Assembly: GCF_009720365.1 (NCBI RefSeq)
Contig: NZ_ML769321.1
Span: 194,718-258,717, forward strand
Direction of reading: 5' to 3'
Origin: Catellatospora paridis
GTDB taxonomy: Bacteria > Actinomycetota > Actinomycetes > Mycobacteriales > Micromonosporaceae
Length of the DNA: 64,000 nucleotides
Positions within the stretch are counted from its first letter, which is position 1, and each line of letters begins with the position of its first letter. A model generated the notes under the pieces. The model had not been told where the DNA came from. It ran no database searches and worked only from the letters and a program-made list of their open reading frames with translations. Positions 1 through 64,000 of this stretch are shown piece after piece. The position numbers were made by a program, and so were the translations under genes.

Positions 1-73
1 CCCCCCCCGGGGGGGGGGGTGGGGCCCGCCGGTGCGCCCCCCGCCCGCCCCGGCGCCCCCACGACGAAGTCGC
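1..73. other. Low-complexity window edge, no gene
   Basis: The first 24 bases are eight C, eleven G, one T and four G, followed by more C-rich sequence up to the stop codon of the next gene. No reading frame here can be supported. The C8/G11 block could fold on itself and lies just past the end of a minus-strand gene, but homopolymers like this at a sequence edge are also typical of an assembly or read artefact. Confidence 0.5.
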
Positions 74-829
74 TCAGGCGGCGTCGCGGCCGGCGAACCA
101 CGCCGCGAAGTCGGTCTTGCCCAGGTGCGCCTCGCCGGCCGGCGCCAGCAGCGAGGTGTTGGCCACCGCGGCGCCGAAGTAGGTCGCCTCGGGGTCGGTG
201 ATCACCTGGCGGTCGTCGCCCTCGGCGGCGAGCAGCCGGCGCACCAGGTCGTCCTGGCCGATCTTCTCCGGGCCGGCGATGTCGTAGGTGCCGTTGACCG
301 GCTCGGCCTCGGCCGCGGCGGCGACGGCGGCGGAGACGTCGTCGGCGGCGATCGGCTGCATCATGGCCGGCGGCAGGTGGATCGCCTCGCCGCGGGTGCC
401 GCCGTGTGCGATCGCGCTGGTGAACTCCATGAACTGGGTCGCCCGCACGATGGTGTACGGCACGCCCGCGGCCTTGATCAGCTCCTCCTGGGCGACCTTG
501 GCGCGCATGTAGCCGCTGTCCGGGATGAGGTCCGCGCCGACGATCGACAGTGCCACGTGGTGGCCCACGCCGGCCTTCTTCTCGGCGGCCATCACGTTGC
601 CGGTGGAAGTCCGGAAGAACTCCATGATCGCGTTGTCCTCGAAGTTCGGCCCGTTGGCCACGTCGACGACCACGTCCGCGCCCTTGAGCGCGTCGTCCAG
701 GCCGGCTCCGGTGATGGTGTCGACACCCGTGCTGGGCGAGGCGGCGAACACGTCGTGGCCGTCGGCGCGCAGCCGCTTGGCGACGTTGCTGCCGATCAGG
801 CCGGTGCCGCCGATGATGACGATCTTCAT
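74..829 (-). CDS. NmrA-like NAD(P)H-binding reductase (atypical SDR)
   Basis: The 251-residue protein opens with a Rossmann dinucleotide-binding stretch (GGTGLIG at residues 7-13) and carries a YMRAK segment of the YxxxK type near residue 107, as in atypical short-chain dehydrogenases of the NmrA/YbjT kind. Its substrate cannot be read from sequence. I place the start at the ATG at 829 because GGAGGAG sits about seven bases upstream; an earlier in-frame ATG at 847 has no such site. It is divergent from an Rrf2-family regulator, and the shared 86-bp gap carries a palindromic operator, so it is very likely the target of that regulator. Proteins of this pairing are often redox or electrophile responsive (family knowledge); the inducer here is unknown. 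Confidence 0.88.
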   Translation of the reverse strand: MKIVIIGGTGLIGSNVAKRLRADGHDVFAASPSTGVDTITGAGLDDALKGADVVVDVANGPNFEDNAIMEFFRTSTGNVMAAEKKAGVGHHVALSIVGADLIPDSGYMRAKVAQEELIKAAGVPYTIVRATQFMEFTSAIAHGGTRGEAIHLPPAMMQPIAADDVSAAVAAAAEAEPVNGTYDIAGPEKIGQDDLVRRLLAAEGDDRQVITDPEATYFGAAVANTSLLAPAGEAHLGKTDFAAWFAGRDAA

Positions 830-848
830 GGTGCTTCTCCTCCGCAAA

Positions 849-896
849 CTCGGATGTTTCTTGTCCGAGACAGTACTCGGACAGATCGTGTCCGAG
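849..896. promoter_or_regulatory. Putative Rrf2 operator, repeated TGTCCGAG half-sites
   Basis: TGTCCGAG at 862-869 and its exact reverse complement CTCGGACA at 876-883 form a perfect palindrome with a 6-bp spacer. A third half-site TGTCCGAG follows at 889-896, and a partial one, CTCGGA, sits at 849-854. The block lies between the NmrA-like gene and the Rrf2 gene, just upstream of the latter's -10 element, as expected for an autoregulating repressor. Confidence 0.75.
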
Positions 897-903
897 TAAC
901 GGG

Positions 904-909
904 TACACT
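904..909 (+). promoter_or_regulatory. -10 element for leaderless Rrf2 transcript
   Basis: TACACT stands six bases before the GTG at 916 and no Shine-Dalgarno sequence is present. This spacing is the signature of leaderless mRNAs in actinobacteria and supports GTG 916 over the ATG at 922 as the start. Confidence 0.5.
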
Positions 910-915
910 GGAATT

Positions 916-1404
916 GTGAAAATGTCCTCAGGCGTCGAGTGGGCCCTGCACTGCTGCGTGGTGCTCACCGCGGCGGAGCGTCCGGTGCCCGCGTCGCGGC
1001 TGGCCGAGCTGCACGACGTCTCCGGCACCTATCTAGCCAAGCAGCTCCAGGACCTCTCGCGGGCCGGTCTGGTGCGCTCCGTGCAGGGCAAATCGGGCGG
1101 CTATGTCCTCACCAGGGCGCCCAAGGACATTTCCCTGCTCGACGTCGTCGAAGCCGTCGACGGCGCGCGGCCCGCCTTCGTGTGCACCGAGATCCGCCAG
1201 CGCGGCCCGCTGGCCACCCCGGCGGAGGCCTGCACCAGGCCCTGCCCCATCGCCCGCGCCATGGGCGCCGCCGATCAGGCCTGGCGGGCGGCGCTGCGCG
1301 AGACGACCATCGCCGACCTCGCCCGCACCATCACCGACGACAGCGGCCCGCACGCCTTCGACGGCATACGGACCTGGCTCAGCGCACCGGGAGGCCGGAT
1401 CTGA
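916..1404 (+). CDS. Rrf2-family transcriptional regulator
   Basis: This 162-residue protein has the Rrf2 layout: an N-terminal winged helix (about residues 5-68, including the GKSGGYVLTR wing) and a C-terminal part with three cysteines at 90, 106 and 110. Family members such as IscR, NsrR and RsrR use cysteines in this region to bind an iron-sulfur cluster, while others such as CymR do not; the C-x15-C-x3-C spacing here differs from IscR, so cluster binding is possible but not shown. It is divergent from an NmrA-like reductase and separated from it by a palindromic operator. It probably represses both that gene and itself in response to a redox or electrophile signal (inference). Confidence 0.9.
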   Translation: MKMSSGVEWALHCCVVLTAAERPVPASRLAELHDVSGTYLAKQLQDLSRAGLVRSVQGKSGGYVLTRAPKDISLLDVVEAVDGARPAFVCTEIRQRGPLATPAEACTRPCPIARAMGAADQAWRAALRETTIADLARTITDDSGPHAFDGIRTWLSAPGGRI

Positions 1405-1414
1405 TCAGCGCGGG

Positions 1415-2044
1415 TCAGACGTCCGCGGTCAGCCGGATCGTGTCCGCGGCGATCCGTGAGCTGTGCTGAGCGACCTTGTTCCGCAGGCTCAGCTCGGGCA
1501 CGTGGGCGTGGCGGTCCGGCTCTGCCCGCCATCGGCAGCCGTCCTCGGTGCAGATCGCCTCCAGGTCTGTTCCTGGCGGGCCGAAGTCGATGATCTCGAC
1601 GAGGTGGTCGGTGTCCGGCCGTCCGGCGCGGCGGTTCGACCGCCGCCGGCGCCGCACCTCGACCCAGCCCGGCTGGTCGCGGTAAGCCGGCGGCACCAGC
1701 GCGCGCGGCCGGTTGTACGCGTTGACGACCCAGTGCAGCACGGTCAGTGGCACCGTCAAGACCATCAGCGCAAAGGCGCCCTTGGCCGGCGCGAGGGTCA
1801 GTTTGCCGACCACGAATTGCAGCCCGAGCAGCAGGAAGAAACCGGCGATCGCGGACAGCGGCAGCAGTGCGGTCACGTAGCTGCGCGGGAAGACGTCGTA
1901 CATCCTCACGTGGCGGACGGGCAGCGAACCCTCGTGTTCACCGCGCCACAGCGCCGGCACCACCCGCCAGACGTGCCGGAGGTACACGAGGGCGCCTGCC
2001 ACCGTCAGGAACCCCAGCGGAACCCACCACCACACCGTTTTCAC
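1415..2044 (-). CDS. Hypothetical membrane protein
   Basis: The 209-residue product has three likely membrane helices: residues about 5-23, which include a WWW cluster, then 58-79 and 88-109. They are followed by a hydrophilic C-terminal half of about 95 residues rich in Arg and His and containing two cysteines (ICTEDGCRW). I do not recognise a family. The start is the GTG at 2044; TATCGT lies seven bases upstream of it and there is no ribosome binding site, which fits a leaderless transcript. It converges on the Rrf2 gene with a 10-bp gap and is divergent from the GNAT gene. A role in membrane sensing or transport is conceivable, but nothing in the sequence shows one. Confidence 0.72.
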   Translation of the reverse strand: MKTVWWWVPLGFLTVAGALVYLRHVWRVVPALWRGEHEGSLPVRHVRMYDVFPRSYVTALLPLSAIAGFFLLLGLQFVVGKLTLAPAKGAFALMVLTVPLTVLHWVVNAYNRPRALVPPAYRDQPGWVEVRRRRRSNRRAGRPDTDHLVEIIDFGPPGTDLEAICTEDGCRWRAEPDRHAHVPELSLRNKVAQHSSRIAADTIRLTADV

Positions 2045-2107
2045 CCGCGCGACGATAGCCTGACCTGGGATTATTCACCTCATCGGAGCCGGGAAAGATC
2101 AACCCGA

Positions 2108-2113
2108 TAGGGT
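2108..2113 (+). promoter_or_regulatory. -10 element for leaderless GNAT transcript
   Basis: TAGGGT stands six bases before the ATG at 2120, with no Shine-Dalgarno sequence between, matching the TANNNT-N6-start arrangement of leaderless genes. Confidence 0.45.
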
Positions 2114-2119
2114 TCCGGG

Positions 2120-2893
2120 ATGCCCCTGCGCTCCGAGAACGCCGACTCCGTCACCACGCTGCTGCACGCCGACGACGGCACCCCGCTCGCCCGGCTGCGC
2201 CTGCGCGAGGACGACGGCACCCTGCTCGCCGAGCGCGTGCTGCCGGTGCCCGGAGCAGACCTTGACCGGGTCGCCGCGCAGGCCCGCCACGACCTCGCCG
2301 GACGCCGGCTGACCACGCCCGACGACGCGCTCGCCCGCGCACTGGTCGACGGCGGCCTGCGGCTGCGCCGAGCCGCCACGGAGATGCACCACGACCTGAC
2401 CGGCCTCCCGCCGCTTCCGCCGCTGCCCGCCGGCTGGTCGCTGCGGCCCGCCGGCTGGGACGACGACCTGGCCGAAGGGCTCGGCGCGGCGTACGGCCCC
2501 GAGCACCCCGACGGCCGGTGGCAGGACAGCGACACCAAGCAGATCAGGTCCATGTTCGAACACGGCGACCCGGTGCCGCCGCTGGCCGAGGCCTCGGCGC
2601 GGGTCGCCGGACCCGACGGGCGCAGCGCCGGACATGTGCTGTGCGCCGGGCCCGTGCCGTGGACCGACGACGACTGCGCCTGGATCCTCAACCTGGGCGT
2701 CGCGCCACCGGCGCAGGGCCTCGGGCTCGGCCGTGTGCTGCTGGTGCACGCGATGCACGGCGCCCACGCGGCCGGGCTGCCGCGGCTCGGCCTGGAGGTC
2801 GCCGACGGCAACCACGCCCGCCGGTTGTACGACAGCGTCGGCTTCCAGGTGCGCGCCCGGGTGCTCGCCGTGGACCTGCCGCCGCTCGGCTGA
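2120..2893 (+). CDS. GNAT-family N-acetyltransferase
   Basis: The product is 257 residues, longer than a single GNAT domain (about 150). The C-terminal half carries the acetyl-CoA binding motif A (VAPPAQGLGLGRVLL, residues about 194-209, Q-x-x-G-x-G type), a following helix, and the typical end strand with the Y-D-S-V-G-F segment near residue 236. The N-terminal hundred residues show no motif I can name and may form a second, degenerate GNAT fold or a substrate domain. The acceptor substrate (small amine, amino acid or protein N-terminus) cannot be deduced. It stands alone between a divergent membrane protein gene and a degraded region. Confidence 0.85.
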   Translation: MPLRSENADSVTTLLHADDGTPLARLRLREDDGTLLAERVLPVPGADLDRVAAQARHDLAGRRLTTPDDALARALVDGGLRLRRAATEMHHDLTGLPPLPPLPAGWSLRPAGWDDDLAEGLGAAYGPEHPDGRWQDSDTKQIRSMFEHGDPVPPLAEASARVAGPDGRSAGHVLCAGPVPWTDDDCAWILNLGVAPPAQGLGLGRVLLVHAMHGAHAAGLPRLGLEVADGNHARRLYDSVGFQVRARVLAVDLPPLG

Positions 2894-3026
2894 CCTCGGC
2901 GTAGACCTTCATCGCGTCACGGACGAGAACGGCTGTGCCCGTGCCGTCCCGGTCGTAATTCGCGTTGAAGCGCGGGTCGGCGACGTACAACTCGCCCAGG
3001 CCGTCGAATTGGCGCGTGGTTCTATA
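2892..3026 (-). pseudogene. Remnant of a TipAS-domain (MerR/TipA-type) regulator
   Basis: Reading the minus strand from about 3026 gives a segment ending in LGELYVADPRFNANYDRD and then TAVLVRDAMKVYAEV. This matches what I know of the C-terminal end of TipAS antibiotic-recognition domains, where a Y-V-A-D-x-R-F block is followed by a tyrosine-aspartate pair and a final helix. No MerR DNA-binding part or rest of the TipAS domain exists upstream; that space is taken by an unrelated gene starting at 3036. The frame has no stop of its own and runs into the antisense of the GNAT gene. I read it as the tail of a gene removed by a deletion or insertion whose edge lies near 3030. Confidence 0.55.
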
Positions 3027-3028
3027 GT
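3023..3028 (+). promoter_or_regulatory. -10 element, leaderless type
   Basis: TATAGT lies seven bases before the GTG at 3036, with no ribosome binding site. It is close to the -10 consensus and fits a leaderless transcript of the small membrane protein gene. Confidence 0.4.
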
Positions 3029-3035
3029 CTCCGCC

Positions 3036-3398
3036 GTGCGTAAAAGCAGAAATGTTCTCGGGTTTCTCGCGGTCTCCTGGTTGCTCTCCTGTGTCCTGCT
3101 TCTTGGCATATGGTTTGTGACTGGGTTCTCCATGAATGGCGGTCTATCCACAGCCGAAGTGCATGAGCAGGGTTTCTGGGGAATGTTGCTATGCGGAGTC
3201 GCCCTGGGTGGTGCGGCAGCTCTCAGTCTGACCAGCAAGTTTCTGTCCATGCGTCGCGCGGCCATCGCTTTCGGCGCCATCGCCGCTCTGCTCGTTTGCC
3301 CTGTGGGACGGGCCGCCACCTACGCCTACAAGCAACTGCGCTACCAGCCGTGCACGACTGTTTCCGTTTTGTGGGACTGTCCAACGGATTTGGACTAG
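3036..3398 (+). CDS. Small hypothetical membrane protein
   Basis: The frame encodes 120 residues with three likely membrane helices (about 7-31, 47-67 and 72-92) and a short C-terminal tail with two cysteines (PCTTVSVLWDCPT) that could form a disulfide if it lies outside the cell. Base composition is visibly less GC-rich than in neighbouring genes, with codons such as TTA- and ATA-type triplets that are rare elsewhere in the window. I do not recognise a family. The GTG at 3036 is chosen because of the -10 element just upstream. Its end overlaps by four bases the end of a decayed gene on the other strand. Composition and setting suggest horizontally acquired DNA (inference). Confidence 0.6.
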   Translation: MRKSRNVLGFLAVSWLLSCVLLLGIWFVTGFSMNGGLSTAEVHEQGFWGMLLCGVALGGAAALSLTSKFLSMRRAAIAFGAIAALLVCPVGRAATYAYKQLRYQPCTTVSVLWDCPTDLD

Positions 3399-3748
3399 CT
3401 CTCGGGGCCGCGCGGGGCTGTGGGGAGGGGCTTTACGGGCTCCGCGAAGTTACTGGGGGTCGAGGTGTCCTCGGGCTCGTCGGGTGATGCCGCAACTGGT
3501 ATGTAGCCGCTGGTTGGCGGGTTGCGAAAGCCGTAGGCCACCACAATGCGTCGACCCTTCGCGACTGCCTCCTGGTAGTTCGGCGATCTTCACGTGATCG
3601 AGTGCACGGACAACGAAGTTCATTTGACGCTGCCGCTGATCCCATGTAATAGGACACTCACATTCGCCAATATCGCCGCTGTGAAAACCGTCAGCGCGAG
3701 GGCCGTGATCGCCAGAATCATCCATCGTCGGCGCAGCCAGGCTCGCAT
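3395..3748 (-). pseudogene. Decayed gene for a small membrane-anchored protein
   Basis: From the ATG at 3748 a frame of 118 codons runs to a TAG at 3395-3397 but is broken by two in-frame TGA codons (3620-3622 and 3590-3592). The first 42 residues form a basic start and one clear membrane helix (MILAITALALTVFTAAILA). After the second stop the same frame gives a plausible Pro/Ser/Glu-rich tail containing GRRIVVAYGFRNPPTSGYIP. Between the stops a shifted frame (MNFVVRALDHVKIAEL) reads better than the original one, so compensating frameshifts are also possible. It could be a pseudogene, two tiny genes, or a real gene with sequencing errors. Confidence 0.45.
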
Positions 3749-4033
3749 TAGATTACTTGACCAGCAGCAACGCCAAGATCACAAGTGTCTCTGTACAGGT
3801 GCTGACCGATTCGGGTCAACGAGCTTAGCGGCGGTCGAGGTGGCCGCGGTACCGCCGCGTCGTGGCGCAGCGGGTGCGTTGCCGCTGGTTGACGGGTTGG
3901 TGCCTGCTGCCATCCTCGGCAGCATGCACAGGTGGGACCGACCCGTCAGTCGGCTCGCGTCGACACCACGTTTGTGACGATCTCGTGACAGTTCGCGCGA
4001 CGGGCGCGGACATCGCGTTGGCAGTTTCGGGCG
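3749..4033. other. Intergenic stretch without a supported gene
   Basis: I find no convincing coding sequence here. One 19-bp segment at 3881-3899 (GCCGCTGGTTGACGGGTTG) repeats a stretch at 3506-3524 with a single difference, in the same orientation 375 bp apart. The downstream acyltransferase starts at 4034 with no obvious ribosome binding site. Confidence 0.4.
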
Positions 4034-5158
4034 GTGCGAACAGAACTCACCCCGTCGGCGACCGTCGTGGCCGCAGCAAGGCCGCGCGCATTGTGGGCGG
4101 ACACCGCCAAAGGCGCCTGCATCGTGCTCGTCGTGCTGTGGCACGTGGTCATGAAGGACTACCTGCAGGTGGACTGGCACATCGGCATCCCCCTGCCCGG
4201 CGCCTGGGGCACCCTCGGGGAACAGCTGCTCCCGCTGCGGATGCCGCTGTTCTTCACCATCTCCGGTGTCTTCGCGACCACCGCCCTGGCCCGGACCTGG
4301 CGACAGACCGCACGATCGCGCGTCGCCAAGTTCCTCTACCTGTACGCCGCCTGGCTGCTGATCCACACGGCGATCCTGAGCGCCGTGCCGGACTTCGCCA
4401 CCGCCCGCGCGGACTCGGCCCTGGCCCTGCTGGAACAGCTCACGATCACGCCCTCGAACCTGTGGTACCTCTACGCCCTCGCGGCCTACTTCGTCATCGC
4501 CAAAGCGCTGCACCGAGTGCCGCGCACCGTGGTCCTCGCTGCCGCCGCAGCTCTGTCGGCGATCACCGCATCGGGCGTGCTCGCCACCCCCGGTGACCGC
4601 GGCGGCCTCTACCAGAACCTGGTGTTCTTCCTGACAGGCGCATATTTACGGCCCCACATCGAACGCTGGGCGGAGACCGCCACCAGCCGTCGCCTCGCGC
4701 TTTCCTTCCTCGCGTACGCGAGCGCGCTGGCCGTCATGGCCGCCGCGGGTGCGCAGCGATGGCCCGGCGTATGGCTGGCCGTCGGACTCGTCGCCGTGGC
4801 CTTCGGCGTGACCGCCGCTGCCCGGCTGGCCCGAAGCCCCGCCATCGGCGGCCCGCTCGCCGCACTCGGACGCCGTACCCTGCCGATCTATGTGATCCAC
4901 ATGCCGCTGCTGGCACTGCTGCACCTGGTGCTGCACGAACCGATCTCGAACCTCGGGTTCACGGGCCAGATCATCGCGGCGCTGTGCTATCCGGCGGTGC
5001 TGTCCGCGGTCGTGATCGCGCTCTGCCTGCTGATCCACCGGGCACTGCTCACGCTGGGCGCGTCGTGGCTCTTCGAGCTGCCGCGACTGCGGAGCCGTCA
5101 GCCTCGACCCGGCCGGCAGTATGCGACGGCCGGGGAAGTGGCGCCGCCCGTCGGGTGA
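4034..5158 (+). CDS. Acyltransferase-3 family membrane protein
   Basis: The 374-residue protein has about ten hydrophobic helices and the acyltransferase-3 (OafA/NodX-type) opening: an Asp and Gly-rich stretch followed by VLVVLWHVV, whose His37 is at the family's conserved histidine position, and then MPLFFTISGVFA with the characteristic phenylalanine pair and S-G. Such proteins usually move acetyl or other acyl groups from the cytoplasm to extracellular sugars, lipids or antibiotics (family knowledge); the acceptor is unknown here. The GTG at 4034 is the first start in frame and lacks a clear Shine-Dalgarno; a later start cannot be excluded. It stands alone and converges on a secreted-protein gene across a terminator hairpin. 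Confidence 0.85.
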   Translation: MRTELTPSATVVAAARPRALWADTAKGACIVLVVLWHVVMKDYLQVDWHIGIPLPGAWGTLGEQLLPLRMPLFFTISGVFATTALARTWRQTARSRVAKFLYLYAAWLLIHTAILSAVPDFATARADSALALLEQLTITPSNLWYLYALAAYFVIAKALHRVPRTVVLAAAAALSAITASGVLATPGDRGGLYQNLVFFLTGAYLRPHIERWAETATSRRLALSFLAYASALAVMAAAGAQRWPGVWLAVGLVAVAFGVTAAARLARSPAIGGPLAALGRRTLPIYVIHMPLLALLHLVLHEPISNLGFTGQIIAALCYPAVLSAVVIALCLLIHRALLTLGASWLFELPRLRSRQPRPGRQYATAGEVAPPVG

Positions 5159-5178
5159 TCGCACCCGACAGGCGGCGG

Positions 5179-5212
5179 TCAGGTTGCCGTAGGTCGTCCT
5201 ACGACAACCTGA
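5179..5212. terminator. Bidirectional hairpin terminator
   Basis: TCAGGTTG-C-CGTAGG pairs with CCTACG-A-CAACCTGA around a TCGT loop, giving a 15-position stem with one mismatch. It sits between two convergent genes and ends right at the stop codon of the minus-strand gene. Confidence 0.75.
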
Positions 5213-6073
5213 TCACGACGTTTCGGTCGACCGGTGGCGGGCGTAGAGCCAGAACCCGGCCACCAGGGCCACTGCGGCGAGCGCTCCGATGCCGCCGAGA
5301 ACGATTCCGCTGTTCAGAGTGGAGCTCTCGGACGCCGCGAGGGCGATCGTCGAGGGCGACGGCTCGATGGTCTCGCTGGGCGACTCGGACACGGTTGGGC
5401 TCGCCGAGGACGGCGAAGGGCTGGCCAGGGTCGGCGAGGGGCTGGCCGAGGGCGCTGCCGGGCTGGCCGCGACGGCCGGCTTGGGGCTGGTCGCGGTACG
5501 GGTCGGCGACGGCTTGGGCTTGGCGCAGGTGGCAGCGGTGACGCCGGGGACCTTCAGCGCGATCGAGATGGAGTTGTTCGACGTCTTCGGGTCGCCCGCG
5601 TAGTCCAGGCGGTATCGGCCAGGGGAGACGCACTTCTTCTTGAGCACGAAGTATTGGGTGCTCGTGTTGCCGCCGCTGCCGCCGTTGTACGTGTCCAGCC
5701 AGATCGAGCCGTTGACTTTGCAGCGGACGTGGGTGTGCGCGGTCACGACCGTGCACAGGCCGGGGTACTGCGCGAAGTACTTCTCATCCAGCTGCCGGAA
5801 CACCGTGCCGGGTGGCGCGGTGATGTCCTTGACGACGGAGGTGTCCGCGGTGTTTTCCGGGCCGAAGTTGTGGGTCCGCACGACGACGGTCACGTAGCCG
5901 ATGCCGGTGTCGCCCTTGAACAGGCCGCTGTTGGGATTGACCGTCGCCAGCTCGACCTTGGCCGACACCAACTGGATCGCGACGTCGGCGCTCGGCGCCT
6001 GTGCCGCGGCCGGCGTGCCGGTCAGCGCGACACTGGCCAGTGCCGCGCACACCATCGATGCGACCCGGCGCAT
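5213..6073 (-). CDS. Secreted, C-terminally anchored protein of unknown function
   Basis: The 286-residue protein has a signal peptide (residues 1-24, ending TPAAAQA), a globular domain of about 150 residues with four cysteines, a Pro/Ser/Ala/Thr-rich linker (about 175-250) and one membrane helix near 257-278 followed by a short basic tail (ARHRSTETS). There is no LPxTG sorting motif, so the helix rather than sortase probably holds it at the cell surface. The globular part resembles DUF11/CARDB-like immunoglobulin-fold modules only loosely (VVVRTHNFGPENTADTSVV). The start is supported by AGGAGAGGGG upstream. The next gene upstream on the same strand encodes a response regulator, 69 bp away, so co-transcription is possible. 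Confidence 0.78.
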   Translation of the reverse strand: MRRVASMVCAALASVALTGTPAAAQAPSADVAIQLVSAKVELATVNPNSGLFKGDTGIGYVTVVVRTHNFGPENTADTSVVKDITAPPGTVFRQLDEKYFAQYPGLCTVVTAHTHVRCKVNGSIWLDTYNGGSGGNTSTQYFVLKKKCVSPGRYRLDYAGDPKTSNNSISIALKVPGVTAATCAKPKPSPTRTATSPKPAVAASPAAPSASPSPTLASPSPSSASPTVSESPSETIEPSPSTIALAASESSTLNSGIVLGGIGALAAVALVAGFWLYARHRSTETS

Positions 6074-6142
6074 GAGGACCCCTCTCCTGGTGAGTGCGGG
6101 GACCGTAGCACTTCGGGACTGCGCGCGACATCCACCTGATCT

Positions 6143-6835
6143 TCACACTGGGCCGAAGCGGTAGCCGAAGCCGCGCACCGTCTGCACGTACACCGGGGTG
6201 GTCGTGTCGTCCTCGATTTTTGCGCGCAGGCGTTGCACGCAGGCGTCGACCAGGCGGGAGTCGCCGAGGAAGTCGTGCTGCCAGACGGCTTCCAGCAGCT
6301 GGTGGCGGCTGTGCACCCGGCCGGGCGTGGCCGACAGGGTGAGCAGCAGCCGCATCTCGGTGGGGGCGAGCCGGACGCGCCGGCCGTCCTTGCCGACGCA
6401 GAGCGAGGCCCGGTTGATGCTCAGCGCGCCGTGCTGCTCGGACCCCTCGGGCCGAGCCGACCTGCCCGAGGTACGGCAAGCACGCCGCAGGACTGCGCGG
6501 ATGCGTGCCTCGACGATCCGGGCGTGCACCGGCTGGACCACGTAGTCGTCGGCGCCCGCCTCCAGGGCTGCGACGACGTCGATGTCGTCGTCGCGGGCGG
6601 TCAACACGATGATCGGCAGGTCGCCTTCGTCCCGCAGGTGACGGCACACGTCGAAGCCGTCCATGCCCGGCAGCGCCAGGTCGAGGACGACGACCTGGGC
6701 GGCGAACGTACGCAGCCGGGCGAGGCCCTGCTCGCCGCTGTCGGCGGTGTCGACGGTATGGCCATGCCGGGTCAGCGCCAGGCGCAGGCCTTCGCGGGCC
6801 GGGCGATGATCGTCGATCAGGAGTACGCGGGCCAT
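6143..6835 (-). CDS. OmpR-type response regulator with atypical receiver
   Basis: The 230-residue protein has a receiver domain (1-115) and an OmpR-type winged helix (about 130-228, ending VYVQTVRGFGYRFGPV). In the receiver the acidic pair D8/D9, the phospho-acceptor D52, T79 and the D96-D97-Y98 segment are present. The lysine that normally completes the active site in the K-P-F motif is replaced by glutamine (Q101 in VVQPVHA). No histidine kinase gene lies beside it. It is therefore an orphan regulator that may be phosphorylated poorly or work without phosphorylation (inference). I start it at the ATG at 6835; an upstream in-frame extension to 6982 is low-complexity and unlike the family. 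No clear ribosome binding site is seen. Confidence 0.88.
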   Translation of the reverse strand: MARVLLIDDHRPAREGLRLALTRHGHTVDTADSGEQGLARLRTFAAQVVVLDLALPGMDGFDVCRHLRDEGDLPIIVLTARDDDIDVVAALEAGADDYVVQPVHARIVEARIRAVLRRACRTSGRSARPEGSEQHGALSINRASLCVGKDGRRVRLAPTEMRLLLTLSATPGRVHSRHQLLEAVWQHDFLGDSRLVDACVQRLRAKIEDDTTTPVYVQTVRGFGYRFGPV

Positions 6836-7039
6836 GGGATGCGGAGCGCTTACCGGAACTCGACGGTGACGCGGGGCCCGCTCGGCGTCCGCCGGAGGCC
6901 GTGGCCCAGTGGATGTCGGCGCGGGCGGAATCGTCGGGGGAGCGAGGTGCGCACGTCGTTCATGCTGCACAGCCCATCGCATGTCCTGTTAGCGCAGCAT
7001 GAGCTGGTTCGCTCACACCGTCCTCACGTCTGACCGCGA

Positions 7040-7075
7040 GCGGGCGGCGTCCGGCATGTTCCGGACGCCGCCCGC
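7040..7075 (-). terminator. Strong hairpin terminator
   Basis: A perfect 15-bp stem (GCGGGCGGCGTCCGG at 7040-7054 and its complement at 7061-7075) closes a six-base loop, starting five bases beyond the stop codon of the minus-strand gene that ends at 7080. No T-run follows, as is usual in actinobacteria. Confidence 0.8.
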
Positions 7076-7079
7076 CGGG

Positions 7080-7541
7080 TCACTTGCCGGACTCGCTGGA
7101 GGAGGCACGGTCCGGTGCGTGGCCGTGGCCGCCGAGGACGCCCGCCTCGGCCGCCTTGGTGATCGCGTCTGCTTCGGCCTGGGTCAGCTTGCCGGCCTTG
7201 ACCGCCGCGGCCAGCCGGTCCTTGAGCTGCTGGGTGCGGTCGGCGGTCCTGTCGTTGGACTTGTCACGGGCCTTGCCGTCCGGGCGCAGTTGGGACTGCA
7301 CCTTCTCCAGCGCGGCCGAGACCTTGGCCTGGTCGATGCCGAGTTCCTTGGCGAGCGCCGCGGACAGCTTCTGCTGATGCTCGGCCTGCTGGTAGCCCTT
7401 GTCCTTGCCTTGCGACGAGGTCGCGGCGGGCGTGGACCCGCTGCCTTCGGCTGCCCATGCCGTGGCGGGCGCCGCGATGCCGAGCGCCAGTACGCCCGCT
7501 GCGCCGGCCGTGACCAGGGTCTTCTTCGAGAACTTCATCAT
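7080..7541 (-). CDS. Small secreted helical protein
   Basis: The 153-residue product starts with a signal peptide (about residues 1-31, ending ATAWAAE). The mature part is charged and helix-rich, with two related segments: AALAKELGIDQAKVSAALEKV (near 60-80) and DRLAAAVKAGKLTQAEADAI (near 109-129). The latter resembles the helical repeats seen in many small exported actinobacterial proteins of unknown function. The start is fixed by AAGGAG six bases before the first of two consecutive ATG codons. It is followed by a strong terminator and preceded by 180 bp of non-coding DNA, so it is probably a single-gene unit. I cannot name a function; adhesion, metal buffering or stress roles are only guesses. 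Confidence 0.75.
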   Translation of the reverse strand: MMKFSKKTLVTAGAAGVLALGIAAPATAWAAEGSGSTPAATSSQGKDKGYQQAEHQQKLSAALAKELGIDQAKVSAALEKVQSQLRPDGKARDKSNDRTADRTQQLKDRLAAAVKAGKLTQAEADAITKAAEAGVLGGHGHAPDRASSSESGK

Positions 7542-7713
7542 GCGAGGCTCCTTGGGATCGGTGAGCTTCCGACGCTGACGCGTGTTCCTCGGCGAAGCGC
7601 CCAGGCAACCTCCGACAGTCCTGGCAGTAGGGCGCGAGGGTGCCGGTTCTATGCCTGGATGAGCGGATTGTGCACAGGGGACGTTCAGTGATCACAGGCG
7701 GCACACAGCGGGC

Positions 7714-7733
7714 ACGACCGCCTACGCGGTCGT
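7714..7733 (-). terminator. Hairpin terminator overlapping a stop codon
   Basis: ACGACCGC and GCGGTCGT form a perfect 8-bp stem around a CTAC loop that contains the TAG stop of the molybdenum subunit gene. It marks the end of the three-gene aldehyde oxidoreductase operon. Confidence 0.55.
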
Positions 7734-9938
7734 CCCGGCGAGCACGTCCTCGATGCGGATCGGCAGGCGGCGGTGGCGTACGCCGGTGGCGTGGAAGACG
7801 GCGTTGGCGACGGCCGCGGCGACGCCTACCATGCTGACCTCGCCGAGGCCCTTGACCCCGACGGGGTGGAAGCGCAGGTCGGGTTCGCCGATGAAGTCGA
7901 CGTCGAGGGTGCCGATGTCGGCGTTGACCGGCACCGGGTATTCCTCGAGGCTGTTGTTGAGGAAGCCGCCGTAGCGGGGGTCGACCGCGCCGGCTTCGCG
8001 CAGGCTCGCGCCGATGCCCCAGACGATGCCGCCGCGCACCTGGCTGGCGGCGGTGACGGGGCTGGCCACCCGGCCGCAGTCGGCGACGCTGACGACGCGG
8101 GGCACGCGGATGCGGCAGGTCGTCGGCTCGACGCGCACCTCGACGAAGTGGGCGATCCAGCTGAACGTGCTGTACCCGGGGAACTCCGGCCCGGACAGGG
8201 TGGGCAGGCCCTTGCGGGCGTGCTCGGCGTCCTGCTCGGTCTGGCCGGGTCCGAGCGTCTCGGCACGGGCCTCGACCTGGTCGCGGCCGGTCGCGCGGAC
8301 GGCGGACGCGACGTCCACCGGGCCGCGGGTATCCATGCCGAGCTGTTCGCGCAGCGCGCGCAGCGCCGCATGCACGGCGCCCAGGGTGGACGCGGTGCCC
8401 CAGGATCCGGCGGTCAGGTGCTGGGTGGCGACGCGGGTGTCGCCGACGACGATGTCGACGTCGTGCACACCGATGCCGAGGTTCTCCGCGACCAGGATGG
8501 CGATGGTCGAGCGGATGCCCTGGCCCATCTCGTGCCCGTCGACCTCGACGCGGATCCGGCCGTCGGCGCCGGCCACCAGGTGCGCGGCGGAGGGCACGAT
8601 CGAGGCGGGGTACGCGCCGACCGCGACGCCCCAGCCGACCAGTGACCCGTCTTCGGCGCGCATGCTCGCCGGGCGCTGCTGACGGGCGCTCCACCCGAAG
8701 CGCTTCGCGCCGCGGCGCAGGCACTGGGCCAGGTGGCGGGACGAGAACGGCTCGCCGCTGACCGGGTCGACGGTGGTGTCGTTGGCGAGCCGGAATTCGA
8801 GCGGGTCGCGGTGTGCGGCGTAGGCGAGCTCGTCGACGGCGGATTCGAACGCGAACGCGGCCGGGTGCTCGAACGGGGCGCGCATGAAGCCGGGGCTCTG
8901 GGTGTCCATCCGGGCGAAGGTCTGCCGGCCGCGGAAGTCGCGGATGCCGTACAGCCGGGAGGTGATCTCGGTGTACATCAGCGGGAACAGGTCGTGCCGG
9001 GAGGTCTGGTGCTCGACCTCGTGGATCGCGGCGACCATACGGCCGTGCTCGTCGGCGCCCAGCCGGATCCGGTGCCGGCTCGCGGGCCGGAAGCTGGTGT
9101 GGTGGAACAGCTGGGCGCGGGACACGACGAGCTTGACCGGGCGGCCGAGCCTACGCGCGGCCAGCGCCAGCGGCCCGATGTGGATCTGGAGCGAGTTCTT
9201 CTGCCCGAACCCGCCGCCGGTGTACGGCGAGATGACTTCGACGTTCGCGGCGTCGATGCCGAGCTGCTGGGCCAGGCCGTGGCGGATCGCGCCGGCGTTC
9301 TGGGTGCCCTCGTGCACGACCAGGGTGTCGCCGCGCCAGGAGACGGTCGCGCCGATCAGCTCCATCGGGTTCTGGTGCTGCGCCGGCTGGTCGTAGGTGG
9401 CGTCGACGTGCAGCGCGGCGGTCGCGTACGCGGATTCGGCGTCGCCGACGTCGAGGTCGGCGAGGAACGGCAGCGGGATGGTCGCGGGCTGGGACAGCCG
9501 CTCGACACCGGGGGAGTCGAGGGTGGCCGCGAACGGCTCGGTCTCGTAGCGGGCGCGCACCAGGTTGGCGGCCTCGGTCGCGGCGGTCAGCGTCTCGGCG
9601 ACGACCAGGGCGATTGCCTGGCCGCGGTAGGCGATGCGGTCGTCGAGCAGCGGCTGCAGGCTCTGCACGCCGTAGCCGCCGCCCATGACGAAACCCGGGG
9701 ACTGCAGGTCCAGGTGGTCGAGGTGGGAGAGCACGAGCAGGACGCCGGGCACCGCGGCGGCGGCGGAGACGTCCAGTTCGGCGATGCGGCCGCGGCCGAT
9801 GGTCGCGGTGGCCAGCGTCGCGTGGGCGAGCTGGTCGGGGTGCAGGTCGGTGGCGTACAGCGCGGCGCCGGTGACCTTCTCGCGGGCGTCGACGCGCCTG
9901 GTGTCGACGGGCTGCGTGTCCTGGGGTTCTGGGCTCAT
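7722..9938 (-). CDS. Aldehyde oxidoreductase, molybdenum-cofactor subunit (PaoC/YagR-like)
   Basis: The 738-residue protein is the large catalytic subunit of a xanthine-oxidase-family enzyme. It has the first aldehyde oxidase domain (ALYATDLHPDQLAHATL region), the GFMRAPFEHPAAFA stretch typical of PaoC-like proteins, and the GLGE motif whose glutamate (E700) is the proton acceptor in this family. The A-Y-x-C-S-x-R loop of CO dehydrogenase is absent, so oxidation of aldehydes or N-heterocycles is more likely than CO oxidation. The ATG at 9938 overlaps the stop of the FAD subunit gene (ATGA), so translation is coupled. No Tat signal is visible on the partner 2Fe-2S subunit, so the complex is probably cytoplasmic, unlike E. 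coli PaoABC. No XdhC/PaoD-type maturation gene is adjacent. Confidence 0.92.
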   Translation of the reverse strand: MSPEPQDTQPVDTRRVDAREKVTGAALYATDLHPDQLAHATLATATIGRGRIAELDVSAAAAVPGVLLVLSHLDHLDLQSPGFVMGGGYGVQSLQPLLDDRIAYRGQAIALVVAETLTAATEAANLVRARYETEPFAATLDSPGVERLSQPATIPLPFLADLDVGDAESAYATAALHVDATYDQPAQHQNPMELIGATVSWRGDTLVVHEGTQNAGAIRHGLAQQLGIDAANVEVISPYTGGGFGQKNSLQIHIGPLALAARRLGRPVKLVVSRAQLFHHTSFRPASRHRIRLGADEHGRMVAAIHEVEHQTSRHDLFPLMYTEITSRLYGIRDFRGRQTFARMDTQSPGFMRAPFEHPAAFAFESAVDELAYAAHRDPLEFRLANDTTVDPVSGEPFSSRHLAQCLRRGAKRFGWSARQQRPASMRAEDGSLVGWGVAVGAYPASIVPSAAHLVAGADGRIRVEVDGHEMGQGIRSTIAILVAENLGIGVHDVDIVVGDTRVATQHLTAGSWGTASTLGAVHAALRALREQLGMDTRGPVDVASAVRATGRDQVEARAETLGPGQTEQDAEHARKGLPTLSGPEFPGYSTFSWIAHFVEVRVEPTTCRIRVPRVVSVADCGRVASPVTAASQVRGGIVWGIGASLREAGAVDPRYGGFLNNSLEEYPVPVNADIGTLDVDFIGEPDLRFHPVGVKGLGEVSMVGVAAAVANAVFHATGVRHRRLPIRIEDVLAGTTA

Positions 9939-10939
9939 CCGACCGCCCTGCTTCCGGCCAGGCGCACCGCGTCGGCGACGGTGCGCGTACCCAGCTCGAT
10001 CTTGAACGCGTTGGCGCGGCCCGGGCGCGCGCCGGTGAATGCGGCCTCCCCGGCGGCGCGGGCGCTCGCCTCGGTGATCGCGTTCCCGCGTAGTGCCTGC
10101 TCGGCCGCGGGCACCCGCCACGGACGGGTGGCCACGCCGCCGACGGCGATGCGGCACTCGTCGACCCGGCCGTCGCCGTCCAGGGTCAGCGCGACCGCCG
10201 CGGAGACCAGCGCGAACGCGTACGACTCCCGGTCGCGGATCTTCAGGTAGGCCGACCCGCGGCCCGCCGGGGTCACGGGCACCCGGACCCGGGTGATGAT
10301 CTCGCCGGGTGCCAGGTTGTGCTCGTGCTGCGGGGTGTCGCCCGGCTCGCGGTGCAGCCGGGCCAGCGGCAGGCTGCGTGCCCCGCCCGGCCCGTGCACG
10401 TCCACCTCGGCGTCGAACGCGACCAGCGCCGTGGCCCAGTCGCCCGGATACACCGCGATACACGCCTCGCTCCCACCGAACAGCGCGTTCGAGCGGTCGA
10501 GGCCTTCTTGCGCGGCGCAGCCGCTGCCTGGGCTGCGCTTGTTGCATGCGAACGGCTCCCCGCCCCGGAAGTACGGGCAGCGGGTGCGTTGCAGCAGGTT
10601 GCCGCCGAGTGTGGCCATGTTGCGCAGCTGCTGCGACGCCGCCCGCCACAGCGACTCCGACAGCGCCGGGTAGTCGCGGCGCAGCCTGCCGTCCTCGGCG
10701 ACGTCGGCCATCCGCGCGCCCGCGCCGAAGACCAGCTCCCGGTCGCCGGAGGTGTCGAAGCCGGCCAGGTCGGCGACCCGGTGCACGTCCACCACCGCCG
10801 ACGGGGTCTCGATCTCCAGCTTCATCAGGTCGTACAGTGTCGTGCCGCCCGCCAGCAGCCGCGCCTGCGGACCGGCCGCCGCCAGCGCGTCCACGGCTTC
10901 GGCGAGGGTCTCGACCTTCGTGTACGCGAACGGGCGCAC
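9935..10939 (-). CDS. Aldehyde oxidoreductase, FAD subunit with [4Fe-4S] site (PaoB/YagS-like)
   Basis: The 334-residue subunit has the FAD-binding PCMH part (LAGGTTLYDLMK, residues 29-40, and MATLGGNLLQRTRC, 108-121) and the CO-dehydrogenase flavoprotein C-terminal domain. Between them lies an insertion with four cysteines (C121, C132, C141, C160) in the order C-P-Y-F, C-N-K-R, G-S-G-C and E-A-C. This arrangement is the one that binds a [4Fe-4S] cluster in PaoB and related subunits, and it separates this enzyme from ordinary xanthine dehydrogenases. The GTG at 10939 follows the 2Fe-2S subunit stop after three bases, and the gene end overlaps the next start by four bases. All three genes therefore form one operon in the order 2Fe-2S, FAD, Mo. 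Confidence 0.92.
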   Translation of the reverse strand: MRPFAYTKVETLAEAVDALAAAGPQARLLAGGTTLYDLMKLEIETPSAVVDVHRVADLAGFDTSGDRELVFGAGARMADVAEDGRLRRDYPALSESLWRAASQQLRNMATLGGNLLQRTRCPYFRGGEPFACNKRSPGSGCAAQEGLDRSNALFGGSEACIAVYPGDWATALVAFDAEVDVHGPGGARSLPLARLHREPGDTPQHEHNLAPGEIITRVRVPVTPAGRGSAYLKIRDRESYAFALVSAAVALTLDGDGRVDECRIAVGGVATRPWRVPAAEQALRGNAITEASARAAGEAAFTGARPGRANAFKIELGTRTVADAVRLAGSRAVG

Positions 10940-10942
10940 GCC

Positions 10943-11449
10943 TCAGCGCCCCTGCTCGGCGACGGCCCGCACCGCTGCGACGATGCCTGCGTACGCCCCG
11001 CACCGGCACAGGTTGCCGCTCATGTACTCGCGCACCTCGTCGTCGTCCCCGGCGTGCCCTTCGGCCAGGCAGGCCAGCCCGGACATGATCTGTCCGGGGG
11101 TGCAGTAGCCGCACTGCAGCGCGTCGTGGTCGATGAACGCCTGCTGCAGCGGGTGCAGCTCGCCGTCGGGCCCGGCCACGCCCTCGACCGTGGTCACGTC
11201 GGCACCGGTGACCTGCACCGCGGGCGTCAGGCAGGACACCACCCGGCGGCCGTCGAGGTGCACCGTGCACGCGCCGCACTGGCCGTGGTCGCAGCCCTTC
11301 TTCGGGCCGGTCACGCCGAGCCGCTCCCGCAGCACGTCGAGCAGCGACTCGCGGGTGTCGACGCGCAGCCGCACCGGCTCGCCGTTGACCGTGCACGCCA
11401 GGTCGAGTTCGTGCGCCGAGCCCGCGGCGGTCGAGGCCGTGGCAGCCAT
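10943..11449 (-). CDS. Aldehyde oxidoreductase, 2Fe-2S subunit (PaoA/YagT-like)
   Basis: The 168-residue subunit has the plant-type [2Fe-2S] motif (GCDHGQCGACTVHLDG) and the second, C-terminal [2Fe-2S] domain with CGYCTPGQ and CRCGAY, the standard pair in molybdenum hydroxylases. It passes electrons from the molybdenum site to the FAD subunit. I choose the ATG at 11449 because GGGAGG is placed five bases upstream; a longer frame from 11512 only adds Ala/Gly-rich sequence. No twin-arginine signal is present in either version, in contrast to E. coli PaoA. It is the first gene of the operon and has a perfect palindrome 68 bp upstream of its start. Confidence 0.92.
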   Translation of the reverse strand: MAATASTAAGSAHELDLACTVNGEPVRLRVDTRESLLDVLRERLGVTGPKKGCDHGQCGACTVHLDGRRVVSCLTPAVQVTGADVTTVEGVAGPDGELHPLQQAFIDHDALQCGYCTPGQIMSGLACLAEGHAGDDDEVREYMSGNLCRCGAYAGIVAAVRAVAEQGR

Positions 11450-11516
11450 CTCGCCTCCCGGTGCCCCGCCGGCCGCGCACCCGGTCGGCGCTGCGGTCCG
11501 CGCGGCGGCCACATCA

Positions 11517-11538
11517 CCGGATTTTATGACAAATCCGG
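11517..11538. promoter_or_regulatory. Palindrome upstream of the aldehyde oxidoreductase operon
   Basis: CCGGATTT (11517-11524) and AAATCCGG (11531-11538) are exact reverse complements around a TATGAC spacer. The AT-rich core contrasts with its surroundings. It could be an operator for a dimeric repressor of the oxidoreductase operon. Because the SDR gene ends 34 bp away reading toward it, it could alternatively serve as a weak terminator. Confidence 0.5.
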
Positions 11539-11571
11539 CTGCCGGGTGCCGTTACCGAGACACGGCTGGGC

Positions 11572-12318
11572 TCAGCTGTGCAGGCTGCGGCCGCCGTCGA
11601 CGACGATGCGCTGGCCGGTGACGAAGCCCGCGCCCTCGGCGGCCAGGAAGGCGACCACGTGCGCGATGTCGTCCGGCGTGCCCATCCGCCCGGCGGGCAC
11701 CGTGGCCAGGTAACCGTCCACCGAGGAGCCCTCGTGCCGCTCGACCGGGATCCACCCGGGCGCGACGCTGTTCACCGTGATGCCGTGCGGGGCCAGCTCA
11801 CGCGCCCAGGCACGGGCGAGGCCGATCTGCGCGTTCTTCGCGGTGGCGTATGCCGACCAGCCCGGCTGCGGCCGGTCGGCGACCTCCGAGTCGAGGTGCA
11901 CGATGCGCCCGTAGCCGCGCGCGATCATGCCGGGCGTCAGCGCCCGCCCGAGCAGCACCGGGCTGTGTACGAAGAACGCCAGCTGCGCCTCGAAAGCCGC
12001 CCGGTCGGCGTCGGCGATCCGCGCCTCGGGCTGCGGCCCGGTCGCGTTGAGCACCAGCACGTCCACCGGGCCGAGCTGCGCGGCGATCGCGTCGGCCAGC
12101 CGGGCCACGTCCTGCTCATCGGTGACGTCCGCGGGGAACGCGCCCGCGGTGCCGCCCTCGGCGCGGATCTCGTCGACCAGCTCGGCGAGGGGCTTCTCCT
12201 GGCGGCCGTTGACGGCCACGGCCATGCCGTCGCGGGCCAGCCGCCGGGCGATCACCCGGCCCAGTCCGCGGGAGCTGCCGGTGATCAGGGCTACGCGTGT
12301 CGTCACGGGCGCGATCAT
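11572..12318 (-). CDS. Short-chain dehydrogenase/reductase
   Basis: The 248-residue protein is a classical SDR: TGSSRGLG cofactor motif near the N-terminus, D-V-T at about residue 65, the N-A-T variant of the NAG motif, a serine in HLDSEV, and YATAK as the catalytic YxxxK, then PGWIPV and the C-terminal VVDGGRSLHS. The cofactor is probably NADP(H), given the arginine after the glycine motif region. The substrate is unknown. I use the ATG at 12318; a GTG at 12306 is a possible alternative. It lies 25 bp behind the GntR regulator on the same strand, so both are probably transcribed together, and it may belong functionally to the phosphonate locus on the other side of that regulator (inference). 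Confidence 0.87.
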   Translation of the reverse strand: MIAPVTTRVALITGSSRGLGRVIARRLARDGMAVAVNGRQEKPLAELVDEIRAEGGTAGAFPADVTDEQDVARLADAIAAQLGPVDVLVLNATGPQPEARIADADRAAFEAQLAFFVHSPVLLGRALTPGMIARGYGRIVHLDSEVADRPQPGWSAYATAKNAQIGLARAWARELAPHGITVNSVAPGWIPVERHEGSSVDGYLATVPAGRMGTPDDIAHVVAFLAAEGAGFVTGQRIVVDGGRSLHS

Positions 12319-12343
12319 GCCAGTGCCCGCGGGGGCGGCCCGA

Positions 12344-13036
12344 TCAGGCCCGCAGGTCGACCACCAGGCGGAACAGGTCGGCACGCAGCCAGGAGTGGGT
12401 GACCTCGACGGTGCGGCCGGTGCGTTCGCTGTCGGTGCGGCTGGCGATCCAGACGACCTCGGTGTTGCGGGGCAGGTCCAGGATCTCGCGGACGGCCGGG
12501 GGCGGGGCCGTGATCTCGGCGCGCAGGGCGTGCCGCCGCGGGCGCAGGCCGTAGGCCTGCTCCAGGGCGGTGAACAGGGAGTCGTGCCGGGGCAGGGCCT
12601 CGTGCAGGCCGGGCACGAGGTCGGTGGCGAGCCAGCTGGTCTTGCACAGGGCCCGCTGCCCGTCGACCCAGCCGACACGGTGCAGCACCAGCACGTCCAC
12701 GCCGTCGCCGAGGTCTTCGGGCGGGGCCTGTGCCGGGGCGTCGACGACCTCGGCCCGGGCGCTGCCGCCGGCCGCCCGGACGACCTGTGACCAGCTCAGC
12801 GCCGACCGCGGCGTGACGACCAGGTCGTAGCGGCGGCTCACGAACGTGCCGCTGCCGCGCCGCCGGCGCACGACCCGCCGCTGCTCCAGCTCGTCCAGCG
12901 CGGCCCGGGCGGTCAGCCGGTTCACGGCGTGCCGCCGGGCCAGCTCGTGTTCGGACGGCACGCGCGCGCCCGCGGGCTCGGCGGCCAGCTCGCGTTCGAG
13001 CCGGTCGGCCAGCACCAGATAGGTCGGGACGTCCAT
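12344..13036 (-). CDS. GntR/HutC-family regulator with UTRA domain
   Basis: The 230-residue protein has an N-terminal winged helix of GntR type (RVPSEHELARRHAVNRLTARAALDELEQ, about residues 25-52, then RRRRGSGTFV) and a C-terminal UTRA ligand-binding domain. HutC-type regulators of this build, including PhnF, often control phosphonate or amino-sugar uptake. Its position divergent from a phosphonate-type catabolic and import operon suggests it represses that operon and responds to a phosphonate-related ligand (inference). The ATG at 13036 has TAGGAT six bases upstream and no ribosome binding site, so the transcript is probably leaderless. Two TGTCTA-bearing sites lie in the shared intergenic region. 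Confidence 0.88.
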   Translation of the reverse strand: MDVPTYLVLADRLERELAAEPAGARVPSEHELARRHAVNRLTARAALDELEQRRVVRRRRGSGTFVSRRYDLVVTPRSALSWSQVVRAAGGSARAEVVDAPAQAPPEDLGDGVDVLVLHRVGWVDGQRALCKTSWLATDLVPGLHEALPRHDSLFTALEQAYGLRPRRHALRAEITAPPPAVREILDLPRNTEVVWIASRTDSERTGRTVEVTHSWLRADLFRLVVDLRA

Positions 13037-13042
13037 CCCGAC

Positions 13043-13063
13043 ATCCTAAAGCGGGCTAGACAG
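13043..13063 (-). promoter_or_regulatory. GntR -10 element with overlapping TGTCTA site
   Basis: On the minus strand TAGGAT (13043-13048) lies six bases before the regulator's ATG, and CTGTCTAG (13056-13063) lies eight bases further upstream. The TGTCTA core recurs in front of the divergent operon at 13152-13163. A repressor bound here would block its own transcription. Confidence 0.5.
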
Positions 13064-13151
13064 GACGGCTGCCCGTTGCGACAGCCTTCTTGCTGGCAGC
13101 AACCGGTGTTCACATTCCGTCAACCGTCCGCCTGGACAGTCAGCGCCGAGG

Positions 13152-13163
13152 TTGTCTACACAA
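13152..13163 (+). promoter_or_regulatory. Putative GntR operator of the phosphonate operon
   Basis: TTGTCTACACAA is symmetric at ten of twelve positions and shares the TGTCTA core with the site at 13056-13063. It ends 19 bases before the first gene of the operon. HutC-subfamily operators are typically of the type GTCTA-x-AC (family knowledge). Confidence 0.5.
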
Positions 13164-13182
13164 GCACTCGGAAGGCGGCACC

Positions 13183-14280
13183 ATGCGCGTGATCATCGTC
13201 GGCGGCGGCGTACTGGGGCTGATGCACGCCCGGTCTGCCGTGCGGCGCGGCCACGAGGTCGTGCACCTCGAACGCGAGGAGGGTGCCCGCGGCGCGAGCG
13301 TGCGCAACTTCGGCCTGGTCTGGGTCTCCGGCCGGGCCGCCGGGCCGGAACTGGACCTGGCGCTGCGTGCGCGGCTGCTGTGGGAGGGGATCGGGCAGGA
13401 CGTGCCCGGCGTCGGGTTCCGCGCCAACGGCTCGTTGACGGTCCTGCGCACCCCCGCGGAACTCGCCGTCGCGCAGGAGGTCTGCGCCCGGCCCGACGCC
13501 GCCGAGCGCGGCCTGCGGCTGCTGGAGCCCGACGAGGTCCGGCGGGTCAACCCCGCGGTGCGCGGCGAGCTGCTGGCCGCCGTGCTGTGCGAGCGCGACG
13601 CCGCGGTCGAGTCGCGGCAGGTGCCGCAGGCGCTGCGCGACGCGCTGACGGCCACCGGCCGCTACCAGTGGCTGCCCGGCCGCGAGGTCCGCGAGCTGTC
13701 CGGCGGGCCGTCGGTCGTCGACCACCTGGGCTCGCGCCACGACGGGGACCTCGTCGTGCAGTGCACCGGCGCCGCCCACACCGGACTGTCCGGGGCGCAC
13801 CTGTCGGCCGCGCCGCTGCGGCGGGTGCGCCTGCAGATGATGCAGACCGCGCCGCTCGACGAGCCATTGACCACATCGCTGGCCGACGGCGACTCGCTGC
13901 GCTACTACCCGGCCTGGCAGACGCCCGCGCTCGCCGCGCTGCCACCGCAGGCCCCGGTCGCCGCGGCCGGGAAGATGCAGCTCCTGCTGGTGCAGCGCCT
14001 CGACGGCAGCCTGACCATCGGCGACACCCACGAGTACGCCGAGCCGTTCGCCTTCGACGTCGACGAGCGGTACTACGACTACGTGCGGGCCGTCGCCGAG
14101 CAGCTGCTCGGCCGGACGCTGCCGCCGACCGTACGCCGCTGGGCCGGCGTGTACTCGCAGACCACCGACGACGCGATCTACCACCGGGCGCAGCCCGCGC
14201 CGGGCGTGACCGTCGTGACCGGACCGGGCGGCCGGGGCATGACCCTGTCCCCGGCGATCGCAGAGGAGACCTTCGCGTGA
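13183..14280 (+). CDS. FAD-dependent oxidoreductase of phosphonate loci (HpnW-like)
   Basis: The 365-residue protein starts with a FAD-binding GGGVLGLMHARSA fold (residues 7-19), has a DAO-type layout, a VRNFGLVWVSG segment and the C-terminal GPGGRGMTLSPAIAE that contacts FAD in glycine-oxidase relatives. It matches my memory of the family found next to phosphonatase-like hydrolases (proposed name HpnW). It is followed, with a GTGA overlap, by exactly such a hydrolase. A sensible role is oxidative release of phosphonoacetaldehyde from 2-aminoethylphosphonate or an N-substituted form of it (inference; no transaminase gene is present). The start is the ATG at 13183 after GGAAGG; the frame is open further upstream but would cover the operator. 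Confidence 0.88.
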   Translation: MRVIIVGGGVLGLMHARSAVRRGHEVVHLEREEGARGASVRNFGLVWVSGRAAGPELDLALRARLLWEGIGQDVPGVGFRANGSLTVLRTPAELAVAQEVCARPDAAERGLRLLEPDEVRRVNPAVRGELLAAVLCERDAAVESRQVPQALRDALTATGRYQWLPGREVRELSGGPSVVDHLGSRHDGDLVVQCTGAAHTGLSGAHLSAAPLRRVRLQMMQTAPLDEPLTTSLADGDSLRYYPAWQTPALAALPPQAPVAAAGKMQLLLVQRLDGSLTIGDTHEYAEPFAFDVDERYYDYVRAVAEQLLGRTLPPTVRRWAGVYSQTTDDAIYHRAQPAPGVTVVTGPGGRGMTLSPAIAEETFA

Positions 14281-14978
14281 ACCACCCCTGGACCGAACTG
14301 CCCCGACTTCGGCTGGCCTGCCTCGACATGGCGGGCACCACAGTCAGTGACGGGGGCCTGGTGGAGCGGGCCGCCTCGGTCGCGCTGGTCGCCCAGGGCA
14401 TCGAACCGGGCACCAGCGGGCACGCCGCCGGGCTGACCGTGGTGCGCCGCACCATGGGCATGTCGAAGATCGTCGTGTTCCGGGAGATCTTCGACGGCGA
14501 CGAGGCAGCCGCCCAGCGCGCCAACGCGGCGTTCGAGCGGGCCTATGCGGACCTGGTCGGCGCGGGCGAGGTCAGCGCCCTGCCCGGGGCCGCGGAAGCG
14601 ATCGCCGCACTGCGCGAAGCCGGTGTCGCGGTCGTGCTCACGACCGGGTTCGCCAAGCCCACCCAGGACGCGATCATCGACGCCTTGGGCTGGCGTGACC
14701 TGGTCGACCTGGCCCTGGTGCCCGGCGACGGGCTGCGCGGCCGGCCGTACCCGGACCTGGTGCTGCACGCCGCATTGCGGCTGGGCGTCGACGACGTGCG
14801 CGCGATCGCCGTGGCCGGCGACAGCGTCAACGACATCGGCTGCGGCGTACGCGCCGGCGCGGGTGTCGTCGCCGGGGTGCTCGGCGGCGCGCACAGCCGC
14901 GCGGACCTGGCCGCCGCGGGCGCGACCCACCTGCTGGCCGCCGTGGCCGAACTGCCCGCGCTGCTCGGGCAGCCATGA
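14277..14978 (+). CDS. Phosphonatase-like HAD hydrolase (PhnX-related)
   Basis: The 233-residue protein has the phosphonatase form of HAD motif I, D-M-A-G-T-T with nucleophile D17, rather than the usual DxD. The cap region holds RRTMGMSKIVVFR, whose K64 is where the Schiff-base lysine of phosphonoacetaldehyde hydrolase is expected. Motif III has arginine in GRPYPDL, and motif IV is GDSVNDIGCG. These are the features that separate PhnX and its close relatives from other HAD enzymes. Expected reaction: cleavage of the C-P bond of phosphonoacetaldehyde or a related aldehyde phosphonate, releasing phosphate (inference). GTG 14277 overlaps the stop of the FAD oxidoreductase (GTGA), so the two are translationally coupled and probably act in sequence. 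Confidence 0.88.
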   Translation: MNHPWTELPRLRLACLDMAGTTVSDGGLVERAASVALVAQGIEPGTSGHAAGLTVVRRTMGMSKIVVFREIFDGDEAAAQRANAAFERAYADLVGAGEVSALPGAAEAIAALREAGVAVVLTTGFAKPTQDAIIDALGWRDLVDLALVPGDGLRGRPYPDLVLHAALRLGVDDVRAIAVAGDSVNDIGCGVRAGAGVVAGVLGGAHSRADLAAAGATHLLAAVAELPALLGQP

Positions 14979-14986
14979 CCGGTGGC

Positions 14987-15014
14987 TCCCGGCGGCACCG
15001 CGCCGTCGCCGGGA
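14987..15014 (+). terminator. Intercistronic hairpin
   Basis: TCCCGGCG (14987-14994) and CGCCGGGA (15007-15014) form a perfect 8-bp stem in the 191-bp gap between the hydrolase and the binding protein gene. It could attenuate or stabilise parts of the operon mRNA, so enzyme and transporter genes may not be expressed equally. Confidence 0.4.
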
Positions 15015-15169
15015 ACCGCACGGCCGGTGACCTCGCACACGATCCGTGCCGGTCGCCTGCCTTGTTCAGTCCGGCGCGGCCGATTGATGTCACGCAGTTC
15101 AGCTCCCCGACACCCCCGGCGTGCCTACTGGGCTCGCCTGCAAACCCGACACACCTGGGAGACCAGCAG

Positions 15170-16333
15170 ATGCACTCCGTTTTCTCCCGCCGGACCGGCC
15201 GCGTGGCCGCCGTCCTGGCGCTGTCCTTGACCACCGCCCTGGCCGCCGCCGCGTGCGGCGCGAAGGAGGAGGCGCCCACCACCCCCTCCGGCGTGGCCGC
15301 CGACAAGGCCGTCTCGCTCGCCGACTTCGGCGGCATGGACGCCCTGGTCGCCGCCGCCAAGAAGGAGGGCCAGCTCAACGTCATCACGCTGCCGCCGGAC
15401 TGGGCCAACTACGGCGAGATCATCGACACCTTCAGCAAGAAGTACGGCATCAAGGTCAACAGCGACAACCCGGACGGGTCCAGCTCCGACGAGATCACCG
15501 CGGTGAAGACCCTCAAGGGCCAGGACCGGGCTCCCGACGTGCTCGACCTCGGCGTCGCGTTCGCCATCAGCGGTGCGCAGGAGGGCCTGTTCGCGCCGTA
15601 CAAGGTCGCCGCGTGGGACAAGATCCCGGCCTCGCAGAAGGACGCCGAAGGCCGCTGGTTCAACGACTACGGCGGCTACGTCTCGATCGGCTGCGACGCC
15701 AAGCGCATCGCGGTCTGCCCGCAGACCTTCGCCGACCTGAAGAAGCCCGAGTACAAGGGCAAGGTCGCCCTCAACGGCAACCCGACCAAGTCCGGCTCGG
15801 CGATCGCCGCGGTGTACGCCGCGTCGCTGGCCAACGGCGGCTCGTTCGACAACATCCAGCCCGGCATCGACTTCTTCGCCGCGCTGCACAAGTCCGGCAA
15901 CTTCATCCCCGTCGAGTCCACCCCGGCCACGGTCGAGAAGGGCGAGACCCCGATCAGCCTGGACTGGGACTACCTCAACGCCGGCTACGCCAAGCAGTTC
16001 GCCGCCAAGGGACTCGACTGGAAGGTCGCCATCCCCGCCGACGGCAAGTACGCCAACTTCTACTCGCAGGCCATCAACCTCGACGCGCCGCACCCCGCCG
16101 CCGCGCGGCTGTGGGAGGAGTTCCTCTACAGCGCCGAGGGCCAGAACCTGTGGCTGAAGGGCTTCGCCCGCCCCGTCCTGCTGCCCGGCATGATCACCGA
16201 CGGTTCGGCCCAGGCCGACCTGGTCGCCGCGCTGCCGAAGGTCGACGGCGAGCCGAGCTTCCCGACCCCCGCCCAGAACGACAAGGCCAAGGCCGACCTG
16301 GTCGCCAACTGGGCCAAGGCCCTGGCCGGCTGA
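15170..16333 (+). CDS. ABC importer substrate-binding lipoprotein (phosphonate/AEP type)
   Basis: The 387-residue protein has a lipoprotein signal ending in AAAACGAKEE, so it would be anchored outside the membrane. The mature part is a type 2 periplasmic binding protein of the iron/thiamine/aminoethylphosphonate kind, with GQLNVITLPPDWANYGEIID near the start and EFLYSAEGQNLWLKGFARPV near the end. Context, between a phosphonatase-like hydrolase and the membrane components, suggests it binds an aminoethylphosphonate or derivative (inference). The ATG at 15170 has GGGAGA upstream. Relatives can bind iron, spermidine or sugars, so the ligand needs direct test. Confidence 0.86.
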   Translation: MHSVFSRRTGRVAAVLALSLTTALAAAACGAKEEAPTTPSGVAADKAVSLADFGGMDALVAAAKKEGQLNVITLPPDWANYGEIIDTFSKKYGIKVNSDNPDGSSSDEITAVKTLKGQDRAPDVLDLGVAFAISGAQEGLFAPYKVAAWDKIPASQKDAEGRWFNDYGGYVSIGCDAKRIAVCPQTFADLKKPEYKGKVALNGNPTKSGSAIAAVYAASLANGGSFDNIQPGIDFFAALHKSGNFIPVESTPATVEKGETPISLDWDYLNAGYAKQFAAKGLDWKVAIPADGKYANFYSQAINLDAPHPAAARLWEEFLYSAEGQNLWLKGFARPVLLPGMITDGSAQADLVAALPKVDGEPSFPTPAQNDKAKADLVANWAKALAG

Positions 16334-16336
16334 CCG

Positions 16337-17257
16337 ATGCCGACCGTCGCCACGACCGTGTCCCCGCCCGTGCCCGACACCGCCCCCGCGGTGTCCGGCC
16401 GGGCGGGGGCCCGCCCCCGCCGCAGCTCCGCCACGCTGGCGGCACTGCCGCTGCTGGTGTTCGTCACCGTCTTCTTCGGGCTGCCGATGGTGGCGGTCGG
16501 CATCGGCGCGGTCACCGTCACCGACCGTGCCACCGACACGACCACGCTGACCGCCGCCAACCTGAGCCGCTCCGTGCAGGGCGCCTACCTCGACGCGCTC
16601 ACCAGCAGCATCAAGCTGTCGCTGATCACCGCCGCGCTCGGCGTGGTGCTCGGCACGCTGCTGGCCCAGGCCGTCGTCGCCAGCCGCCTGCCCGGCCTGC
16701 GCAACCTCGTCGTCACCGCCTCCGGCGTGCTGGCCAACTTCGGCGGCGTGCCGCTGGCCTTCGCGTTCATCGCCACCCTGGGCATCTCGGGCGTCATGAC
16801 CGAGCTGCTGCACCTAACCGAGGCCGGCTGGAGCCTCTACACCCCGGCCGGGCTGGCCGTGGTCTACCTGTACTTCCTCATCCCGCTGATGGTCCTGGTC
16901 ATCGCCCCGGCACTGGACGGGCTGCGGCCGCAGTGGCGGGAGGCCGCGGCCAACTGCGGCGCCACCGGCTGGCAGTTCTGGCGGCTGATCGGCCTACCCG
17001 TGCTCGGCCCGTCGCTGCTCGGCGGCTTCGTGCTGCTGTTCGGCACCGCGTTCGCCGCGTACGCCACCGCCGCGGCCATGGTCGGCAGCGTGCTGCCCCT
17101 GGTCACGCTGCAGATCGCCGACGCGCTGTCAGGCAACGTCCTGATCGGTCAGGAGGGCGTGGCCTCCGCGCTGGCCCTGGACATGGTGATCGTGGCCGGG
17201 CTGGTCATGGCCATCTACCTGCCCCTGCAACGACGGAGCGCCCGATGGCTGCGCTGA
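16337..17257 (+). CDS. ABC importer permease
   Basis: The 306-residue protein has a Pro/Ala-rich cytoplasmic start and six membrane helices of the MetI/binding-protein-dependent transport family. The EAA loop that contacts the ATPase reads EAAANCGATGWQFWRLIGLP (residues about 202-221). It follows the binding protein gene after three bases and overlaps the second permease gene by 13 bp. It forms the translocation channel with the next product. Confidence 0.9.
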   Translation: MPTVATTVSPPVPDTAPAVSGRAGARPRRSSATLAALPLLVFVTVFFGLPMVAVGIGAVTVTDRATDTTTLTAANLSRSVQGAYLDALTSSIKLSLITAALGVVLGTLLAQAVVASRLPGLRNLVVTASGVLANFGGVPLAFAFIATLGISGVMTELLHLTEAGWSLYTPAGLAVVYLYFLIPLMVLVIAPALDGLRPQWREAAANCGATGWQFWRLIGLPVLGPSLLGGFVLLFGTAFAAYATAAAMVGSVLPLVTLQIADALSGNVLIGQEGVASALALDMVIVAGLVMAIYLPLQRRSARWLR

Positions 17258-18069
17258 CCCGCCGGACCCGCGTCTGGCACGGCCTCGTCCTGGCCGTGTT
17301 CGGGCTCTACTTCGCCGCCCCGCTGGTGGCGTCGTTCGTGTTCACCGTCGACGTGCCCGGACAGGGCCTGACCGGCCAGGCGTACGCCGACATCCTCGGC
17401 GCACCCGGCTTCACCGACGGCCTCGGGCTGTCCCTGCTGCTGGCCGTCGCCACGATCGTGCTGGTGCTGGCCCTGGTGGTGCCCGCGATGGTCGCGGTGC
17501 GGCTGCGGCCCGGCCGGCTCGGCACCGTCGTCGAGGTGCTGTGCACCCTGCCGCTGGTGGTGCCGCCGATCGCCTTCGTCGCCGGGATCGGCTCCATCCT
17601 GCAACTCGGCCCGGAACGGCTGTCCGACACCCCGCTCTACCAGACCTTCCTGGCCGTACAGGACGAACGCTTCCCGGTCGCGCTGGTGCTGTCGTACACG
17701 GTGCTGGCGCTGCCGTTCGTCTTCCGGTCCCTCGACTCGGGGCTGCGCGCGATCGACGTGCCGACCCTGACCGAGGCCGCCCGCAACTGCGGGGCGAGCT
17801 GGTGGCAGGTGCTCGTCCGGGTGCTGCTGCCGAACCTGCGCAGCTCACTGGCCGGGGCGGCGTTCCTGACGCTGGCGCTGGTGCTGGGGGAGTACACCAT
17901 CGCCCGGATCCTGACCTTCGAGACGTTCCCGGTGTGGATCGTCAAGGTCAGCGGCAGCGAGGCGCGACTGTCGGTCGCCGTGTCGCTGCTCAGCCTCCTG
18001 ATCACCTGGTTGCTGCTGCTGGCGCTGTCGAGCGCGGGCACCCGGGCCAAAACCGCGAGCGAGGAATGA
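17245..18069 (+). CDS. ABC importer permease, second subunit
   Basis: The 274-residue protein has six membrane helices and an EAA loop (EAARNCGASWWQVLVRVLLP, residues about 175-194) clearly related to that of the preceding permease, so the two form a heterodimeric channel. The ATG at 17245 lies inside the end of the previous gene (13-bp overlap), and the stop overlaps the ATPase start (ATGA). It is part of the same importer and has no independent clue to substrate. Confidence 0.9.
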   Translation: MAALTRRTRVWHGLVLAVFGLYFAAPLVASFVFTVDVPGQGLTGQAYADILGAPGFTDGLGLSLLLAVATIVLVLALVVPAMVAVRLRPGRLGTVVEVLCTLPLVVPPIAFVAGIGSILQLGPERLSDTPLYQTFLAVQDERFPVALVLSYTVLALPFVFRSLDSGLRAIDVPTLTEAARNCGASWWQVLVRVLLPNLRSSLAGAAFLTLALVLGEYTIARILTFETFPVWIVKVSGSEARLSVAVSLLSLLITWLLLLALSSAGTRAKTASEE

Positions 18070-19133
18070 CCATGACCATCACGCAGACGAAGCCGGGCGC
18101 CGGCGTCGAGTTCCGGGCCCTGCGCCGGACGTTCGGCAGCACCGTCGCGCTGGACGGTCTCGACCTCACCGTCGCGCCCGGGGAGCTGCTCGCGCTGCTG
18201 GGGCCGTCGGGCTGCGGCAAGACGACCGCGCTGCGGATGGTCGCGGGCTTCGACCACCCGGACTCCGGCCAGGTGCTCGTCGACGGCGTCGACATCGTCG
18301 GGGTGCCCGCCAACAAGCGCGACGCGGGCATGGTGTTCCAGTCGTACAGCCTGTTCCCGAACCTGTCCGCGCGCGACAACGTCGCGTTCGGGCCGCGCAT
18401 CCGCAAGGTCGACGCGGCGACCCGCCGCGCCCGCGCCGACGAGCTGCTGGCGATGGTCGGCCTGCCCACCCAGGGCGACCGGTTCCCGCACCAGCTCTCC
18501 GGCGGCCAGCAGCAGCGGGTCGCGCTCGCGCGGGCGCTGGCGCTGCAGCCGCGGGTGCTGCTGCTGGACGAGCCGCTGTCGGCGCTGGACGCGCAGGTGC
18601 GGCTCACCCTGCGGGAGGAGATCTCCCGGCTGCAGAAGAACCTGGGCATCACGACGATCTTCGTGACGCACGACCAGGAGGAGGCGCTGTCCATGGCCGA
18701 CCGGGTCGCGGTGCTGCGCGACGGGCGGCTGGAGCAGTGCGCCACCCCTATCGAGCTGTACCACCATCCGGCGACCGCGTTCGTGGCGGAGTTCGTCGGC
18801 ACGATGAACCGCATCCCGGGACGGCTCACCGGTTCGGGCCGGGTCGAGGTCGCGGGGCAGCAGATGCCGGTCATCGGCGACGTGCCCACGCAGACCGCGG
18901 TCGACGTGCTGATCCGGCCGGAGGACGTGCGGGTCAGTGCGGACGTCGACGGACCGGCCCGGGTGGTGACGGTGTCCTTCCTCGGGCCGACCACGCGGTT
19001 GTTCGTGGAGCTGCCGGACGGCATCGGGATCAAGGCCGACCTCGCCACCCGCCAGGCCTCGGGCCTGGGCCCCGGTGCCGCGGTGCGGGTGGAACTGGCC
19101 GAGCACCCGGTGATGGTCTCCGCGTCCCGCTGA
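18066..19133 (+). CDS. ABC importer ATP-binding protein
   Basis: The 355-residue ATPase has Walker A GPSGCGKTT (residues 46-54), a Q-loop in GMVFQSYSLFPNL, the signature LSGGQQQR, Walker B VLLLDEP, the switch histidine in VTHDQEEAL, and a C-terminal TOBE domain (about 280-355) as in PotA/FbpC/PhnT-type importers. The ATG at 18066 overlaps the upstream stop; a second ATG two codons later is also possible. It powers the two-permease channel encoded just upstream and closes the operon, which ends at a bidirectional terminator. Confidence 0.93.
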   Translation: MTMTITQTKPGAGVEFRALRRTFGSTVALDGLDLTVAPGELLALLGPSGCGKTTALRMVAGFDHPDSGQVLVDGVDIVGVPANKRDAGMVFQSYSLFPNLSARDNVAFGPRIRKVDAATRRARADELLAMVGLPTQGDRFPHQLSGGQQQRVALARALALQPRVLLLDEPLSALDAQVRLTLREEISRLQKNLGITTIFVTHDQEEALSMADRVAVLRDGRLEQCATPIELYHHPATAFVAEFVGTMNRIPGRLTGSGRVEVAGQQMPVIGDVPTQTAVDVLIRPEDVRVSADVDGPARVVTVSFLGPTTRLFVELPDGIGIKADLATRQASGLGPGAAVRVELAEHPVMVSASR

Positions 19134-19146
19134 CGGCGCGCGCCGC

Positions 19147-19180
19147 TGGCCGGTGGCGGCCGTCGGGCCACCACCGGCCA
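19147..19180. terminator. Bidirectional hairpin terminator
   Basis: TGGCCGGTGG (19147-19156) and CCACCGGCCA (19171-19180) form a perfect 10-bp stem between the ABC operon and the convergent secreted-protein gene. Confidence 0.7.
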
Positions 19181-19190
19181 CGCCGCGGGA

Positions 19191-19784
19191 TCAGGGCAGG
19201 GTGTACCGGACCTGGTACGAGCCGCCGTCGCCCACGTAGCTGGCGTAGCTGCCGATGGTGCTGCTGGCCGTGGCGACCATGTCGTCGTTGGACAGGTACA
19301 GGCTGGTGGTGTTGCGCAGCGCGGCGCGCATCTCGGAGATCATTGTCGAGGCCGGCTTCCAGAACGAGATCTGGTACTGGTTGTACATGTTGTTGCCGAT
19401 CCAGGCGATCTCACCGGCCGTGAGGTCGTTGTCGTAGTCCTCCTCCACCATCAGCGAGATGAGCCGCCAGGTGCTGCTGCCCACTCCGCTGACGATCGAG
19501 GCGTTCGGGCTGTACGAGTCGCCGCTGGCGATCTCGTCGTCCCAGCCGCCGGGGCCCCACTTGCCGAAGGCCGTCGCCCCGGGGTTGGTCGTGCTGGCGG
19601 CGAAGACCAGGAAGTACGGGCTGTCGTCGCCGATCTCGTCGGTCTCCTCGTGGCAGATGACGGTCGCGACCTTCAGCGTGGTGGCGGCCTGCGCCGGGCT
19701 GCCGACGGCGAGGCCCGCCGCGAGCGCGACGCCGGTCAGCGCGCCGAACACGCCGATCCTGCGGAGGAGGGATGGGGTCTGCAT
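19191..19784 (-). CDS. Secreted protein of unknown function
   Basis: The 197-residue product has a signal peptide (about 1-33, ending GSPAQA). The mature part is rich in Ser, Tyr, Trp and Asp, with only one cysteine (VICHEE), and contains motifs such as EIAWIGNNMYNQYQISFW that suggest a folded extracellular domain. I do not recognise a family. A GGAG element lies eight bases before the ATG. It has its own terminator and a 154-bp upstream gap, so it is likely transcribed alone or as the tail of the poxB unit. Confidence 0.7.
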   Translation of the reverse strand: MQTPSLLRRIGVFGALTGVALAAGLAVGSPAQAATTLKVATVICHEETDEIGDDSPYFLVFAASTTNPGATAFGKWGPGGWDDEIASGDSYSPNASIVSGVGSSTWRLISLMVEEDYDNDLTAGEIAWIGNNMYNQYQISFWKPASTMISEMRAALRNTTSLYLSNDDMVATASSTIGSYASYVGDGGSYQVRYTLP

Positions 19785-19938
19785 GGGGGACTCCGTTCCG
19801 CCGCGGGTCCGGTGGACCGCACGGCTGCTGTGCCGGGAACGGGCCGGTGGTCCCGGCCGCTGCGCACAGCGAACGCGACCGGGGTTGTGACGGGGTTGTG
19901 GGCAGGTTGTCCCGCTGTTCAGCGGCCGGGCGCGCCGG

Positions 19939-21675
19939 TCATTCGGCGTCGAGGTCGCGCAGGTTCGTCTTGGCCAGTTCGACGATCTCCGAGCCGCGGC
20001 CGGACAGGATGGTCCTGGTGGCGTACAGCGTGAAGCCCTTGATCTGGCCGAAGGTGAGCTTGGGCGGCAGGGACAGCTCGTGCCGGGCGGTGCGCACGTC
20101 GACCAGGGCCGCGCCGGGGTGCGCGAAGGCGGCTCGGAGCGCGTCCTCCAGGTCGCCTGCCTTGTCCACGCGCGCCCCGAACAGCCCGGCGGCCTCGGCG
20201 ATCGCGGCGAAGTCGGGGTTGTCCAGGTCGGTGGCGAAGGTGACGAAGCCGGCGGCCTTCATCTCGAGTTCCACGAACGACAGCGAGCCGTTGTTGAACA
20301 CGACGACCTTCACCGGCAACTGCATCTGGTGCAGGGTGATCAGTTCGCCGAGCAGCATCGCCAGCCCGCCGTCGCCGGACAGCGACACGACCTGGCGGTC
20401 GGGGTGCTCGGCCTGCGCACCGATGGCCTGCGGCAGGGCGTTGGCCATGGACCCGTGGTTGAAGGAGCCGATGAGCCGCCGCCGCCCGTTCATGTGCAGG
20501 TAGCGGGCGGCCCAGATGCACGGCGTGCCGACGTCGGCGGTGAAGATGGCGTCGTCGGCGGCGAGCCGGTCGATGACGGCGGTGACGTGCTGCGGGTGCA
20601 GCGGTGACTCGTCGGCCGCGGACTTCGCCAGGCTGTCGAGCCTGCTGCGGGCGCGCCGGTAGTGGGCGGTCATCCGGTCCAGGTGCGCCGAGTCGGTCTT
20701 GGCGGTGAGCCTGGGCAGCAGCGCGTCGACGGTGTCGCGGACCGTGCCGACGAGCGGCACGTCGACGGGCACCCGGCGGCCGATCTGCTCGCCCCGCACG
20801 TCGACCTGCACCACCGGCACGCCCTCGGGATAGAACTGGCGGTAGGGGAAGTCCGTGCCGAGCATGAGCAGCGCGTCACAGTGCTCCATCGCCCGGTAGC
20901 CCGAGCTGAAGCCGATCAGCCCGGTCATGCCCACGTCGTACGGGTTGTCGTACTCGACGAACTCCTTGCCGCGGAACGCGTGCACGACCGGCGCCTGTAG
21001 CGCCCTGGCCATCGCGAGCAGCCGGTCGTGGGCGTCCGCGCAGCCCGCCCCGGCGAGGATGGTCACCCGTTCGGCGGCGTTCAGGACCGAGGCCGCGGCG
21101 TCGAGCGCGGCGTCGGCGGGCCGGACCAGCGGCGTCACCGGGCGGATCGACATCGGCTTGGCGTCGGCCGGCGCGTCGGCGAGGAACACCTCGCCGGGCA
21201 CGACGACGACGGCGACTCCGCTGCGCGCCAGGGCCGTGCGCATCGCGATCTGCAGGACCCATGGCAGCTGGCTCGGGATGCTGACCAGTTCGGTGTACAC
21301 GGAGCATTCGCGGAACAGGTCCTGCGGGTGGGTCTCCTGGAAGTAGCCGGAGCCGATCTCGTCGCGGGGGATCTGGGCGGCGATCGCCAGCACGGGCACG
21401 CGGCTGCGGTTGGCGTCGAACAGGCCGTTGATCAGGTGCAGGTTGCCGGGCCCGCAACTGCCCGCGCAGACCGCCAGCTCGCCGGTCACCGCGGCCTCGC
21501 CCGCGGCGGCGAACGCCGCGGCCTCCTCGTGGCGTACGTGCTGCCAGGTGATGCCGCCGTCGCGGCGCAGCGCGTCGGTGAGGCCGTTCAGCGAGTCGCC
21601 GGGCACCCCGTACATCCGGCGCACGCCCGAGGCCTTCAACGTCGCGACCATCAGATCGGCCACCGTGCGTGCCAT
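19939..21675 (-). CDS. poxB: Pyruvate dehydrogenase (quinone), PoxB
   Basis: The 578-residue enzyme decarboxylates pyruvate to acetate and CO2 and passes electrons through FAD to the membrane quinone pool. The N-terminal TPP domain carries the catalytic glutamate in HVRHEEAAAFA, followed by GPGNLHLINGLFDANRS and GSGYFQETHPQDLFREC, which are diagnostic of PoxB rather than acetolactate synthase. The middle domain binds FAD, and the C-terminal domain has the TPP/Mg motif starting GDGGLAMLLGE and ending in FNN. The end, ISGRGSEIVELAKTN in similar form (here ILSGRGSEIVELAKTN), matches the E. coli enzyme's lipid-contact tail. The ATG at 21675 follows a GGGGGC element. It stands alone; such enzymes usually rise in stationary phase or low oxygen (family knowledge). 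Confidence 0.92.
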   Translation of the reverse strand: MARTVADLMVATLKASGVRRMYGVPGDSLNGLTDALRRDGGITWQHVRHEEAAAFAAAGEAAVTGELAVCAGSCGPGNLHLINGLFDANRSRVPVLAIAAQIPRDEIGSGYFQETHPQDLFRECSVYTELVSIPSQLPWVLQIAMRTALARSGVAVVVVPGEVFLADAPADAKPMSIRPVTPLVRPADAALDAAASVLNAAERVTILAGAGCADAHDRLLAMARALQAPVVHAFRGKEFVEYDNPYDVGMTGLIGFSSGYRAMEHCDALLMLGTDFPYRQFYPEGVPVVQVDVRGEQIGRRVPVDVPLVGTVRDTVDALLPRLTAKTDSAHLDRMTAHYRRARSRLDSLAKSAADESPLHPQHVTAVIDRLAADDAIFTADVGTPCIWAARYLHMNGRRRLIGSFNHGSMANALPQAIGAQAEHPDRQVVSLSGDGGLAMLLGELITLHQMQLPVKVVVFNNGSLSFVELEMKAAGFVTFATDLDNPDFAAIAEAAGLFGARVDKAGDLEDALRAAFAHPGAALVDVRTARHELSLPPKLTFGQIKGFTLYATRTILSGRGSEIVELAKTNLRDLDAE

Positions 21676-21931
21676 CGTCTGCCCCCATCGTGCGCATGGA
21701 CGTGGTGTGGTCCATGTTCGACGGGGGTTCCGGACCATTATCGCCCAGCGCGGCGGGGTTCGTGCATGATTTCGGCTGGTCAGCTGCACCGGCTGCCGGT
21801 GAACCCCCGAGGCGGTGGCCGGGGCGGACAGCCTGCGTCGGTGCGTGCCCCCCATGGGGCATGGCGACTGTCTACTGTGGTCGGAAGTTTCGGCGGACAC
21901 GCCGCCGGAACCGTCACGAAACGGGGTCAAC

Positions 21932-22336
21932 GTGTCCACCCTTCGGATCAACGCATTCCGGGCGCTCGGCGTCGCCGGCTTCGCGCTCGCCACGGCGCTC
22001 GCCGCCCACGAGGTCGCCCTCGCCGACACCGCGCAGACGCCGGTCGGCCAGCTGACCAGCACTCTCGACGGCTGCAACGACCTCGGTGCACAGGTGTACG
22101 TCGCGGTGACCGGCGGCCTGCCCCATACCGCGTACACCGCGAGCACCGCCCGCGGCCACGACCACGACGACACCTTCACCACCGACGGCAGCGGCAACGG
22201 CCTGGGCTACTTCCACAACGCCTGGGCCGACACCAACCCGACCTGGTCCGGTCAGGCCGTCATCACGGTCTCCGCCAACGGGCAGACCGGCACCGTGACG
22301 GTCCAGATCAGCTGCCCGGACCCGAAGGGCGAGTAG
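21932..22336 (+). CDS. Small secreted protein of unknown function
   Basis: From the GTG at 21932 the frame gives 134 residues with a signal peptide (about 1-32, FALATALAAHEVALADTA) and a mature domain of about 100 residues with two cysteines far apart (GCNDLG and ISCPDP), probably one disulfide, and a His/Asp patch (GHDHDDTF). The strand-rich pattern suggests a beta-sandwich. A longer frame upstream is open to 21815, but its extra residues do not look like a signal peptide. Function is unknown. It ends at a perfect terminator hairpin. Confidence 0.68.
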   Translation: MSTLRINAFRALGVAGFALATALAAHEVALADTAQTPVGQLTSTLDGCNDLGAQVYVAVTGGLPHTAYTASTARGHDHDDTFTTDGSGNGLGYFHNAWADTNPTWSGQAVITVSANGQTGTVTVQISCPDPKGE

Positions 22337-22348
22337 ACCCGACAACCG

Positions 22349-22375
22349 CGCGGGGCCGTCCGTGACGGCCCCGCG
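22349..22375. terminator. Bidirectional hairpin terminator
   Basis: CGCGGGGCCGTC (22349-22360) and its exact complement (22364-22375) leave a three-base loop, and the stem ends directly at the stop codon of the minus-strand regulator gene. Two convergent genes share it. Confidence 0.85.
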
Positions 22376-22663
22376 TCAGGCGCCGCCGATCAGTGCTCGC
22401 AAGGCCGCGCAGTGACTGTCGTAGGCCTGCTGACCGGCCTTCGTGATCCGGTAGCTCGTGCTGCTGCCGCGGCCGTGGCCGTCCTTCGCCGAACTGACGT
22501 AGCCGGCGGACTCCAGGGTGGACATCTGCTTCGACAGATCCGACTCGGTGAGACGCAGATGGTCCTTGAGGAACCGGAACGACACCGAGGGGGCGTTGGC
22601 CAGGACGGCCATGGCCGCCAGGCGCTTGGGCACATGGATGACCGGGTCCAGTCCGTCGATCAT
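22376..22663 (-). CDS. Winged-helix regulator (HTH_34 type), module 1
   Basis: The 95-residue protein is a single winged helix: an N-terminal helix (VPKRLAAMAVLANAP), the recognition region LRLTESDLSKQMSTLESAGYV and a basic wing DGHGRGSSTSYRITKAG. This is the short MarR/ArsR-like type annotated as winged helix DNA-binding (HTH_34). The ATG at 22663 overlaps the stop of the upstream membrane protein gene (ATGA), so the two products are made together. Operator-like repeats stand in front of that gene, so the regulator probably represses its own operon (inference). A comparable pair with the genes in the same order exists at 43.4-44.5 kb. Confidence 0.85.
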   Translation of the reverse strand: MIDGLDPVIHVPKRLAAMAVLANAPSVSFRFLKDHLRLTESDLSKQMSTLESAGYVSSAKDGHGRGSSTSYRITKAGQQAYDSHCAALRALIGGA

Positions 22664-23136
22664 CGCAGGCGGGCCCGGGTGTCGGCGGCGGCCACGGCGT
22701 AGCGGCGCTCATAGACGGCCAGGCCCGCGGTCACGAGGACGAACGAGGCAGCGGCGGCCGCCGGGACGCCGCCGAGCCACCAGGTGGCCGCGACGAGCAG
22801 CGCGATGACGGGCAGTGCTGCCGCAAATCCGCGCCAGACTCCGGCGATCTCGGCGGGCGGCGTGCCCTTGCCCGGCATGGGCAGCGCGCCGTGCCGACGG
22901 CGCATCCAGGTGATGAACAGGATCTCGACGGCGATCAGGGCCACCAGCGAGCCCACGAACAGTCCGGCGTTCTCGCGCCACCAGGTGAAGGTGCCGATCA
23001 TGGCAGCGACCCACGCTCCTACGGCCGGGGCGTACCACCACGGGGTGGGCGGGTAGTCGACGTAGGGGGCGGCGGCTCCGCGCTCGGCCGCTTTGAGCTG
23101 CTCCGCGACCTCAATACTTTCCATGCTGGAAACCAT
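22660..23136 (-). CDS. Membrane protein partner of winged-helix regulator, module 1
   Basis: The 158-residue protein has four likely membrane helices in two pairs (about 39-51 with 59-76, and 105-124 with 128-142) and a WWYAPAVGAWVAA entry segment. I do not recognise a transport or enzyme motif. The start may be the ATG at 23136 or the ATG at 23124; neither has a strong ribosome binding site, and the palindrome TTTCCA-TGC-TGGAAA overlaps the start region. The coding end overlaps the regulator start by four bases. Pairs of this kind look like self-contained sensing units in which the membrane protein is the only obvious target of the regulator (inference). Confidence 0.75.
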   Translation of the reverse strand: MVSSMESIEVAEQLKAAERGAAAPYVDYPPTPWWYAPAVGAWVAAMIGTFTWWRENAGLFVGSLVALIAVEILFITWMRRRHGALPMPGKGTPPAEIAGVWRGFAAALPVIALLVAATWWLGGVPAAAAASFVLVTAGLAVYERRYAVAAADTRARLR

Positions 23137-23170
23137 ATGCGAGAACTTTCCACTTGTGCAAGTAGAAAGT
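23116..23170. promoter_or_regulatory. ACTTTC-type operator cluster of module 1
   Basis: Three copies of ACTTTC(C/T)A occur: 23116-23123, 23145-23152 and, inverted, 23163-23170. The last two are part of an inverted repeat, ACTTTCCACTTG (23145-23156) and CAAGTAGAAAGT (23159-23170), matching at 11 of 12 positions with a 2-bp spacer. TTTCCA/TGGAAA (23118-23123 and 23127-23132) is a second palindrome over the first codons of the membrane protein gene. Confidence 0.7.
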
Positions 23171-23287
23171 CAGGGCCCGGTCGGGGCGTTGCGGGAGACT
23201 TCTCCTGGGCCGTGTCGATCCGCGGGCCGCTCGTTCGACGTGAGGGTGCGAGAGCCGAGAGGCGGCCCGCCGGACAGGGAGAATGCG

Positions 23288-23659
23288 TTGTCGAAGTACA
23301 TGCTGATCATGCGGGGCACCGACGAGTCGAACGCGGCCATGATGGCCGACATCGACGAGATGATCGCCAGGTCCCGCCAGTTCATCGAGGACCTGTTCAA
23401 GGCCGGCGTCTACGTCGCGGCCGAAGGGCTGGACGATCCGGGCAAGGGTGTCGTGGTCGACTTCAGCGGCGAGGCCCCGGTGGTCACGGACGGGCCGTAC
23501 GGGGAGACCAAGGAACTGTTCGGGGGCTTCTTCCTGCTCGATGTCGCCTCGAAACAGGAGGCGGTCGAGTGGGCCAAGCGGGTCCCGGCGCCCCGCGGAG
23601 CCAAGGTCGAGGTCCGGCGGGTGCCCGAAGGCGACGAGGTCCCGCAGGTCGACAAGTGA
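23288..23659 (+). CDS. YCII/DGPF-domain protein
   Basis: The 123-residue protein belongs to the DGPF subgroup of YCII-related proteins: it opens SKYMLIMRG, has the central segment VVTDGPYGETKELFGGFFLLD (DGPY in place of DGPF) and ends in an EVRRVPE strand. DGPF proteins are nearly always encoded beside ECF42 sigma factors, and one follows here after 43 bp, so the two belong together; the molecular role of the DGPF partner is not established. A TTG start at 23288 is preferred because GGGAGA precedes it at good spacing and the N-terminus then matches the family; an ATG at 23300 is the alternative. Confidence 0.86.
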   Translation: MSKYMLIMRGTDESNAAMMADIDEMIARSRQFIEDLFKAGVYVAAEGLDDPGKGVVVDFSGEAPVVTDGPYGETKELFGGFFLLDVASKQEAVEWAKRVPAPRGAKVEVRRVPEGDEVPQVDK

Positions 23660-23702
23660 TCGTCAAGGACCGGGCCGGACCCGGGCGCGACGGCCGGACC
23701 TG

Positions 23703-24941
23703 ATGGGCACGGCTGAGGTCGAGGCCGTCTGGCGGATCGAGTCGGCCCGGATCGTCGCCGCGCTGACCCGGTTCACCGGCGATTTCGGGCTGGCCGAGGA
23801 CGCGGCCCAGGAGGCGGTGGCCGACGCGCTCGTAGCATGGCCGCTCGCCTCGCCGGCGAATCCGGCCGGCTGGCTGATGGCCACCGCCCGTCGGCGGGCG
23901 ATCGACGCGATCCGCCGCCGGGCCGCCCTGCGGGATCGATATGCCCTGCTGGCGGCCGACACGGCGGTCGACTCGACCTTCGACGAGGACGTCGACCCCG
24001 ACCCGATCGTCGACGACGTCCTGGCGCTGATGTTCGTCAGCTGCCACCCGGTGCTCTCCCCGGAGGCCCGGGTGGCGTTGACCCTGCGCGTGGTCGCGGG
24101 CCTGTCCAGCGAGGAGATCGCCCGCGCGTTCCTGGTGCCCGTGCCGACCGTGCAGGCCCGCATCACCCGGGCCAAGAAGACGATCGCGGCGGCAGGGGTG
24201 CCGTTCGAGCTGCCGCCGGTCGGCGAGCGCCGGGAGCGGCTGGGCGGCGTGCTCAGCGTCATCTACGTGATCTTCACCGAGGGGTCGACGGCCACGTCCG
24301 GCGACCGGTTGCTGCGCCCCGACGTCGCGTACGAGGCGATCCGGCTGGCCCGCACGCTGGCCGCGCTACAGCCGGACGAGCCGGAGGTGCACGGCCTGCT
24401 TGCTTTGTGCGAGCTGACGGCCTCGCGCTTCCCGGCCCGGACCTCCCCGGACGGTGCGCCGATCCTGCTGGCCGACCAGGACCGGCGGCGGTGGGACTTC
24501 TCGGCGATCCGCCGTGGGCTGGCCGCGCTGGCCAGGGCGTCGACTCGCGGGCTCGGCCCCTACGGCCTGCAGGCGGCGATCGCCGCCGTCCACGCGTCGG
24601 CGCCCTCCGTCGAGGCGACCGACTGGGACCGGATCGTGGTGCTCTACGAGGCGCTCGACCGGATCGCGCCCTCGCCGGTGGTCGAACTCAACCGGGCCGT
24701 CGCCGTGGCCATGGCCTCGGGCCCGGCGCAGGCTCTGGCCATCGTGGACGCGCTGATCGCGTCGAACCGGCTCCCCGGTTCGCACCTGGTGCCGACCGTA
24801 CGCGGCGAGCTGCTGGCCCGGCTCGGGCGGCGAGCGGAGGCGCGCGCCGAGCTGGAGCTGGCGGCCCGGCTATGCGCCAACCAGCGCGAACGCTCAGTGC
24901 TGTTGCGCAAGGCGGCCTCGCTGGGCGTACCGAATGACTGA
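23703..24941 (+). CDS. ECF42-type RNA polymerase sigma factor
   Basis: The 412-residue protein starts with sigma region 2 (RFTGDFGLAEDAAQEAVADAL, then PAGWLMATARRRAIDAIRRR) and region 4 (VALTLRVVAGLSSEEIARAF and VPTVQARITRAKKTI, about residues 121-166). Then comes a C-terminal extension of more than 200 residues with TPR-like helices (RGLGPYGLQAAIAAVHA; DRIAPSPVVELNRAVAVAMA). This long tail is the hallmark of the ECF42 group, which is controlled without a classical anti-sigma factor and works with DGPF proteins (family knowledge). The DGPF gene is directly upstream on the same strand. The ATG at 23703 is the natural start, with no strong ribosome binding site. Confidence 0.9.
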   Translation: MGTAEVEAVWRIESARIVAALTRFTGDFGLAEDAAQEAVADALVAWPLASPANPAGWLMATARRRAIDAIRRRAALRDRYALLAADTAVDSTFDEDVDPDPIVDDVLALMFVSCHPVLSPEARVALTLRVVAGLSSEEIARAFLVPVPTVQARITRAKKTIAAAGVPFELPPVGERRERLGGVLSVIYVIFTEGSTATSGDRLLRPDVAYEAIRLARTLAALQPDEPEVHGLLALCELTASRFPARTSPDGAPILLADQDRRRWDFSAIRRGLAALARASTRGLGPYGLQAAIAAVHASAPSVEATDWDRIVVLYEALDRIAPSPVVELNRAVAVAMASGPAQALAIVDALIASNRLPGSHLVPTVRGELLARLGRRAEARAELELAARLCANQRERSVLLRKAASLGVPND

Positions 24942-24965
24942 ACGGCCTGACCGTGGACCGGCAGG

Positions 24966-25427
24966 TCAGGTGACCCGGTAGGCGGTGTAGCGGACGCGGT
25001 CGGCTTCGCGGATCGCGGAGGCGACGAACACCGACTGCTCGAGCAGGGCGAGGCGGGGCGCGGAGGTCTCCAGGCGGACGCCGATGCGGAAGTAGTACTC
25101 GGACGGGTCCACCGGGTCGTCGTGCAGCAGGGCTCCGAGGACCTCGGGCGGCCCGCTGCGGACGCCGAACGTGCGCAGGTAGACGTGCTCGCCGACGGCC
25201 GTACGGGCCGAGTAGCGAGTGTCGATCTCGATGGCCCCGTCGGCGCGTACCAGCTGCCAGTCCGCGCCGCCGGGCAGGATCTCCGCGTCGAACAGCCCGC
25301 GGACCCGCCCGCCGACGATCGGCACGACGCGGCGGTGTCCGGCCCGGGTCACCCCGTGGTCCTCCAGCGGTCCGAGCTGGACCTCGACGTCGAACGCGTG
25401 CTCAAGGGCCGGTGTCGGCGCGGTCAC
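24966..25427 (-). CDS. DUF3237-family protein
   Basis: The 153-residue protein has the all-beta look of DUF3237 proteins (LGPLEDHGVTRAGHRRVVPI, then GGRVRGLFDAEILPGGADW, and the YSARTAVGEHVYLRTFGV block). The function of this family is unknown, although members often sit in aromatic or polyketide degradation gene sets. I choose the GTG at 25427 because it overlaps the stop of the upstream hydrolase gene (GTGA); a GTG at 25436 is also in frame. It is the last gene of a four-gene operon with an FAD monooxygenase, a MarR regulator and a CocE-type hydrolase. Confidence 0.85.
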   Translation of the reverse strand: MTAPTPALEHAFDVEVQLGPLEDHGVTRAGHRRVVPIVGGRVRGLFDAEILPGGADWQLVRADGAIEIDTRYSARTAVGEHVYLRTFGVRSGPPEVLGALLHDDPVDPSEYYFRIGVRLETSAPRLALLEQSVFVASAIREADRVRYTAYRVT

Positions 25428-27100
25428 GGCTGCCACACCGGCAGGTCGATTTGCGAGGCGCGGGCCGTGGCGTGGGAGATCTCCTGCTCAGCCCGCTGGG
25501 TGGTCGCCGCGACCGCGGCGGGTTCGCCGGTGCCGGGGTTGCGGGCATACCGCGGATGGGCTCCGGAGCTGATCTGCACGCCGATCCGGTGGCCGGCCGC
25601 GAACTGGTGGAACGCGGGCCACAGTCGCACCTCGACCTCGCGGAAGCCGTCGTCGTCGAGCTCGGGGTCGGCCGCGGCGATCCCACCCATGCGGCGGATG
25701 CCGTCGCAGACGGTCATGGAGCGGCCGTCGGGGTGCACGTCGCAGATGCGGACGAACAGGTCCGTGCTGGGCTGCGAGGAGCGGAACCGGATGCGGGCCA
25801 CCGGCTCCCCGGCCAGTACGGTCGCGGCGTCCAGCGGGTCGGTGCGGAACACGGTGACGTCGTCGCGGCGTTCGTGGGCGGCGTTGTCGAGGGGGCCGGA
25901 GTTCGGCTGCAGGCTCGGTCCGCCGACGGCGGGGGTGGGGTTGTCGGGGTCGTAGGTGTAGTGGGTGACGCCGCCGTCGGGCGCTGCTTGGCTGAGCAGG
26001 CCGGATCCGTGCAGGTGCCAGGGCTGCGAGGTCGCGCCGGGTGGCGGCCATTCGGGCAGGTCGTGCCACTGCTCCGCGCCGGTGAGGAAAGCGCGCACGG
26101 GCGTGACCCGAGTGTTCGGCCCGTTCGCGAGGTGCTCCTTGAGGAAGGCGACGGACTCGGACAGCGCCGGCCCGCCCATGCCCGCCGACACGTGCCCCCA
26201 GGGGCCGATGGTCAGGCGGGGCGGCCGTCCGGCGGCGGCGAGCTGGGCGTGGTTGCGCAGCTGCCAGGGCAGGAAGATGTCGTACCAGCCAGTGATCATG
26301 TAGACGGGTGCGGTGACGTCGGGCACGGAGGCCGTGTGCGACTGCTGCGTCCAGTACTCGTCGGTGAGCCGCTCGTGGGCGACCCAGTCCTGGTACCAGC
26401 CGACCGGGCCGTCCGTGGCGACGGTGTCGCCGGCGCTGAGCGGGAGCACGCCGAACGCCTTGGTGAGCTTGGGGTCGGGGCGAAGCATGGCCAGGATCAG
26501 CGGGAGGAAGCGCCGCTTGGCCATGCGGTCCATCATCTGCGTCCAGCCGAGCGCGTTGCGCAACGAGAACGCGCCGTTGTCCCAGGTGATGGCACCGAAG
26601 TCGGGCATGGTCGTGATGAGGCAGAGCGCGTCGGGGGCGTTGGCGGGGTCCTCGCGCTGCATCCGCCCGGCCACTGCCCACTGGGTGTAGCCGAGGTAGC
26701 TGGGCCCGTAGGTGGCGACCGATCCGGTGAACCACGGCTGCTGCCGCACCCAGCGGTGGGTCGCCATGCCGTCGCGCTGCTCGTCGACCTGCGGGTGGAA
26801 CACGCCGCCCGAGCCCCAGGTGCCGCGGCAGCGCTGGGCCAGCACGGTGAATCCCTCGCGGGCGAGCGCGCGGGCCTGGGTGTCGGTGCTGCGGCGGCCG
26901 TACGGTCCGCGCATGACGACGGTCGGCAGGGGCGGCCGGACCTCGCCGACGGGGGTGATCAGGTCGGCGAGCAGTTCGGTGCCGTCGTCCATGGGCACAC
27001 GCAGGTCCTTGCGGACCGTGATCTCGTAGCGCCCGGGCACGACCCCTTTGATCATGCGGGCTTGCATCCATCGGGAGAGCCGCTGGCCAAGCGTGGTCAT
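25424..27100 (-). CDS. CocE/NonD-family alpha/beta hydrolase
   Basis: The 558-residue protein matches X-Pro dipeptidyl-peptidase/CocE hydrolases: an alpha/beta core with the nucleophile serine in ATYGPSYLGYTQW (G-x-S-Y-x-G), a helical cap, and a C-terminal jelly-roll domain (from about residue 370) ending ASQIDLPVW. Known members cleave peptides, cocaine-type esters or glutaryl amides; the substrate here is unknown. The oxyanion tryptophan/arginine stretch CRGTWGSGG is conserved. The ATG at 27100 overlaps the stop of the MarR gene. Since the operon also has an FAD monooxygenase, hydrolysis of an ester or lactone made by oxygenation is a reasonable idea (inference). Confidence 0.88.
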   Translation of the reverse strand: MTTLGQRLSRWMQARMIKGVVPGRYEITVRKDLRVPMDDGTELLADLITPVGEVRPPLPTVVMRGPYGRRSTDTQARALAREGFTVLAQRCRGTWGSGGVFHPQVDEQRDGMATHRWVRQQPWFTGSVATYGPSYLGYTQWAVAGRMQREDPANAPDALCLITTMPDFGAITWDNGAFSLRNALGWTQMMDRMAKRRFLPLILAMLRPDPKLTKAFGVLPLSAGDTVATDGPVGWYQDWVAHERLTDEYWTQQSHTASVPDVTAPVYMITGWYDIFLPWQLRNHAQLAAAGRPPRLTIGPWGHVSAGMGGPALSESVAFLKEHLANGPNTRVTPVRAFLTGAEQWHDLPEWPPPGATSQPWHLHGSGLLSQAAPDGGVTHYTYDPDNPTPAVGGPSLQPNSGPLDNAAHERRDDVTVFRTDPLDAATVLAGEPVARIRFRSSQPSTDLFVRICDVHPDGRSMTVCDGIRRMGGIAAADPELDDDGFREVEVRLWPAFHQFAAGHRIGVQISSGAHPRYARNPGTGEPAAVAATTQRAEQEISHATARASQIDLPVWQP

Positions 27101-27576
27101 GGCGTGTCCTCGGGGGTAGAGGGGGACGGGTCCAGCCGGTGTGCGGCGAGCGCGGCGCGGAGCCGTTCCAGTGCCGGGACCGCAGCGGCGAGCGCGTCGC
27201 GGTCGGCGGCGGGCAGCGTGGCCGCGGCCGCCGCGATGAGCTGGGCGCTGGCGCGGTCGAAACGGTCGAACAGGTCGAGGGCTTTGGCGGAGGCGGCGAC
27301 GGTGACGTGGCGGCGGTCGTCGGCGCGCTGGGTGCGGGTGATGAGGCCCGCGGCCTCCATGGTGCGCAGCAGGTTGCTGACGGTGGGGCGGCTCATGCCG
27401 AGGCGGGTGGCGAGTTCGCCGGGTGTCGTGACGACGCCGGCGGGCAGGGCGCGGATGATCTCGATCTGCGCGTCGGGGATCTCGGGCAGGTCCTCGGCGG
27501 CGCGTGCGGCGGCCAGCAGCGTGCGCCGCAGCGGGGAGATGACCGCTGCCAGGTGTGCCGGGTCCAGGGTGCTCAT
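27097..27576 (-). CDS. MarR-family transcriptional regulator
   Basis: The 159-residue protein has the MarR winged helix (TPGELATRLGMSRPTVSNLLRTMEAAGLI, then the wing TQRADDRRHVTVAAS) between dimerisation helices. It is encoded second in a four-gene operon and overlaps both neighbours by four bases (ATGA at each end), so it is made together with the monooxygenase and hydrolase. A 19-bp imperfect palindrome on the operon promoter fits a MarR dimer site, so it most likely represses the whole unit until a substrate-like ligand binds (inference). Confidence 0.88.
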   Translation of the reverse strand: MSTLDPAHLAAVISPLRRTLLAAARAAEDLPEIPDAQIEIIRALPAGVVTTPGELATRLGMSRPTVSNLLRTMEAAGLITRTQRADDRRHVTVAASAKALDLFDRFDRASAQLIAAAAATLPAADRDALAAAVPALERLRAALAAHRLDPSPSTPEDTP

Positions 27577-28832
27577 CGCGCCGGGTCCGGCGGGGTCAGT
27601 GAGGGGCGGGTGTTGAGGGCGTCGGGGTGGAATCCGGCGGCCCGCTTGTAGCCGGTGGCGATCTCGGCGAGTTCGTCGGCCGGGATGACGTCGTGGATGT
27701 CGCGGAAACCCTCGGGGGCTCGTTCGTGGGCGAGGACCATGACCTGCTCGGGGCCCTGGCGGCGGTTGCTCAGCACGAGCGCGGTGGTGGCGGGGCGGCG
27801 GTCTGCCTCGTACGCGGCGAGCGCCTGTGCGGTCGTGGGCGCGGTGGCGAGGTGGTAGGCGAGCGTGCGCGCGTCGAGGATCGCCTGGGAGGCGCCGTTG
27901 GAGCCGTTGGGGTACATGGGGTGTGCGGCGTCGCCGAGCAGGGTCGAGTGCCCGTGGGTCCACCGGTCGATCGGGTCGCGGTCGACCATCGGGTATTCGA
28001 GGATCTCGTCGGCGGCCGCGATGACGGCGGGCACGTCGAGCCAGCCGAAGCGCCAGTCGCGGAACAGGTCGAGGACCGGGGCGGGGTCGACGGCGCGGTT
28101 CCAGTCGGCGGTCACGCCGCCGGTGGCGCCGGTGCGGCGTTCGGCGATGAAGTTGACGCGTGCGTGTCCCGTGGCGTCGGGCGCGCCGACCGGGTAGGCG
28201 ACGAACTTCTGCTCGCCGTCCCCCGCCATGATCATGGTGCGTCCGTCGAGGTAGGCCGGGATCGTGGCGGTGCCCCGCCACAGGGTCAGCCCGTTCCAGA
28301 CGGGGTCGCCCTCGTCGGGGTGGTGCTGGCGGCGCAGCGCGGAGTGGATGCCGTCGGCCCCGATGACGAGTCCGGCCTCGACGCGGACCTCGCCGTCGGC
28401 CGTGTCGAAGATCGCGACGTCGGTGTGCGGGCCGTGCCCGACCGCGGTGAGCCGGTGTCCGGGCCGGACGGTGTCCGCGCCCAGGCGCTCGCGGACCGCG
28501 TCCAGCAGGGCGAGTTGCAGGCGTCCGCGGTACACCGACAGCTGCGGCCAGCGGTAGCCGGCGTCCAGGCCGCGCGGCTCGCTCCAGATCGGCTGGCCGA
28601 AACGGTTGAAGTAGGCCAGGGTGCCCGGGGCCGTGCCGAGTTCGGCGACGCGGTCGCCGAGACCCAGCTCGGTCAGCTCGCGGACGGCGTGGGGGAGCAG
28701 GTTGATGCCGACGCCCAGGGGGCGCAGCTCGGCGACGCGATCGAACACGCGGATGTCGCGGAATCCGGCCTGGCGCAGGCTCAGCGCGGCGGTGAGCCCG
28801 CCGATGCCCCCGCCGATGATCACGATTGTCAT
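27573..28832 (-). CDS. FAD-dependent monooxygenase (group A)
   Basis: The 419-residue enzyme has the FAD motif GGGIGGLTAALSLRQAG at the N-terminus, the DG-containing GLVIGADGIHSALRR in the middle (about residues 155-169) and the second FAD contact GDAAHPMYPNGSNGASQ. It is a class A flavoprotein monooxygenase of the salicylate or p-hydroxybenzoate hydroxylase kind, using NAD(P)H and O2 to hydroxylate an aromatic or similar ring. The start at 28832 is supported by GGAG in the leader. It is the first gene of an operon with MarR, CocE-type hydrolase and DUF3237 genes, which together look like a small aromatic or polyketide modification or breakdown route (inference). Confidence 0.9.
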   Translation of the reverse strand: MTIVIIGGGIGGLTAALSLRQAGFRDIRVFDRVAELRPLGVGINLLPHAVRELTELGLGDRVAELGTAPGTLAYFNRFGQPIWSEPRGLDAGYRWPQLSVYRGRLQLALLDAVRERLGADTVRPGHRLTAVGHGPHTDVAIFDTADGEVRVEAGLVIGADGIHSALRRQHHPDEGDPVWNGLTLWRGTATIPAYLDGRTMIMAGDGEQKFVAYPVGAPDATGHARVNFIAERRTGATGGVTADWNRAVDPAPVLDLFRDWRFGWLDVPAVIAAADEILEYPMVDRDPIDRWTHGHSTLLGDAAHPMYPNGSNGASQAILDARTLAYHLATAPTTAQALAAYEADRRPATTALVLSNRRQGPEQVMVLAHERAPEGFRDIHDVIPADELAEIATGYKRAAGFHPDALNTRPSLTPPDPAR

Positions 28833-28865
28833 CTCGACTCCAGCCGTGTCCGCCAGTGGCGCACA

Positions 28866-28896
28866 TAGTTTTGGAACAAAGCTAATGTGTTGTCAA
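28866..28896 (-). promoter_or_regulatory. MarR-type operator on a TTGACA promoter
   Basis: TAGTTTTG (28866-28873) and CAAAGCTA (28877-28884) are inverted repeats matching at 7 of 8 positions around a GAA spacer. On the minus strand a perfect -35 box TTGACA lies at 28891-28896, so the palindrome fills the region between -35 and -10 of the monooxygenase operon and ends 34 bp before its start codon. Confidence 0.65.
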
Positions 28897-28937
28897 GAGC
28901 CGTCTCGCGAGTTGTAACGCGGTAGGGATCATGGGGG

Positions 28938-28955
28938 AGCCCCGGGAAAGGGGCT
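28938..28955 (+). promoter_or_regulatory. Leader hairpin covering the ribosome binding site
   Basis: AGCCCC (28938-28943) and GGGGCT (28950-28955) pair around GGGAAA. The right arm contains the AAAGGGG-type ribosome binding site for the ATG at 28961, so folding would mask it. If translation instead starts at the ATG at 28931, the hairpin lies inside the coding region and this reading falls away. Confidence 0.35.
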
Positions 28956-28960
28956 TTACT

Positions 28961-31900
28961 ATGGCGGTCCCCCCGTCGCCGAGGACCCAGGTGGCCACGA
29001 TGTTCGCGAATCCCTCGGCAGCCACGCCGTTCGGCGTCCTGGGCCCGGTCGAGGTACGCCGCCCCGACGGCACCGCCGTCGCCATCAGCGGCGCGAAACG
29101 CCAGGCCGTGCTCGCGCTCCTGCTGCTGGAGGCCGGGCGGACCGTCAGCACCGACCGGCTGATCGAGGCGCTGTACGCGGACAGCCAGGGCGCCGACGCG
29201 GCCAATGCACTGCACGGACAGGTGTCGCGGCTGCGGCGCGTGCTGCGCGACACCGGGGCCGTCATCGAATCCAGCCCGGGCGGCTACCGCATCGCCGTCG
29301 ACCCGGACGCGGTCGACGCGCACCTGTTCACCCGCCTCGCCGGTGAGGGACGCCGGATCCTGGCCACCGATCCCGCCACCGCCCAAGCCCTGCTGGCGCG
29401 GGCCCTGGAACTGTGGCGGGGAGGGGACCGGCCCCCACTCGCCGATGCCGAGTTCCTCACCGCGCACTTCGCCCGCCTCGTCCAACAGCGCCTCACCGCG
29501 ATCGAGGACCATGCCGAGGCGAGCCTCGCTCGCGGTGAGCAGGTCACCACCGTGGCGGAACTGTCCGATCTGCTGGCCGCGCATCCCCTCCGCGAACGGG
29601 CCTGCGCGCTGCTCATGCGCGCCCTCTACGCCTCCGGCCAGCAGGCACTGGCGCTCGAACTCCACGAACGGACCCGCCGCGCACTGGCCGCGGAACTCGG
29701 CGCCGACCCCTCGCCCGAGCTGACCGCCGTGCACCTGGCCATCCTCCGCGAAGGAGCGTCGCCGGGACCACGGCGGGTGCCCGCACAGCTGACCAGCTTC
29801 GTCGGCCGCGACGAGGAGATCGCCCGGCTGACCGACCTGCTCACGCACGAACGGCTGGTGACCCTCACCGGCCCCGGCGGCACGGGCAAGACCCGGCTCG
29901 CGATCGAGGCTGCCGCCGCGATGGACGGCGAGGTCGCCTTCGTCGAGCTCGCGCCGCTGACCGACGCCCGCCTGCTCGCCCAGACCCTCACCGCGGCGCT
30001 CAGCCTGAACGAACCGGGCCTGCTGCCCACGGCCGCCGGACCACCCGCCGCCGAGGCGCACCTGGTCACCGCGCTCGCCGACCGGCGGCTCCTGATCATT
30101 TTGGACAACTGCGAGCACATCGTCGACGACACCGCCCGGCTCACTCACCGGTTGCTCGCCGCGTGCCCCGGGCTGCGGATCCTCGCCACCAGCCGCGAGT
30201 CACTGGGACTGACCGGGGAGACGCTGTTCGCGCTCGGGCAGCTGGCCGTGGCCCCGGCGGACGCGGCCCTGCCCGAACGGTTCGGCTGCCCTGCGGTGCG
30301 CCTGTTCGCCGACCGGGCCCGCACCGTACGGCCGGATTTCCGCGTCGACGGCGACGGCATCGACGACGTCATCCGCATCTGCACCGAACTCGACGGGCTC
30401 CCGCTGGCCATCGAGCTGGCCGCGGCGCGGCTGCGTTCGCTCACCCTCGCCGAGGTCGCCGCCGGGCTCGCCGACCGGTTCCGGCTCCTGTCCCGCGGCA
30501 GCCGCACCGCCGCGCCCCGGCACCAGACGCTGCGGGCGGTGGCCGAGTGGAGCTGGGACCTGCTCGACCCGGCCGAGCAGACCCTCGCCCGGCGGTTGAG
30601 CGTGTTCGCCGGCGGCGCGACCGTCGCCTCGGCCACCGCGGTGTGCGGACTGCCGGCGCTGGACGTTCCCGATCTGCTCGCCGGGCTCACCGAGAAGTCC
30701 TTCGTGGACTATTCCGGCGGCCGATACCGGATGCTGCAGACGATCCGCGCCTTCTGCGCCGAACACCTCGCCGAAGCAGGTGAGGACGCCGCCGTACGCG
30801 GGGCGCATGCCGTGCATTTCCGTGAACTCACCGAGACCGCCGACCCGCACCTGCGCGGCTCCGGGCAGCTGGAGTGGCTGGACCGGCTGGCCGCCGAGAA
30901 CGACGACCTGCGGGCCGCGCTGCGCTGGACCGGGCACACCGAGCCGCGGCTCGCGCTGCGGATGGGCGCGGCGATGTCCTGGTACTGGTATCTGCGCGGG
31001 CTCCGCCGCGAAGGGGCGGCACTGTCCGCCGAGCTGATTTCCCAACTGGGCGACACGGCACCAGGCGACCTGGCCGAGGAATACGCCCTGTGCGTCGCCA
31101 ACGCCATCGCGGCCCCGGACCCGGTGGTGGTGGAGCAGCCGGCAGCCGCGACCCGTATGCCCTCGGACGCGCCGCCGCGCTGGCCGGGCACGGCGGTGCT
31201 GTGCCCCGACCCGGACCGCCCGGTCGCCGCGGACCCCTGGGCACAGGCCACCGCGCACCTTCATCGCGGGCAACGGCATGTGGTCCGCGGCGAGGCTCCC
31301 GAGGCCAAGGAGGCACTCGACCAGGCGCTCGAAGGCTTCCGCGCCGTCGGCGACCGCTGGGGTACGACCAACGCCCTCGACTCGCTGGCCGAACTGGCCG
31401 CCTGGCGCGGCGACTGGCCCCGCACCGTCTCCCTCATGAGCCAGGCCGTCGACGCCGCCGAACAGCTCTCCTCCACCGAGGCGCTCACGGACCTGCTCTG
31501 CCGCCGTGCCAAGGTCCGCATGCTCGCCGGGGACCTGCCCGCCGCCCGCGCCGACCTCCAGCGCGCCACCGAGACCGCCGCCCGCACCGGTCGCCCCGGC
31601 CTGCTCGCCGAACTCCACCAGGGCTTCGGGGACGTCGTCCGCCTCCAAGGCGACCTGGCCGAAGCGACCCGCCGCTACGAACTCGCGCTGGCGGCCGTCG
31701 GCGGCGAGGACGCGGGCCTCATCCGCCTCAAGGTCCTGCGCGGCCTGGGCTGGATCGCCGTATCCACCGGCCGTCCCGAAGAAGCCGCCGAGTACCACCA
31801 CACCGTCCTCGACGCGGCGGTCGACCGCGGCAACTACCTGCTCGCCGCCGACGCGGTCACCGGGCTCGCCGGCGCCGCCCTGCAGGAAGGGGACGGCGCC

Positions 31901-32089
31901 CGGGCGGCGCTGCTGCTCGGAGCGGCCCGCGCCGTGCACGGAGCGCGGCTCACCGCGGGCGCGGACGTGGCGCGCGTGGCCCAGCCGACGCTGGAGTTGA
32001 TCGGGGCGGCGGCGTACACGGCGGCGTTCGGGCGCGGGCGGGCACTCAGCCGGGAGGAGGCGCTGGGCTTGGTCAGGAAGACCGCTTGA
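28961..32089 (+). CDS. BTAD/NB-ARC/TPR transcriptional regulator (AfsR-like)
   Basis: The 1042-residue protein has an OmpR-type winged helix (about residues 24-100, FGVLGPVEVRRPDG start), a bacterial transcriptional activator domain (about 105-255), an ATPase with Walker A GPGGTGKTRLAIE (near 303-315) and Walker B LLIILDNCEH, and a C-terminal TPR-like region. It belongs with AfsR/SARP-type STAND regulators, which integrate signals and switch on metabolite genes. Three starts are in frame (28931, 28961, 29000); I prefer 28961, which has AAAGGGG upstream. It is divergent from the monooxygenase operon across a 128-bp gap and followed closely by a MerR gene. The target genes are unknown. Confidence 0.9.
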   Translation: MAVPPSPRTQVATMFANPSAATPFGVLGPVEVRRPDGTAVAISGAKRQAVLALLLLEAGRTVSTDRLIEALYADSQGADAANALHGQVSRLRRVLRDTGAVIESSPGGYRIAVDPDAVDAHLFTRLAGEGRRILATDPATAQALLARALELWRGGDRPPLADAEFLTAHFARLVQQRLTAIEDHAEASLARGEQVTTVAELSDLLAAHPLRERACALLMRALYASGQQALALELHERTRRALAAELGADPSPELTAVHLAILREGASPGPRRVPAQLTSFVGRDEEIARLTDLLTHERLVTLTGPGGTGKTRLAIEAAAAMDGEVAFVELAPLTDARLLAQTLTAALSLNEPGLLPTAAGPPAAEAHLVTALADRRLLIILDNCEHIVDDTARLTHRLLAACPGLRILATSRESLGLTGETLFALGQLAVAPADAALPERFGCPAVRLFADRARTVRPDFRVDGDGIDDVIRICTELDGLPLAIELAAARLRSLTLAEVAAGLADRFRLLSRGSRTAAPRHQTLRAVAEWSWDLLDPAEQTLARRLSVFAGGATVASATAVCGLPALDVPDLLAGLTEKSFVDYSGGRYRMLQTIRAFCAEHLAEAGEDAAVRGAHAVHFRELTETADPHLRGSGQLEWLDRLAAENDDLRAALRWTGHTEPRLALRMGAAMSWYWYLRGLRREGAALSAELISQLGDTAPGDLAEEYALCVANAIAAPDPVVVEQPAAATRMPSDAPPRWPGTAVLCPDPDRPVAADPWAQATAHLHRGQRHVVRGEAPEAKEALDQALEGFRAVGDRWGTTNALDSLAELAAWRGDWPRTVSLMSQAVDAAEQLSSTEALTDLLCRRAKVRMLAGDLPAARADLQRATETAARTGRPGLLAELHQGFGDVVRLQGDLAEATRRYELALAAVGGEDAGLIRLKVLRGLGWIAVSTGRPEEAAEYHHTVLDAAVDRGNYLLAADAVTGLAGAALQEGDGARAALLLGAARAVHGARLTAGADVARVAQPTLELIGAAAYTAAFGRGRALSREEALGLVRKTA

Positions 32090-32122
32090 CCTCGCCCCAA
32101 GGGCGCGCCGCAGACTGGCCGG

Positions 32123-32923
32123 GTGGCACGGGAACATCTGCTGGCGGGAGAGTTCGGGGCGGCGGCGCGGCTGTCGCCGAAGGCGCTGCGCCTGTACGCC
32201 GAGCAGGGCCTGCTCCCGCCCGCGTGGGTGGACCCGGCGACCGGATACCGCTACTACAGCCCCGACCAGCTGCCCCGTGCCCGCCTGGTCGCCCGGCTGC
32301 GCCGATTGGGGCTGCCGCTGGCCCGGATCGCCGTGCTGGCCGACCTGACCCCGCAGGACAGGGCGCTGGAACTGCGCGGATGGCTGCACTCCCAGCGCAG
32401 CCTGCTCGACGACCGGGCGGCGGTCGTCGAGGCGGTGCAGGGGTCGTCCGCCGACACCGGGCTCGCCGCCGCCGTGGCGATGCGGGACGTGCCGGCGGTG
32501 AAGGTGCTGGGCCGCCGACACCGGATCGACTCGACCGCGCTGCCCGACTTCCTCCACACCGCCGAGCAGGACATCCGCGCTCACCTGCGGGCCTCCGGCC
32601 GGCCCGCGGACGGCCGTCGCTTCGTGTTCTTCGAGGACCTGATCACCCCTGACAGCTACGGGTACGTGGAGGCGGCGGTCGCCTGCGACGGCAGCGTCGA
32701 ACCCGTCGACGACCTGCACCTCCGCCTGGTGCCCGCACACACCGCGGTGTACCTGCCCGTGCCGCCCGGCCACGAGGACCTGCCCCTGGTCCTGCGCGTC
32801 TACGACGCCGTCGAGGCCTGGACCGACGCCCACCCCGGCGTCGTCTGCACCGGCCACCCCTACGAGATCTATCCCGGCACCGGCACGCGGTTCGACGTCG
32901 CGTATCCGGTCACCGTCCACTGA
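32123..32923 (+). CDS. MerR-family regulator with GyrI-like effector domain
   Basis: The 266-residue protein has a MerR winged helix (EFGAAARLSPKALRLYAEQGLLPPA, then DPATGYRYYSPDQLPRARLVARLR), a short linker helix and a C-terminal GyrI-like/effector-binding domain (about 115-266), as in BltR/BmrR-type drug-sensing regulators. There is no cysteine set for metal binding. It begins with GTG 34 bp after the BTAD regulator and ends 14 bp before the BtrH-like gene, so the last two at least form a unit. It may sense a hydrophobic ligand handled by the neighbouring protein (inference). Confidence 0.88.
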   Translation: MAREHLLAGEFGAAARLSPKALRLYAEQGLLPPAWVDPATGYRYYSPDQLPRARLVARLRRLGLPLARIAVLADLTPQDRALELRGWLHSQRSLLDDRAAVVEAVQGSSADTGLAAAVAMRDVPAVKVLGRRHRIDSTALPDFLHTAEQDIRAHLRASGRPADGRRFVFFEDLITPDSYGYVEAAVACDGSVEPVDDLHLRLVPAHTAVYLPVPPGHEDLPLVLRVYDAVEAWTDAHPGVVCTGHPYEIYPGTGTRFDVAYPVTVH

Positions 32924-32937
32924 CCGAGAGGTTTCCC

Positions 32938-33858
32938 GTGCGCCACCTTCCCTACGTGGGCAGCGGTCCCTACTGCTACGCCAACTCGTTCGCCATGCTG
33001 CTCGGCGAGCGGTCGCCGTCGACCGCGGTCATCGAGGTCACCACCGGCGGCCCGTTCGGCATGCAGCTCATCGGCGGCACGCTGGTGTTCTTCGACGCCT
33101 ACGGGTGGGACCCCGAGCAGGGGTTCGACCGGGCGCTGTCGGCGATCGGGTGGACATCGACGGTCAGCAAGGGCGGCGACGCCGACGCGGCGCTGGCCCG
33201 CCTCACGGCGGCGGTTCGGCAAGGGCCGGTGTGGGTCGGCCCGGTCGAGATGGGACACCTGCGCCACCAGCCCGAGATGACGGGCCCGATCGGGGCCGAT
33301 CACTTCGTGGTCGCGCTGGATGTCGACGACGAGCGGGTGCTCGTGCACGATCCGCACGGCTTCCCGTATGCCGAGGTGCCGGTCGGCGACTTCATGACGG
33401 CCTGGCGGGCCGAGACGATCAGCTATGGCGAGCCGTACACGATGCGCACCGACTTCGTGAAGGTCGCCGACGTCAGCGACGCCGACGCGATCCGGTCGAC
33501 CATCCCGGCCGCGATCGACTGGCTGTCCATGCGCGCCGACGTTCCGATGCCGCCCGGCAGCCTCGGCAACGGCGCGGCCGCCGAGCGGGTCGCCGAGCTG
33601 GTCGAGGCCGGGGCCGGGGACGGGCTGCGCGAGCACCTCATGTACTTCGCGATCCGGGTCGGCGCGCGCCGGCTCAGCGACACCGCCGACTGCCTGCGGA
33701 CGGCCGGATACGACAAGGCCGCCGTGATCGCCGCGGAGCAGGCCCGGCTCGTCGGCTCGCTGCAACACCCCGTGGTCACCAAGGACTTCCCGGTCGCGGC
33801 GGCCGCCCTGCGCCGCCTCGCCCCCACCTACGACCTGCTGCGCGCGGCTCTCGAATAA
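32938..33858 (+). CDS. BtrH N-domain/papain-like cysteine hydrolase-like protein
   Basis: The 306-residue protein has a cysteine-peptidase-like triad in the right order: C13 in GPYCYANSFAM, H122 in GADHFVVALDV and D138 in VHDPHGF. This resembles the butirosin biosynthesis protein H N-terminal domain and C39-like folds. BtrH transfers an acyl group from a carrier protein to an aminoglycoside, whereas C39 members cleave peptides; which applies here is unknown. The C-terminal hundred residues are helical. The GTG at 32938 follows GAGAGG. It is 14 bp behind a MerR/GyrI regulator, so it is probably the controlled partner (inference). Confidence 0.75.
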   Translation: MRHLPYVGSGPYCYANSFAMLLGERSPSTAVIEVTTGGPFGMQLIGGTLVFFDAYGWDPEQGFDRALSAIGWTSTVSKGGDADAALARLTAAVRQGPVWVGPVEMGHLRHQPEMTGPIGADHFVVALDVDDERVLVHDPHGFPYAEVPVGDFMTAWRAETISYGEPYTMRTDFVKVADVSDADAIRSTIPAAIDWLSMRADVPMPPGSLGNGAAAERVAELVEAGAGDGLREHLMYFAIRVGARRLSDTADCLRTAGYDKAAVIAAEQARLVGSLQHPVVTKDFPVAAAALRRLAPTYDLLRAALE

Positions 33859-33866
33859 CCCGGCCG

Positions 33867-33903
33867 CAGCGGGCGGACCCCGATGTCGGTGGTCGGCCCG
33901 CTG
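33867..33903. terminator. Bidirectional hairpin terminator
   Basis: CAGCGGGC (33867-33874) pairs with GCCCGCTG (33896-33903), and inside it GACC/GGTC and CCGA/TCGG extend the stem with one mismatch and one bulge. It lies between the convergent BtrH-like and aminotransferase-type genes. Confidence 0.65.
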
Positions 33904-33965
33904 TGCCCGCAGGCAGCATCGCCTCTTCCTGCTGTCCGGAATCGACGCACCACGATTCGGCGCGG

Positions 33966-36281
<2,316 letters not shown>

Positions 36282-36389
36282 GGCCGTCGCATGATCGTCC
36301 GACGTGCCCGGCATTCGTGCGTATCTTGAAGGTCCATTCCCGCAGGTGCCAGGCAAGTCGAGTGACCTTGGTGCGGTCGGCGACCGTGC

Positions 36390-38018
36390 TCAAGCCGGAG
36401 GCGGGGGAGTCGGGTCAGGTGTGCCCGGCTGGCGGTCGGGAATGCCGCGGGTGAGGAAGAGTGCGGCCAGCGCGATCAGCGCGAGCAGGCCCAGCGCCGC
36501 GCGCAGGCCGTCGAGCCGGGACTGCTCGTTCTGCGCCACGGCGGCGGCCGCGGTGGACGGGGCCACGCCGGCGTCGGCGAGCGCCGCGGCCAGCTGCTCG
36601 TTCGACAGGAACGGGATGCCTGCCGCCAGCTGCACCTGGGCCTGTGCGGACACGTCGGCGGGGATGGCCGGATTGGCCTGGACGCCGGTCAGGAACGACG
36701 TGGTCAGCCCGGAGATGAGCACCGCGCCGGCCAGCGCGGTGCCGATCGAGGCGCCCAGGTTGGTCACGGTGTTCTGCAGCCCGCCGACTTCGGCGCTGCG
36801 CTCGTCGGGCACCGCCGACACGGTGACGCTGCCCAGCTGGGATGCCAGTGCGCCGACGCCGAGCCCGGCCAGCAGCAGCGGCCCGGTGACGATCGCCGGA
36901 CCGGCGCCGACCTCCAGTGCGGCGGCGAGCGCGACGATGCCGGCGAACAGGGCCACGAAACCGACCTGCACCACGCGCCGGGGGGACGCGTTCGGGAGGA
37001 ACTTGGGCACGCCCACGGCCGCGAGCAGCAGCGTCACCGACAGGGGAAGGATGCGCAGCCCGGTCTCGATCGCCGACAGGCCCAGGGCCACCGACAGGTA
37101 GAGCGGGACGGTGAAGAACAGGCCCGCCTGGAGCAGGTACTGGAACAGGAACGAGTTGAGGCCGCCGCGGAGCAGCCGGTTGTCGAGCAGGGCCGGGTCC
37201 AGCAGCACCGGCTGTCCCCGGCGCAGGCGTGCGCGCTCGCGGGACAGGAACCAGCGCAGCACGAGGCCGCCGGCGATGACGAGCCAGAACACCGGGGACA
37301 GGCCGAGCCACGCCGGCCCGCCGGGCTTGGGGTTGACGAAGCCCCAGGTGCCGCCGCGCAGGATGCCGAAGACGATCAACACCAGGCCCAGGCCCGACAG
37401 GACGGTGCCGCCGATGTCCAGCTTGGTGGCGCGGTCGGGCGGCAGGTCCCGCATCCGGCGGGTCAGCAGCAGGATGCCCAGGACCACGATGACCTCGCCG
37501 GCGAAGACCCACCGCCAGGAGGCGTACGTGGTGAGCAGGCCGCCGATCAGCGGTCCGACCGCGACGGCGATCGCGCCGAACGCGGCGACCAGGCCGTACG
37601 CGCGGGGGCGTTGGACGCGGTCGAAGTTGGACGCGACCAGCGCCACGATGGCGGGCAGGATGAGCGCGGCGCCCACGCCTTCGAGCACCGACCAGCCGAT
37701 GAACAGCACGGTGAGGTTCGGAGCCAGGGCGGTGGTCAGGGATCCCACTCCGTAGATCACGCAACCGATCGCGAAGGCGCGCTTGAAGCTGATGATCTGG
37801 CCGATCTTCCCGCCGGTGATCATCAGCGCGGCCATGACGAGGGTGTACATCGTGATCGCGGTCTGGATGCCGGTGACGGTGGTGCCCACGTCCTCGGCGA
37901 CCGTCGCGATCGACACGTTCATGACGGAGCTGTCGAGCGTCATCAGGAACTGGCCGCACGCCAGGGTGAACAGTACGGTTCCGGTCGCGACCTGGCGATC
38001 GGGCGATGTCGGGGCCAT
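36390..38018 (-). CDS. MFS drug exporter of the DHA2 (14-helix) type
   Basis: The 542-residue protein has about 14 hydrophobic helices and the DHA2 opening FTLACGQFLMTLDSSVMNVSIATVAEDVG, with motif A (GGKIGQIISFKRAF) and motif C (GLVAAFGAIAVAVGPLIGGLL). Members export drugs or cationic compounds using the proton gradient. A loop between helices 13 and 14 is unusually long (NPAIPADVSAQAQVQLAAG and onward), as is common in actinobacterial members. The ATG at 38018 has GGAGGAG at good spacing. No regulator gene is adjacent, yet repeated TGTTCATCC motifs sit upstream. Confidence 0.9.
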   Translation of the reverse strand: MAPTSPDRQVATGTVLFTLACGQFLMTLDSSVMNVSIATVAEDVGTTVTGIQTAITMYTLVMAALMITGGKIGQIISFKRAFAIGCVIYGVGSLTTALAPNLTVLFIGWSVLEGVGAALILPAIVALVASNFDRVQRPRAYGLVAAFGAIAVAVGPLIGGLLTTYASWRWVFAGEVIVVLGILLLTRRMRDLPPDRATKLDIGGTVLSGLGLVLIVFGILRGGTWGFVNPKPGGPAWLGLSPVFWLVIAGGLVLRWFLSRERARLRRGQPVLLDPALLDNRLLRGGLNSFLFQYLLQAGLFFTVPLYLSVALGLSAIETGLRILPLSVTLLLAAVGVPKFLPNASPRRVVQVGFVALFAGIVALAAALEVGAGPAIVTGPLLLAGLGVGALASQLGSVTVSAVPDERSAEVGGLQNTVTNLGASIGTALAGAVLISGLTTSFLTGVQANPAIPADVSAQAQVQLAAGIPFLSNEQLAAALADAGVAPSTAAAAVAQNEQSRLDGLRAALGLLALIALAALFLTRGIPDRQPGTPDPTPPPPA

Positions 38019-38068
38019 GACCCGCTCCTCCGCGCTCGGTCCTGGCCTCGGCCAGCCCGCGCCTATTT

Positions 38069-38117
38069 GATGATTGTTCATCCTATATGCCCACTGTTGA
38101 GCCTGGAGTGTTCATCC
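38069..38117 (-). promoter_or_regulatory. Repeated operator-like motifs upstream of the exporter gene
   Basis: GATGA-TTGT-TCATC (38069-38082) is a palindrome 51 bp upstream of the exporter start. TGTTCATCC occurs at 38075-38083 and again at 38109-38117, 34 bp apart. On the minus strand TATAGGAT-like sequence lies between them. This suggests control by a repressor encoded elsewhere. Confidence 0.4.
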
Positions 38118-38209
38118 CGTGGCTCAGGCGCGGTCGACGCCTTCCGAAACCCATCAGGATGTATGCCTCCCAGGACCTCGGCCGTAATCCAACCGTGACC
38201 TGACGTCCA

Positions 38210-38305
38210 TTGACCTTGGCCCGCAATCGTCGAATTATGTGAGCGTTCACAAGCCCGTAATCTGCGAAAGTCGCGGGTTACCGAAAAAGATTGTGAGCGC
38301 TCACA
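38210..38305 (+). promoter_or_regulatory. Sugar-importer promoter with two LacI-type operators
   Basis: TTGACC (38210-38215) and AATTAT (38233-38238) are separated by 17 bp and form a plausible promoter. Operator 1, TGTGAGCGTTCACA (38238-38251), covers its start point; operator 2, TGTGAGCGCTCACA (38292-38305), is a perfect 14-bp palindrome 54 bp further on. Both match the GAGCGCTC core of LacI/GalR-family sites in actinobacteria. Confidence 0.75.
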
Positions 38306-38360
38306 GCCTGCCGCCTGACCTGGCGGCCGGCGGGCCGTTCCCGTCGGGAGAAGGAGCGAC

Positions 38361-39485
38361 ATGAAGATCGCAAGACTGGCCGCCGCCGCGCTGGGCCTGA
38401 TCGTGGCCACCAGCCTCGCCGCCTGCGGTTCGAGCACCAAGACCACTGACCAGGAGCAGGCCGGTGGCACCGAGGGCGCGCTGGTCGGCGTGACGATGCC
38501 GACCAAGTCCTCCGAGCGGTGGATCCATGACGGCGACAACGTCAAGTCCCAGCTCGAGGCACTGGGCTACAAGGTCGACCTGCAGTACGCCGAGAACGAC
38601 ATCCCGACCCAGGTCAACCAGATCGAGAACCAGATCACCAGGGGCGCGAAGCTGCTGATCATCGCCTCGATCGACGGCACGGCGATCACCACCCAGCTGC
38701 AGCAGGCGGCCGACAAGAAGATCCCGGTCATCGCCTACGACCGCCTGATCCGCAACTCGCCCAACGTGGACTACTACGCCACGTTCGACAACTACAAGGT
38801 CGGCGTGCAGCAGGCGACCTCGCTGCTGGTGGGCCTGGGGCTGAAGAAGGCGGACGGCTCCGAGGGCACCGCCAAGGGCCCGTTCAACATCGAGCTGTTC
38901 GCCGGCTCGCCCGACGACAACAACGCGACCTTCTTCTTCAACGGCGCCATGGACACCCTCAAGCCGTACCTGGACAAGGGCACGCTGGTCGTCAAGAGCA
39001 AGGAGACCGAGTTCAAGACCGTCGCGATCCTGCGCTGGGACCCGGCGACCGCGCAGAAGCGCATGGAAGACCTGCTGACCAAGACCTACGCCAAGGGCGA
39101 CAAGGTGCAGGGCGTGCTGTCGCCGTACGACGGCCTGTCCATCGGCATCCTCTCCGCGCTCAAGAGCAGCGGCTACGGCACCGCCAACCAGCCCTACCCG
39201 GTCGTGACCGGGCAGGACGCCGAGGTCGCCTCCGTCAAGTCGATCATCGCGGGTGAGCAGTACGCCACGATCTACAAGGACACCCGGGAGCTGGCGAAGG
39301 TCACCGTGAAGATGGCCGACGCCGTGCTCAAGGGCGGCAAGCCGGAAGTCAACAACACCAAGGACTACGACAACGGCAACAAGGTCGTCCCGTCCTTCCT
39401 GCTCGAGCCGATCGTCGTCTACAAGGACAACTACAAGGCGACGCTGATCGACACCGGCTACTACACCGCGGACCAGCTCAAGTAG
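38361..39485 (+). CDS. chvE: Monosaccharide-binding lipoprotein (ChvE-like)
   Basis: The 374-residue protein has a lipoprotein signal with lipobox SLAAC (Cys22) and a type 1 periplasmic binding fold: [20 protein letters not shown], then [42 protein letters not shown] and [16 protein letters not shown]. This is the multiple-monosaccharide binding protein pattern (ChvE), which handles xylose, glucose, galactose and others. A strong GGAGAAGGAG site precedes the ATG. It is the first gene of a three-gene importer, behind two LacI-type operators, and is separated from the ATPase gene by a 15-bp hairpin that would favour higher expression of the binding protein. Confidence 0.9.
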
Positions 39486-39493
39486 CTGCCGCG

Positions 39494-39528
39494 CGCCCGT
39501 CCGGCCGGTCAACCCGGCCGGACGGGCG
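39494..39528 (+). terminator. Intercistronic hairpin between chvE and mmsA
   Basis: A perfect 15-bp stem (39494-39508 with 39514-39528) closes a TCAAC loop nine bases after the chvE stop. Such stems commonly protect the upstream mRNA or cause partial termination, so that the binding protein is made in excess over the ATPase and permease. Confidence 0.75.
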
Positions 39529-39554
39529 TCCCGCCCCACCGGAGGAGGCCGACC

Positions 39555-41084
39555 TTGACCGACGTGATCCTGCAGATGCGTCACATCACCAAGACGTTCC
39601 CGGGGGTCACCGCCCTCGACGACGTGAACCTCACGGTCCGCCGCGGGGAGATCCACGCGATCTGCGGCGAGAACGGCGCCGGCAAGTCCACCCTGATGAA
39701 GGTCCTGTCGGGGGTCCACCCACACGGCGACTACACCGGTGAGATCACCCTCGACGGCCAGCCGTGCCGGTTCGGCGGCATCCGCGACAGCGAACGCCTC
39801 GGCGTCGTGATCATCCACCAGGAGCTGGCACTGTGCCCGAACCTGTCGATCGCGGAGAACATCTTCCTCGGCAACGAGCGCGCCCCGCGCGGCGTCGTGA
39901 ACTGGAACCGCACCAATGCGGAAGCCGCCGAACTGATGCAGCGCGTGGGGTTGCACGAGAACCCGACCACGCCCGCGATGGATCTCGGCGTCGGCAAGCA
40001 GCAGCTGGTCGAGATCGCCAAGGCGCTGTCCAAGCGGGTGCGCCTGCTGATCCTCGACGAGCCGACCGCGGCGCTGAACGACGACGACTCCGCGCACCTG
40101 CTCGACCTGCTGCGCGGCCTGCGCGACCAGGGCATCACCTGCGTGATCATCTCGCACAAGCTCAACGAGATCCAGGCGATCGCCGACTCCACGACGATCC
40201 TGCGCGACGGCCGGACCATCGAGACGCTCGACATGACCGCCGACGTCACCGAGGACCGCATCATCGCCGGCATGGTCGGCCGCGACCTGGAGCACCGCTT
40301 CCCCGAACACGAGCCCCGCATCGGCGAGGAGGTGCTGCGCATCGAGGACTGGACCGTGCACAGCCCCACCCAGCACGGCCGGGTCGTGGTCTCCGGCGCG
40401 AACCTCAGCCTGCGCCGCGGCGAGATCGTCGGCCTGGCCGGGCTGATGGGCGCCGGCCGCACCGAGCTCGCCATGAGCGTCTTCGGCCGCAGCTACGGCA
40501 TCGGCATCTCCGGCCGGATCTTCAAGGACGGCCGCGAGATCCGGCTGAAGACCGTGGGCGATGCGATCCGCCACGGCATCGCGTACGCCACGGAGGACCG
40601 CAAACGCTACGGCCTCAACCTGATCGAGGACATCAAACGCAACGTGTCGGCGGCGGGGCTGAACAAGCTCGCCACCCGGGGCTGGATCCACGACAACGAG
40701 GAGTACCGCGTCGCCGACGGCTTCCGGGCCGGCATGAACATCAAGGCCCCGAACGTCTCGGCGGTCACCGGCAAGCTCAGCGGCGGCAACCAGCAGAAGG
40801 TCGTGCTGTCGAAGTGGCTGTTCACCGACGCCGACGTGCTCATCCTCGACGAACCCACCCGCGGCATCGACGTGGGTGCCAAGTACGAGATCTACTCGAT
40901 CATCAACCACATGGCCGACCAGGGCAAAGCCGTGCTGGTCATCTCCTCCGAACTGCCTGAGCTGCTGGGTGTCTGCGACCGCATCTACGCGATGTCCGCC
41001 GGCCGGATCACCGGCCAGGTCACCCGCGAGCAGGCCACCCCGGAGCGGCTCATGCAGTTCATGACCAAGGTGAAGGAGCAGTAA
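39555..41084 (+). CDS. mmsA: Multiple-sugar ABC importer ATPase (MmsA/GguA-like)
   Basis: The 509-residue protein is a fused double ATPase of the ribose/xylose type. The first half has Walker [10 protein letters not shown], the signature in [18 protein letters not shown] and Walker B LLILDEPT; the second half has a degenerate Walker A ([12 protein letters not shown]) with [16 protein letters not shown] and [15 protein letters not shown]. The TTG at 39555 is supported by GGAGGAGGCC upstream and by alignment of the first residues with the family. It energises uptake of the sugar bound by the ChvE-like protein. Confidence 0.93.
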
Positions 41085-41089
41085 CCACC

Positions 41090-42364
41090 ATGACCAGTGT
41101 CGGCCCGACGACCGGCCCGAGCACCGCGGTGCCGGAGACGACCGCGAGCGAACCTGCGGTGCTCAAGGCACCGGACCGGTTCGGCGGTCGGCTCTTCTCG
41201 GCGAACCTGCGCCAGAACGGCATCTACATCGCGTTCGCGCTCATCATCGCGCTGTTCTCGATCCTCACCGACGGAGACCTGCTCGCGCCGCAGAACATCT
41301 CCAACCTCGTGGTGCAGAACTCCTACATCCTGATCCTCGCCATCGGCATGATCCTGATCATCATCGCCGGGCACATCGACCTGTCCGCCGGGTCGGTCGT
41401 CGCCGTCACCGGCGCCATCTCCGCCGTACTCATGGTCAACAACGATGTGCCCTGGCCGCTGGCGATCCTGATCACGCTGATCTGCGGCGGCCTGATCGGC
41501 GCCTGGCAGGGCTACTGGGTCGCGTACTTCGGCATCCCCGCGTTCATCGTGACCCTGGCCGGCATGCTCGTGTTCCGGGCGCTGACCCTCGCCGTGCTCG
41601 GCAACCAGGGCATCGGCCCGTTCCCCGACGAGGTCCGCACCATCGCCAACGGCTTCATGCCGACCTACCTGGGCAACATCGGCCTCGGGCCGCTCGACGG
41701 GGCCGACCTGCTCACCCTGCTGCTCGGTGTCGCGTTCGTCGCCGGCATCGTGATCACGCAGTGGCGCGCCCGTGCCGGGCGCGTGCGCTACGGCCAGAGC
41801 GTCGAACCGACCGCGCTGTTCGTCACCAAGCTCGCCATCGCCGCCGTCGTCGTGATGACCGTCATCGTCCAGCTGGCCCGGTTCAAGAACCTGCCGTGGG
41901 TGCTGGTGCTGCTGGCCGCGCTGGTCCTGGCGTACTCCCTGCTCACCGACCGGGTCGTGTTCGGCCGCCACATCTACGCCATCGGCGGCAACTTCAACGC
42001 GGCCACCCTGTCCGGCATCAAGGTCAAGTCGGTCACGTTCTGGCTGTTCGTCAACATGGGCGTGCTCGCGTCGATCGCGGGCATCGTCTTCGCCGGGCGG
42101 CTCAACCAGGCCGGGCCGACCGCCGGCAACGGCTTCGAACTCGACGCCATCGCCGCCGCGTTCATCGGCGGGGCCGCCGTGCAGGGCGGCGTCGGCCGTG
42201 TCGTCGGCGCGATCACCGGCGGGCTCATCATGGGCGTCATCAACAACGGCATGTCCCTGATCGGCGCGCCGAGCGAGCAGGTGATGCTCTTCAAGGGCCT
42301 GGTGCTGCTGGCCGCCGTCGCGTTCGACGTCTTCGCCAAACGCCGCGCCGGAACCGCGCGCTGA
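41090..42364 (+). CDS. mmsB: Multiple-sugar ABC importer permease (MmsB/GguB-like)
   Basis: The 424-residue permease has an Ala/Thr/Pro-rich cytoplasmic start of about 40 residues and then roughly ten helices, with the family segments MILIIIAGHIDLSAGSVVAVTG, YFGIPAFIVTLAGMLVFR and the C-terminal AAFIGGAAVQGGVGRVVGAITGG. It starts five bases after the ATPase stop. It is somewhat longer than ribose-type RbsC permeases, as is usual for the multiple-monosaccharide class. A terminator hairpin follows 11 bases after its stop. Confidence 0.93.
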   Translation: MTSVGPTTGPSTAVPETTASEPAVLKAPDRFGGRLFSANLRQNGIYIAFALIIALFSILTDGDLLAPQNISNLVVQNSYILILAIGMILIIIAGHIDLSAGSVVAVTGAISAVLMVNNDVPWPLAILITLICGGLIGAWQGYWVAYFGIPAFIVTLAGMLVFRALTLAVLGNQGIGPFPDEVRTIANGFMPTYLGNIGLGPLDGADLLTLLLGVAFVAGIVITQWRARAGRVRYGQSVEPTALFVTKLAIAAVVVMTVIVQLARFKNLPWVLVLLAALVLAYSLLTDRVVFGRHIYAIGGNFNAATLSGIKVKSVTFWLFVNMGVLASIAGIVFAGRLNQAGPTAGNGFELDAIAAAFIGGAAVQGGVGRVVGAITGGLIMGVINNGMSLIGAPSEQVMLFKGLVLLAAVAFDVFAKRRAGTAR

Positions 42365-42375
42365 AATCGGGGGAC

Positions 42376-42403
42376 GGGGCTGCCGCCGCACGGCGGCGGC
42401 CCC
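42376..42403 (+). terminator. Hairpin terminator of the sugar-importer operon
   Basis: GGGGC-T-GCCGCC (42376-42387) pairs with GGCGGC-G-GCCCC (42392-42403) with one mismatch around a four-base loop, directly beyond the mmsB stop and before the convergent esterase gene. Confidence 0.75.
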
Positions 42404-42431
42404 GGCCGCGAGCTGGCGTGACCCCGGCGGG

Positions 42432-43178
42432 TCAGCTGCTCAGGCGCTGGATGAAGGCCACGCTGCCGTCGAAGATGCGCGGCGCGTCGTGGTCCAGCGT
42501 CGCCACGTGGTAGCTGTCCTGCAGGACGACCTCCTGCACATCCGCCGACGTGATGCCCTTCAGCACGATCTCGCTGTTGACGGGCTCCACGACGTGGTCG
42601 TTGGCGGAGTGGTACAGCAGCACCGGCTGGGCGACCTTGGGCAGATCGGCGCGGACCACCGCCTGGAAGCGGCGCAGCGACGCCGCGGCCCGCACCGGCG
42701 TACGAGGGTAGGCGCCCTCGTCGATGCCGGGCTTGGCGATGTCGTTGCCGATCGCCGGCACCGACGGCACGACCAGGCCCAGCACGGGCAGCAGCTTCGC
42801 GTCCCAGCGCAGCATCGTGACGGCGGGGTTGACCAGCACGACGCCGGCCAGGTCGGGGTGCTGCTGGGCGAGCCGCAGCGCGAGGGTGCCGCCCATCGAC
42901 AGGCCGACGGCGTACACCGACGTGCAGTGCCGGCGCAGATCGGTGACCGCGCGCTCGACCTCGGTGTACCAGTCCTGCCAAGTGGTGCGGTTGGCGTCGC
43001 GCCAGCTGGTGCCGTGGCCGGGCAGCAGCGGCAGGCGGACCGACCAGCCCTGCTCGGCGAGGTGGCGGGCCCAGGGCCGCATGCTGTGCGGCGAGCCGGT
43101 GAAGCCGTGGCAGACCACGACCCCGATGCCGCTGTCGCCGTCGTGGTGCAGGGGAGCGTGGTCGATGGCGTTGTCCAT
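42432..43178 (-). CDS. Carboxylesterase/monoacylglycerol lipase-like alpha/beta hydrolase
   Basis: The 248-residue protein has the alpha/beta-hydrolase nucleophile motif GLSMGG with S94, the oxyanion stretch CHGFTGSPHSM near residue 23, an acid residue in SANDHVVEP and the histidine in DSYHVATLDHD. It resembles Est30-type carboxylesterases and bacterial monoacylglycerol lipases, which cleave short to medium acyl esters in the cytoplasm. GGGAG precedes the ATG at 43178. It stands alone, converging on the sugar importer. Confidence 0.9.
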   Translation of the reverse strand: MDNAIDHAPLHHDGDSGIGVVVCHGFTGSPHSMRPWARHLAEQGWSVRLPLLPGHGTSWRDANRTTWQDWYTEVERAVTDLRRHCTSVYAVGLSMGGTLALRLAQQHPDLAGVVLVNPAVTMLRWDAKLLPVLGLVVPSVPAIGNDIAKPGIDEGAYPRTPVRAAASLRRFQAVVRADLPKVAQPVLLYHSANDHVVEPVNSEIVLKGITSADVQEVVLQDSYHVATLDHDAPRIFDGSVAFIQRLSS

Positions 43179-43324
43179 GGTTGCTCCCAGCCGCGGGGTG
43201 AACGGGGTGTGTGACGGGTGCCGCCATACTGCCATGTCCCGGCGCGCGGGGGCAGGGTGCGAGCGAGTGAGTCCGGAGCGGTGGGCCAGCGCGCTGCCGG
43301 GCCTGTAACAATTGTGCAAATTGG

Positions 43325-43357
43325 TTTGTGATGCAAAGCTATTGCTGATGCAGTAGC
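43325..43357 (+). promoter_or_regulatory. Operator-like palindromes of winged-helix module 2
   Basis: GCTATTGC (43338-43345) and GCAGTAGC (43350-43357) are inverted repeats matching at 7 of 8 positions around TGAT. TTTG-TGATG-CAAA (43325-43337) is a second small palindrome directly before it. Both lie 30-60 bp upstream of the membrane protein start. Confidence 0.5.
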
Positions 43358-43386
43358 CGTGCTTGCTTACCCCTTGGAGGCACCCA

Positions 43387-44130
43387 GTGTCACCGGACTC
43401 TGCCGTCCCCGGCTCACCGGCCGACGTGCTCGCCGAACTGGACGCACTGCGCCGTCGCACCCGCGCCGCGCGCCACGCGCACTGGCTGCCGTTGCTGCTG
43501 TTCGGCCTGCTCGGGGCGGTGGCGCTGCCGTTCTACGTGATGGCGGAAACACCCGCCGAAATGGTGGCGCCGCAACAGGTGCCCATACTCGCCCGGCTCG
43601 GCGGCGACGTGCTGGACGACGCCGTCGCGCTGGGCTGGTACTGGCTCGCCGCGCTGATCGCCGGCTACCTGGTCAGCCTCGCCTGGTACCGCTGGCGGGG
43701 ACAGCAGGTCGGCCTGCAGTCCCCGGTCCGCGGCTACGTGCTCGCCGGGCTGGCCGGCACGGTCGCCGCGCTGACCCTCACGCTCGTGCTGGACGTGTTG
43801 TACTCCAACGTCTCCGGTCCGGTCCACGACCTCGCGGTCTGGTTCACCTCCGAGCTGATGGCGGTCAACAGCCGCGGGATGTTCCCGCACCTGGTCATCG
43901 GCGTGGGCTTGGCGGTGCTGGCGCGGCTGGAGCGCAGCCGGGCGCTGACGGTGACGGTCGTGCTCTACGTGGCCGTGCTGGTGCTGGTCAGCGTCGCGTT
44001 CCGTGTCGACGCGTACGCGGTCGTGGGACTGCTGGGCCGGTTCACCTTCCTCGTCGCGGCCTTGCTGCCGGTCGTGGTGCTGCTGGCCGGGGGATGTGCG
44101 GCCGCGTTGCTCCGGCGGCGGCCCGCATGA
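43387..44130 (+). CDS. Membrane protein partner of winged-helix regulator, module 2
   Basis: The 247-residue protein has a short charged N-terminus (LAELDALRRRTRAARHAHW) and about six hydrophobic helices spread over residues 38-240. I recognise no catalytic or transport motif. The GTG at 43387 is chosen over an earlier frame start because TTGGAGG lies six bases upstream. Its stop overlaps the start of a winged-helix regulator gene (ATGA), the same architecture as module 1 at 22.4-23.1 kb, although the membrane proteins themselves are not obviously related in sequence. Confidence 0.78.
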   Translation: MSPDSAVPGSPADVLAELDALRRRTRAARHAHWLPLLLFGLLGAVALPFYVMAETPAEMVAPQQVPILARLGGDVLDDAVALGWYWLAALIAGYLVSLAWYRWRGQQVGLQSPVRGYVLAGLAGTVAALTLTLVLDVLYSNVSGPVHDLAVWFTSELMAVNSRGMFPHLVIGVGLAVLARLERSRALTVTVVLYVAVLVLVSVAFRVDAYAVVGLLGRFTFLVAALLPVVVLLAGGCAAALLRRRPA

Positions 44131-44456
44131 GCGACGCCGACGAGGCCGAGCGGCCGCCGTTCCCGACCAACGCCCTCGACGATGTCGTGCACCAGCGCCA
44201 CCGCCTCGGCATCCTCACCATCGCCGCGGAGGCCGAGCGGGTCGAGGTCGGCTACCTGCGCGACGCCCTGGAGCTCACCGCGGGCAACCTCTCCCGGCAC
44301 CTCGCCGTGCTGGAAGAGGCTGGGCTGGTGCGCACGGAGAAGGGCTACCACGGGCGGCGGGCGCGCACCTGGGTCGCCATCACCCCGCAGGGTGTCGCCG
44401 CCCTCGACGCGGAACTGGCCGCGCTCCAGGAACTGGTGCGCCGCCGGTTGGGCTGA
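44127..44456 (+). CDS. Winged-helix regulator (HTH_34 type), module 2
   Basis: The 109-residue protein is a single winged helix similar in layout to the regulator of module 1: NALDDVVHQRHRLGILTIAA, the recognition part LELTAGNLSRHLAVLEEAGLV and a basic wing KGYHGRRARTWVAITPQG. The ATG at 44127 lies inside the end of the membrane protein gene, so translation is coupled. Palindromes in front of the operon are plausible autoregulatory sites (inference). Confidence 0.86.
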   Translation: MSDADEAERPPFPTNALDDVVHQRHRLGILTIAAEAERVEVGYLRDALELTAGNLSRHLAVLEEAGLVRTEKGYHGRRARTWVAITPQGVAALDAELAALQELVRRRLG

Positions 44457-44539
44457 GCCTGTGGCGGTCGGTTCAACCGGCACTCAGATCTCCATGGGCC
44501 ATGCACCTCTGGCGAGCCGGGTTCATGGTCCGCGAGAAC

Positions 44540-45103
44540 CTACTTCCTCGGGTGACCTACGCCGCCACCGCGGTCGACTTGCTTCAGCGCAGCCTCCCAA
44601 GGAAAGCGTTTCTGCTGCAAGCGCCCCGTTCCAGGCTCGTGCGGCAGCCATGAACTCGACTGGCCCAGGACAACGGCGACGCCCTCCTGCCTGAGGCTTT
44701 CGACTGAGGCGACGAAGGGCCTTCGTGCGGCGAGCGCGGCATTCACGAAAGGAACGATCACGGTGGGCACCCGTCGACCGATGATCTCTGAGACGGAGGT
44801 GAGGACATACGTATCGGCGATGCCCAGCGCGAGTTTGTTGATCGTGTTGTAGGTGGCTGGAGCAATGATCAGGGCATTGATCGGTGCCACCTTCCGCTGT
44901 GAGCCCGGAGGGTTCCCGTAGTCGGTGCGGACGGGGTTGCCCGACAGTTGTTCCAGTTCCGCGGTGTCGATGAAGTTCAGCGCCGCCCTCGTGGCTGCGA
45001 CCATCACGGTCCACGATTGCTCCTGTGCGAGGCGGATGAGGACGGCGGCGTCGGCCGCTGGCCCCGCGCCGCACAGGACGAGGTTGAGGTGCTTGTCCGT
45101 CAC
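44540..45103 (-). CDS. Flavoprotein of the PPC-decarboxylase/HFCD fold
   Basis: The 187-residue protein has the flavin-binding fold of phosphopantothenoylcysteine decarboxylases and EpiD-like enzymes: LVLCGAGPAADAAVLIRLA at the start, then ALIIAPATYNTINKLALGIADTYVL, the FMN-contact and oligomer segment. The histidine that decarboxylases carry just before the IAPAT strand is not visible (the region reads KVAPINALIIAPAT), so ordinary decarboxylase activity is doubtful. The GTG at 45103 overlaps the stop of the upstream XRE-TPR regulator gene (GTGA), so the two are made together. It may be a sensor partner or a modifying enzyme rather than part of coenzyme A synthesis (inference). Confidence 0.8.
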   Translation of the reverse strand: MTDKHLNLVLCGAGPAADAAVLIRLAQEQSWTVMVAATRAALNFIDTAELEQLSGNPVRTDYGNPPGSQRKVAPINALIIAPATYNTINKLALGIADTYVLTSVSEIIGRRVPTVIVPFVNAALAARRPFVASVESLRQEGVAVVLGQSSSWLPHEPGTGRLQQKRFPWEAALKQVDRGGGVGHPRK

Positions 45104-46398
45104 AGACGAATACCAACCTGCCCAGCGAAATCGACAACACGCGCCCGGGTATGACCTCGTGCCAGCGCGGCGAGATCCGTGATGAGCCGTGCGGCTGCAG
45201 GCCGTGCAGTGATCTCCTCCGGAGCGGTCTTCAGTGCAGCACGCAGGGCGTTGAGTCCCTGTTCGTGCCGACCCCACATCGTGTACGCCTTCGCGACATC
45301 GAGGAACAGAGACGCTCGACGCTCGGCAATTTTGATCTTGTCCAGTGGGATCTTCCTGGCGAGTTCGACGGCCGTGCCGGCATCGCCGAAGGTAAGCGTC
45401 ACGTGCACTCGGTGCTGCTGGACGTTGGTCGGCCCGAACCCGGTCCAACGGTCGTTGCCGTCATGGCCGAGCCTCTCGCCCGCGTGCTCTGCCTCGTCAA
45501 GGATCGCCTCGGCTGTGTCGCGGTCCTGAGCCCGGCCGGCAGCGGTGGCGGAGCGGAGAAGAAGTGCGCCGAACGCCGACAAAGCATCGTCCCCGCTGAG
45601 GCCGGTGGCTCGGTCGAGCCGGGTGGCCGAGGCCGTACCGATCGCGACGGCGTTCGTGTTGTAGCCGCTCGCCATCAGCGCATGGGTCATGATGCGTGCG
45701 CTGGTCGTTTCGGCGATCGGGTCGCCGCTCCTGGCGGCGTGTTGCGCGCTGCGTTCGGCAGCGAGCAACGCGACCGCAGGGTCTCCGAGCTTGAGGAACA
45801 CGCTTCCTGCCACGTGGTAGAGATCCGTCGCGATTACGTGTCCGGTGTCGAGCCGCCGGCCTTCGAGCGCGGCTAGGGATGGCGCTACGGCCGGTAGAAG
45901 CCGTGTGAGCCTGGCGGTCACGTCGTGATAGCGGCATGCCTGGTAGGCCGTCTTCACCTGCCTGACGCCGAGCGCGAATTGGTGCAGTGTCAGAGTTTCC
46001 GCCTGCGACGGCTGAAGGAGCGCATCGACAAGGCCCGCCCAGCTCGGAACGTCGACGGCGCTCGCCACTGTCGCCGTCAGGAAGTCTCTGCGATCCATCT
46101 CTTCACCGTCGCCCAGGTCAGAGGGTTCTGCCTGCACAGTAGTAGCAACCGCGGCCGACGGTGCGAGCACGAGCAGCGCGTCGCACTCCGCCAGGGTGAC
46201 GCCGAGGGCATGGGCGAGATTCGGGCGCTGCCACGGTTGAGGTGTGCTCGTCCCCGACTCCCAACGGGCGACCGTCGTCCGGTCCACGCCGAGTTGTTCG
46301 GCGAGGTGCTCCTGAGAGAGCCCTTGAGCAGTCCGGCGATGGATCAGTGCGGTGCGTCGGGACGCCGCACCGGGTTGGGGACGCGCGGAGGTAGCCAT
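45100..46398 (-). CDS. XRE-family regulator with TPR-like sensor region
   Basis: The 432-residue protein has an N-terminal helix-turn-helix of XRE type (RRTAQGLSQEHLAEQLGVDRTTVARWESG, about residues 21-49) and, after a linker, a long helical TPR-like region of more than 300 residues (for example ALLAAERSAQHAARSGDPIAE and AKAYTMWGRHEQGLNALRAAL). Proteins of this plan sense small ligands or peptides in other bacteria (RRNPP-like), but the ligand here is unknown. It is coupled to a flavoprotein gene downstream and divergent from two tiny coupled genes at 46.6-47.1 kb. The ATG at 46398 has no clear ribosome binding site. Confidence 0.86.
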   Translation of the reverse strand: MATSARPQPGAASRRTALIHRRTAQGLSQEHLAEQLGVDRTTVARWESGTSTPQPWQRPNLAHALGVTLAECDALLVLAPSAAVATTVQAEPSDLGDGEEMDRRDFLTATVASAVDVPSWAGLVDALLQPSQAETLTLHQFALGVRQVKTAYQACRYHDVTARLTRLLPAVAPSLAALEGRRLDTGHVIATDLYHVAGSVFLKLGDPAVALLAAERSAQHAARSGDPIAETTSARIMTHALMASGYNTNAVAIGTASATRLDRATGLSGDDALSAFGALLLRSATAAGRAQDRDTAEAILDEAEHAGERLGHDGNDRWTGFGPTNVQQHRVHVTLTFGDAGTAVELARKIPLDKIKIAERRASLFLDVAKAYTMWGRHEQGLNALRAALKTAPEEITARPAAARLITDLAALARGHTRARVVDFAGQVGIRL

Positions 46399-46623
46399 CG
46401 GGTTCCATCGTTCGCTGTCGTGCCCGCCGCCGCAATGGATTGCCGCAGATACGCCCGGTCGATGCAGTGTTCCATCAGGCCGCCTGCGGACACGATCGAT
46501 GTCGAGCCTGGCGCTGGTGTCATCGGGACGGCGGCGTCAGGTGGCAGGGCGCGCGACTGCGACACGACCGCACCCGTGCGTACGTCGCGCGCCCTGGTCA
46601 CCGACCGATTGGATCGTGAATCA

Positions 46624-46911
46624 ATGGCCGAGCGCACCTTCATCATCGTGCTGACCACTGTGCGACCGATCGCCGACGGGAATCGGCGCGACGAGAACGT
46701 CCACCCTGAGGAAATCGTGGAGGCGGTTTCCGCGACCACACCGGAGGCGGCTCAGCGGATATTCGTCGCGTTGTGCTCGCTGCCTCGCGTACGAGCGGGA
46801 CGGCAGCGAGCGAAGATCCTTGTCTGCGACATCGAGGCGGCAGTCTTCGGCGCTCCGCTGATGACCGCAGGGACAGCCCGCGTGCTCGCTCGGTTGGGGG
46901 CAAGGCGATGA
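46624..46911 (+). CDS. Small hypothetical protein, 95 residues
   Basis: From the ATG at 46624 the frame encodes 95 residues, beginning MAERTFIIVLTTVRPIADGN with a beta strand, then an acidic helix (EEIVEAVSATTPEAAQRIFVAL) and a basic segment (RVRAGRQRAKILVCDIE). No signal or membrane segment is present. I do not recognise a family. Its stop overlaps the start of the next gene (ATGA), and it diverges from the XRE-TPR regulator with a 225-bp gap between, so it may be a target of that regulator (inference). The frame is open far upstream; the chosen start is the first one consistent with codon usage. Confidence 0.55.
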   Translation: MAERTFIIVLTTVRPIADGNRRDENVHPEEIVEAVSATTPEAAQRIFVALCSLPRVRAGRQRAKILVCDIEAAVFGAPLMTAGTARVLARLGARR

Positions 46912-47126
46912 ACACGCCGAAGCCGATCGGGACGGACGAGGCAGCCGCCGCGCACGCAGTACGAACGCATTGCGCGATCGACTACCCCGGCGGCCCACGA
47001 TGTCTCAACTGCCACGCGAAGTTTCCCTGCGATACCCACGTCGCCGCCGTCGATTTCCTGCTCGACGCCGGATGGGACGACGCGGCGATCATGGCGCTCG
47101 ACGTTCGAACCGGGCCGTGGTTCTGA
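46908..47126 (+). CDS. Small Cys/His-rich protein, 72 residues
   Basis: This 72-residue product overlaps the previous gene by four bases (ATGA), which supports it as a real gene. Its middle holds C22, C32, C35, C41 and H44 (PRCLNCHAKFPCDTH), a C-x2-C plus C-x2-H pattern that could bind zinc as a small ribbon. The C-terminal helix (VAAVDFLLDAGWDDAAIMAL) is followed by VRTGPWF. Function unknown. Together with its partner and the divergent XRE-TPR/flavoprotein pair it forms a compact four-gene locus. Confidence 0.6.
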   Translation: MNTPKPIGTDEAAAAHAVRTHCAIDYPGGPRCLNCHAKFPCDTHVAAVDFLLDAGWDDAAIMALDVRTGPWF

Positions 47127-47170
47127 GCCTCGGACCCTGACGGCACCTGAGGCTGGTCGCGGTGGGCGGC

Positions 47171-47201
47171 TTGACTTCGAGTGCGCTCCAACTGCGAGGC
47201 T
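47171..47201 (+). promoter_or_regulatory. MerR-type promoter with 19-bp spacer
   Basis: TTGACT (47171-47176) and GAGGCT (47196-47201) are separated by 19 bp, the long spacer typical of MerR-activated promoters. A dyad, TTCGAG-TGCG-CTCCAA (47176-47191), fills the spacer. The -10 lies seven bases before the ATG of the MerR gene, so the message may be leaderless. Confidence 0.7.
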
Positions 47202-47208
47202 GGACGGC

Positions 47209-47589
47209 ATGGAGGAAGGGCTTTCGGTCGGCGAGGTTGCGGCCAAGACGGGGCTGACGGCTTACACGCTGCGCTGGTATGAGCAGGTCGGGCTGCTGGA
47301 CCCGATCCCGCGTGACCATGCGGGGCGGCGCCGCTACCGGCTGCGCGACGTCGAGCGGCTCGACCTGCTGACCAAGATGCGTGCCACCGGCATGCCGGTG
47401 CGGGAGATGCTCCGCTACATCGAGCTGGTCCGCGCGGGCACCCACAACCGCCGGGATCGGCTGGAGCTGCTGGAACAGCACCGTACGACGGTGCTGCGCC
47501 AGATCAGCGAGCTGGAGCGCGACCTGGCCGTCATCGACCGGAAGATCACCAGATATCGGGGGTACCTTGATGCAGAGCAGACTGATTGA
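47209..47589 (+). CDS. MerR-family regulator
   Basis: The 126-residue protein has a MerR winged helix (SVGEVAAKTGLTAYTLRWYEQVGLLDPIPRD, residues about 6-36, then RRRYRLRDVERLDLLTKMRATGMPV) and a dimerisation coiled coil (LELLEQHRTTVLRQISELERDLAVIDRKI). It lacks a C-terminal metal- or drug-binding domain. Such short MerR proteins are often coupled to aldo/keto reductases or aldehyde-handling genes, and here an aldo/keto reductase gene overlaps its end by 20 bp. The spacer of its promoter carries the expected dyad, so it should activate its own two-gene operon, probably upon aldehyde or other electrophile stress (inference). Confidence 0.9.
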   Translation: MEEGLSVGEVAAKTGLTAYTLRWYEQVGLLDPIPRDHAGRRRYRLRDVERLDLLTKMRATGMPVREMLRYIELVRAGTHNRRDRLELLEQHRTTVLRQISELERDLAVIDRKITRYRGYLDAEQTD

Positions 47590-48541
47590 CCCCGCCGGGC
47601 CGGCCGTCCCGGCGCTCGGCCTGGGCTGCATGGGCATGAGCAGCAACTACGGCCCGGCCGACCAGGACGAGTCGCTGGCCACCTTGCACCACGCGCTGGA
47701 GCTGGGCGTGGCGCATTTCGACACGTCGGCGTCCTACGGCGACGGCCGCAACGAGGAGCTGCTGGCGCGGTTCCTGCCCGGCAACCGCGACCGGGTCTTC
47801 CTGGCCACCAAGTTCGCCATCCGCCGCGACGGCGGCGTGCACCGGGTCGACTCCAGCCCCGGCTGGGCGCGCCAGTCCTGCGAGAACTCGCTGCGCCGCC
47901 TCGGCGTCGACGTGATCGACCTGTTCTACCTGCACCGGCGCAACCCCGACGTCCCGATCGAGGACACCGTCGCGGCGATGGCGGACCTGGTAACCCAGGG
48001 CAAGGTCCGCCACCTGGGACTGTCGGAGGTCGGCGCGGAGACGATCCGGCGGGCGCACGCCGTGCACCCGATCAGCGCGCTGCAGATCGAGTACTCGCTG
48101 TTCAGCCGCGACATCGAGGACGAGGTGCTGCCGGTGTGCCGGGAGCTGGGCATCCGGATCGTGGCGTACTCGCCGGTCGGGCGCGGACTGCTCACAGGCA
48201 CGATCCAGTCCACGGCGGGCCTCGCCGACAGCGACAACCGGCTGAACCATCCGCGGTTCGCCGTCGGCAACCTCGATCACAACCTGGCGCTGGTCGACCG
48301 GATCCGCGACATCGCCGGCGCGGCCGGATGCACTCCGGCCCAGGTGGCGATCGCCTGGGTGCTGGCGCAGGGCGACGACGTGCATGCCATTCCGGGCACG
48401 ACCCGCCGCACGCACCTGGCCGAGAACGTCGCGGCCGCCGACGTCGTGCTCACTGCGGAGCAGCTCGCGGCGCTGAGCGGGCTCGGCACCGCGGCGGGGG
48501 CTCGGCTGTCGGCGTTCGCCCAGGCGATGGTCGGCCACTAG
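47570..48541 (+). CDS. Aldo/keto reductase (AKR13-like)
   Basis: The 323-residue protein is an NADPH-dependent aldo/keto reductase with the full tetrad: D51 and Y56 in FDTSASYGDG, K81 in ATKF, and the histidine in FYLHR. The start ALGLGCMGMSSNYG and the C-terminal IPGTTRRTHLAENVAA are typical of YajO/AKR13-type enzymes that reduce reactive aldehydes. The ATG at 47570 lies inside the MerR gene (20-bp overlap), so the enzyme is produced together with its likely activator. A perfect terminator follows. Confidence 0.92.
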   Translation: MQSRLIDPAGPAVPALGLGCMGMSSNYGPADQDESLATLHHALELGVAHFDTSASYGDGRNEELLARFLPGNRDRVFLATKFAIRRDGGVHRVDSSPGWARQSCENSLRRLGVDVIDLFYLHRRNPDVPIEDTVAAMADLVTQGKVRHLGLSEVGAETIRRAHAVHPISALQIEYSLFSRDIEDEVLPVCRELGIRIVAYSPVGRGLLTGTIQSTAGLADSDNRLNHPRFAVGNLDHNLALVDRIRDIAGAAGCTPAQVAIAWVLAQGDDVHAIPGTTRRTHLAENVAAADVVLTAEQLAALSGLGTAAGARLSAFAQAMVGH

Positions 48542-48552
48542 CGGACTCCGGC

Positions 48553-48587
48553 GGGGCCGTCGCGTCGCCGTACGGCGCGACGGCCCC
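48553..48587. terminator. Bidirectional hairpin terminator
   Basis: GGGGCCGTCGCG (48553-48564) and its exact complement (48576-48587) form a 12-bp stem with an 11-base loop between the aldo/keto reductase and the convergent PBP gene. Confidence 0.85.
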
Positions 48588-48608
48588 TCACCGGACAAAC
48601 GTGTCCAC

Positions 48609-51353
48609 TCAGTCGTCGGTGGCGGACGGCTGCGGGCCCGGTGGCGTATGTCCTGGCCCTGGCCCTGGCCCGGGTCCGCCGGCGGAGGGCGACGGCACCA
48701 CGGCGGCGTTGCCGGGCACGTCTGGGCTGGCCGCCAGGCAGATCGGCATGGGGTTGCAGCCCGTCGGCTTGGGCTTCTTCGACGGTTCGACGCCGTCGCC
48801 CACGCCCTCGACCTCGCCGAGCTTGCCGTTGGTGCCGTTGGCCAGGGGCTCCAGCGGGAGTTTCATGTCGGTATGGGCCTGGTTCATGAACCCCTGCCAG
48901 ATCTCGGCGGGCAGGCCGACGCTGGTGATGTTGCCGCCGCCGAGCGCCTTGGGCCGGTAGATCGGGTCCGAGGCGTTCTTGACGTTGCCGACCCAGATGG
49001 CGGAGGCGATCTGCGGCGTGTATCCGACGGTCCAGACGTTGGAGTGGGCCTTGTCCTGGACCTTGCTCTCCCAGGTGCCGGTCTTCGCGGCGGCTTGGCG
49101 GCCGCCCGCGAGCGCCCGGTAGTAGCTCTTGGGCAGCTGCTTGAGCATGCCGGTGACCTCGTCGGCCACCTCCTGCCGGATGCGCCGCTCGGCCTTGCTG
49201 ACCTCGCCGGTGTTCGGCACCAGCTGGTACTTGCCGGTCCGCTCGTCCTTCTTCTCGACCTTGATCACGACGTGGGGCTTGTTGTAGACGCCGTGGTTGG
49301 CGAAGGTCGCCATGCCCGTGGCGTGGTCGAGCACGGTGATGGGGTACTGGCCGAAGCCGACCTGGTAGTCGAAGGAGGCGCGGCTGGTGTCGGTTTCGGG
49401 CTTGGTGAGGTCGCGTGCCTTGCCGTCGCTGACGGCCCACATGGTGTTGACACCGGCGGCGTGCGCCATGGCGACGACGTTCTTCGGCTCGATCTTCTTC
49501 GCGATTTTGAAGAACGGCACGTTCAGTGAGAGCCGGGTGACGTCCTGCAGCGTGCACTTGCGCTTGCACTTGAGGCTGCCGGCATCGCGGCCTGCGTTCT
49601 CCACCTCGTACGGGCAGAGCTTGTATTTGTCGCAGTTCTTCTTCTTGCCGGTGGCGACGATGGGGGTCGGGTCCCAGGTGGACTTGAGCGAGATGCCCGC
49701 GTCGATCGCGGCTGCGAGGGTGTAGACCTTGAACGAGGAGGCGGGCGGGTGGCCGCCGTCCTCCCAGATCGTGCCCTCGTTGATCTTTCCGGCGTAGTCG
49801 ATGCCCGTGCCGTCGGCGCCGCCGTAGTAGGCCAGCACCCGGCCGTTCCTCGGGTCGATGGCGACGCCGGCCGCGATCACGTTCTTGGGATAACCCTTGA
49901 TCTTGGTGTACACGCCGTCGACCTTGTGGTCGACCGCCTTGACGACGTCATTGGTGCACTCCTTCTCGTCGCCCTTGCCGTGGCAGGTCTCCTTCCACTC
50001 GAACGTGCGGAAGAGCTGCGCCTCCAGGGCCTTCTGAGCCTTGGAGTTGATCGTCGTGGTGATCCGGTAGCCCTTGTTGCGCCAGTCCGTGATCCCCCAC
50101 GCGGCCATCTCGCGCTCGACGTACTTCGTGATCACGAAGCCGGTGCCGGTGCCCTGGACGCCCGTCTCGCCGGACTTGGCGGAGTACTTGCGCAGCGTCT
50201 TGTCCGGATACACCATGGTCGAGCGCTTCTGCCGGTCGAGCTTGCCCATCTGCACCATGTTGTCGAGCACGTAGTTCCAGCGCACGCGCGCGGCGTCGGG
50301 GTTCAGGTGCGGGTCGAAGCCCTTGGTGCCGTCGTACTCGTTGGGTTCGGGCTGCTTGAGCACCGCGCCGAGCACCGCCGCCTGCTCGACCGTCAGCTGG
50401 TCGGCGGCCTTGCCGAAGTAGGCCTTCGCCGCCGCCCCGACGCCGCTGGAGCCGCGGCCGAACCACACGGTGTTGACGTAGAAGCCGAGGATCTCGTCCT
50501 TGGAGTGCTCCTCCTCGAGCCGCCGCGCCATCACCGCCTCGCGCAGCTTGCGGGCATAGGTGACCTCGAGGTCCTTGGCCGCGTTGCGGGCGTACTGCTG
50601 GGTGATGGTGGAGGCGCCCTGGGTCTCGCCGCCGGTGAGGTTGTTCCAGGCAGCGCGGGCGACGCCCCACAGGTCGATGCCGTGGTGGTTGAAGAAGTTC
50701 TTGTCCTCGCCCGCGATGAGAGCCACCTTCACCTCGTCGGACAGCCGGGACATCGAGACGATCTCGCGGTTCTCGCCGCCGAGCTTGGCGATCTGCACGC
50801 CGTCGGCCGAGTAGACGAAGGTGTTCTCGTTCGGGCTGAAGTCCGCGGGTTCGGGTACCGAGTCGTAGAGGTAGGCGACCCCGATCAGGCCGCCGCCGGC
50901 GAGCATGACGACGACAGCGGCCGCGGCGAGCACGATGCTGCGCCACCTCCACCTGCCGATCCTGCCCTTGCGGCCGGTGCGCTTGAGCCCGGCGCCCGGC
51001 CGGTCGTCGTCCGGCCCACGTCCGGTGGGCAGCACGGCGGTGCGGGGCGCGCCGCCCGTGACGGGGCGGCCGCTGCCGCTGCCGCTCACGCGTCCCGCGG
51101 GCACCCGGCCGGGCGTGCCGCCGACGCTGGCGCGGCCCGAGGCGGACGGCACGGTGGCGCGTCCGGCGACGGGGCGCAGCGGGGCCGGGCCGACCGGTGT
51201 CGGGCCGTGGCCGCCGCCGCTGGTGCGGCCGTGACCGGTCCGGACGCCGCCGGGGCCGTTCGGGTTCGGGTGGGCGCTGGTGCCCGGAGGTGTTCCGGGG
51301 CCGTCGGATGGCGCCGAGGCGCCGGTCGAGCCGGTTGCCGGGGGCGTGGTCAT
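48609..51353 (-). CDS. Class A penicillin-binding protein (transglycosylase/transpeptidase)
   Basis: The 914-residue protein has a cytoplasmic tail of about 135 residues rich in Pro, Gly, Ser and Thr, one membrane helix (about 138-160), a GT51 glycosyltransferase domain with catalytic E216 in GEDKNFFNHHG and GASTITQQYARN, and a transpeptidase domain with S539-x-x-K542 (PASSFK), S609-x-N611 (SLN) and K757-T-G (AAKTGTWE). It ends in a Gly/Pro-rich tail. It polymerises and cross-links peptidoglycan. An insertion between SxxK and SxN carries four cysteines (C-x6-C and C-x3-C), and two more lie earlier, suggesting extracellular disulfides. The ATG at 51353 follows GGAAGGG. It is about as long as mycobacterial PonA-type enzymes. 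Confidence 0.93.
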   Translation of the reverse strand: MTTPPATGSTGASAPSDGPGTPPGTSAHPNPNGPGGVRTGHGRTSGGGHGPTPVGPAPLRPVAGRATVPSASGRASVGGTPGRVPAGRVSGSGSGRPVTGGAPRTAVLPTGRGPDDDRPGAGLKRTGRKGRIGRWRWRSIVLAAAAVVVMLAGGGLIGVAYLYDSVPEPADFSPNENTFVYSADGVQIAKLGGENREIVSMSRLSDEVKVALIAGEDKNFFNHHGIDLWGVARAAWNNLTGGETQGASTITQQYARNAAKDLEVTYARKLREAVMARRLEEEHSKDEILGFYVNTVWFGRGSSGVGAAAKAYFGKAADQLTVEQAAVLGAVLKQPEPNEYDGTKGFDPHLNPDAARVRWNYVLDNMVQMGKLDRQKRSTMVYPDKTLRKYSAKSGETGVQGTGTGFVITKYVEREMAAWGITDWRNKGYRITTTINSKAQKALEAQLFRTFEWKETCHGKGDEKECTNDVVKAVDHKVDGVYTKIKGYPKNVIAAGVAIDPRNGRVLAYYGGADGTGIDYAGKINEGTIWEDGGHPPASSFKVYTLAAAIDAGISLKSTWDPTPIVATGKKKNCDKYKLCPYEVENAGRDAGSLKCKRKCTLQDVTRLSLNVPFFKIAKKIEPKNVVAMAHAAGVNTMWAVSDGKARDLTKPETDTSRASFDYQVGFGQYPITVLDHATGMATFANHGVYNKPHVVIKVEKKDERTGKYQLVPNTGEVSKAERRIRQEVADEVTGMLKQLPKSYYRALAGGRQAAAKTGTWESKVQDKAHSNVWTVGYTPQIASAIWVGNVKNASDPIYRPKALGGGNITSVGLPAEIWQGFMNQAHTDMKLPLEPLANGTNGKLGEVEGVGDGVEPSKKPKPTGCNPMPICLAASPDVPGNAAVVPSPSAGGPGPGPGPGHTPPGPQPSATDD

Positions 51354-51701
51354 CGGTGCGAACCCTTCCGGTCGGGGGATTGTGCTGGGCGCGTGGACAG
51401 GGGGAAGGCGGTCGACCACCGCCGGTGGGGCCTGCGCGGCGCGGCGCCATGGCCGCGTGATTTCGCTGACGGCCTCGCTCAGCCCCCGGAAGAAACCGAT
51501 CTCATGGGCGGCGAGGGCGACCTGCGTGCGAAGGTCACTCCACGTCCGACATCCTGCCTCACAAATCGGGTGAAGTCCGGCAAGACACCACGGCGTGGGA
51601 GTCGCGGCAAACGACGGCAACCCCCGTGGCGTACGCGAAAGCGGCAATCGCGGCCGGCAGGGGCCCGCCGTGTAGGCGTTGACCAGCAGTAACGCTAGAT
51701 C
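51354..51701. other. Non-coding stretch upstream of the PBP gene
   Basis: About 350 bases without a convincing gene. A frame on the minus strand continues open from the PBP gene but has no ribosome binding site or membrane logic. The PBP promoter should lie here, but I cannot point to a clear -10/-35 pair. Confidence 0.4.
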
Positions 51702-51751
51702 TGGACTTGACGGTCCATTATTCTGGCGTTAGGTTGGACTGAGCGGTCCAA
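51702..51751 (+). promoter_or_regulatory. Promoter with two tandem TetR-type operators
   Basis: TTGACG (51707-51712), a 17-bp spacer and TAGGTT (51730-51735) form a good promoter. TGGAC-TTGACG-GTCCA (51702-51717) straddles the -35 box, and TTGGAC-TGAGCG-GTCCAA (51734-51751) starts at the end of the -10 box. Both share the same TGGAC/GTCCA arms and 6-bp spacer, so one dimeric repressor could close the promoter from both sides. Confidence 0.75.
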
Positions 51752-51787
51752 TAGTGGAGCGCCTGAGAGCCACAGGGGGCGACAGCT

Positions 51788-52885
51788 GTGAACGACTACT
51801 ACCTGCTCGGCAGGTCCGGACTGCGGGTGAGCCGGCTGGCGCTGGGCACGATGAACTTCGGCGTCGGCGGGTTCCACGCCGCATACGGCAAGACCGAGCG
51901 CGAAGCCGAGCCCATCTTCCGGCGCTACCTCGACGGCGGCGGCAACTTCATCGACACAGCCGACTTCTACACCGCGGGGGAGAGCGAGACCATCCTCGGC
52001 CGGCTGATCGCGGCCGCCGGGGTGCGCGACCGGGTCGTGCTGACCAGCAAGTTCACCAACACCGTCGATCCGGCCGACCCGAACGCCGCGGGCAACGGCC
52101 GCAAGCACGTCATCCGGGCGCTGGACGCGACGCTGCGCCGCCTCGGCACCGACTACCTCGACCTCTACCTGCTGCACACCTGGGACCGGATCACTCCGGT
52201 CGAGGAGGTGGTGCGCACCTTCGACGACCTGGTACGCGCGGGGAAGATCCGCTACGCGGGGCTGTCCGACGTGCCCGCCTGGTATGCCGCCCGCGCCCAG
52301 AGCCTCGCCGAGGCCCACGCGTTGACCCCGATGATCAGCCTGCAGCTGCCGTACTCACTGGTCAACCGCGGTATAGAGGCCGAGTATCCGGCGATGGCGC
52401 AGTCGCTGGGCATCGGGCTGACCGCCTGGAGCCCGATCGGCGGCGGCCTGCTGTCGGGCAAGTACCGGCGCACCGGCGACGGCCTGGCGGGAGACGGCCG
52501 GCTCGGTGGCGGGGGAGGCCAGCAGGTCGCCGAGCGCGACTGGGCCGTGATCGACGCCCTGGAGAAGGTCGCGGCCGAGCTCGGCCGCAGCATGGCCCAG
52601 GTGGCGGTCAACTGGGTGGCGACCCAGCCCGCCGTCGGCTCGGTGATCATCGGGGCGAGCAGTGCCGAGCAGCTCGACGCCAACCTCGCCGCGCTCGACT
52701 TCACCATCCCGGCCGAGCTGCGCGAGCGGCTGGAGCAGGCCGGTGCGCCGGAGCCGGGCGGCCCTTACGCGATGTTCACTCCGGGGTACCAGTCCTGGAT
52801 CGTGAGCCCCGGCCTCGGCATCGGCGACAAGCCGGCCGGCTACGCGCCGCCGATCTGGAACGGCGCAGCCCCGTCAGCCGGCTGA
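51788..52885 (+). CDS. Aldo/keto reductase
   Basis: The 365-residue protein is an aldo/keto reductase of the YghZ/Kv-beta-like kind: LLGRSGLRVSRLALGTMNFG at the start, Asp and Tyr in FIDTADFYTAGESE, Lys in TSKF, His in YLLHTWD, and ANLAALDFTIPAELRERL near the end. It probably reduces aldehydes or ketones with NADPH; the natural substrate is unknown. The GTG at 51788 has a GGGGGC element upstream. Two tandem palindromes on its promoter imply tight repression, but no TetR-type gene is adjacent. It ends five bases from the end of the convergent glycosyltransferase gene, with no room for a terminator between. Confidence 0.9.
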   Translation: MNDYYLLGRSGLRVSRLALGTMNFGVGGFHAAYGKTEREAEPIFRRYLDGGGNFIDTADFYTAGESETILGRLIAAAGVRDRVVLTSKFTNTVDPADPNAAGNGRKHVIRALDATLRRLGTDYLDLYLLHTWDRITPVEEVVRTFDDLVRAGKIRYAGLSDVPAWYAARAQSLAEAHALTPMISLQLPYSLVNRGIEAEYPAMAQSLGIGLTAWSPIGGGLLSGKYRRTGDGLAGDGRLGGGGGQQVAERDWAVIDALEKVAAELGRSMAQVAVNWVATQPAVGSVIIGASSAEQLDANLAALDFTIPAELRERLEQAGAPEPGGPYAMFTPGYQSWIVSPGLGIGDKPAGYAPPIWNGAAPSAG

Positions 52886-52890
52886 GCCGG

Positions 52891-53901
52891 TCAGCGGGCG
52901 GCGTAGAGCGCCTCGAGTTCCCGGCGCAGCAGCGGGGTGCTCTGCTGCTCGACCAGCTTGAGCAGCCGGTCGGCTTCGGCGAGGGTCATCGCGTGCTCCC
53001 AGCGCCTGCGGAACAGGTAGGCGTCGAGCTCCTGATGCCTACGGCAGAAGTGGTCCAGATTGCGCAGCAGCTGAGCGCGCATGATCCGCAGCGCCACGGC
53101 GGGGTCGGGGTGGGCCAGCGGGTGCACCTGGTGGTAGTTGATCGCCGTGGTGCTCACCGAGAAGCCCACCCCGGCCCGGTGGAGGCGGTAGCTCAGGTCG
53201 GTGTCCTCCAGCCCCCAGCCGGTGAAGGACTCGTCGAAGCCGCCGACCTCCTTGACCGCGGCCCGGCGTACCGACAGGTTCGCGGTCGTGGCCAGCGCCC
53301 AGCTGAACCGGAAGTCGACCAGCCCGGTGCCGTAGGCCTCGACGATCGCGTGGTAGTTGTCGGGTTCGTCGCCGAGCTCGGTGCGGGCGAACGCCGCCAC
53401 GGGGTCGGCGGCCAGCTCGCCCGGTTCGAGCAGGCGGATCGGCTCGGCCAGCCGCTCGGCGTCGCCGACCCGGGCGACCAGCCGGAGCAGGTCCTGCTCA
53501 CCGAGCGGGAGGATGCCGGGCCGCCACCAGGTCAGCGCCCGCCGCTTCCAGCCGATCGTGCCGTCGCGGCCGCCCGTCGCCGCCGCGACGTGCTCGGCGA
53601 CGAACCCCGGCCCGGCCATGCGGTCGTCGTCGATGAAGACGATCAGTTCGCCGTCGACGCGGGCCAGCGCGGTGTTGCGGGCCGCGGCCCGGCCCCGGTT
53701 GTCCTGCGTGACCAGCCGGATGTCGAGCCGGTCGCGGAAGGGTGCGACCACGTCCTCGACGCCGCCGGCGGTGCCGTCGTCGCAGAGCACGACCTCGAAA
53801 CCGGGGTACGTCTGGACGAGCAGCGACTCGAGGGTGAGCGCGAGGTATTCGCGCTTGTCGCAGGTCGCCATCACCAGGCTGACCGGGAGCCGTTCTACCA
53901 T
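52891..53901 (-). CDS. Family 2 glycosyltransferase
   Basis: The 336-residue protein is a GT-A fold glycosyltransferase: VSLVMATCDKREYLALTLES at the start, VVLCDDGTAGG, then AAARNTALARVDGELIVFIDDDR with the metal-binding DDD, and the acceptor motif GWGLEDTDLSYRLHRAG. No membrane helix is present, so it acts in the cytoplasm or at the membrane face. It is the last gene of a six-gene minus-strand operon, and its ATG at 53901 overlaps the P450 stop by seven bases. The sugar donor and acceptor are unknown. Confidence 0.9.
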   Translation of the reverse strand: MVERLPVSLVMATCDKREYLALTLESLLVQTYPGFEVVLCDDGTAGGVEDVVAPFRDRLDIRLVTQDNRGRAAARNTALARVDGELIVFIDDDRMAGPGFVAEHVAAATGGRDGTIGWKRRALTWWRPGILPLGEQDLLRLVARVGDAERLAEPIRLLEPGELAADPVAAFARTELGDEPDNYHAIVEAYGTGLVDFRFSWALATTANLSVRRAAVKEVGGFDESFTGWGLEDTDLSYRLHRAGVGFSVSTTAINYHQVHPLAHPDPAVALRIMRAQLLRNLDHFCRRHQELDAYLFRRRWEHAMTLAEADRLLKLVEQQSTPLLRRELEALYAAR

Positions 53902-55298
53902 CCGAGTCTCCACCGCTCGTCGCCGTACAGGTCCACCATCTCGTTGAGGTCGCCGTCGACCGGGTCGCGGTGCGGGGGCGCCGCGGTGCGCGGGTGGGCC
54001 ACGACGGCCACCGGCCCCTTCGGTGACATGAGCAGGCCGACCTCGCGGGAGATCGGGCTGCCGGGCACGGGGACGAGCACGTAGCGGCTGAGGATCGTAC
54101 CGAGCACGATCTTCATCTCCAGGTCGGCGAAGGCCGCGCCGATGCACACGTGCGGGCCGGCGCCGTAGGGCAGGTACTCGTACCGGCCCGGGTCGGCGGT
54201 CGCCCAGCGCTCGGGCCGGAACCGCAGCGGTTCAGGGAACCGGGCAGGGTCCCGGTGGGTCACGTACTTGCTGGTCACCACCTGGCATCCGGCGGGGATC
54301 TCATGCCCGCCGAGCACGGCCGGGGCGACCGCGATCCGGGAGGTGTTCGGGCCGGGCGGCAGCAGCCGCAGGGTCTCCTTGAGGGTGCGGTCGAGCACAG
54401 CGGACCCGGCGCACTCCTCGGGGGTGCGGCCGCCGACGTCGGCGAGCGCCTCGTCCAGGTCGGATCGGTGCTGCGAGAGCAGGATCAGTGCCCAGCACAG
54501 CGTGCTGGAGGAGGTCTCGTGCCCGGCGACCAGCAGCGTGGTGAGGTGCCCGACGAGCTGGTCGTCGGACAGGCCCCGGCCGTGCTCGTCGCGGTTCTCC
54601 AGCAGCGACTGCAGCAGGTCGGGCGGGTGGCCCGCGGTGCGCCTGGCGTCCACGATGGACGCCAGCGCGTCGTCGAGCCGCCGGATGACGGCGAGCAGCC
54701 GCCGGTACGGGGTGCCGGGCAGGTCGAACGGGAAGTAGCGGATCGACGAGGCGAAGTAGCGCAGCGCCAGCATCTGCTGGACCAGGCGTCCGATGGAGTC
54801 GGCGTCGCGGGCGATGTCGACGCCGAAGAAGCACCGGCAGGCGATCCGCAGGGTGAGGCGGCGCATGCTGGCGGTCAGGTCGAACGCCTGCCCGGGGGTC
54901 CAGGAGTCGACCTCCTCGGCGGCGAGGCGGGCGATGACCTCGGCGTGCCGGCCCATCGCCTGCGGCCGGAACGACGGCGTCACGGTGTGCCGGGCCTCCC
55001 GGTGCGCGGGGCCGTTCATGTTGAGCAGCCCGATGCCGCGGCGCACGCGCCGGATCCGGGCCGGGATCGCGTACTCCAGGACGGTGTGGAACCGGTCGCC
55101 GTCGGTGAGCACGGCCCGGTTGTGCTCGGCGCCGAACACGAACACCTGCCGGCCGTCGCCGTGCACCAGCCCACTGACCTGGCCGAAGTCGTGGTGCAGC
55201 CGCGCGGTGTAGGCGACCGGGTCCGCGGCGTAGGCGTGGGCGTTGCCGCGCCGGCCCAGCCAGCGGTGCGGCGGCGGGCCGGGCACCGGACGGCTCAT
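53895..55298 (-). CDS. Cytochrome P450
   Basis: The 467-residue protein has the P450 hallmarks: I-helix LLVAGHETSSSTL, the ExxR of the K-helix (LKETLRLLPPGPN), the PERW segment (FRPERWATADP) and the heme loop YLPYGAGPHVCIGAAFA with ligand C385. It has no N-terminal membrane anchor, and the pattern is nearer the CYP102/CYP110-like or CYP4-like bacterial group than the CYP105 type. A C-terminal extension of about 40 residues follows the core. The ATG at 55298 overlaps the upstream stop (ATGA). No ferredoxin gene is adjacent, although an iron-sulfur flavoprotein heads the same operon and could feed electrons (inference). Confidence 0.93.
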   Translation of the reverse strand: MSRPVPGPPPHRWLGRRGNAHAYAADPVAYTARLHHDFGQVSGLVHGDGRQVFVFGAEHNRAVLTDGDRFHTVLEYAIPARIRRVRRGIGLLNMNGPAHREARHTVTPSFRPQAMGRHAEVIARLAAEEVDSWTPGQAFDLTASMRRLTLRIACRCFFGVDIARDADSIGRLVQQMLALRYFASSIRYFPFDLPGTPYRRLLAVIRRLDDALASIVDARRTAGHPPDLLQSLLENRDEHGRGLSDDQLVGHLTTLLVAGHETSSSTLCWALILLSQHRSDLDEALADVGGRTPEECAGSAVLDRTLKETLRLLPPGPNTSRIAVAPAVLGGHEIPAGCQVVTSKYVTHRDPARFPEPLRFRPERWATADPGRYEYLPYGAGPHVCIGAAFADLEMKIVLGTILSRYVLVPVPGSPISREVGLLMSPKGPVAVVAHPRTAAPPHRDPVDGDLNEMVDLYGDERWRLGW

Positions 55299-56392
55299 CC
55301 GGCGTACCAGCCGGCGTGGGGCCGATCGACGTCGGCGTCGGCTCCCCGCCGGAACGCCGCCGCGGCGAACTGCCCGGCTGGTGCCTGGAGCGCCGCGACG
55401 GTCGGCATCGGCAGGTAACGCCGGAACAGCCCCGCGAACGCGGTCGCGAAGGCGCTGGTGGCCAGCGGGCCGGGCTCGGCGCGCGTGCCGCCCGGCATGG
55501 TCAGCCCGAGCGCGAAGTAGGTCGTCCAGTACTCGAACAGGGTGAGTTCGCTGACCGCGGCGGGCAGCGCGGGGTCGGCGGCGGCGAGGTCGGCGTAGAA
55601 CCGCTCGGACAGGTCTGCCTTGCGCAGGCCGTCGGGGAGCCTGGTGTCGGCGAACTCGCCGAGCCAGGTGAGCTCGCCCTCGTCGCCGCAGAAGAACCAC
55701 TCGGCGTGCACCCGCATCCAGGACGCCCATGGCACCCAGACCAGGCCATCGCCGGCCACGGCGGTGTCGAAGTCGACGGGCGCGCCGTCCGCGGCGGGGC
55801 ACGCGGAGTGCCGCAGCCCCTGGAAGCCGTTGCCGGTCAGGCTCAGGTGGTCGTCGTGCTCCACCAGGTTCGGCACGGTGACCACGGTGGCCCGCCCGGT
55901 GCCGCGCAGGTGCGCCGACAGCGCGAGATCGTCCGCGCCGGTCGGGTCCGTGACGCTCGCGGCGAAGTCGAGCGCCGCCTGCCTGGGCAGCACGAGGCCC
56001 TGCGACGGGGTGTACACGTCGACCGCGCGCGCCCAGGACCAGCCCTGCCAGGCGGCGGCGCGGACGAGGCCGGCGGTGCGCGAGCCCCACTCGCAGAACA
56101 GGCTGACCGCGTCGTCGGGCCGGGCCCGTACGGCCCGGTGCAGCTGTTCGGCGAAACCGTCGCAGGGCAGGACGTCGTCCTGCAGCACCAGGTGGTGGGT
56201 CGCGTCGGCGCCGACCGCGGCCCAGGCCCGCACGGCGTTGCCGAGATTGCCCCGCCCGGGTGCGCCGGTGTCGACGACCACGGCGGGGGAGAGCTTCACG
56301 AGCTGCTCGGCGAGCACCTGGGCGCGGTCGACCCGCGCGGGGTGGGTCATGATCACTGTCGACAGGCGTACGTCGCCGTCATTGTCCGGCAT
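55295..56392 (-). CDS. Glycosyltransferase-like protein of unknown family
   Basis: The 365-residue protein starts RLSTVIMTHPARVDRAQVLAEQL like a nucleotide-sugar enzyme and has LVLQDDVLPCDGF, a DxD-type element, and an acidic-His stretch VPNLVEHDDHLSLTGN. I see a GT-A-like N-terminal half but cannot assign a family; the C-terminal part is unusual. It overlaps the preceding glycosyltransferase gene by 14 bp and the P450 gene by four, so it is firmly part of the operon. It may glycosylate the same product as its neighbours or be a degenerate relative (inference). Confidence 0.65.
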   Translation of the reverse strand: MPDNDGDVRLSTVIMTHPARVDRAQVLAEQLVKLSPAVVVDTGAPGRGNLGNAVRAWAAVGADATHHLVLQDDVLPCDGFAEQLHRAVRARPDDAVSLFCEWGSRTAGLVRAAAWQGWSWARAVDVYTPSQGLVLPRQAALDFAASVTDPTGADDLALSAHLRGTGRATVVTVPNLVEHDDHLSLTGNGFQGLRHSACPAADGAPVDFDTAVAGDGLVWVPWASWMRVHAEWFFCGDEGELTWLGEFADTRLPDGLRKADLSERFYADLAAADPALPAAVSELTLFEYWTTYFALGLTMPGGTRAEPGPLATSAFATAFAGLFRRYLPMPTVAALQAPAGQFAAAAFRRGADADVDRPHAGWYAG

Positions 56393-57599
56393 GGCTGCTC
56401 CTGGTGATCCGGTGCAGGGCGACGGCGCGCTCCACGTGCTCGACCATCGCCTGCGCGCCGTCGGCGGCCCGGAGGGTATGCGCGAAGGCGGTGTGCGCCG
56501 CCCGGTCCGGCGGGGCGAGCATCGACCTGATCTTCGCGGCGATGGTCTCGGCCGGGTCGTCCGGCTCGACGGTCGCGCCGAGGCCGAGGTCGGTGATGCG
56601 GCCCGCGTTGCCGCGCTGCTCGGCGGAGTGCGGCACGAACACCAGCGGCGTGGCGCAGAGCAGGCCCTCGATCATGGAGGAGTGGCCGCCGTGCACGACG
56701 GCGGCGCTCGCGCGGCCCATGAGGTCGACCGCGTCGTGCCGGAACCCCGCGATGTCGACCTCGGCGTCCCCGGCCACGGCGCGCACCTGCGCGGCGAGCG
56801 CCGCGGTGCCGTCGCCTTCGACGCCGAGCGTCACCGCCAGGGGCACGCCGAGCCCGCGGGCGGCGGCGACCACGCGAAGCAGGTCCTTGTCCCCGGCCCC
56901 GCTGCCGCCGAGGGTGATGTTGAGCAGCGGCGCAGGTTCGGCGCGCACCGGCGCGGCGGGCAGCTCGACCGGGACCAGGGCGCCGATGTGGCGGATCTCG
57001 GAGACCAGGCTGGTGACCAGTCCCATCGTCTCGGCGGGCACATCGGACAGCGGGTCGAGCAGGGCCAGGTCCGGCACCAGCATCGCGTCGCCGAGCACCT
57101 TGCGGGAATGGGCGTCGGCGACGCCGAGCTGGTCGAGGGTGATGAGGACCTCGGGCAGCACGGCGTGCATCGGGTGGCGAAACAGGCGCAGGTTGTGGCA
57201 GGTGACGCTGGGCAGCCCGCGCATCGAGGCGGCCACCGACGCGGTGTTGCGCATGTCGCTGACCACGACGTCGGGGCCGAAGTCGTCGATGGCGCGCAGC
57301 TCGTCGGCCAGGCAGGTCTCGACGTAATCGGGGCTGGCGAGCCGGGTGCGGGCGAACGCGCGCAGCTCGGTGACGTCGTTCATGCCGCGCCAGGCCGGCG
57401 CGGGCCCGATCTCCTCGATGCCGACCCACGGCAGCCCGGCCCGCTTGACGATCGGGCGCACCTCCTCGTGCGCGGCGACGGCCACCTGGTGGCCGGCCAG
57501 CTGGAACCGCTGCGCGGCGGTGCGCATCCGGGTGACGTGGCCGAGGCTGGAGCGGCTGAACGCCACGAACAGGACCCGCAACGGGGGCCGGGTGGTCAT
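56379..57599 (-). CDS. Family 1 glycosyltransferase (MGT/GT-B type)
   Basis: The 406-residue protein is a GT-B glycosyltransferase of the macrolide/antibiotic type: RVLFVAFSRSSLGHVTRMRTA at the start, VVSDMRNTASVAASMRGLP in the acceptor half, and the nucleotide-sugar loop SAAVVHGGHSSMIEGLLCAT then PLVFVPHSAEQRGNAGRI in the donor half. Enzymes of this type attach sugars to small molecules or lipids. The ATG at 57599 overlaps the exporter gene stop (ATGA). Located in an operon with an MFS exporter and a P450, it probably decorates a natural product or lipid (inference). Confidence 0.9.
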   Translation of the reverse strand: MTTRPPLRVLFVAFSRSSLGHVTRMRTAAQRFQLAGHQVAVAAHEEVRPIVKRAGLPWVGIEEIGPAPAWRGMNDVTELRAFARTRLASPDYVETCLADELRAIDDFGPDVVVSDMRNTASVAASMRGLPSVTCHNLRLFRHPMHAVLPEVLITLDQLGVADAHSRKVLGDAMLVPDLALLDPLSDVPAETMGLVTSLVSEIRHIGALVPVELPAAPVRAEPAPLLNITLGGSGAGDKDLLRVVAAARGLGVPLAVTLGVEGDGTAALAAQVRAVAGDAEVDIAGFRHDAVDLMGRASAAVVHGGHSSMIEGLLCATPLVFVPHSAEQRGNAGRITDLGLGATVEPDDPAETIAAKIRSMLAPPDRAAHTAFAHTLRAADGAQAMVEHVERAVALHRITRSSHAGQ

Positions 57600-58825
57600 G
57601 CGTTTGCTTCCTCCATGGTGAGCGTGCGCGGGGCGCGCACGGCGACGACCAGGCTGGCGAGCGCGCAGAAGGCGAGCAGTGCCAGCGCCTGCCGCGGCCC
57701 GACGACCTCGGTGAGCCAGCCGCACAGCAGCGTGCCCAGCGGCACCGACCCCCACGCGATCATGCGGCCGACCGCGTTGACCCGGCCCTGCAGGTTCAGC
57801 GGCGTCACCATCTGCCGTACGGAGATGCCGACGACCATGAAACAGGTGTGCGCGGTGTTCCAGCACAGCAGCGCGGCCAGGGCGACGGCCCAGTTCGGGG
57901 CGGCGGCGTAGGCCAGCAGCAGGCAGAGGTCGGCCCCGATCAGCCACCGGGCGGTGCCGACCGGCGGCGCGGTCTTCAAGCGGCGGGCCGCGAGCGCGCC
58001 GAGCAGCGCGCCGATCCCGGAGGCCGTCATGATCCATGCCATCCGGTAGTCGTCGGTGGCCAGGCCCAGCGCCCGTGAGGCGAAGACGACGAGCATGCCG
58101 TACACCGCGCCGGCGCTGATCCCGACGCCGACGTTGACGATCGTGTACACGCGCAGCAGCGGGTGGCCGCCGATGAACCGCAGGCCCGCCCAGATCGCGC
58201 CCGGCTCACGTGCCCGGCCGGGATCGGGCCGGGCGGCGGCCGGCAGCCGCATCATCGCGATCAGCAGCGCCGACACCAGGTAGCAGCCGGCGAGCAGGGC
58301 GAACGTCGGGCCCAGGCGCAGCGCGTCGAGCAGGAAGAACCCGACCGGCGCGGCGACCGACGTGACGACCGTCGCGGCCATCCACAGGTAGCTGTTGGCG
58401 CGGAACACCCCGGCCCTGCCGACCACGGACGGTATCGCCGCGGAGCTGGCCACCTCGAACCACACGTACACGGTGGCCGAGGCGAACCCGACGGCGATCA
58501 GGGTGAGCGGCGGCGCGCCGACGGTGGCGAGCAGCAGGGGCACGCACAGCAGCACCGCGGCGTTGCCGGTCTCCATCCAGACCATGACCCGGGTCGGAGA
58601 GGACCGGTCGACGACGGCCCCGGCGAACATGCCGAACAGCAGGAACGGCAGCACGTTGACCGCCGACGCCAGGGCAGCCACGAGCGCCGACCCGCTGGCC
58701 TGGTAGACGTACAGCGGCAGCAGCACCCACAGGATCGAGTACGCCACGGTGGAGGCGAACTTGCTGGCGACGAGCAGGGCGAGCCCGCTGCCGGCCGGGG
58801 ACTCGGCCTCGGCGATCGCGGTCAC
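57596..58825 (-). CDS. MFS transporter (12-helix exporter type)
   Basis: The 409-residue protein has about twelve hydrophobic helices, motif A-like GAVVDRSSPTRVMVWM between helices 2 and 3, and PLNLQGRVNAVGRMIAWGSVPLG in the second half, as in MefA/EntS-type exporters found in metabolite clusters. The GTG at 58825 begins three bases after the stop of the iron-sulfur flavoprotein gene, and its end overlaps the glycosyltransferase start. It may export the product of the operon or give self-resistance (inference). Confidence 0.9.
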   Translation of the reverse strand: MTAIAEAESPAGSGLALLVASKFASTVAYSILWVLLPLYVYQASGSALVAALASAVNVLPFLLFGMFAGAVVDRSSPTRVMVWMETGNAAVLLCVPLLLATVGAPPLTLIAVGFASATVYVWFEVASSAAIPSVVGRAGVFRANSYLWMAATVVTSVAAPVGFFLLDALRLGPTFALLAGCYLVSALLIAMMRLPAAARPDPGRAREPGAIWAGLRFIGGHPLLRVYTIVNVGVGISAGAVYGMLVVFASRALGLATDDYRMAWIMTASGIGALLGALAARRLKTAPPVGTARWLIGADLCLLLAYAAAPNWAVALAALLCWNTAHTCFMVVGISVRQMVTPLNLQGRVNAVGRMIAWGSVPLGTLLCGWLTEVVGPRQALALLAFCALASLVVAVRAPRTLTMEEANA

Positions 58826-58828
58826 GGG

Positions 58829-59452
58829 TCAGTTGGTCCTTCCGACGCGGCGCTCGACCTCTTCGGGGCGCGGCAGCCTGGTCCCGGACTCGATCAGGGC
58901 GGTGCCGACGTCGATGATCCGGTCGACGGTGCGGCGCAGCGCGTCCATGCCCTCGGTGTCGGACAGGATGCCCTGCTCGCCACCGGAGTGGATGGTCACC
59001 GGGAAGCCGCTGCCGACCAGGATGAAGCGGTTGAGCAGCAGGTTGTGCAGCAGTTGGGCGTGCACGTCGAGATGGCCGTAGCGCCGGCCGACGACGATGG
59101 CGGCGCCGATGGTGTTGGTGAGCGGCCGGGTGAACCGGAGGTGGCCGACCCCGGCGCGCTCGATGAAGGTCTGCATGAGCGAGGACAGCCCGAACCCGTG
59201 GACCGGCGCGGCGAACACGACGGCATCGGCCTCGATCATCGCGGAGACGACCTCACCGACACTGTCGTCGACGGGGCAGGGGTCGGGCCGGGAGTTGCAC
59301 GCGCCGCAGTCGCAGGTCAGGACCCGTTTCTCGGCCAGGTTGATGATGTCGGTCCGGCAGCCGCGCAGCTCGGCATGGGAGGCGACCTCCTGCGCGGCCA
59401 GCCAGGTCGAGCCGCGGCTGCGTTCGGATCCGTTGATCGCCAGTATCTTCAT
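58829..59452 (-). CDS. Iron-sulfur flavoprotein / NADPH-dependent FMN reductase-like
   Basis: The 207-residue protein has a flavodoxin-type fold with the FMN phosphate loop INGSERSRGSTW (residues 6-17) and AAPVHGFGLSSLMQTFIERAG, which lines the flavin. Four cysteines, C47, C49, C52 and C59 (TCDCGACNSRPDPCP), form a compact cluster like that binding [4Fe-4S] in archaeal and bacterial iron-sulfur flavoproteins, although C-x-C-x2-C-x6-C is slightly different. AGGTGA lies upstream of the ATG at 59452. It is the first gene of the six-gene operon and could supply electrons to the P450 or reduce a metabolite (inference). Confidence 0.87.
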   Translation of the reverse strand: MKILAINGSERSRGSTWLAAQEVASHAELRGCRTDIINLAEKRVLTCDCGACNSRPDPCPVDDSVGEVVSAMIEADAVVFAAPVHGFGLSSLMQTFIERAGVGHLRFTRPLTNTIGAAIVVGRRYGHLDVHAQLLHNLLLNRFILVGSGFPVTIHSGGEQGILSDTEGMDALRRTVDRIIDVGTALIESGTRLPRPEEVERRVGRTN

Positions 59453-59772
59453 GCTCACCTGATCATCTGTGCGGAGGCTCGCTGTGTGCGCCTCGTCGCG
59501 CGATGTCAGCATTTCCCCGTGCGCCGACTGCTCGTTCCGATGAGGAGTCTAGGTTCCGCAACGCCGCCGACGACGGCACGCATGTGCATGTCTCAAAGCG
59601 TGGACTGATGGGACCGAGGTCGCCATGGGGCCCCGCTGGTGAGTTCACCCGGCGGTGGACAGATCACCGACGTAACGGTGGGTGACCGTCATTTCACGGT
59701 GACCATGGAGGTGCGGCGTCGGCCCACCGGGCGGCGCGGCGGGGGGCAGACGCGTTGACGGGGGGTTCGGGC
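59453..59772. other. Intergenic region with inverted repeat
   Basis: I see no gene in these 320 bases. GGTGACCGT (59681-59689) and ACGGTGACC (59696-59704) are inverted repeats with one mismatch and a six-base spacer, and a related ACGGTG lies just before. This could be an operator for one of the two divergent genes. The operon promoter is not obvious. Confidence 0.45.
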
Positions 59773-60090
59773 ATGGGTGGCCTGTGGGTGGGTGTCGGCT
59801 GGTTCGGCCTGGCGCGGCGGCGGGTGGCCGACGGGGCGGTCGTGTTCGCGTTACGGCGCGACTGGCCCGACTGGCGTACGCACGAGTTCGTGGCGCCGCG
59901 GCTGACGCTGGCCGAGGCGGAGCGGGCCGCGGAGACTGAGCGCGCCTACTGGCGTCGCGGGCCCTCCCGCCCGGCCGTGAGCGTGGTGCGGATCAGCGTC
60001 AACGACTTCCGCATCCACCGGGACCGCCGCGACTGCAAGGCTCCGGACTGCGCGCTCGCCTCACCCCGCCGGGCGCCCCGGCCGAGCTGA
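59773..60090 (+). CDS. Small hypothetical protein
   Basis: The frame from the ATG at 59773 encodes 105 residues (a TTG at 59755 would add six). It begins with a short hydrophobic stretch (GGLWVGVGWFGLARR), then an aromatic segment (RRDWPDWRTHEFVAPRLTLAEAERAA) and a basic end with two cysteines (DRRDCKAPDCALASP). I do not recognise a family and the codon usage fits the organism. It ends at a strong bidirectional terminator shared with two tiny minus-strand genes. It may simply be an orphan. Confidence 0.5.
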   Translation: MGGLWVGVGWFGLARRRVADGAVVFALRRDWPDWRTHEFVAPRLTLAEAERAAETERAYWRRGPSRPAVSVVRISVNDFRIHRDRRDCKAPDCALASPRRAPRPS

Positions 60091-60119
60091 CGTCCTGGCC
60101 GGACGGACCGCGGCGGGGC

Positions 60120-60150
60120 GCTCGCCCCGGCGGAACCGGCCGGGGCGAGC
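60120..60150. terminator. Bidirectional hairpin terminator
   Basis: GCTCGCCCCGG (60120-60130) and its exact complement (60140-60150) form an 11-bp stem around a nine-base loop. It ends the minus-strand run of small genes and the plus-strand gene that stops at 60090. Confidence 0.85.
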
Positions 60151-60159
60151 TGAGCACGG

Positions 60160-60246
60160 TCAGACGACCTGGGCGGCGCACGCGATCGCGACGCTCGCCG
60201 CGAGCATCGCCATCGACAGGACCATGAGGGGCTTGGGCAGGCGCAT
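60160..60246 (-). CDS. Very small hydrophobic peptide, 28 residues
   Basis: An ATG at 60246 preceded by GGAGG at ideal spacing opens a 28-codon frame, MRLPKPLMVLSMAMLAASVA and IACAAQVV, ending in TGA ten bases before a strong terminator. The peptide has a basic start and one hydrophobic helix ending in A-I-A-C, which resembles a short signal peptide with a lipobox-like end. It follows the 56-residue gene after 29 bp on the same strand. It could be a membrane micro-protein or, less likely, a secreted lipid-modified peptide. The ribosome binding site and terminator make it more convincing than its length suggests. Confidence 0.5.
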   Translation of the reverse strand: MRLPKPLMVLSMAMLAASVAIACAAQVV

Positions 60247-60275
60247 CGGAATCCTCCATCGTCGGTCGAGCGGGC

Positions 60276-60446
60276 TCACCAGGCGTATCGGACGAGCCAT
60301 TCGTCGGGGTTGTAGGCGTGGTCCGCCGGGGTCGTGGCCGGTCGTTCCTCGACCATCTCCTCGGGGCGGACCTGCTTGGGCAGGGTGCCGAAGCGGGCCC
60401 GGCGGGCGGTCTCGGCACCGTCGGGGCGCTGGGGTGCGGTACGCAT
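60276..60446 (-). CDS. Very small protein, 56 residues
   Basis: An ATG at 60446 with AGAGGAG upstream opens a 56-codon frame. The protein is hydrophilic, with a Gly/Ala/Arg-rich start (RPDGAETARRARFGTLPKQ), a basic-acidic middle (VRPEEMVEERPATTP) and an aromatic end (AYNPDEWLVRYAW). There is no membrane or signal segment. It lies 43 bp behind the NmrA-like gene on the same strand and is followed by the 28-residue gene. The ordered C-terminus with Tyr and Trp residues invites the idea of a peptide that is modified or that binds a partner, but I know no family and claim none. Confidence 0.6.
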   Translation of the reverse strand: MRTAPQRPDGAETARRARFGTLPKQVRPEEMVEERPATTPADHAYNPDEWLVRYAW

Positions 60447-60489
60447 GGCGTCGTCTCCTCTGCGGTCGGTGATGCTGGCCAGGGGTGGC

Positions 60490-61395
60490 TCAGCCCAGGT
60501 AGAAGTCCCGGCGGGCGGCGACGAACTCCCCGATCGTCTGGGCGGGTGTGCCGGTGACGCGTGCGACGTCGTCGGAGGTGCGGTCGTATCGGTTCTCGTG
60601 GTGCAGCCGGGCCATGGTGGCGATGTGCGCCTCGGTGTGCGGCGGCAGGCCGGCCTTGGAGAGCACCTCGGCGCGCCACAGGTCCAGCGGGACGTCGGTG
60701 TAGGTCACCGGGCGGCCCAACGCCCGGGAGAACTCCTCGGCCATCTGCGTCATGTCGACGGTGCGCGGCCCGGTGAGCTCGTAGACGTGCCCGACGTGCG
60801 GGGCCGGGTCCTGCAGCACGGTGGCGGCGACCCGGGCGACGTCGTCGACGGCGATCGGCGAGGTGCGGCCGGTGCCGAAGGGCAGCGCGATCGTGCCGTC
60901 CGCGCGGATCGACCGGGCCGCCAGCGTCGTGAACAGGGGGTTGTCCAGGAACGAGGTCGGGCGCAGGTGCACCACCGGCAGGCCCGACCAGTTGAACACC
61001 TGCTCGGCCAGCCAGTGCAGCCGCTGCTGGTGGGACTCGGCGGTGCTGGTGGCCGTCATCTGCGACACCGTCATCTGGGACATGTCGACCAGGCCCGCCA
61101 GCTGCCCGTACTCCCGCGCGACGCTGGCCACCACGGTCGCGGCCAGCAGATGGTCCGGGGACACGGGCATCGCGAAGTACATCGCTCCGACGCCGTCCAG
61201 GGCGGCCGCGACGGTCTCGGGCCGGGTCAGGTCGCCGAGGACCACGTCCGCGCCGAGGGCGCGCAGCGCGGCCGCCCGGTCGTCGTCGCGGCGCACCATG
61301 GCCCTCACCGGGACGTCGCGGGCGCGCAGCTTTTCCAGGACGGTGCTGCCCACGCCACCGGCGCCGGCGATGAGAACCAGGTCACTGGCTGCCAT
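60490..61395 (-). CDS. NmrA-like NAD(P)H-binding protein
   Basis: The 301-residue protein has the Rossmann opening VLIAGAGGVGSTVLEKLRARDV and continues as an atypical SDR of the NmrA/QOR2 type, with FAMPVSPDHLLAATVVASVAREYG and the C-terminal VTGTPAQTIGEFVAARRDFYL common in this group. Relatives are quinone reductases or redox sensors of NADPH level. A perfect AAGGAG stands before the ATG at 61395. It lies 35 bp behind the flavoprotein reductase gene, in a minus-strand run that probably forms one operon with a VOC protein upstream and two tiny genes downstream. Confidence 0.88.
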   Translation of the reverse strand: MAASDLVLIAGAGGVGSTVLEKLRARDVPVRAMVRRDDDRAAALRALGADVVLGDLTRPETVAAALDGVGAMYFAMPVSPDHLLAATVVASVAREYGQLAGLVDMSQMTVSQMTATSTAESHQQRLHWLAEQVFNWSGLPVVHLRPTSFLDNPLFTTLAARSIRADGTIALPFGTGRTSPIAVDDVARVAATVLQDPAPHVGHVYELTGPRTVDMTQMAEEFSRALGRPVTYTDVPLDLWRAEVLSKAGLPPHTEAHIATMARLHHENRYDRTSDDVARVTGTPAQTIGEFVAARRDFYLG

Positions 61396-61430
61396 GGGAT
61401 GATCTCCTTCGGGATGAGTGGAGCCGGCGC

Positions 61431-62915
61431 TCACGAGTGCGCCGGCGGCGTACGGCGGGGCTGGTGCCGGTCGCGGTAGGTCTCCAGCAGCCGCAGCCAA
61501 ACCTCGCTGATGGTCGGGAAGGCGGGCACCGCGTGCCAGAGCCGCTCCAGCGGCACCTCGCCCGCGACCGCGACGGTGGCCGAATACAGCAGCTCCGCGA
61601 CGCCGGGGCCGACGAAGGTGGCTCCGGCGACGGTGCCCCGGTCCACGTCGACGAGCAGGCGGGCCAGGCCGCGGTATCCCTCGGCGTACTGGTGCGCGCC
61701 CGCGACCCGGGCGATGTCGTAATCGACCACCTCGACCCGGCGACCGGTCCGCTGCGCCTCGCGCGTGGTCAGGCCGACCGAGGCGACCTCCGGGTCGGTG
61801 AAGACGACCTGGGGCACCGCCGTGTGGTCGGCGCTCGTGACGTGCGCGCCCCAGGGTGTCTCGTTTACCGGCTCGCCGTTGGCCCGCGCGCCGATCGCGG
61901 CGCCGATCATGCGGGCCTGGTACTTGCCCTGATGGGTCAGCAGCGCTCGGTGATTGACGTCGCCCGCGGCGTAGAGCCATCCCTCGGCGACGGCGGTGAC
62001 CAGGCCGGTGTCGTCCACGGTCAGCCAGTCGCCCGGGGTGAGGCCGACGGTGTCCAGGCCGACGTCGCGGGTCGACGGGGCGCGTCCGGTGGCGTACAGG
62101 ATCTCGTCGGCGGCCAGTTTCGTGCCGTCGCTCAGCGTGAGCCGGACTTCGCGGCCCTCGCGGAACACCGACGCCACCGAGGCGCCGTAGCGGATGTCGA
62201 CGCCCGCCTCGCGCAGCGCGTCCGCGACCAGTTCCCCGGCGAACGACTCCATCTTCGACAGCAGTCCCGCGTCGCCGCGGACCAGCATGGTCACCTGCGA
62301 GCCGAGGGCCTGCCACGCGGCGGCCATCTCGACGGCGACCACGCCACCGCCGACGATGACCAGCCGCCCCGGCGCATGGTCGGCGCTGGTTGCCTCCCGG
62401 TTCGTCCACGGGCGTACGGAGTCCAGGCCGGCAGTGTCGGGCAGGGCGGTGGTGGTGCCGGTGCACACGGCGACGGCATGGCGTGCGGTCAGCCGGACGG
62501 TGCCGCCGTCGGAGGTCCGTACGGTGACCCGGCGCGGACCGTCGAGGCGGCCGTGGCCGCGGATGAGGTCGACCGAGACCGAGTTCAGCCAGTCGACCTG
62601 GTCCTCGTCGCGCCAGTGGTGGGAGATCTCATCGCGGTGGGCGAGCACCGCGGCGACGTCCAGCGGGCCGGCCACCGCCTGGCGCAGCCCGGGCACCCGG
62701 CGGGCCTCGGCGCGGGCGATCACCGGCCGCAGCAGTGCCTTGCTGGGCTCGCAGGCCCAGAACGAGCACTCGCCGCCGAGCAGCTCGCGCTCGATGATCA
62801 CGGTACTGAGCCCGGCGGCGCTGGTCCGGTCGGCCACGTTCTCGCCGACCGGGCCGGCGCCGATGACGATCACGTCATAGGTGCGGTCGGCCGCGTTCGT
62901 CGCTGCTTCGGTCAT
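61431..62915 (-). CDS. Pyridine nucleotide-disulfide oxidoreductase family flavoprotein
   Basis: The 494-residue protein has the fold of dihydrolipoamide dehydrogenase and mercuric reductase: FAD motif VIVIGAGPVGENVA (15-28), the redox pair C50 and C55 in GGECSFWACEPSK, the NAD(P) motif VIVGGGVVAVEMAAAW, the second FAD contact LYAAGDVNHRAL and a C-terminal dimer domain with HAVPAFPTISEVW. The conserved C-x4-C pair means it can form the redox-active disulfide, but its substrate (quinone, metal or disulfide) cannot be told. AGGAG precedes the ATG at 62915. It lies in an apparent operon with VOC and NmrA-like genes behind a MarR-type control region. Confidence 0.9.
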   Translation of the reverse strand: MTEAATNAADRTYDVIVIGAGPVGENVADRTSAAGLSTVIIERELLGGECSFWACEPSKALLRPVIARAEARRVPGLRQAVAGPLDVAAVLAHRDEISHHWRDEDQVDWLNSVSVDLIRGHGRLDGPRRVTVRTSDGGTVRLTARHAVAVCTGTTTALPDTAGLDSVRPWTNREATSADHAPGRLVIVGGGVVAVEMAAAWQALGSQVTMLVRGDAGLLSKMESFAGELVADALREAGVDIRYGASVASVFREGREVRLTLSDGTKLAADEILYATGRAPSTRDVGLDTVGLTPGDWLTVDDTGLVTAVAEGWLYAAGDVNHRALLTHQGKYQARMIGAAIGARANGEPVNETPWGAHVTSADHTAVPQVVFTDPEVASVGLTTREAQRTGRRVEVVDYDIARVAGAHQYAEGYRGLARLLVDVDRGTVAGATFVGPGVAELLYSATVAVAGEVPLERLWHAVPAFPTISEVWLRLLETYRDRHQPRRTPPAHS

Positions 62916-63003
62916 CGATGCTCCTGTAACTGGGTCGGGTCGGGGGATCGGCGGGGGCGGTGCCGCACCAGAGTGGAGGGGCCGGTGCGGCACCGGAGAC
63001 GGG

Positions 63004-63477
63004 TCAGCGGCCGGGGGCGCGCTTCTTGACCTCCTGGAGCACCCAGCCGTTGCCGTCCGGGTCGCTGAAGGTGGCGTACGAGCCGTAGTCGGCACGCTCG
63101 GGGTGTGCGCCGGCCACGCGGTCCTGGCCGGGGCCGTCGTGGGTGACGTCGCCGCCCTCGTGGCCGTGGTACAGCAGCCCCTTGGCGTCGTGGAACACCT
63201 CGCTCACGGCGACGCCGCGGCCGACGAGGTCGGTGCGGGCCTGGTCGATGTCGTCCGTGATGAGGTACAGGCCCTGGACCGAGCCCGGAGTCGCGGTGGT
63301 GAGCCCCTGGCCGAACATGATCGAGGCCTCGGAGCCGGGCGGGGTGAGGTGCACCGCGCGCCACTGCTCGTTGGCGGCCTTGTCGAGGTCCAGGCGGAAG
63401 CCTGCCTGCTCGTAGAAGGCCTTGGCTCGATCGACATCCGATACGGGCAGGATGAGGAGTTCGAGCTTGAGGTTCAT
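63004..63477 (-). CDS. VOC-superfamily protein (glyoxalase-like)
   Basis: The 157-residue protein has the two repeated beta-alpha-beta units of the vicinal oxygen chelate fold: MNLKLELLILPVSDVDRAKAF at the start and YATFSDPDGNGWVLQEVKK at the end, the latter a glyoxalase signature. Such proteins detoxify aldehydes, fix antibiotics or open rings; the role here is unknown. AAGGAC before the ATG at 63477 supports this start over an earlier ATG at 63495. It is the first gene of the minus-strand run reaching to 60.2 kb and lies opposite a MarR gene. Confidence 0.88.
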   Translation of the reverse strand: MNLKLELLILPVSDVDRAKAFYEQAGFRLDLDKAANEQWRAVHLTPPGSEASIMFGQGLTTATPGSVQGLYLITDDIDQARTDLVGRGVAVSEVFHDAKGLLYHGHEGGDVTHDGPGQDRVAGAHPERADYGSYATFSDPDGNGWVLQEVKKRAPGR

Positions 63478-63697
63478 GAGGTCCTTCTTTCTCAACGGCG
63501 GTCAGAAGTCGACCGGTCTACTATCGCTGGCTCCGGCGTGGTCAACGGCTGCCGGTCGCCAGGTGTTCCCCGAGCGAAGGTCGGGCTCGGCCCGCCTGTC
63601 CATCGTCGCGTCGCAACTGGGCTGCGACTACCGATATGCCTGATGGTCACTGCTTCGTAAGGCCGGGCCTTCCTGTCGGCCCGGCGGGGAACAATAT

Positions 63698-63709
63698 GAG
63701 CATATGCTC
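63698..63709. promoter_or_regulatory. MarR-type operator, copy 1
   Basis: GAGCATATGCTC is a perfect palindrome followed by C-T-A. The same 12-bp sequence occurs again 102 bp downstream. The position is about 220 bp upstream of the VOC gene start. Confidence 0.7.
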
Positions 63710-63798
63710 CTAATGGGGAGGCGCCAACGTGCCGGACCAGAGTCTCGACCTGCCGGGTCGCCGCCGAAGGGGGCCTGACCAGCGGCTCCTCGCAGGTG

Positions 63799-63812
63799 CG
63801 AGCATATGCTCG
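63799..63812. promoter_or_regulatory. MarR-type operator, copy 2
   Basis: CGAGCATATGCTCG is a perfect 14-bp palindrome that contains the same 12-bp core as copy 1 and ends 33 bp before the MarR start codon, where a bound repressor would block its own promoter. Confidence 0.75.
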
Positions 63813-63845
63813 TATCATGGGCTGGCGAGAGGCGTGGAGGAGACG

Positions 63846-64000
63846 ATGACCACAGCGACCACGGCGCCCGACCCGTGCAACAACCTGGCATTGCGCAAGG
63901 CGGCCCGGTATCTCGGCGCGACCTACGACAAGGCCCTCGCCCCGGCCGGACTGCGGGCGACGCAGTTCAGCATCCTGCAGAAGCTCGGCGCGTACGGCGA
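63846..64000 (+). CDS. MarR-family regulator, cut by the window end
   Basis: The first 51 codons are visible, beginning MTTATTAPDPCNNLALRKAA and RYLGATYDKALAPAGLRATQ. A conserved N-terminal helix with LRKAARYLGATYDKALAPAGL matches MarR-type regulators, including a cysteine at residue 11. This resembles redox-sensing members in which a cysteine near the N-terminus is oxidised, such as OhrR-like proteins, but this is not proven. GGAGGAG precedes the ATG at 63846. The rest of the gene lies outside the window. It is divergent from the VOC-reductase operon and has two matching palindromes in the shared region. Confidence 0.8.
   Translation, partial: MTTATTAPDPCNNLALRKAARYLGATYDKALAPAGLRATQFSILQKLGAYG

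Follow-up and report, generated by a model that had tools for sequence, protein, structure and literature searches.

Six genes of the minus strand follow closely on one another in the window (the whole stretch of Catellatospora paridis DNA that was analysed, 64,000 nucleotides). They are numbered here from the flavoprotein as the first gene; C6 and C7 denote an SgcD-like gene and an amidotransferase gene of related, Glycomyces-type loci. The operon is compared below with the biosynthesis of C-1027, an antitumour antibiotic: SgcD is the synthase of ADIC (2-amino-2-deoxyisochorismate), and OPA is 3-O-enolpyruvoylanthranilate. The parts, in operon order and followed by an upstream block, are these:

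58829..59452, minus strand: first gene, for an SgcG-like flavoprotein of 207 aa (FMN/[Fe-S] type) that is predicted to be an ADIC dehydrogenase
57596..58825, minus strand: MFS transporter, 409 aa, predicted product exporter (MFS_1, MFS_3; TIGR00900 below cut-off)
56379..57599, minus strand: GT-B glycosyltransferase, MGT/MJ1255-like, 406 aa (TIGR01426 and TIGR00661 below cut-off)
55295..56392, minus strand: GTx, a GT-A-like protein of 365 aa and no assigned family, whose QDD motif is invariant in a 13-sequence alignment
53895..55298, minus strand: cytochrome P450, 467 aa (PF00067, 223 bits)
52891..53901, minus strand: GT2 glycosyltransferase, 336 aa (Glycos_transf_2, 72 bits; an alternative upstream GTG start is possible at 53913)
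59581..59596, minus strand: block TTGAGACATGCACATG, a possible operator or promoter element ahead of the operon; an alignment of upstream regions shows it conserved, though not without changes, in 5 of 6 Catellatospora loci

From the flavoprotein to the GT2 gene, the junctions consist of a 3-bp gap and then overlaps of 4, 14, 4 and 7 bp, as the initial annotation had described for these six minus-strand genes. Its family names agree with Pfam and NCBIfam (FMN_red, MFS_1, P450 and Glycos_transf_2 pass the Pfam cut-offs), and its proposal of one tailoring-and-export unit is supported by co-inheritance. The operon is present in 13 of 250 sampled genomes of the same family: 6 Catellatospora, the window's included, and 7 of Glycomyces type. 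All six genes stand in the same order in 11 of these 13, so that the expected co-occurrence holds in the main and breaks down at two loci, in G. tenuis and a MAG, where P450 and GT2 are absent from the operon; a close copy of either was sought elsewhere in these two genomes and not found. A close P450 orthologue occurs in 11 of the 250 genomes, every one operon-bearing (with at most 6 candidates scored per genome, and only E <= 1e-60 counted). Because the gene order recurs in other species and dN/dS lies at 0.075-0.366 for all six genes (against five Catellatospora genomes, with the flavoprotein lowest in 4 of the 5 comparisons), the operon is a real unit, beyond chance. (A technical note: named genomes were scanned with two short patterns, which gave 11 loci, and diverged operons may escape such a scan; in fetched loci a simple in-house caller set the borders of genes, and neighbours were mostly named by eye.) Beyond the eight genes, that is, the six with C6 and C7, no neighbour is common to more than 5 of the 13 operon loci. 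In C. coxensis and 3 Glycomyces, the operon has an ATP-grasp ligase and a NodU-like carbamoyltransferase beside it.

The first gene points to the chemistry. Across 91% of the length, its product shares 51.9% identity with SgcG from S. globisporus C-1027, and it has the FMN-reductase fold of the SgcG type (FMN_red, 96 bits). A C-x-C-x2-C-x6-C motif aligns with four Cys of SgcG (the first two being spaced one residue closer in the flavoprotein); these four are putative [Fe-S] cluster ligands, as in the SgcG type. Matches in 397 genomes of the order, a sample that took in 4 of the 13 operon genomes, fall into three tiers: operon copies (at least 76%, 4 genomes), an SgcG-like group (45-55%, 166-207 bits, 15 genomes) and weak matches (at most 49 bits, 24 genomes). 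When four of the weak relatives served as longer outgroup rows, the tree joined the operon proteins to the SgcG-like ones at 100/100 against these four, as two separate neighbouring groups (support 78/68 and 85/81); an earlier tree with three outgroup rows, two of them partial, kept the operon proteins together at 100/100 and split the SgcG-like rows. (One flavoprotein tree was built without an outgroup; row L120 was omitted from the flavoprotein trees, and L030-L040 from the trees as duplicates of L049-L059.) Over its full length the flavoprotein is thus more closely related to SgcG than to other flavoproteins. Non-operon SgcG-like loci, viewed in 19-kb stretches, hold a benzoxazolinate-type ligase in 8 of 9 cases and SgcD with an amidotransferase in 5 of 9. 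In the biosynthesis of C-1027, SgcG is an FMN/[Fe-S] enzyme and converts ADIC to OPA (PMC10098953). The flavoprotein of the operon would likewise be an ADIC dehydrogenase yielding OPA. The initial annotation's statement that a scaffold synthase is missing remains correct for the window but misleads as to this gene, which is SgcG-like and presumably scaffold-forming.

In all 7 Glycomyces-type loci, C6 and C7 stand directly before the flavoprotein gene, with 4-bp overlaps; the SgcD-like gene therefore adjoins the flavoprotein in 7 of the 13 operon loci, and it is absent from the window and from the 5 other Catellatospora. At the G. algeriensis locus (L052) the eight genes span about 4790-13490. 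Does C6 make ADIC, like SgcD, or anthranilate, like TrpE? Among its plasmid matches sgcD ranks first (44.6%), and C6 falls below the TrpE cut-offs, as SgcD itself does. C6 groups with SgcD and not with TrpE at 98/98 in a tree with two TrpE of that type (from which L049, an incomplete sequence, was omitted) and again at 93/95 in a tree with five TrpE (three added; L049, L073, L076 and L120 omitted). The trees favour a chorismate-amidating enzyme nearest SgcD. ADC (PabB-type) chemistry was rejected, as C6 has PIAGT and the PabB-like L073 protein PIKGT. That the product of C6 is ADIC rather than anthranilate is not proven, because an AU test does not reject the grouping of C6 with TrpE (p 0.139) and the PIAGT motif is common to SgcD, C6 and TrpE; no residue in the alignments separates ADIC synthases from anthranilate synthases.

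One can accordingly construct a different pathway, in which the SgcD-like pair makes anthranilate, the substrate of the flavoprotein is some other quinonoid or aromatic compound, the pathway ends in a glycosylated anthranilate or hydroxyanthranilate, and Catellatospora draws its anthranilate from housekeeping TrpE. The AU test and the uninformative alignments leave room for this pathway, and retention of the six genes without the synthase pair in Catellatospora follows easily if the trp-operon TrpE (L072) substitutes. It is nevertheless rather unlikely: it runs against the placement of C6 with an ADIC synthase in the trees and against the grouping of the flavoprotein with SgcG, whose known reaction uses ADIC, and C. 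tritici has the operon and no TrpE-level match.

If the flavoprotein uses ADIC, what would supply it in Catellatospora? No SgcD-type gene was found in the genomes of the six operon-bearing Catellatospora, the window's included, and a dedicated SgcD elsewhere in Catellatospora was rejected, the best matches being TrpE-type at 42-45% or weaker (the trp-operon setting of TrpE-type matches was read for genomes G000 and G051). PhzE-type enzymes are encoded elsewhere in operon-bearing Catellatospora (read in 4 of 6). That of the window's genome lies on another contig, at 9286-11196 of locus L074, matches PDB 3r74 with 532 bits, and has no recognised phenazine genes in its neighbourhood; Catellatospora that lack the operon encode the protein as well. 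In three Catellatospora no match reaches TrpE level (the best scores 110-118 bits, versus 247-255 in the other eight), yet PhzE-like proteins were read in two of them, so PhzE-type enzymes may there be the makers of anthranilate. Borrowing of ADIC has a precedent: the xsb cluster, which is without SgcD, takes it from a PhzE homologue of a phenazine operon (according to PMC10098953). The supply of ADIC in Catellatospora is the weakest step of the reading developed here.

The remaining enzymes are assigned with varying precision. The NCBIfam matches of the GT-B protein are of MGT/MJ1255 type (scored on a frame with an N-terminal extension), and its PDB matches are OleD/CalG-type UGTs, mostly in the C-terminal part; those of the GT2 protein are of chondroitin-synthase type. 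A plasmid search gave no match for GT-B and weak or generic ones for GTx, P450 and GT2. The best NCBIfam match of the P450 is NF050147 (ApyO), at 282 bits against a cut-off of 525; a RiPP reading was rejected on this score and because, C6 and C7 apart, no further gene adjoins more than 5 of the 13 operons. The GT-like protein at 55295, to which the initial annotation could give no family, indeed has no significant Pfam (best E 0.023), NCBIfam or PDB sequence match. Among known enzymes, GT-A glycosyltransferases such as mannosylglycerate synthase and the collagen galactosyltransferase GLT25D1 would come closest to it. The N-terminal part of a model of low confidence (pLDDT 60) gives GT-A-like structural matches, and the helical C-terminal part is unassigned; Foldseek returned one match at E <= 0.001, and the absence of other folds from its list is uninformative. 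Several distant paralogues sit in biosynthetic clusters, and nothing places GTx in a family with an unrelated role. It looks like an orphan GT-A-type transferase.

The acyl-AMP ligase that closes the ring (XsbC type, encoded next to SgcG) has no close homologue that could be found in the 13 operon genomes: at E <= 0.001, 11 gave no match and two gave weak ones (35 bits at 27% identity and 26 bits at 30%, each covering only a portion of the query). A benzoxazolinate product was rejected on this ground, and of the three-gene benzoxazolinate cassette neither a close ligase nor a local SgcD-type ADIC synthase was found for the window. The genome has 12 ketoacyl-synthase and 20 condensation-domain matches, none of them in the window, in agreement with the earlier statement that PKS and NRPS are missing there. 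Might the operon instead decorate a larger scaffold made elsewhere (by an NRPS or PKS, or as a RiPP), to which it would supply one building block, OPA-like or of another kind, as in C-1027? The NRPS and PKS domains elsewhere in the genome would permit it, the known SgcG products are building blocks on bigger molecules (PMC10098953), and the ATP-grasp ligase and NodU-like carbamoyltransferase beside four of the operons could be read in the same way; the proposal is improbable all the same, in view of the inconstant neighbours, the failure to find a close ligase and the exporter that the operon itself encodes. Action on a host lipid or cell-surface glycan, with the flavoprotein as a mere redox helper for the P450, is very improbable and was set aside on the SgcG and SgcD links, for although surface-glycan clusters also contain GT2, GT-B and MFS genes, 7 of the 13 loci have chorismate-amidating genes that overlap with the operon, the nearest annotated relatives of the flavoprotein are SgcG-type, and a spread as patchy as 13 of 250 genomes ill suits a core surface component. 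The initial idea of pure decoration of a host metabolite or lipid is not supported either: the flavoprotein is SgcG-like, and the operon of the relatives opens with a chorismate-amidating pair.

The preferred reading, to which a probability of about 0.58 can be attached, is that the operon specifies a compact chorismate-derived pathway through OPA to an exported aromatic glycoside. The scaffold is most likely chorismate-derived, because the flavoprotein groups with SgcG and the operon of the relatives starts with an SgcD/TrpE-type enzyme and an amidotransferase. For the substrates and the order of steps we infer the following: 1) Chorismate would be converted to ADIC, in Glycomyces by the SgcD-type synthase and amidotransferase whose genes open the operon, and in Catellatospora by an enzyme encoded in trans, perhaps one of PhzE type. 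2) The SgcG-like flavoprotein would convert ADIC to OPA. 3) As the acyl-AMP ligase that cyclises OPA on the way to benzoxazolinate is apparently missing, the P450 would instead oxidise OPA itself or some anthranilate formed from it. 4) GT-B and GT2, and perhaps also the GT-A-like GTx, would glycosylate it. 5) The MFS protein would export the product.

Comparison with known systems brings out what is shared and what is not. The SgcG-like dehydrogenase is common to the operon, the C-1027 cassette (SgcD, SgcG and acyl-AMP ligase) and the benzobactin loci (xsb, pbz), and Glycomyces also shares the SgcD-like synthase and amidotransferase; xsb lacks a local ADIC synthase, as the Catellatospora operons do (PMC10098953). 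For the operon, unlike those cassettes, neither a close acyl-AMP ligase nor a conserved NRPS/PKS partner was found; it encodes instead a P450, an MFS exporter and glycosyltransferases, two of them or, with GTx, three. Ring A of paulomycin (pau) offers a parallel in PMC4425429: the aromatic ring derives from ADIC, its oxidation and glycosylation are proposed, and the cluster contains two glycosyltransferases. The paulomycin cluster differs in its proposed isochorismatase (Pau19, leading to DHHA), its own dehydrogenase, its sugar-biosynthesis genes and its 61 kb (same source), whereas the enolpyruvate would be retained on an SgcG-like route, and the operon comprises only 6-8 genes. ADIC is also the common branch point of the PhzE phenazine and pyrrolobenzodiazepine routes (tilivalline, limazepine; PMC10098953). 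Neither phenazine nor NRPS genes were recognised beside the operon itself, and the window's genome encodes its PhzE-type protein on another contig.

A published genome survey took the ligase XsbC as its probe (PMC10098953), and would pass over this operon for want of such a ligase nearby; a literature search, which covered part of the literature, found no description of it. The more specific proposal is tentative, its odds a little short of even: an undescribed class of exported glycosides of OPA (or of a P450-oxidised form), on an ADIC branch without benzoxazolinate ring closure, involving an orphan GT-A-like family, with ADIC borrowed in Catellatospora from a distant PhzE-type synthase. SgcG-type chemistry is known from benzoxazolinate building blocks. 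If the proposal is true, the branch from ADIC to OPA would feed a second, ligase-free class of products, specified by eight genes that could be expressed whole; an unassigned GT-A-like family would gain a testable function; and Catellatospora would offer a naturally occurring example of a pathway operating with no first enzyme of its own.

The six minus-strand genes proposed in the initial annotation, junctions included, are borne out by the ORF coordinates in the window:

52891 to 59452, minus strand: operon of flavoprotein, MFS transporter, GT-B protein, GTx, P450 and GT2 transferase
55295 to 56392, minus strand: GTx, a putative GT-A-like protein
60276 to 60446, minus strand: 56-aa ORF behind an NmrA-like gene, unchanged in genome G129 and at 84% identity in C. 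vulcania

Pfam and NCBIfam back the FMN_red flavoprotein, MFS transporter, P450 and GT2 transferase; the GT-B protein matches the MGT and MJ1255 models at scores below cut-off. GTx, described at the outset as lacking an assignable family, has no Pfam or NCBIfam family and no match among PDB sequences. The stretch was also said to be free of PKS and NRPS genes, and domain searches agree: none of the genome's 12 ketoacyl-synthase or 20 condensation-domain matches falls within C14:194718-258717 (the condensation domains of this contig lie at 20-31 kb).

Close GTx homologues (at least 62% identity) occur in 13 of 250 genomes sampled across the family, the window genome counted in: six in Catellatospora, seven in another genus (39 genomes have any match at all). 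A named-genome scan placed 11 loci in Catellatospora vulcania, C. sichuanensis, C. coxensis, C. tritici, six Glycomyces and one MAG. By tblastn with the operon proteins, all six genes recur in the same order at 10 of the 12 other loci; in G. tenuis and the MAG the operon consists of flavoprotein-MFS-GTB-GTx alone. Neither genome has a GT2 match at E <= 1e-20. P450 matches at E <= 1e-60 occur in 13 of 250 genomes, these two not included: eleven have a close P450 (at least 71%) and all eleven bear the operon, whereas the remaining two reach 38-39% identity. Besides the operon and the two genes that precede it in Glycomyces (C6 and C7, below), any one neighbour is common to at most 5 of 13 loci. 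Against five Catellatospora genomes, dN/dS is 0.075-0.366 for the six genes, lowest for the flavoprotein in every comparison except that with C. tritici. The operon is very probably one conserved pathway, and the idea of a single tailoring unit holds.

An operon-free Glycomyces retains a lone GT2 orthologue (L129:9596-10570; 76%), probably a remnant. An ATP-grasp ligase and a NodU-like carbamoyltransferase adjoin the operon in three Glycomyces (L052:1173-4114, L055, L056) and in C. coxensis (L051:14740-17908), the ligases of L051 and L052 being 50% identical; possibly this is an extended pathway. AurF-like, SbnB-like and ornithine-carbamoyltransferase-like genes stand beside the C. coxensis ATP-grasp gene (L051:17959-20947). 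GTx paralogues also reside, with a flavoprotein, a nitroreductase and a GT-B-like protein (named by eye; no Pfam match), in YcaO/TOMM-type RiPP clusters of Catellatospora and a relative (L041:4759-12895, L042, L043, L047); a Cys/Gly-rich precursor was read in L041-L043.

That the operon lacks a scaffold synthase, as first proposed, fails in the wider comparison: in 7/7 Glycomyces-type loci it is headed by codirectional genes, joined by 4-bp overlaps, for a chorismate-binding enzyme (C6) and a class-I glutamine amidotransferase (C7). In plasmid records, sgcD of C-1027 biosynthesis ranks first for C6 (44.6% over 95%), with slightly better E-values in other records. The PIAGT motif is common to C6, SgcD-like and TrpE proteins; in a PabB-like protein encoded by the window genome the motif reads PIKGT. 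Seven C6 and eight SgcD-like proteins form a single clade in a 28-protein tree (98/98), and again (93/95) with five TrpE included and four long or odd rows removed. Since an AU test of C6 constrained with TrpE gives p 0.139, the sequences favour but do not prove grouping with SgcD.

A flavoprotein beside a TrpE-like gene is a pattern reminiscent of C-1027 SgcG, a likeness subsequently tested. In a tblastn search of plasmid records the flavoprotein matches S. globisporus C-1027 sgcG, which ranks fourth among 51 records, at 51.9% identity with 91% of the query covered, and in that record sgcG, a phenylacetate-CoA-ligase-family gene, sgcD and an amidotransferase are adjacent. Operon and SgcG-like flavoproteins form two adjacent groups that unite, with 100/100 support, to the exclusion of four weak relatives; SgcG's four Cys are retained, the first two spaced one residue closer. 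The first operon enzyme very probably belongs to the SgcG family.

Where would its substrate come from in Catellatospora? An SgcD-type gene is found in none of the six operon-bearing genomes; in five the best match is TrpE-type (44-45%), C. tritici having weaker matches only. In G000 and G051 TrpE sits in a trp-type operon, and the G000 copy exceeds TrpE cut-offs. On another contig the window genome encodes a 636-aa PhzE-type protein (L074:9286-11196, minus strand) scoring 532 bits to PDB 3r74-3r76, structures of PhzE. A similar weak C6 match occurs in 11/11 Catellatospora genomes compared; the PhzE-type proteins were read in six, four of the six operon-bearing genomes included (the copy in the window genome, to which the other five are 74-98% identical), and inferred in the remaining five. 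Among neighbours judged by eye, no phenazine genes were recognised. 2-Amino-2-deoxyisochorismate (ADIC) might be borrowed from this enzyme, much as a published cluster without ADIC synthase takes ADIC from a phenazine operon (PMC10098953). Counting against such a role, five operon-free Catellatospora have the gene too. Three species (G133, which is C. tritici, G016 and G118) lack a TrpE-level match yet have genes of PhzE-like type, confirmed by reading those of G133 and G016, so the enzymes may serve tryptophan synthesis there. Directly behind the C. vulcania operon lies a PhzE-like gene cut down to its C-terminal portion and the amidotransferase (L049:13504-14454, minus strand), 74% identical to the intact G133 copy (G016 also has an intact copy), a hint that the operon was once accompanied by such a gene.

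In the benzoxazolinate route, as published, SgcD forms ADIC without pyruvate loss, the FMN-dependent [Fe-S] enzyme SgcG yields 3-O-enolpyruvoylanthranilate (OPA), and ring closure is ascribed to a putative acyl-AMP ligase (PMC10098953). Of 15 operon-free genomes with an SgcG-like gene, nine loci were read: eight have the ligase, and five have SgcD and amidotransferase inside the stretch. Conserved clusters in genus g4 of the same family (L119, L124-L126) have an SgcG-like gene and the ligase, SgcD being absent from the fetched stretch. A ligase search of the 13 operon genomes gave no match in 11 and matches of 35 and 26 bits in two. The operon thus shares the first steps of the route but apparently not ring closure, in place of which it has a P450, glycosyltransferases and an MFS transporter. 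Its product would be, with a probability of roughly 0.6, a glycoside derived from ADIC or OPA.
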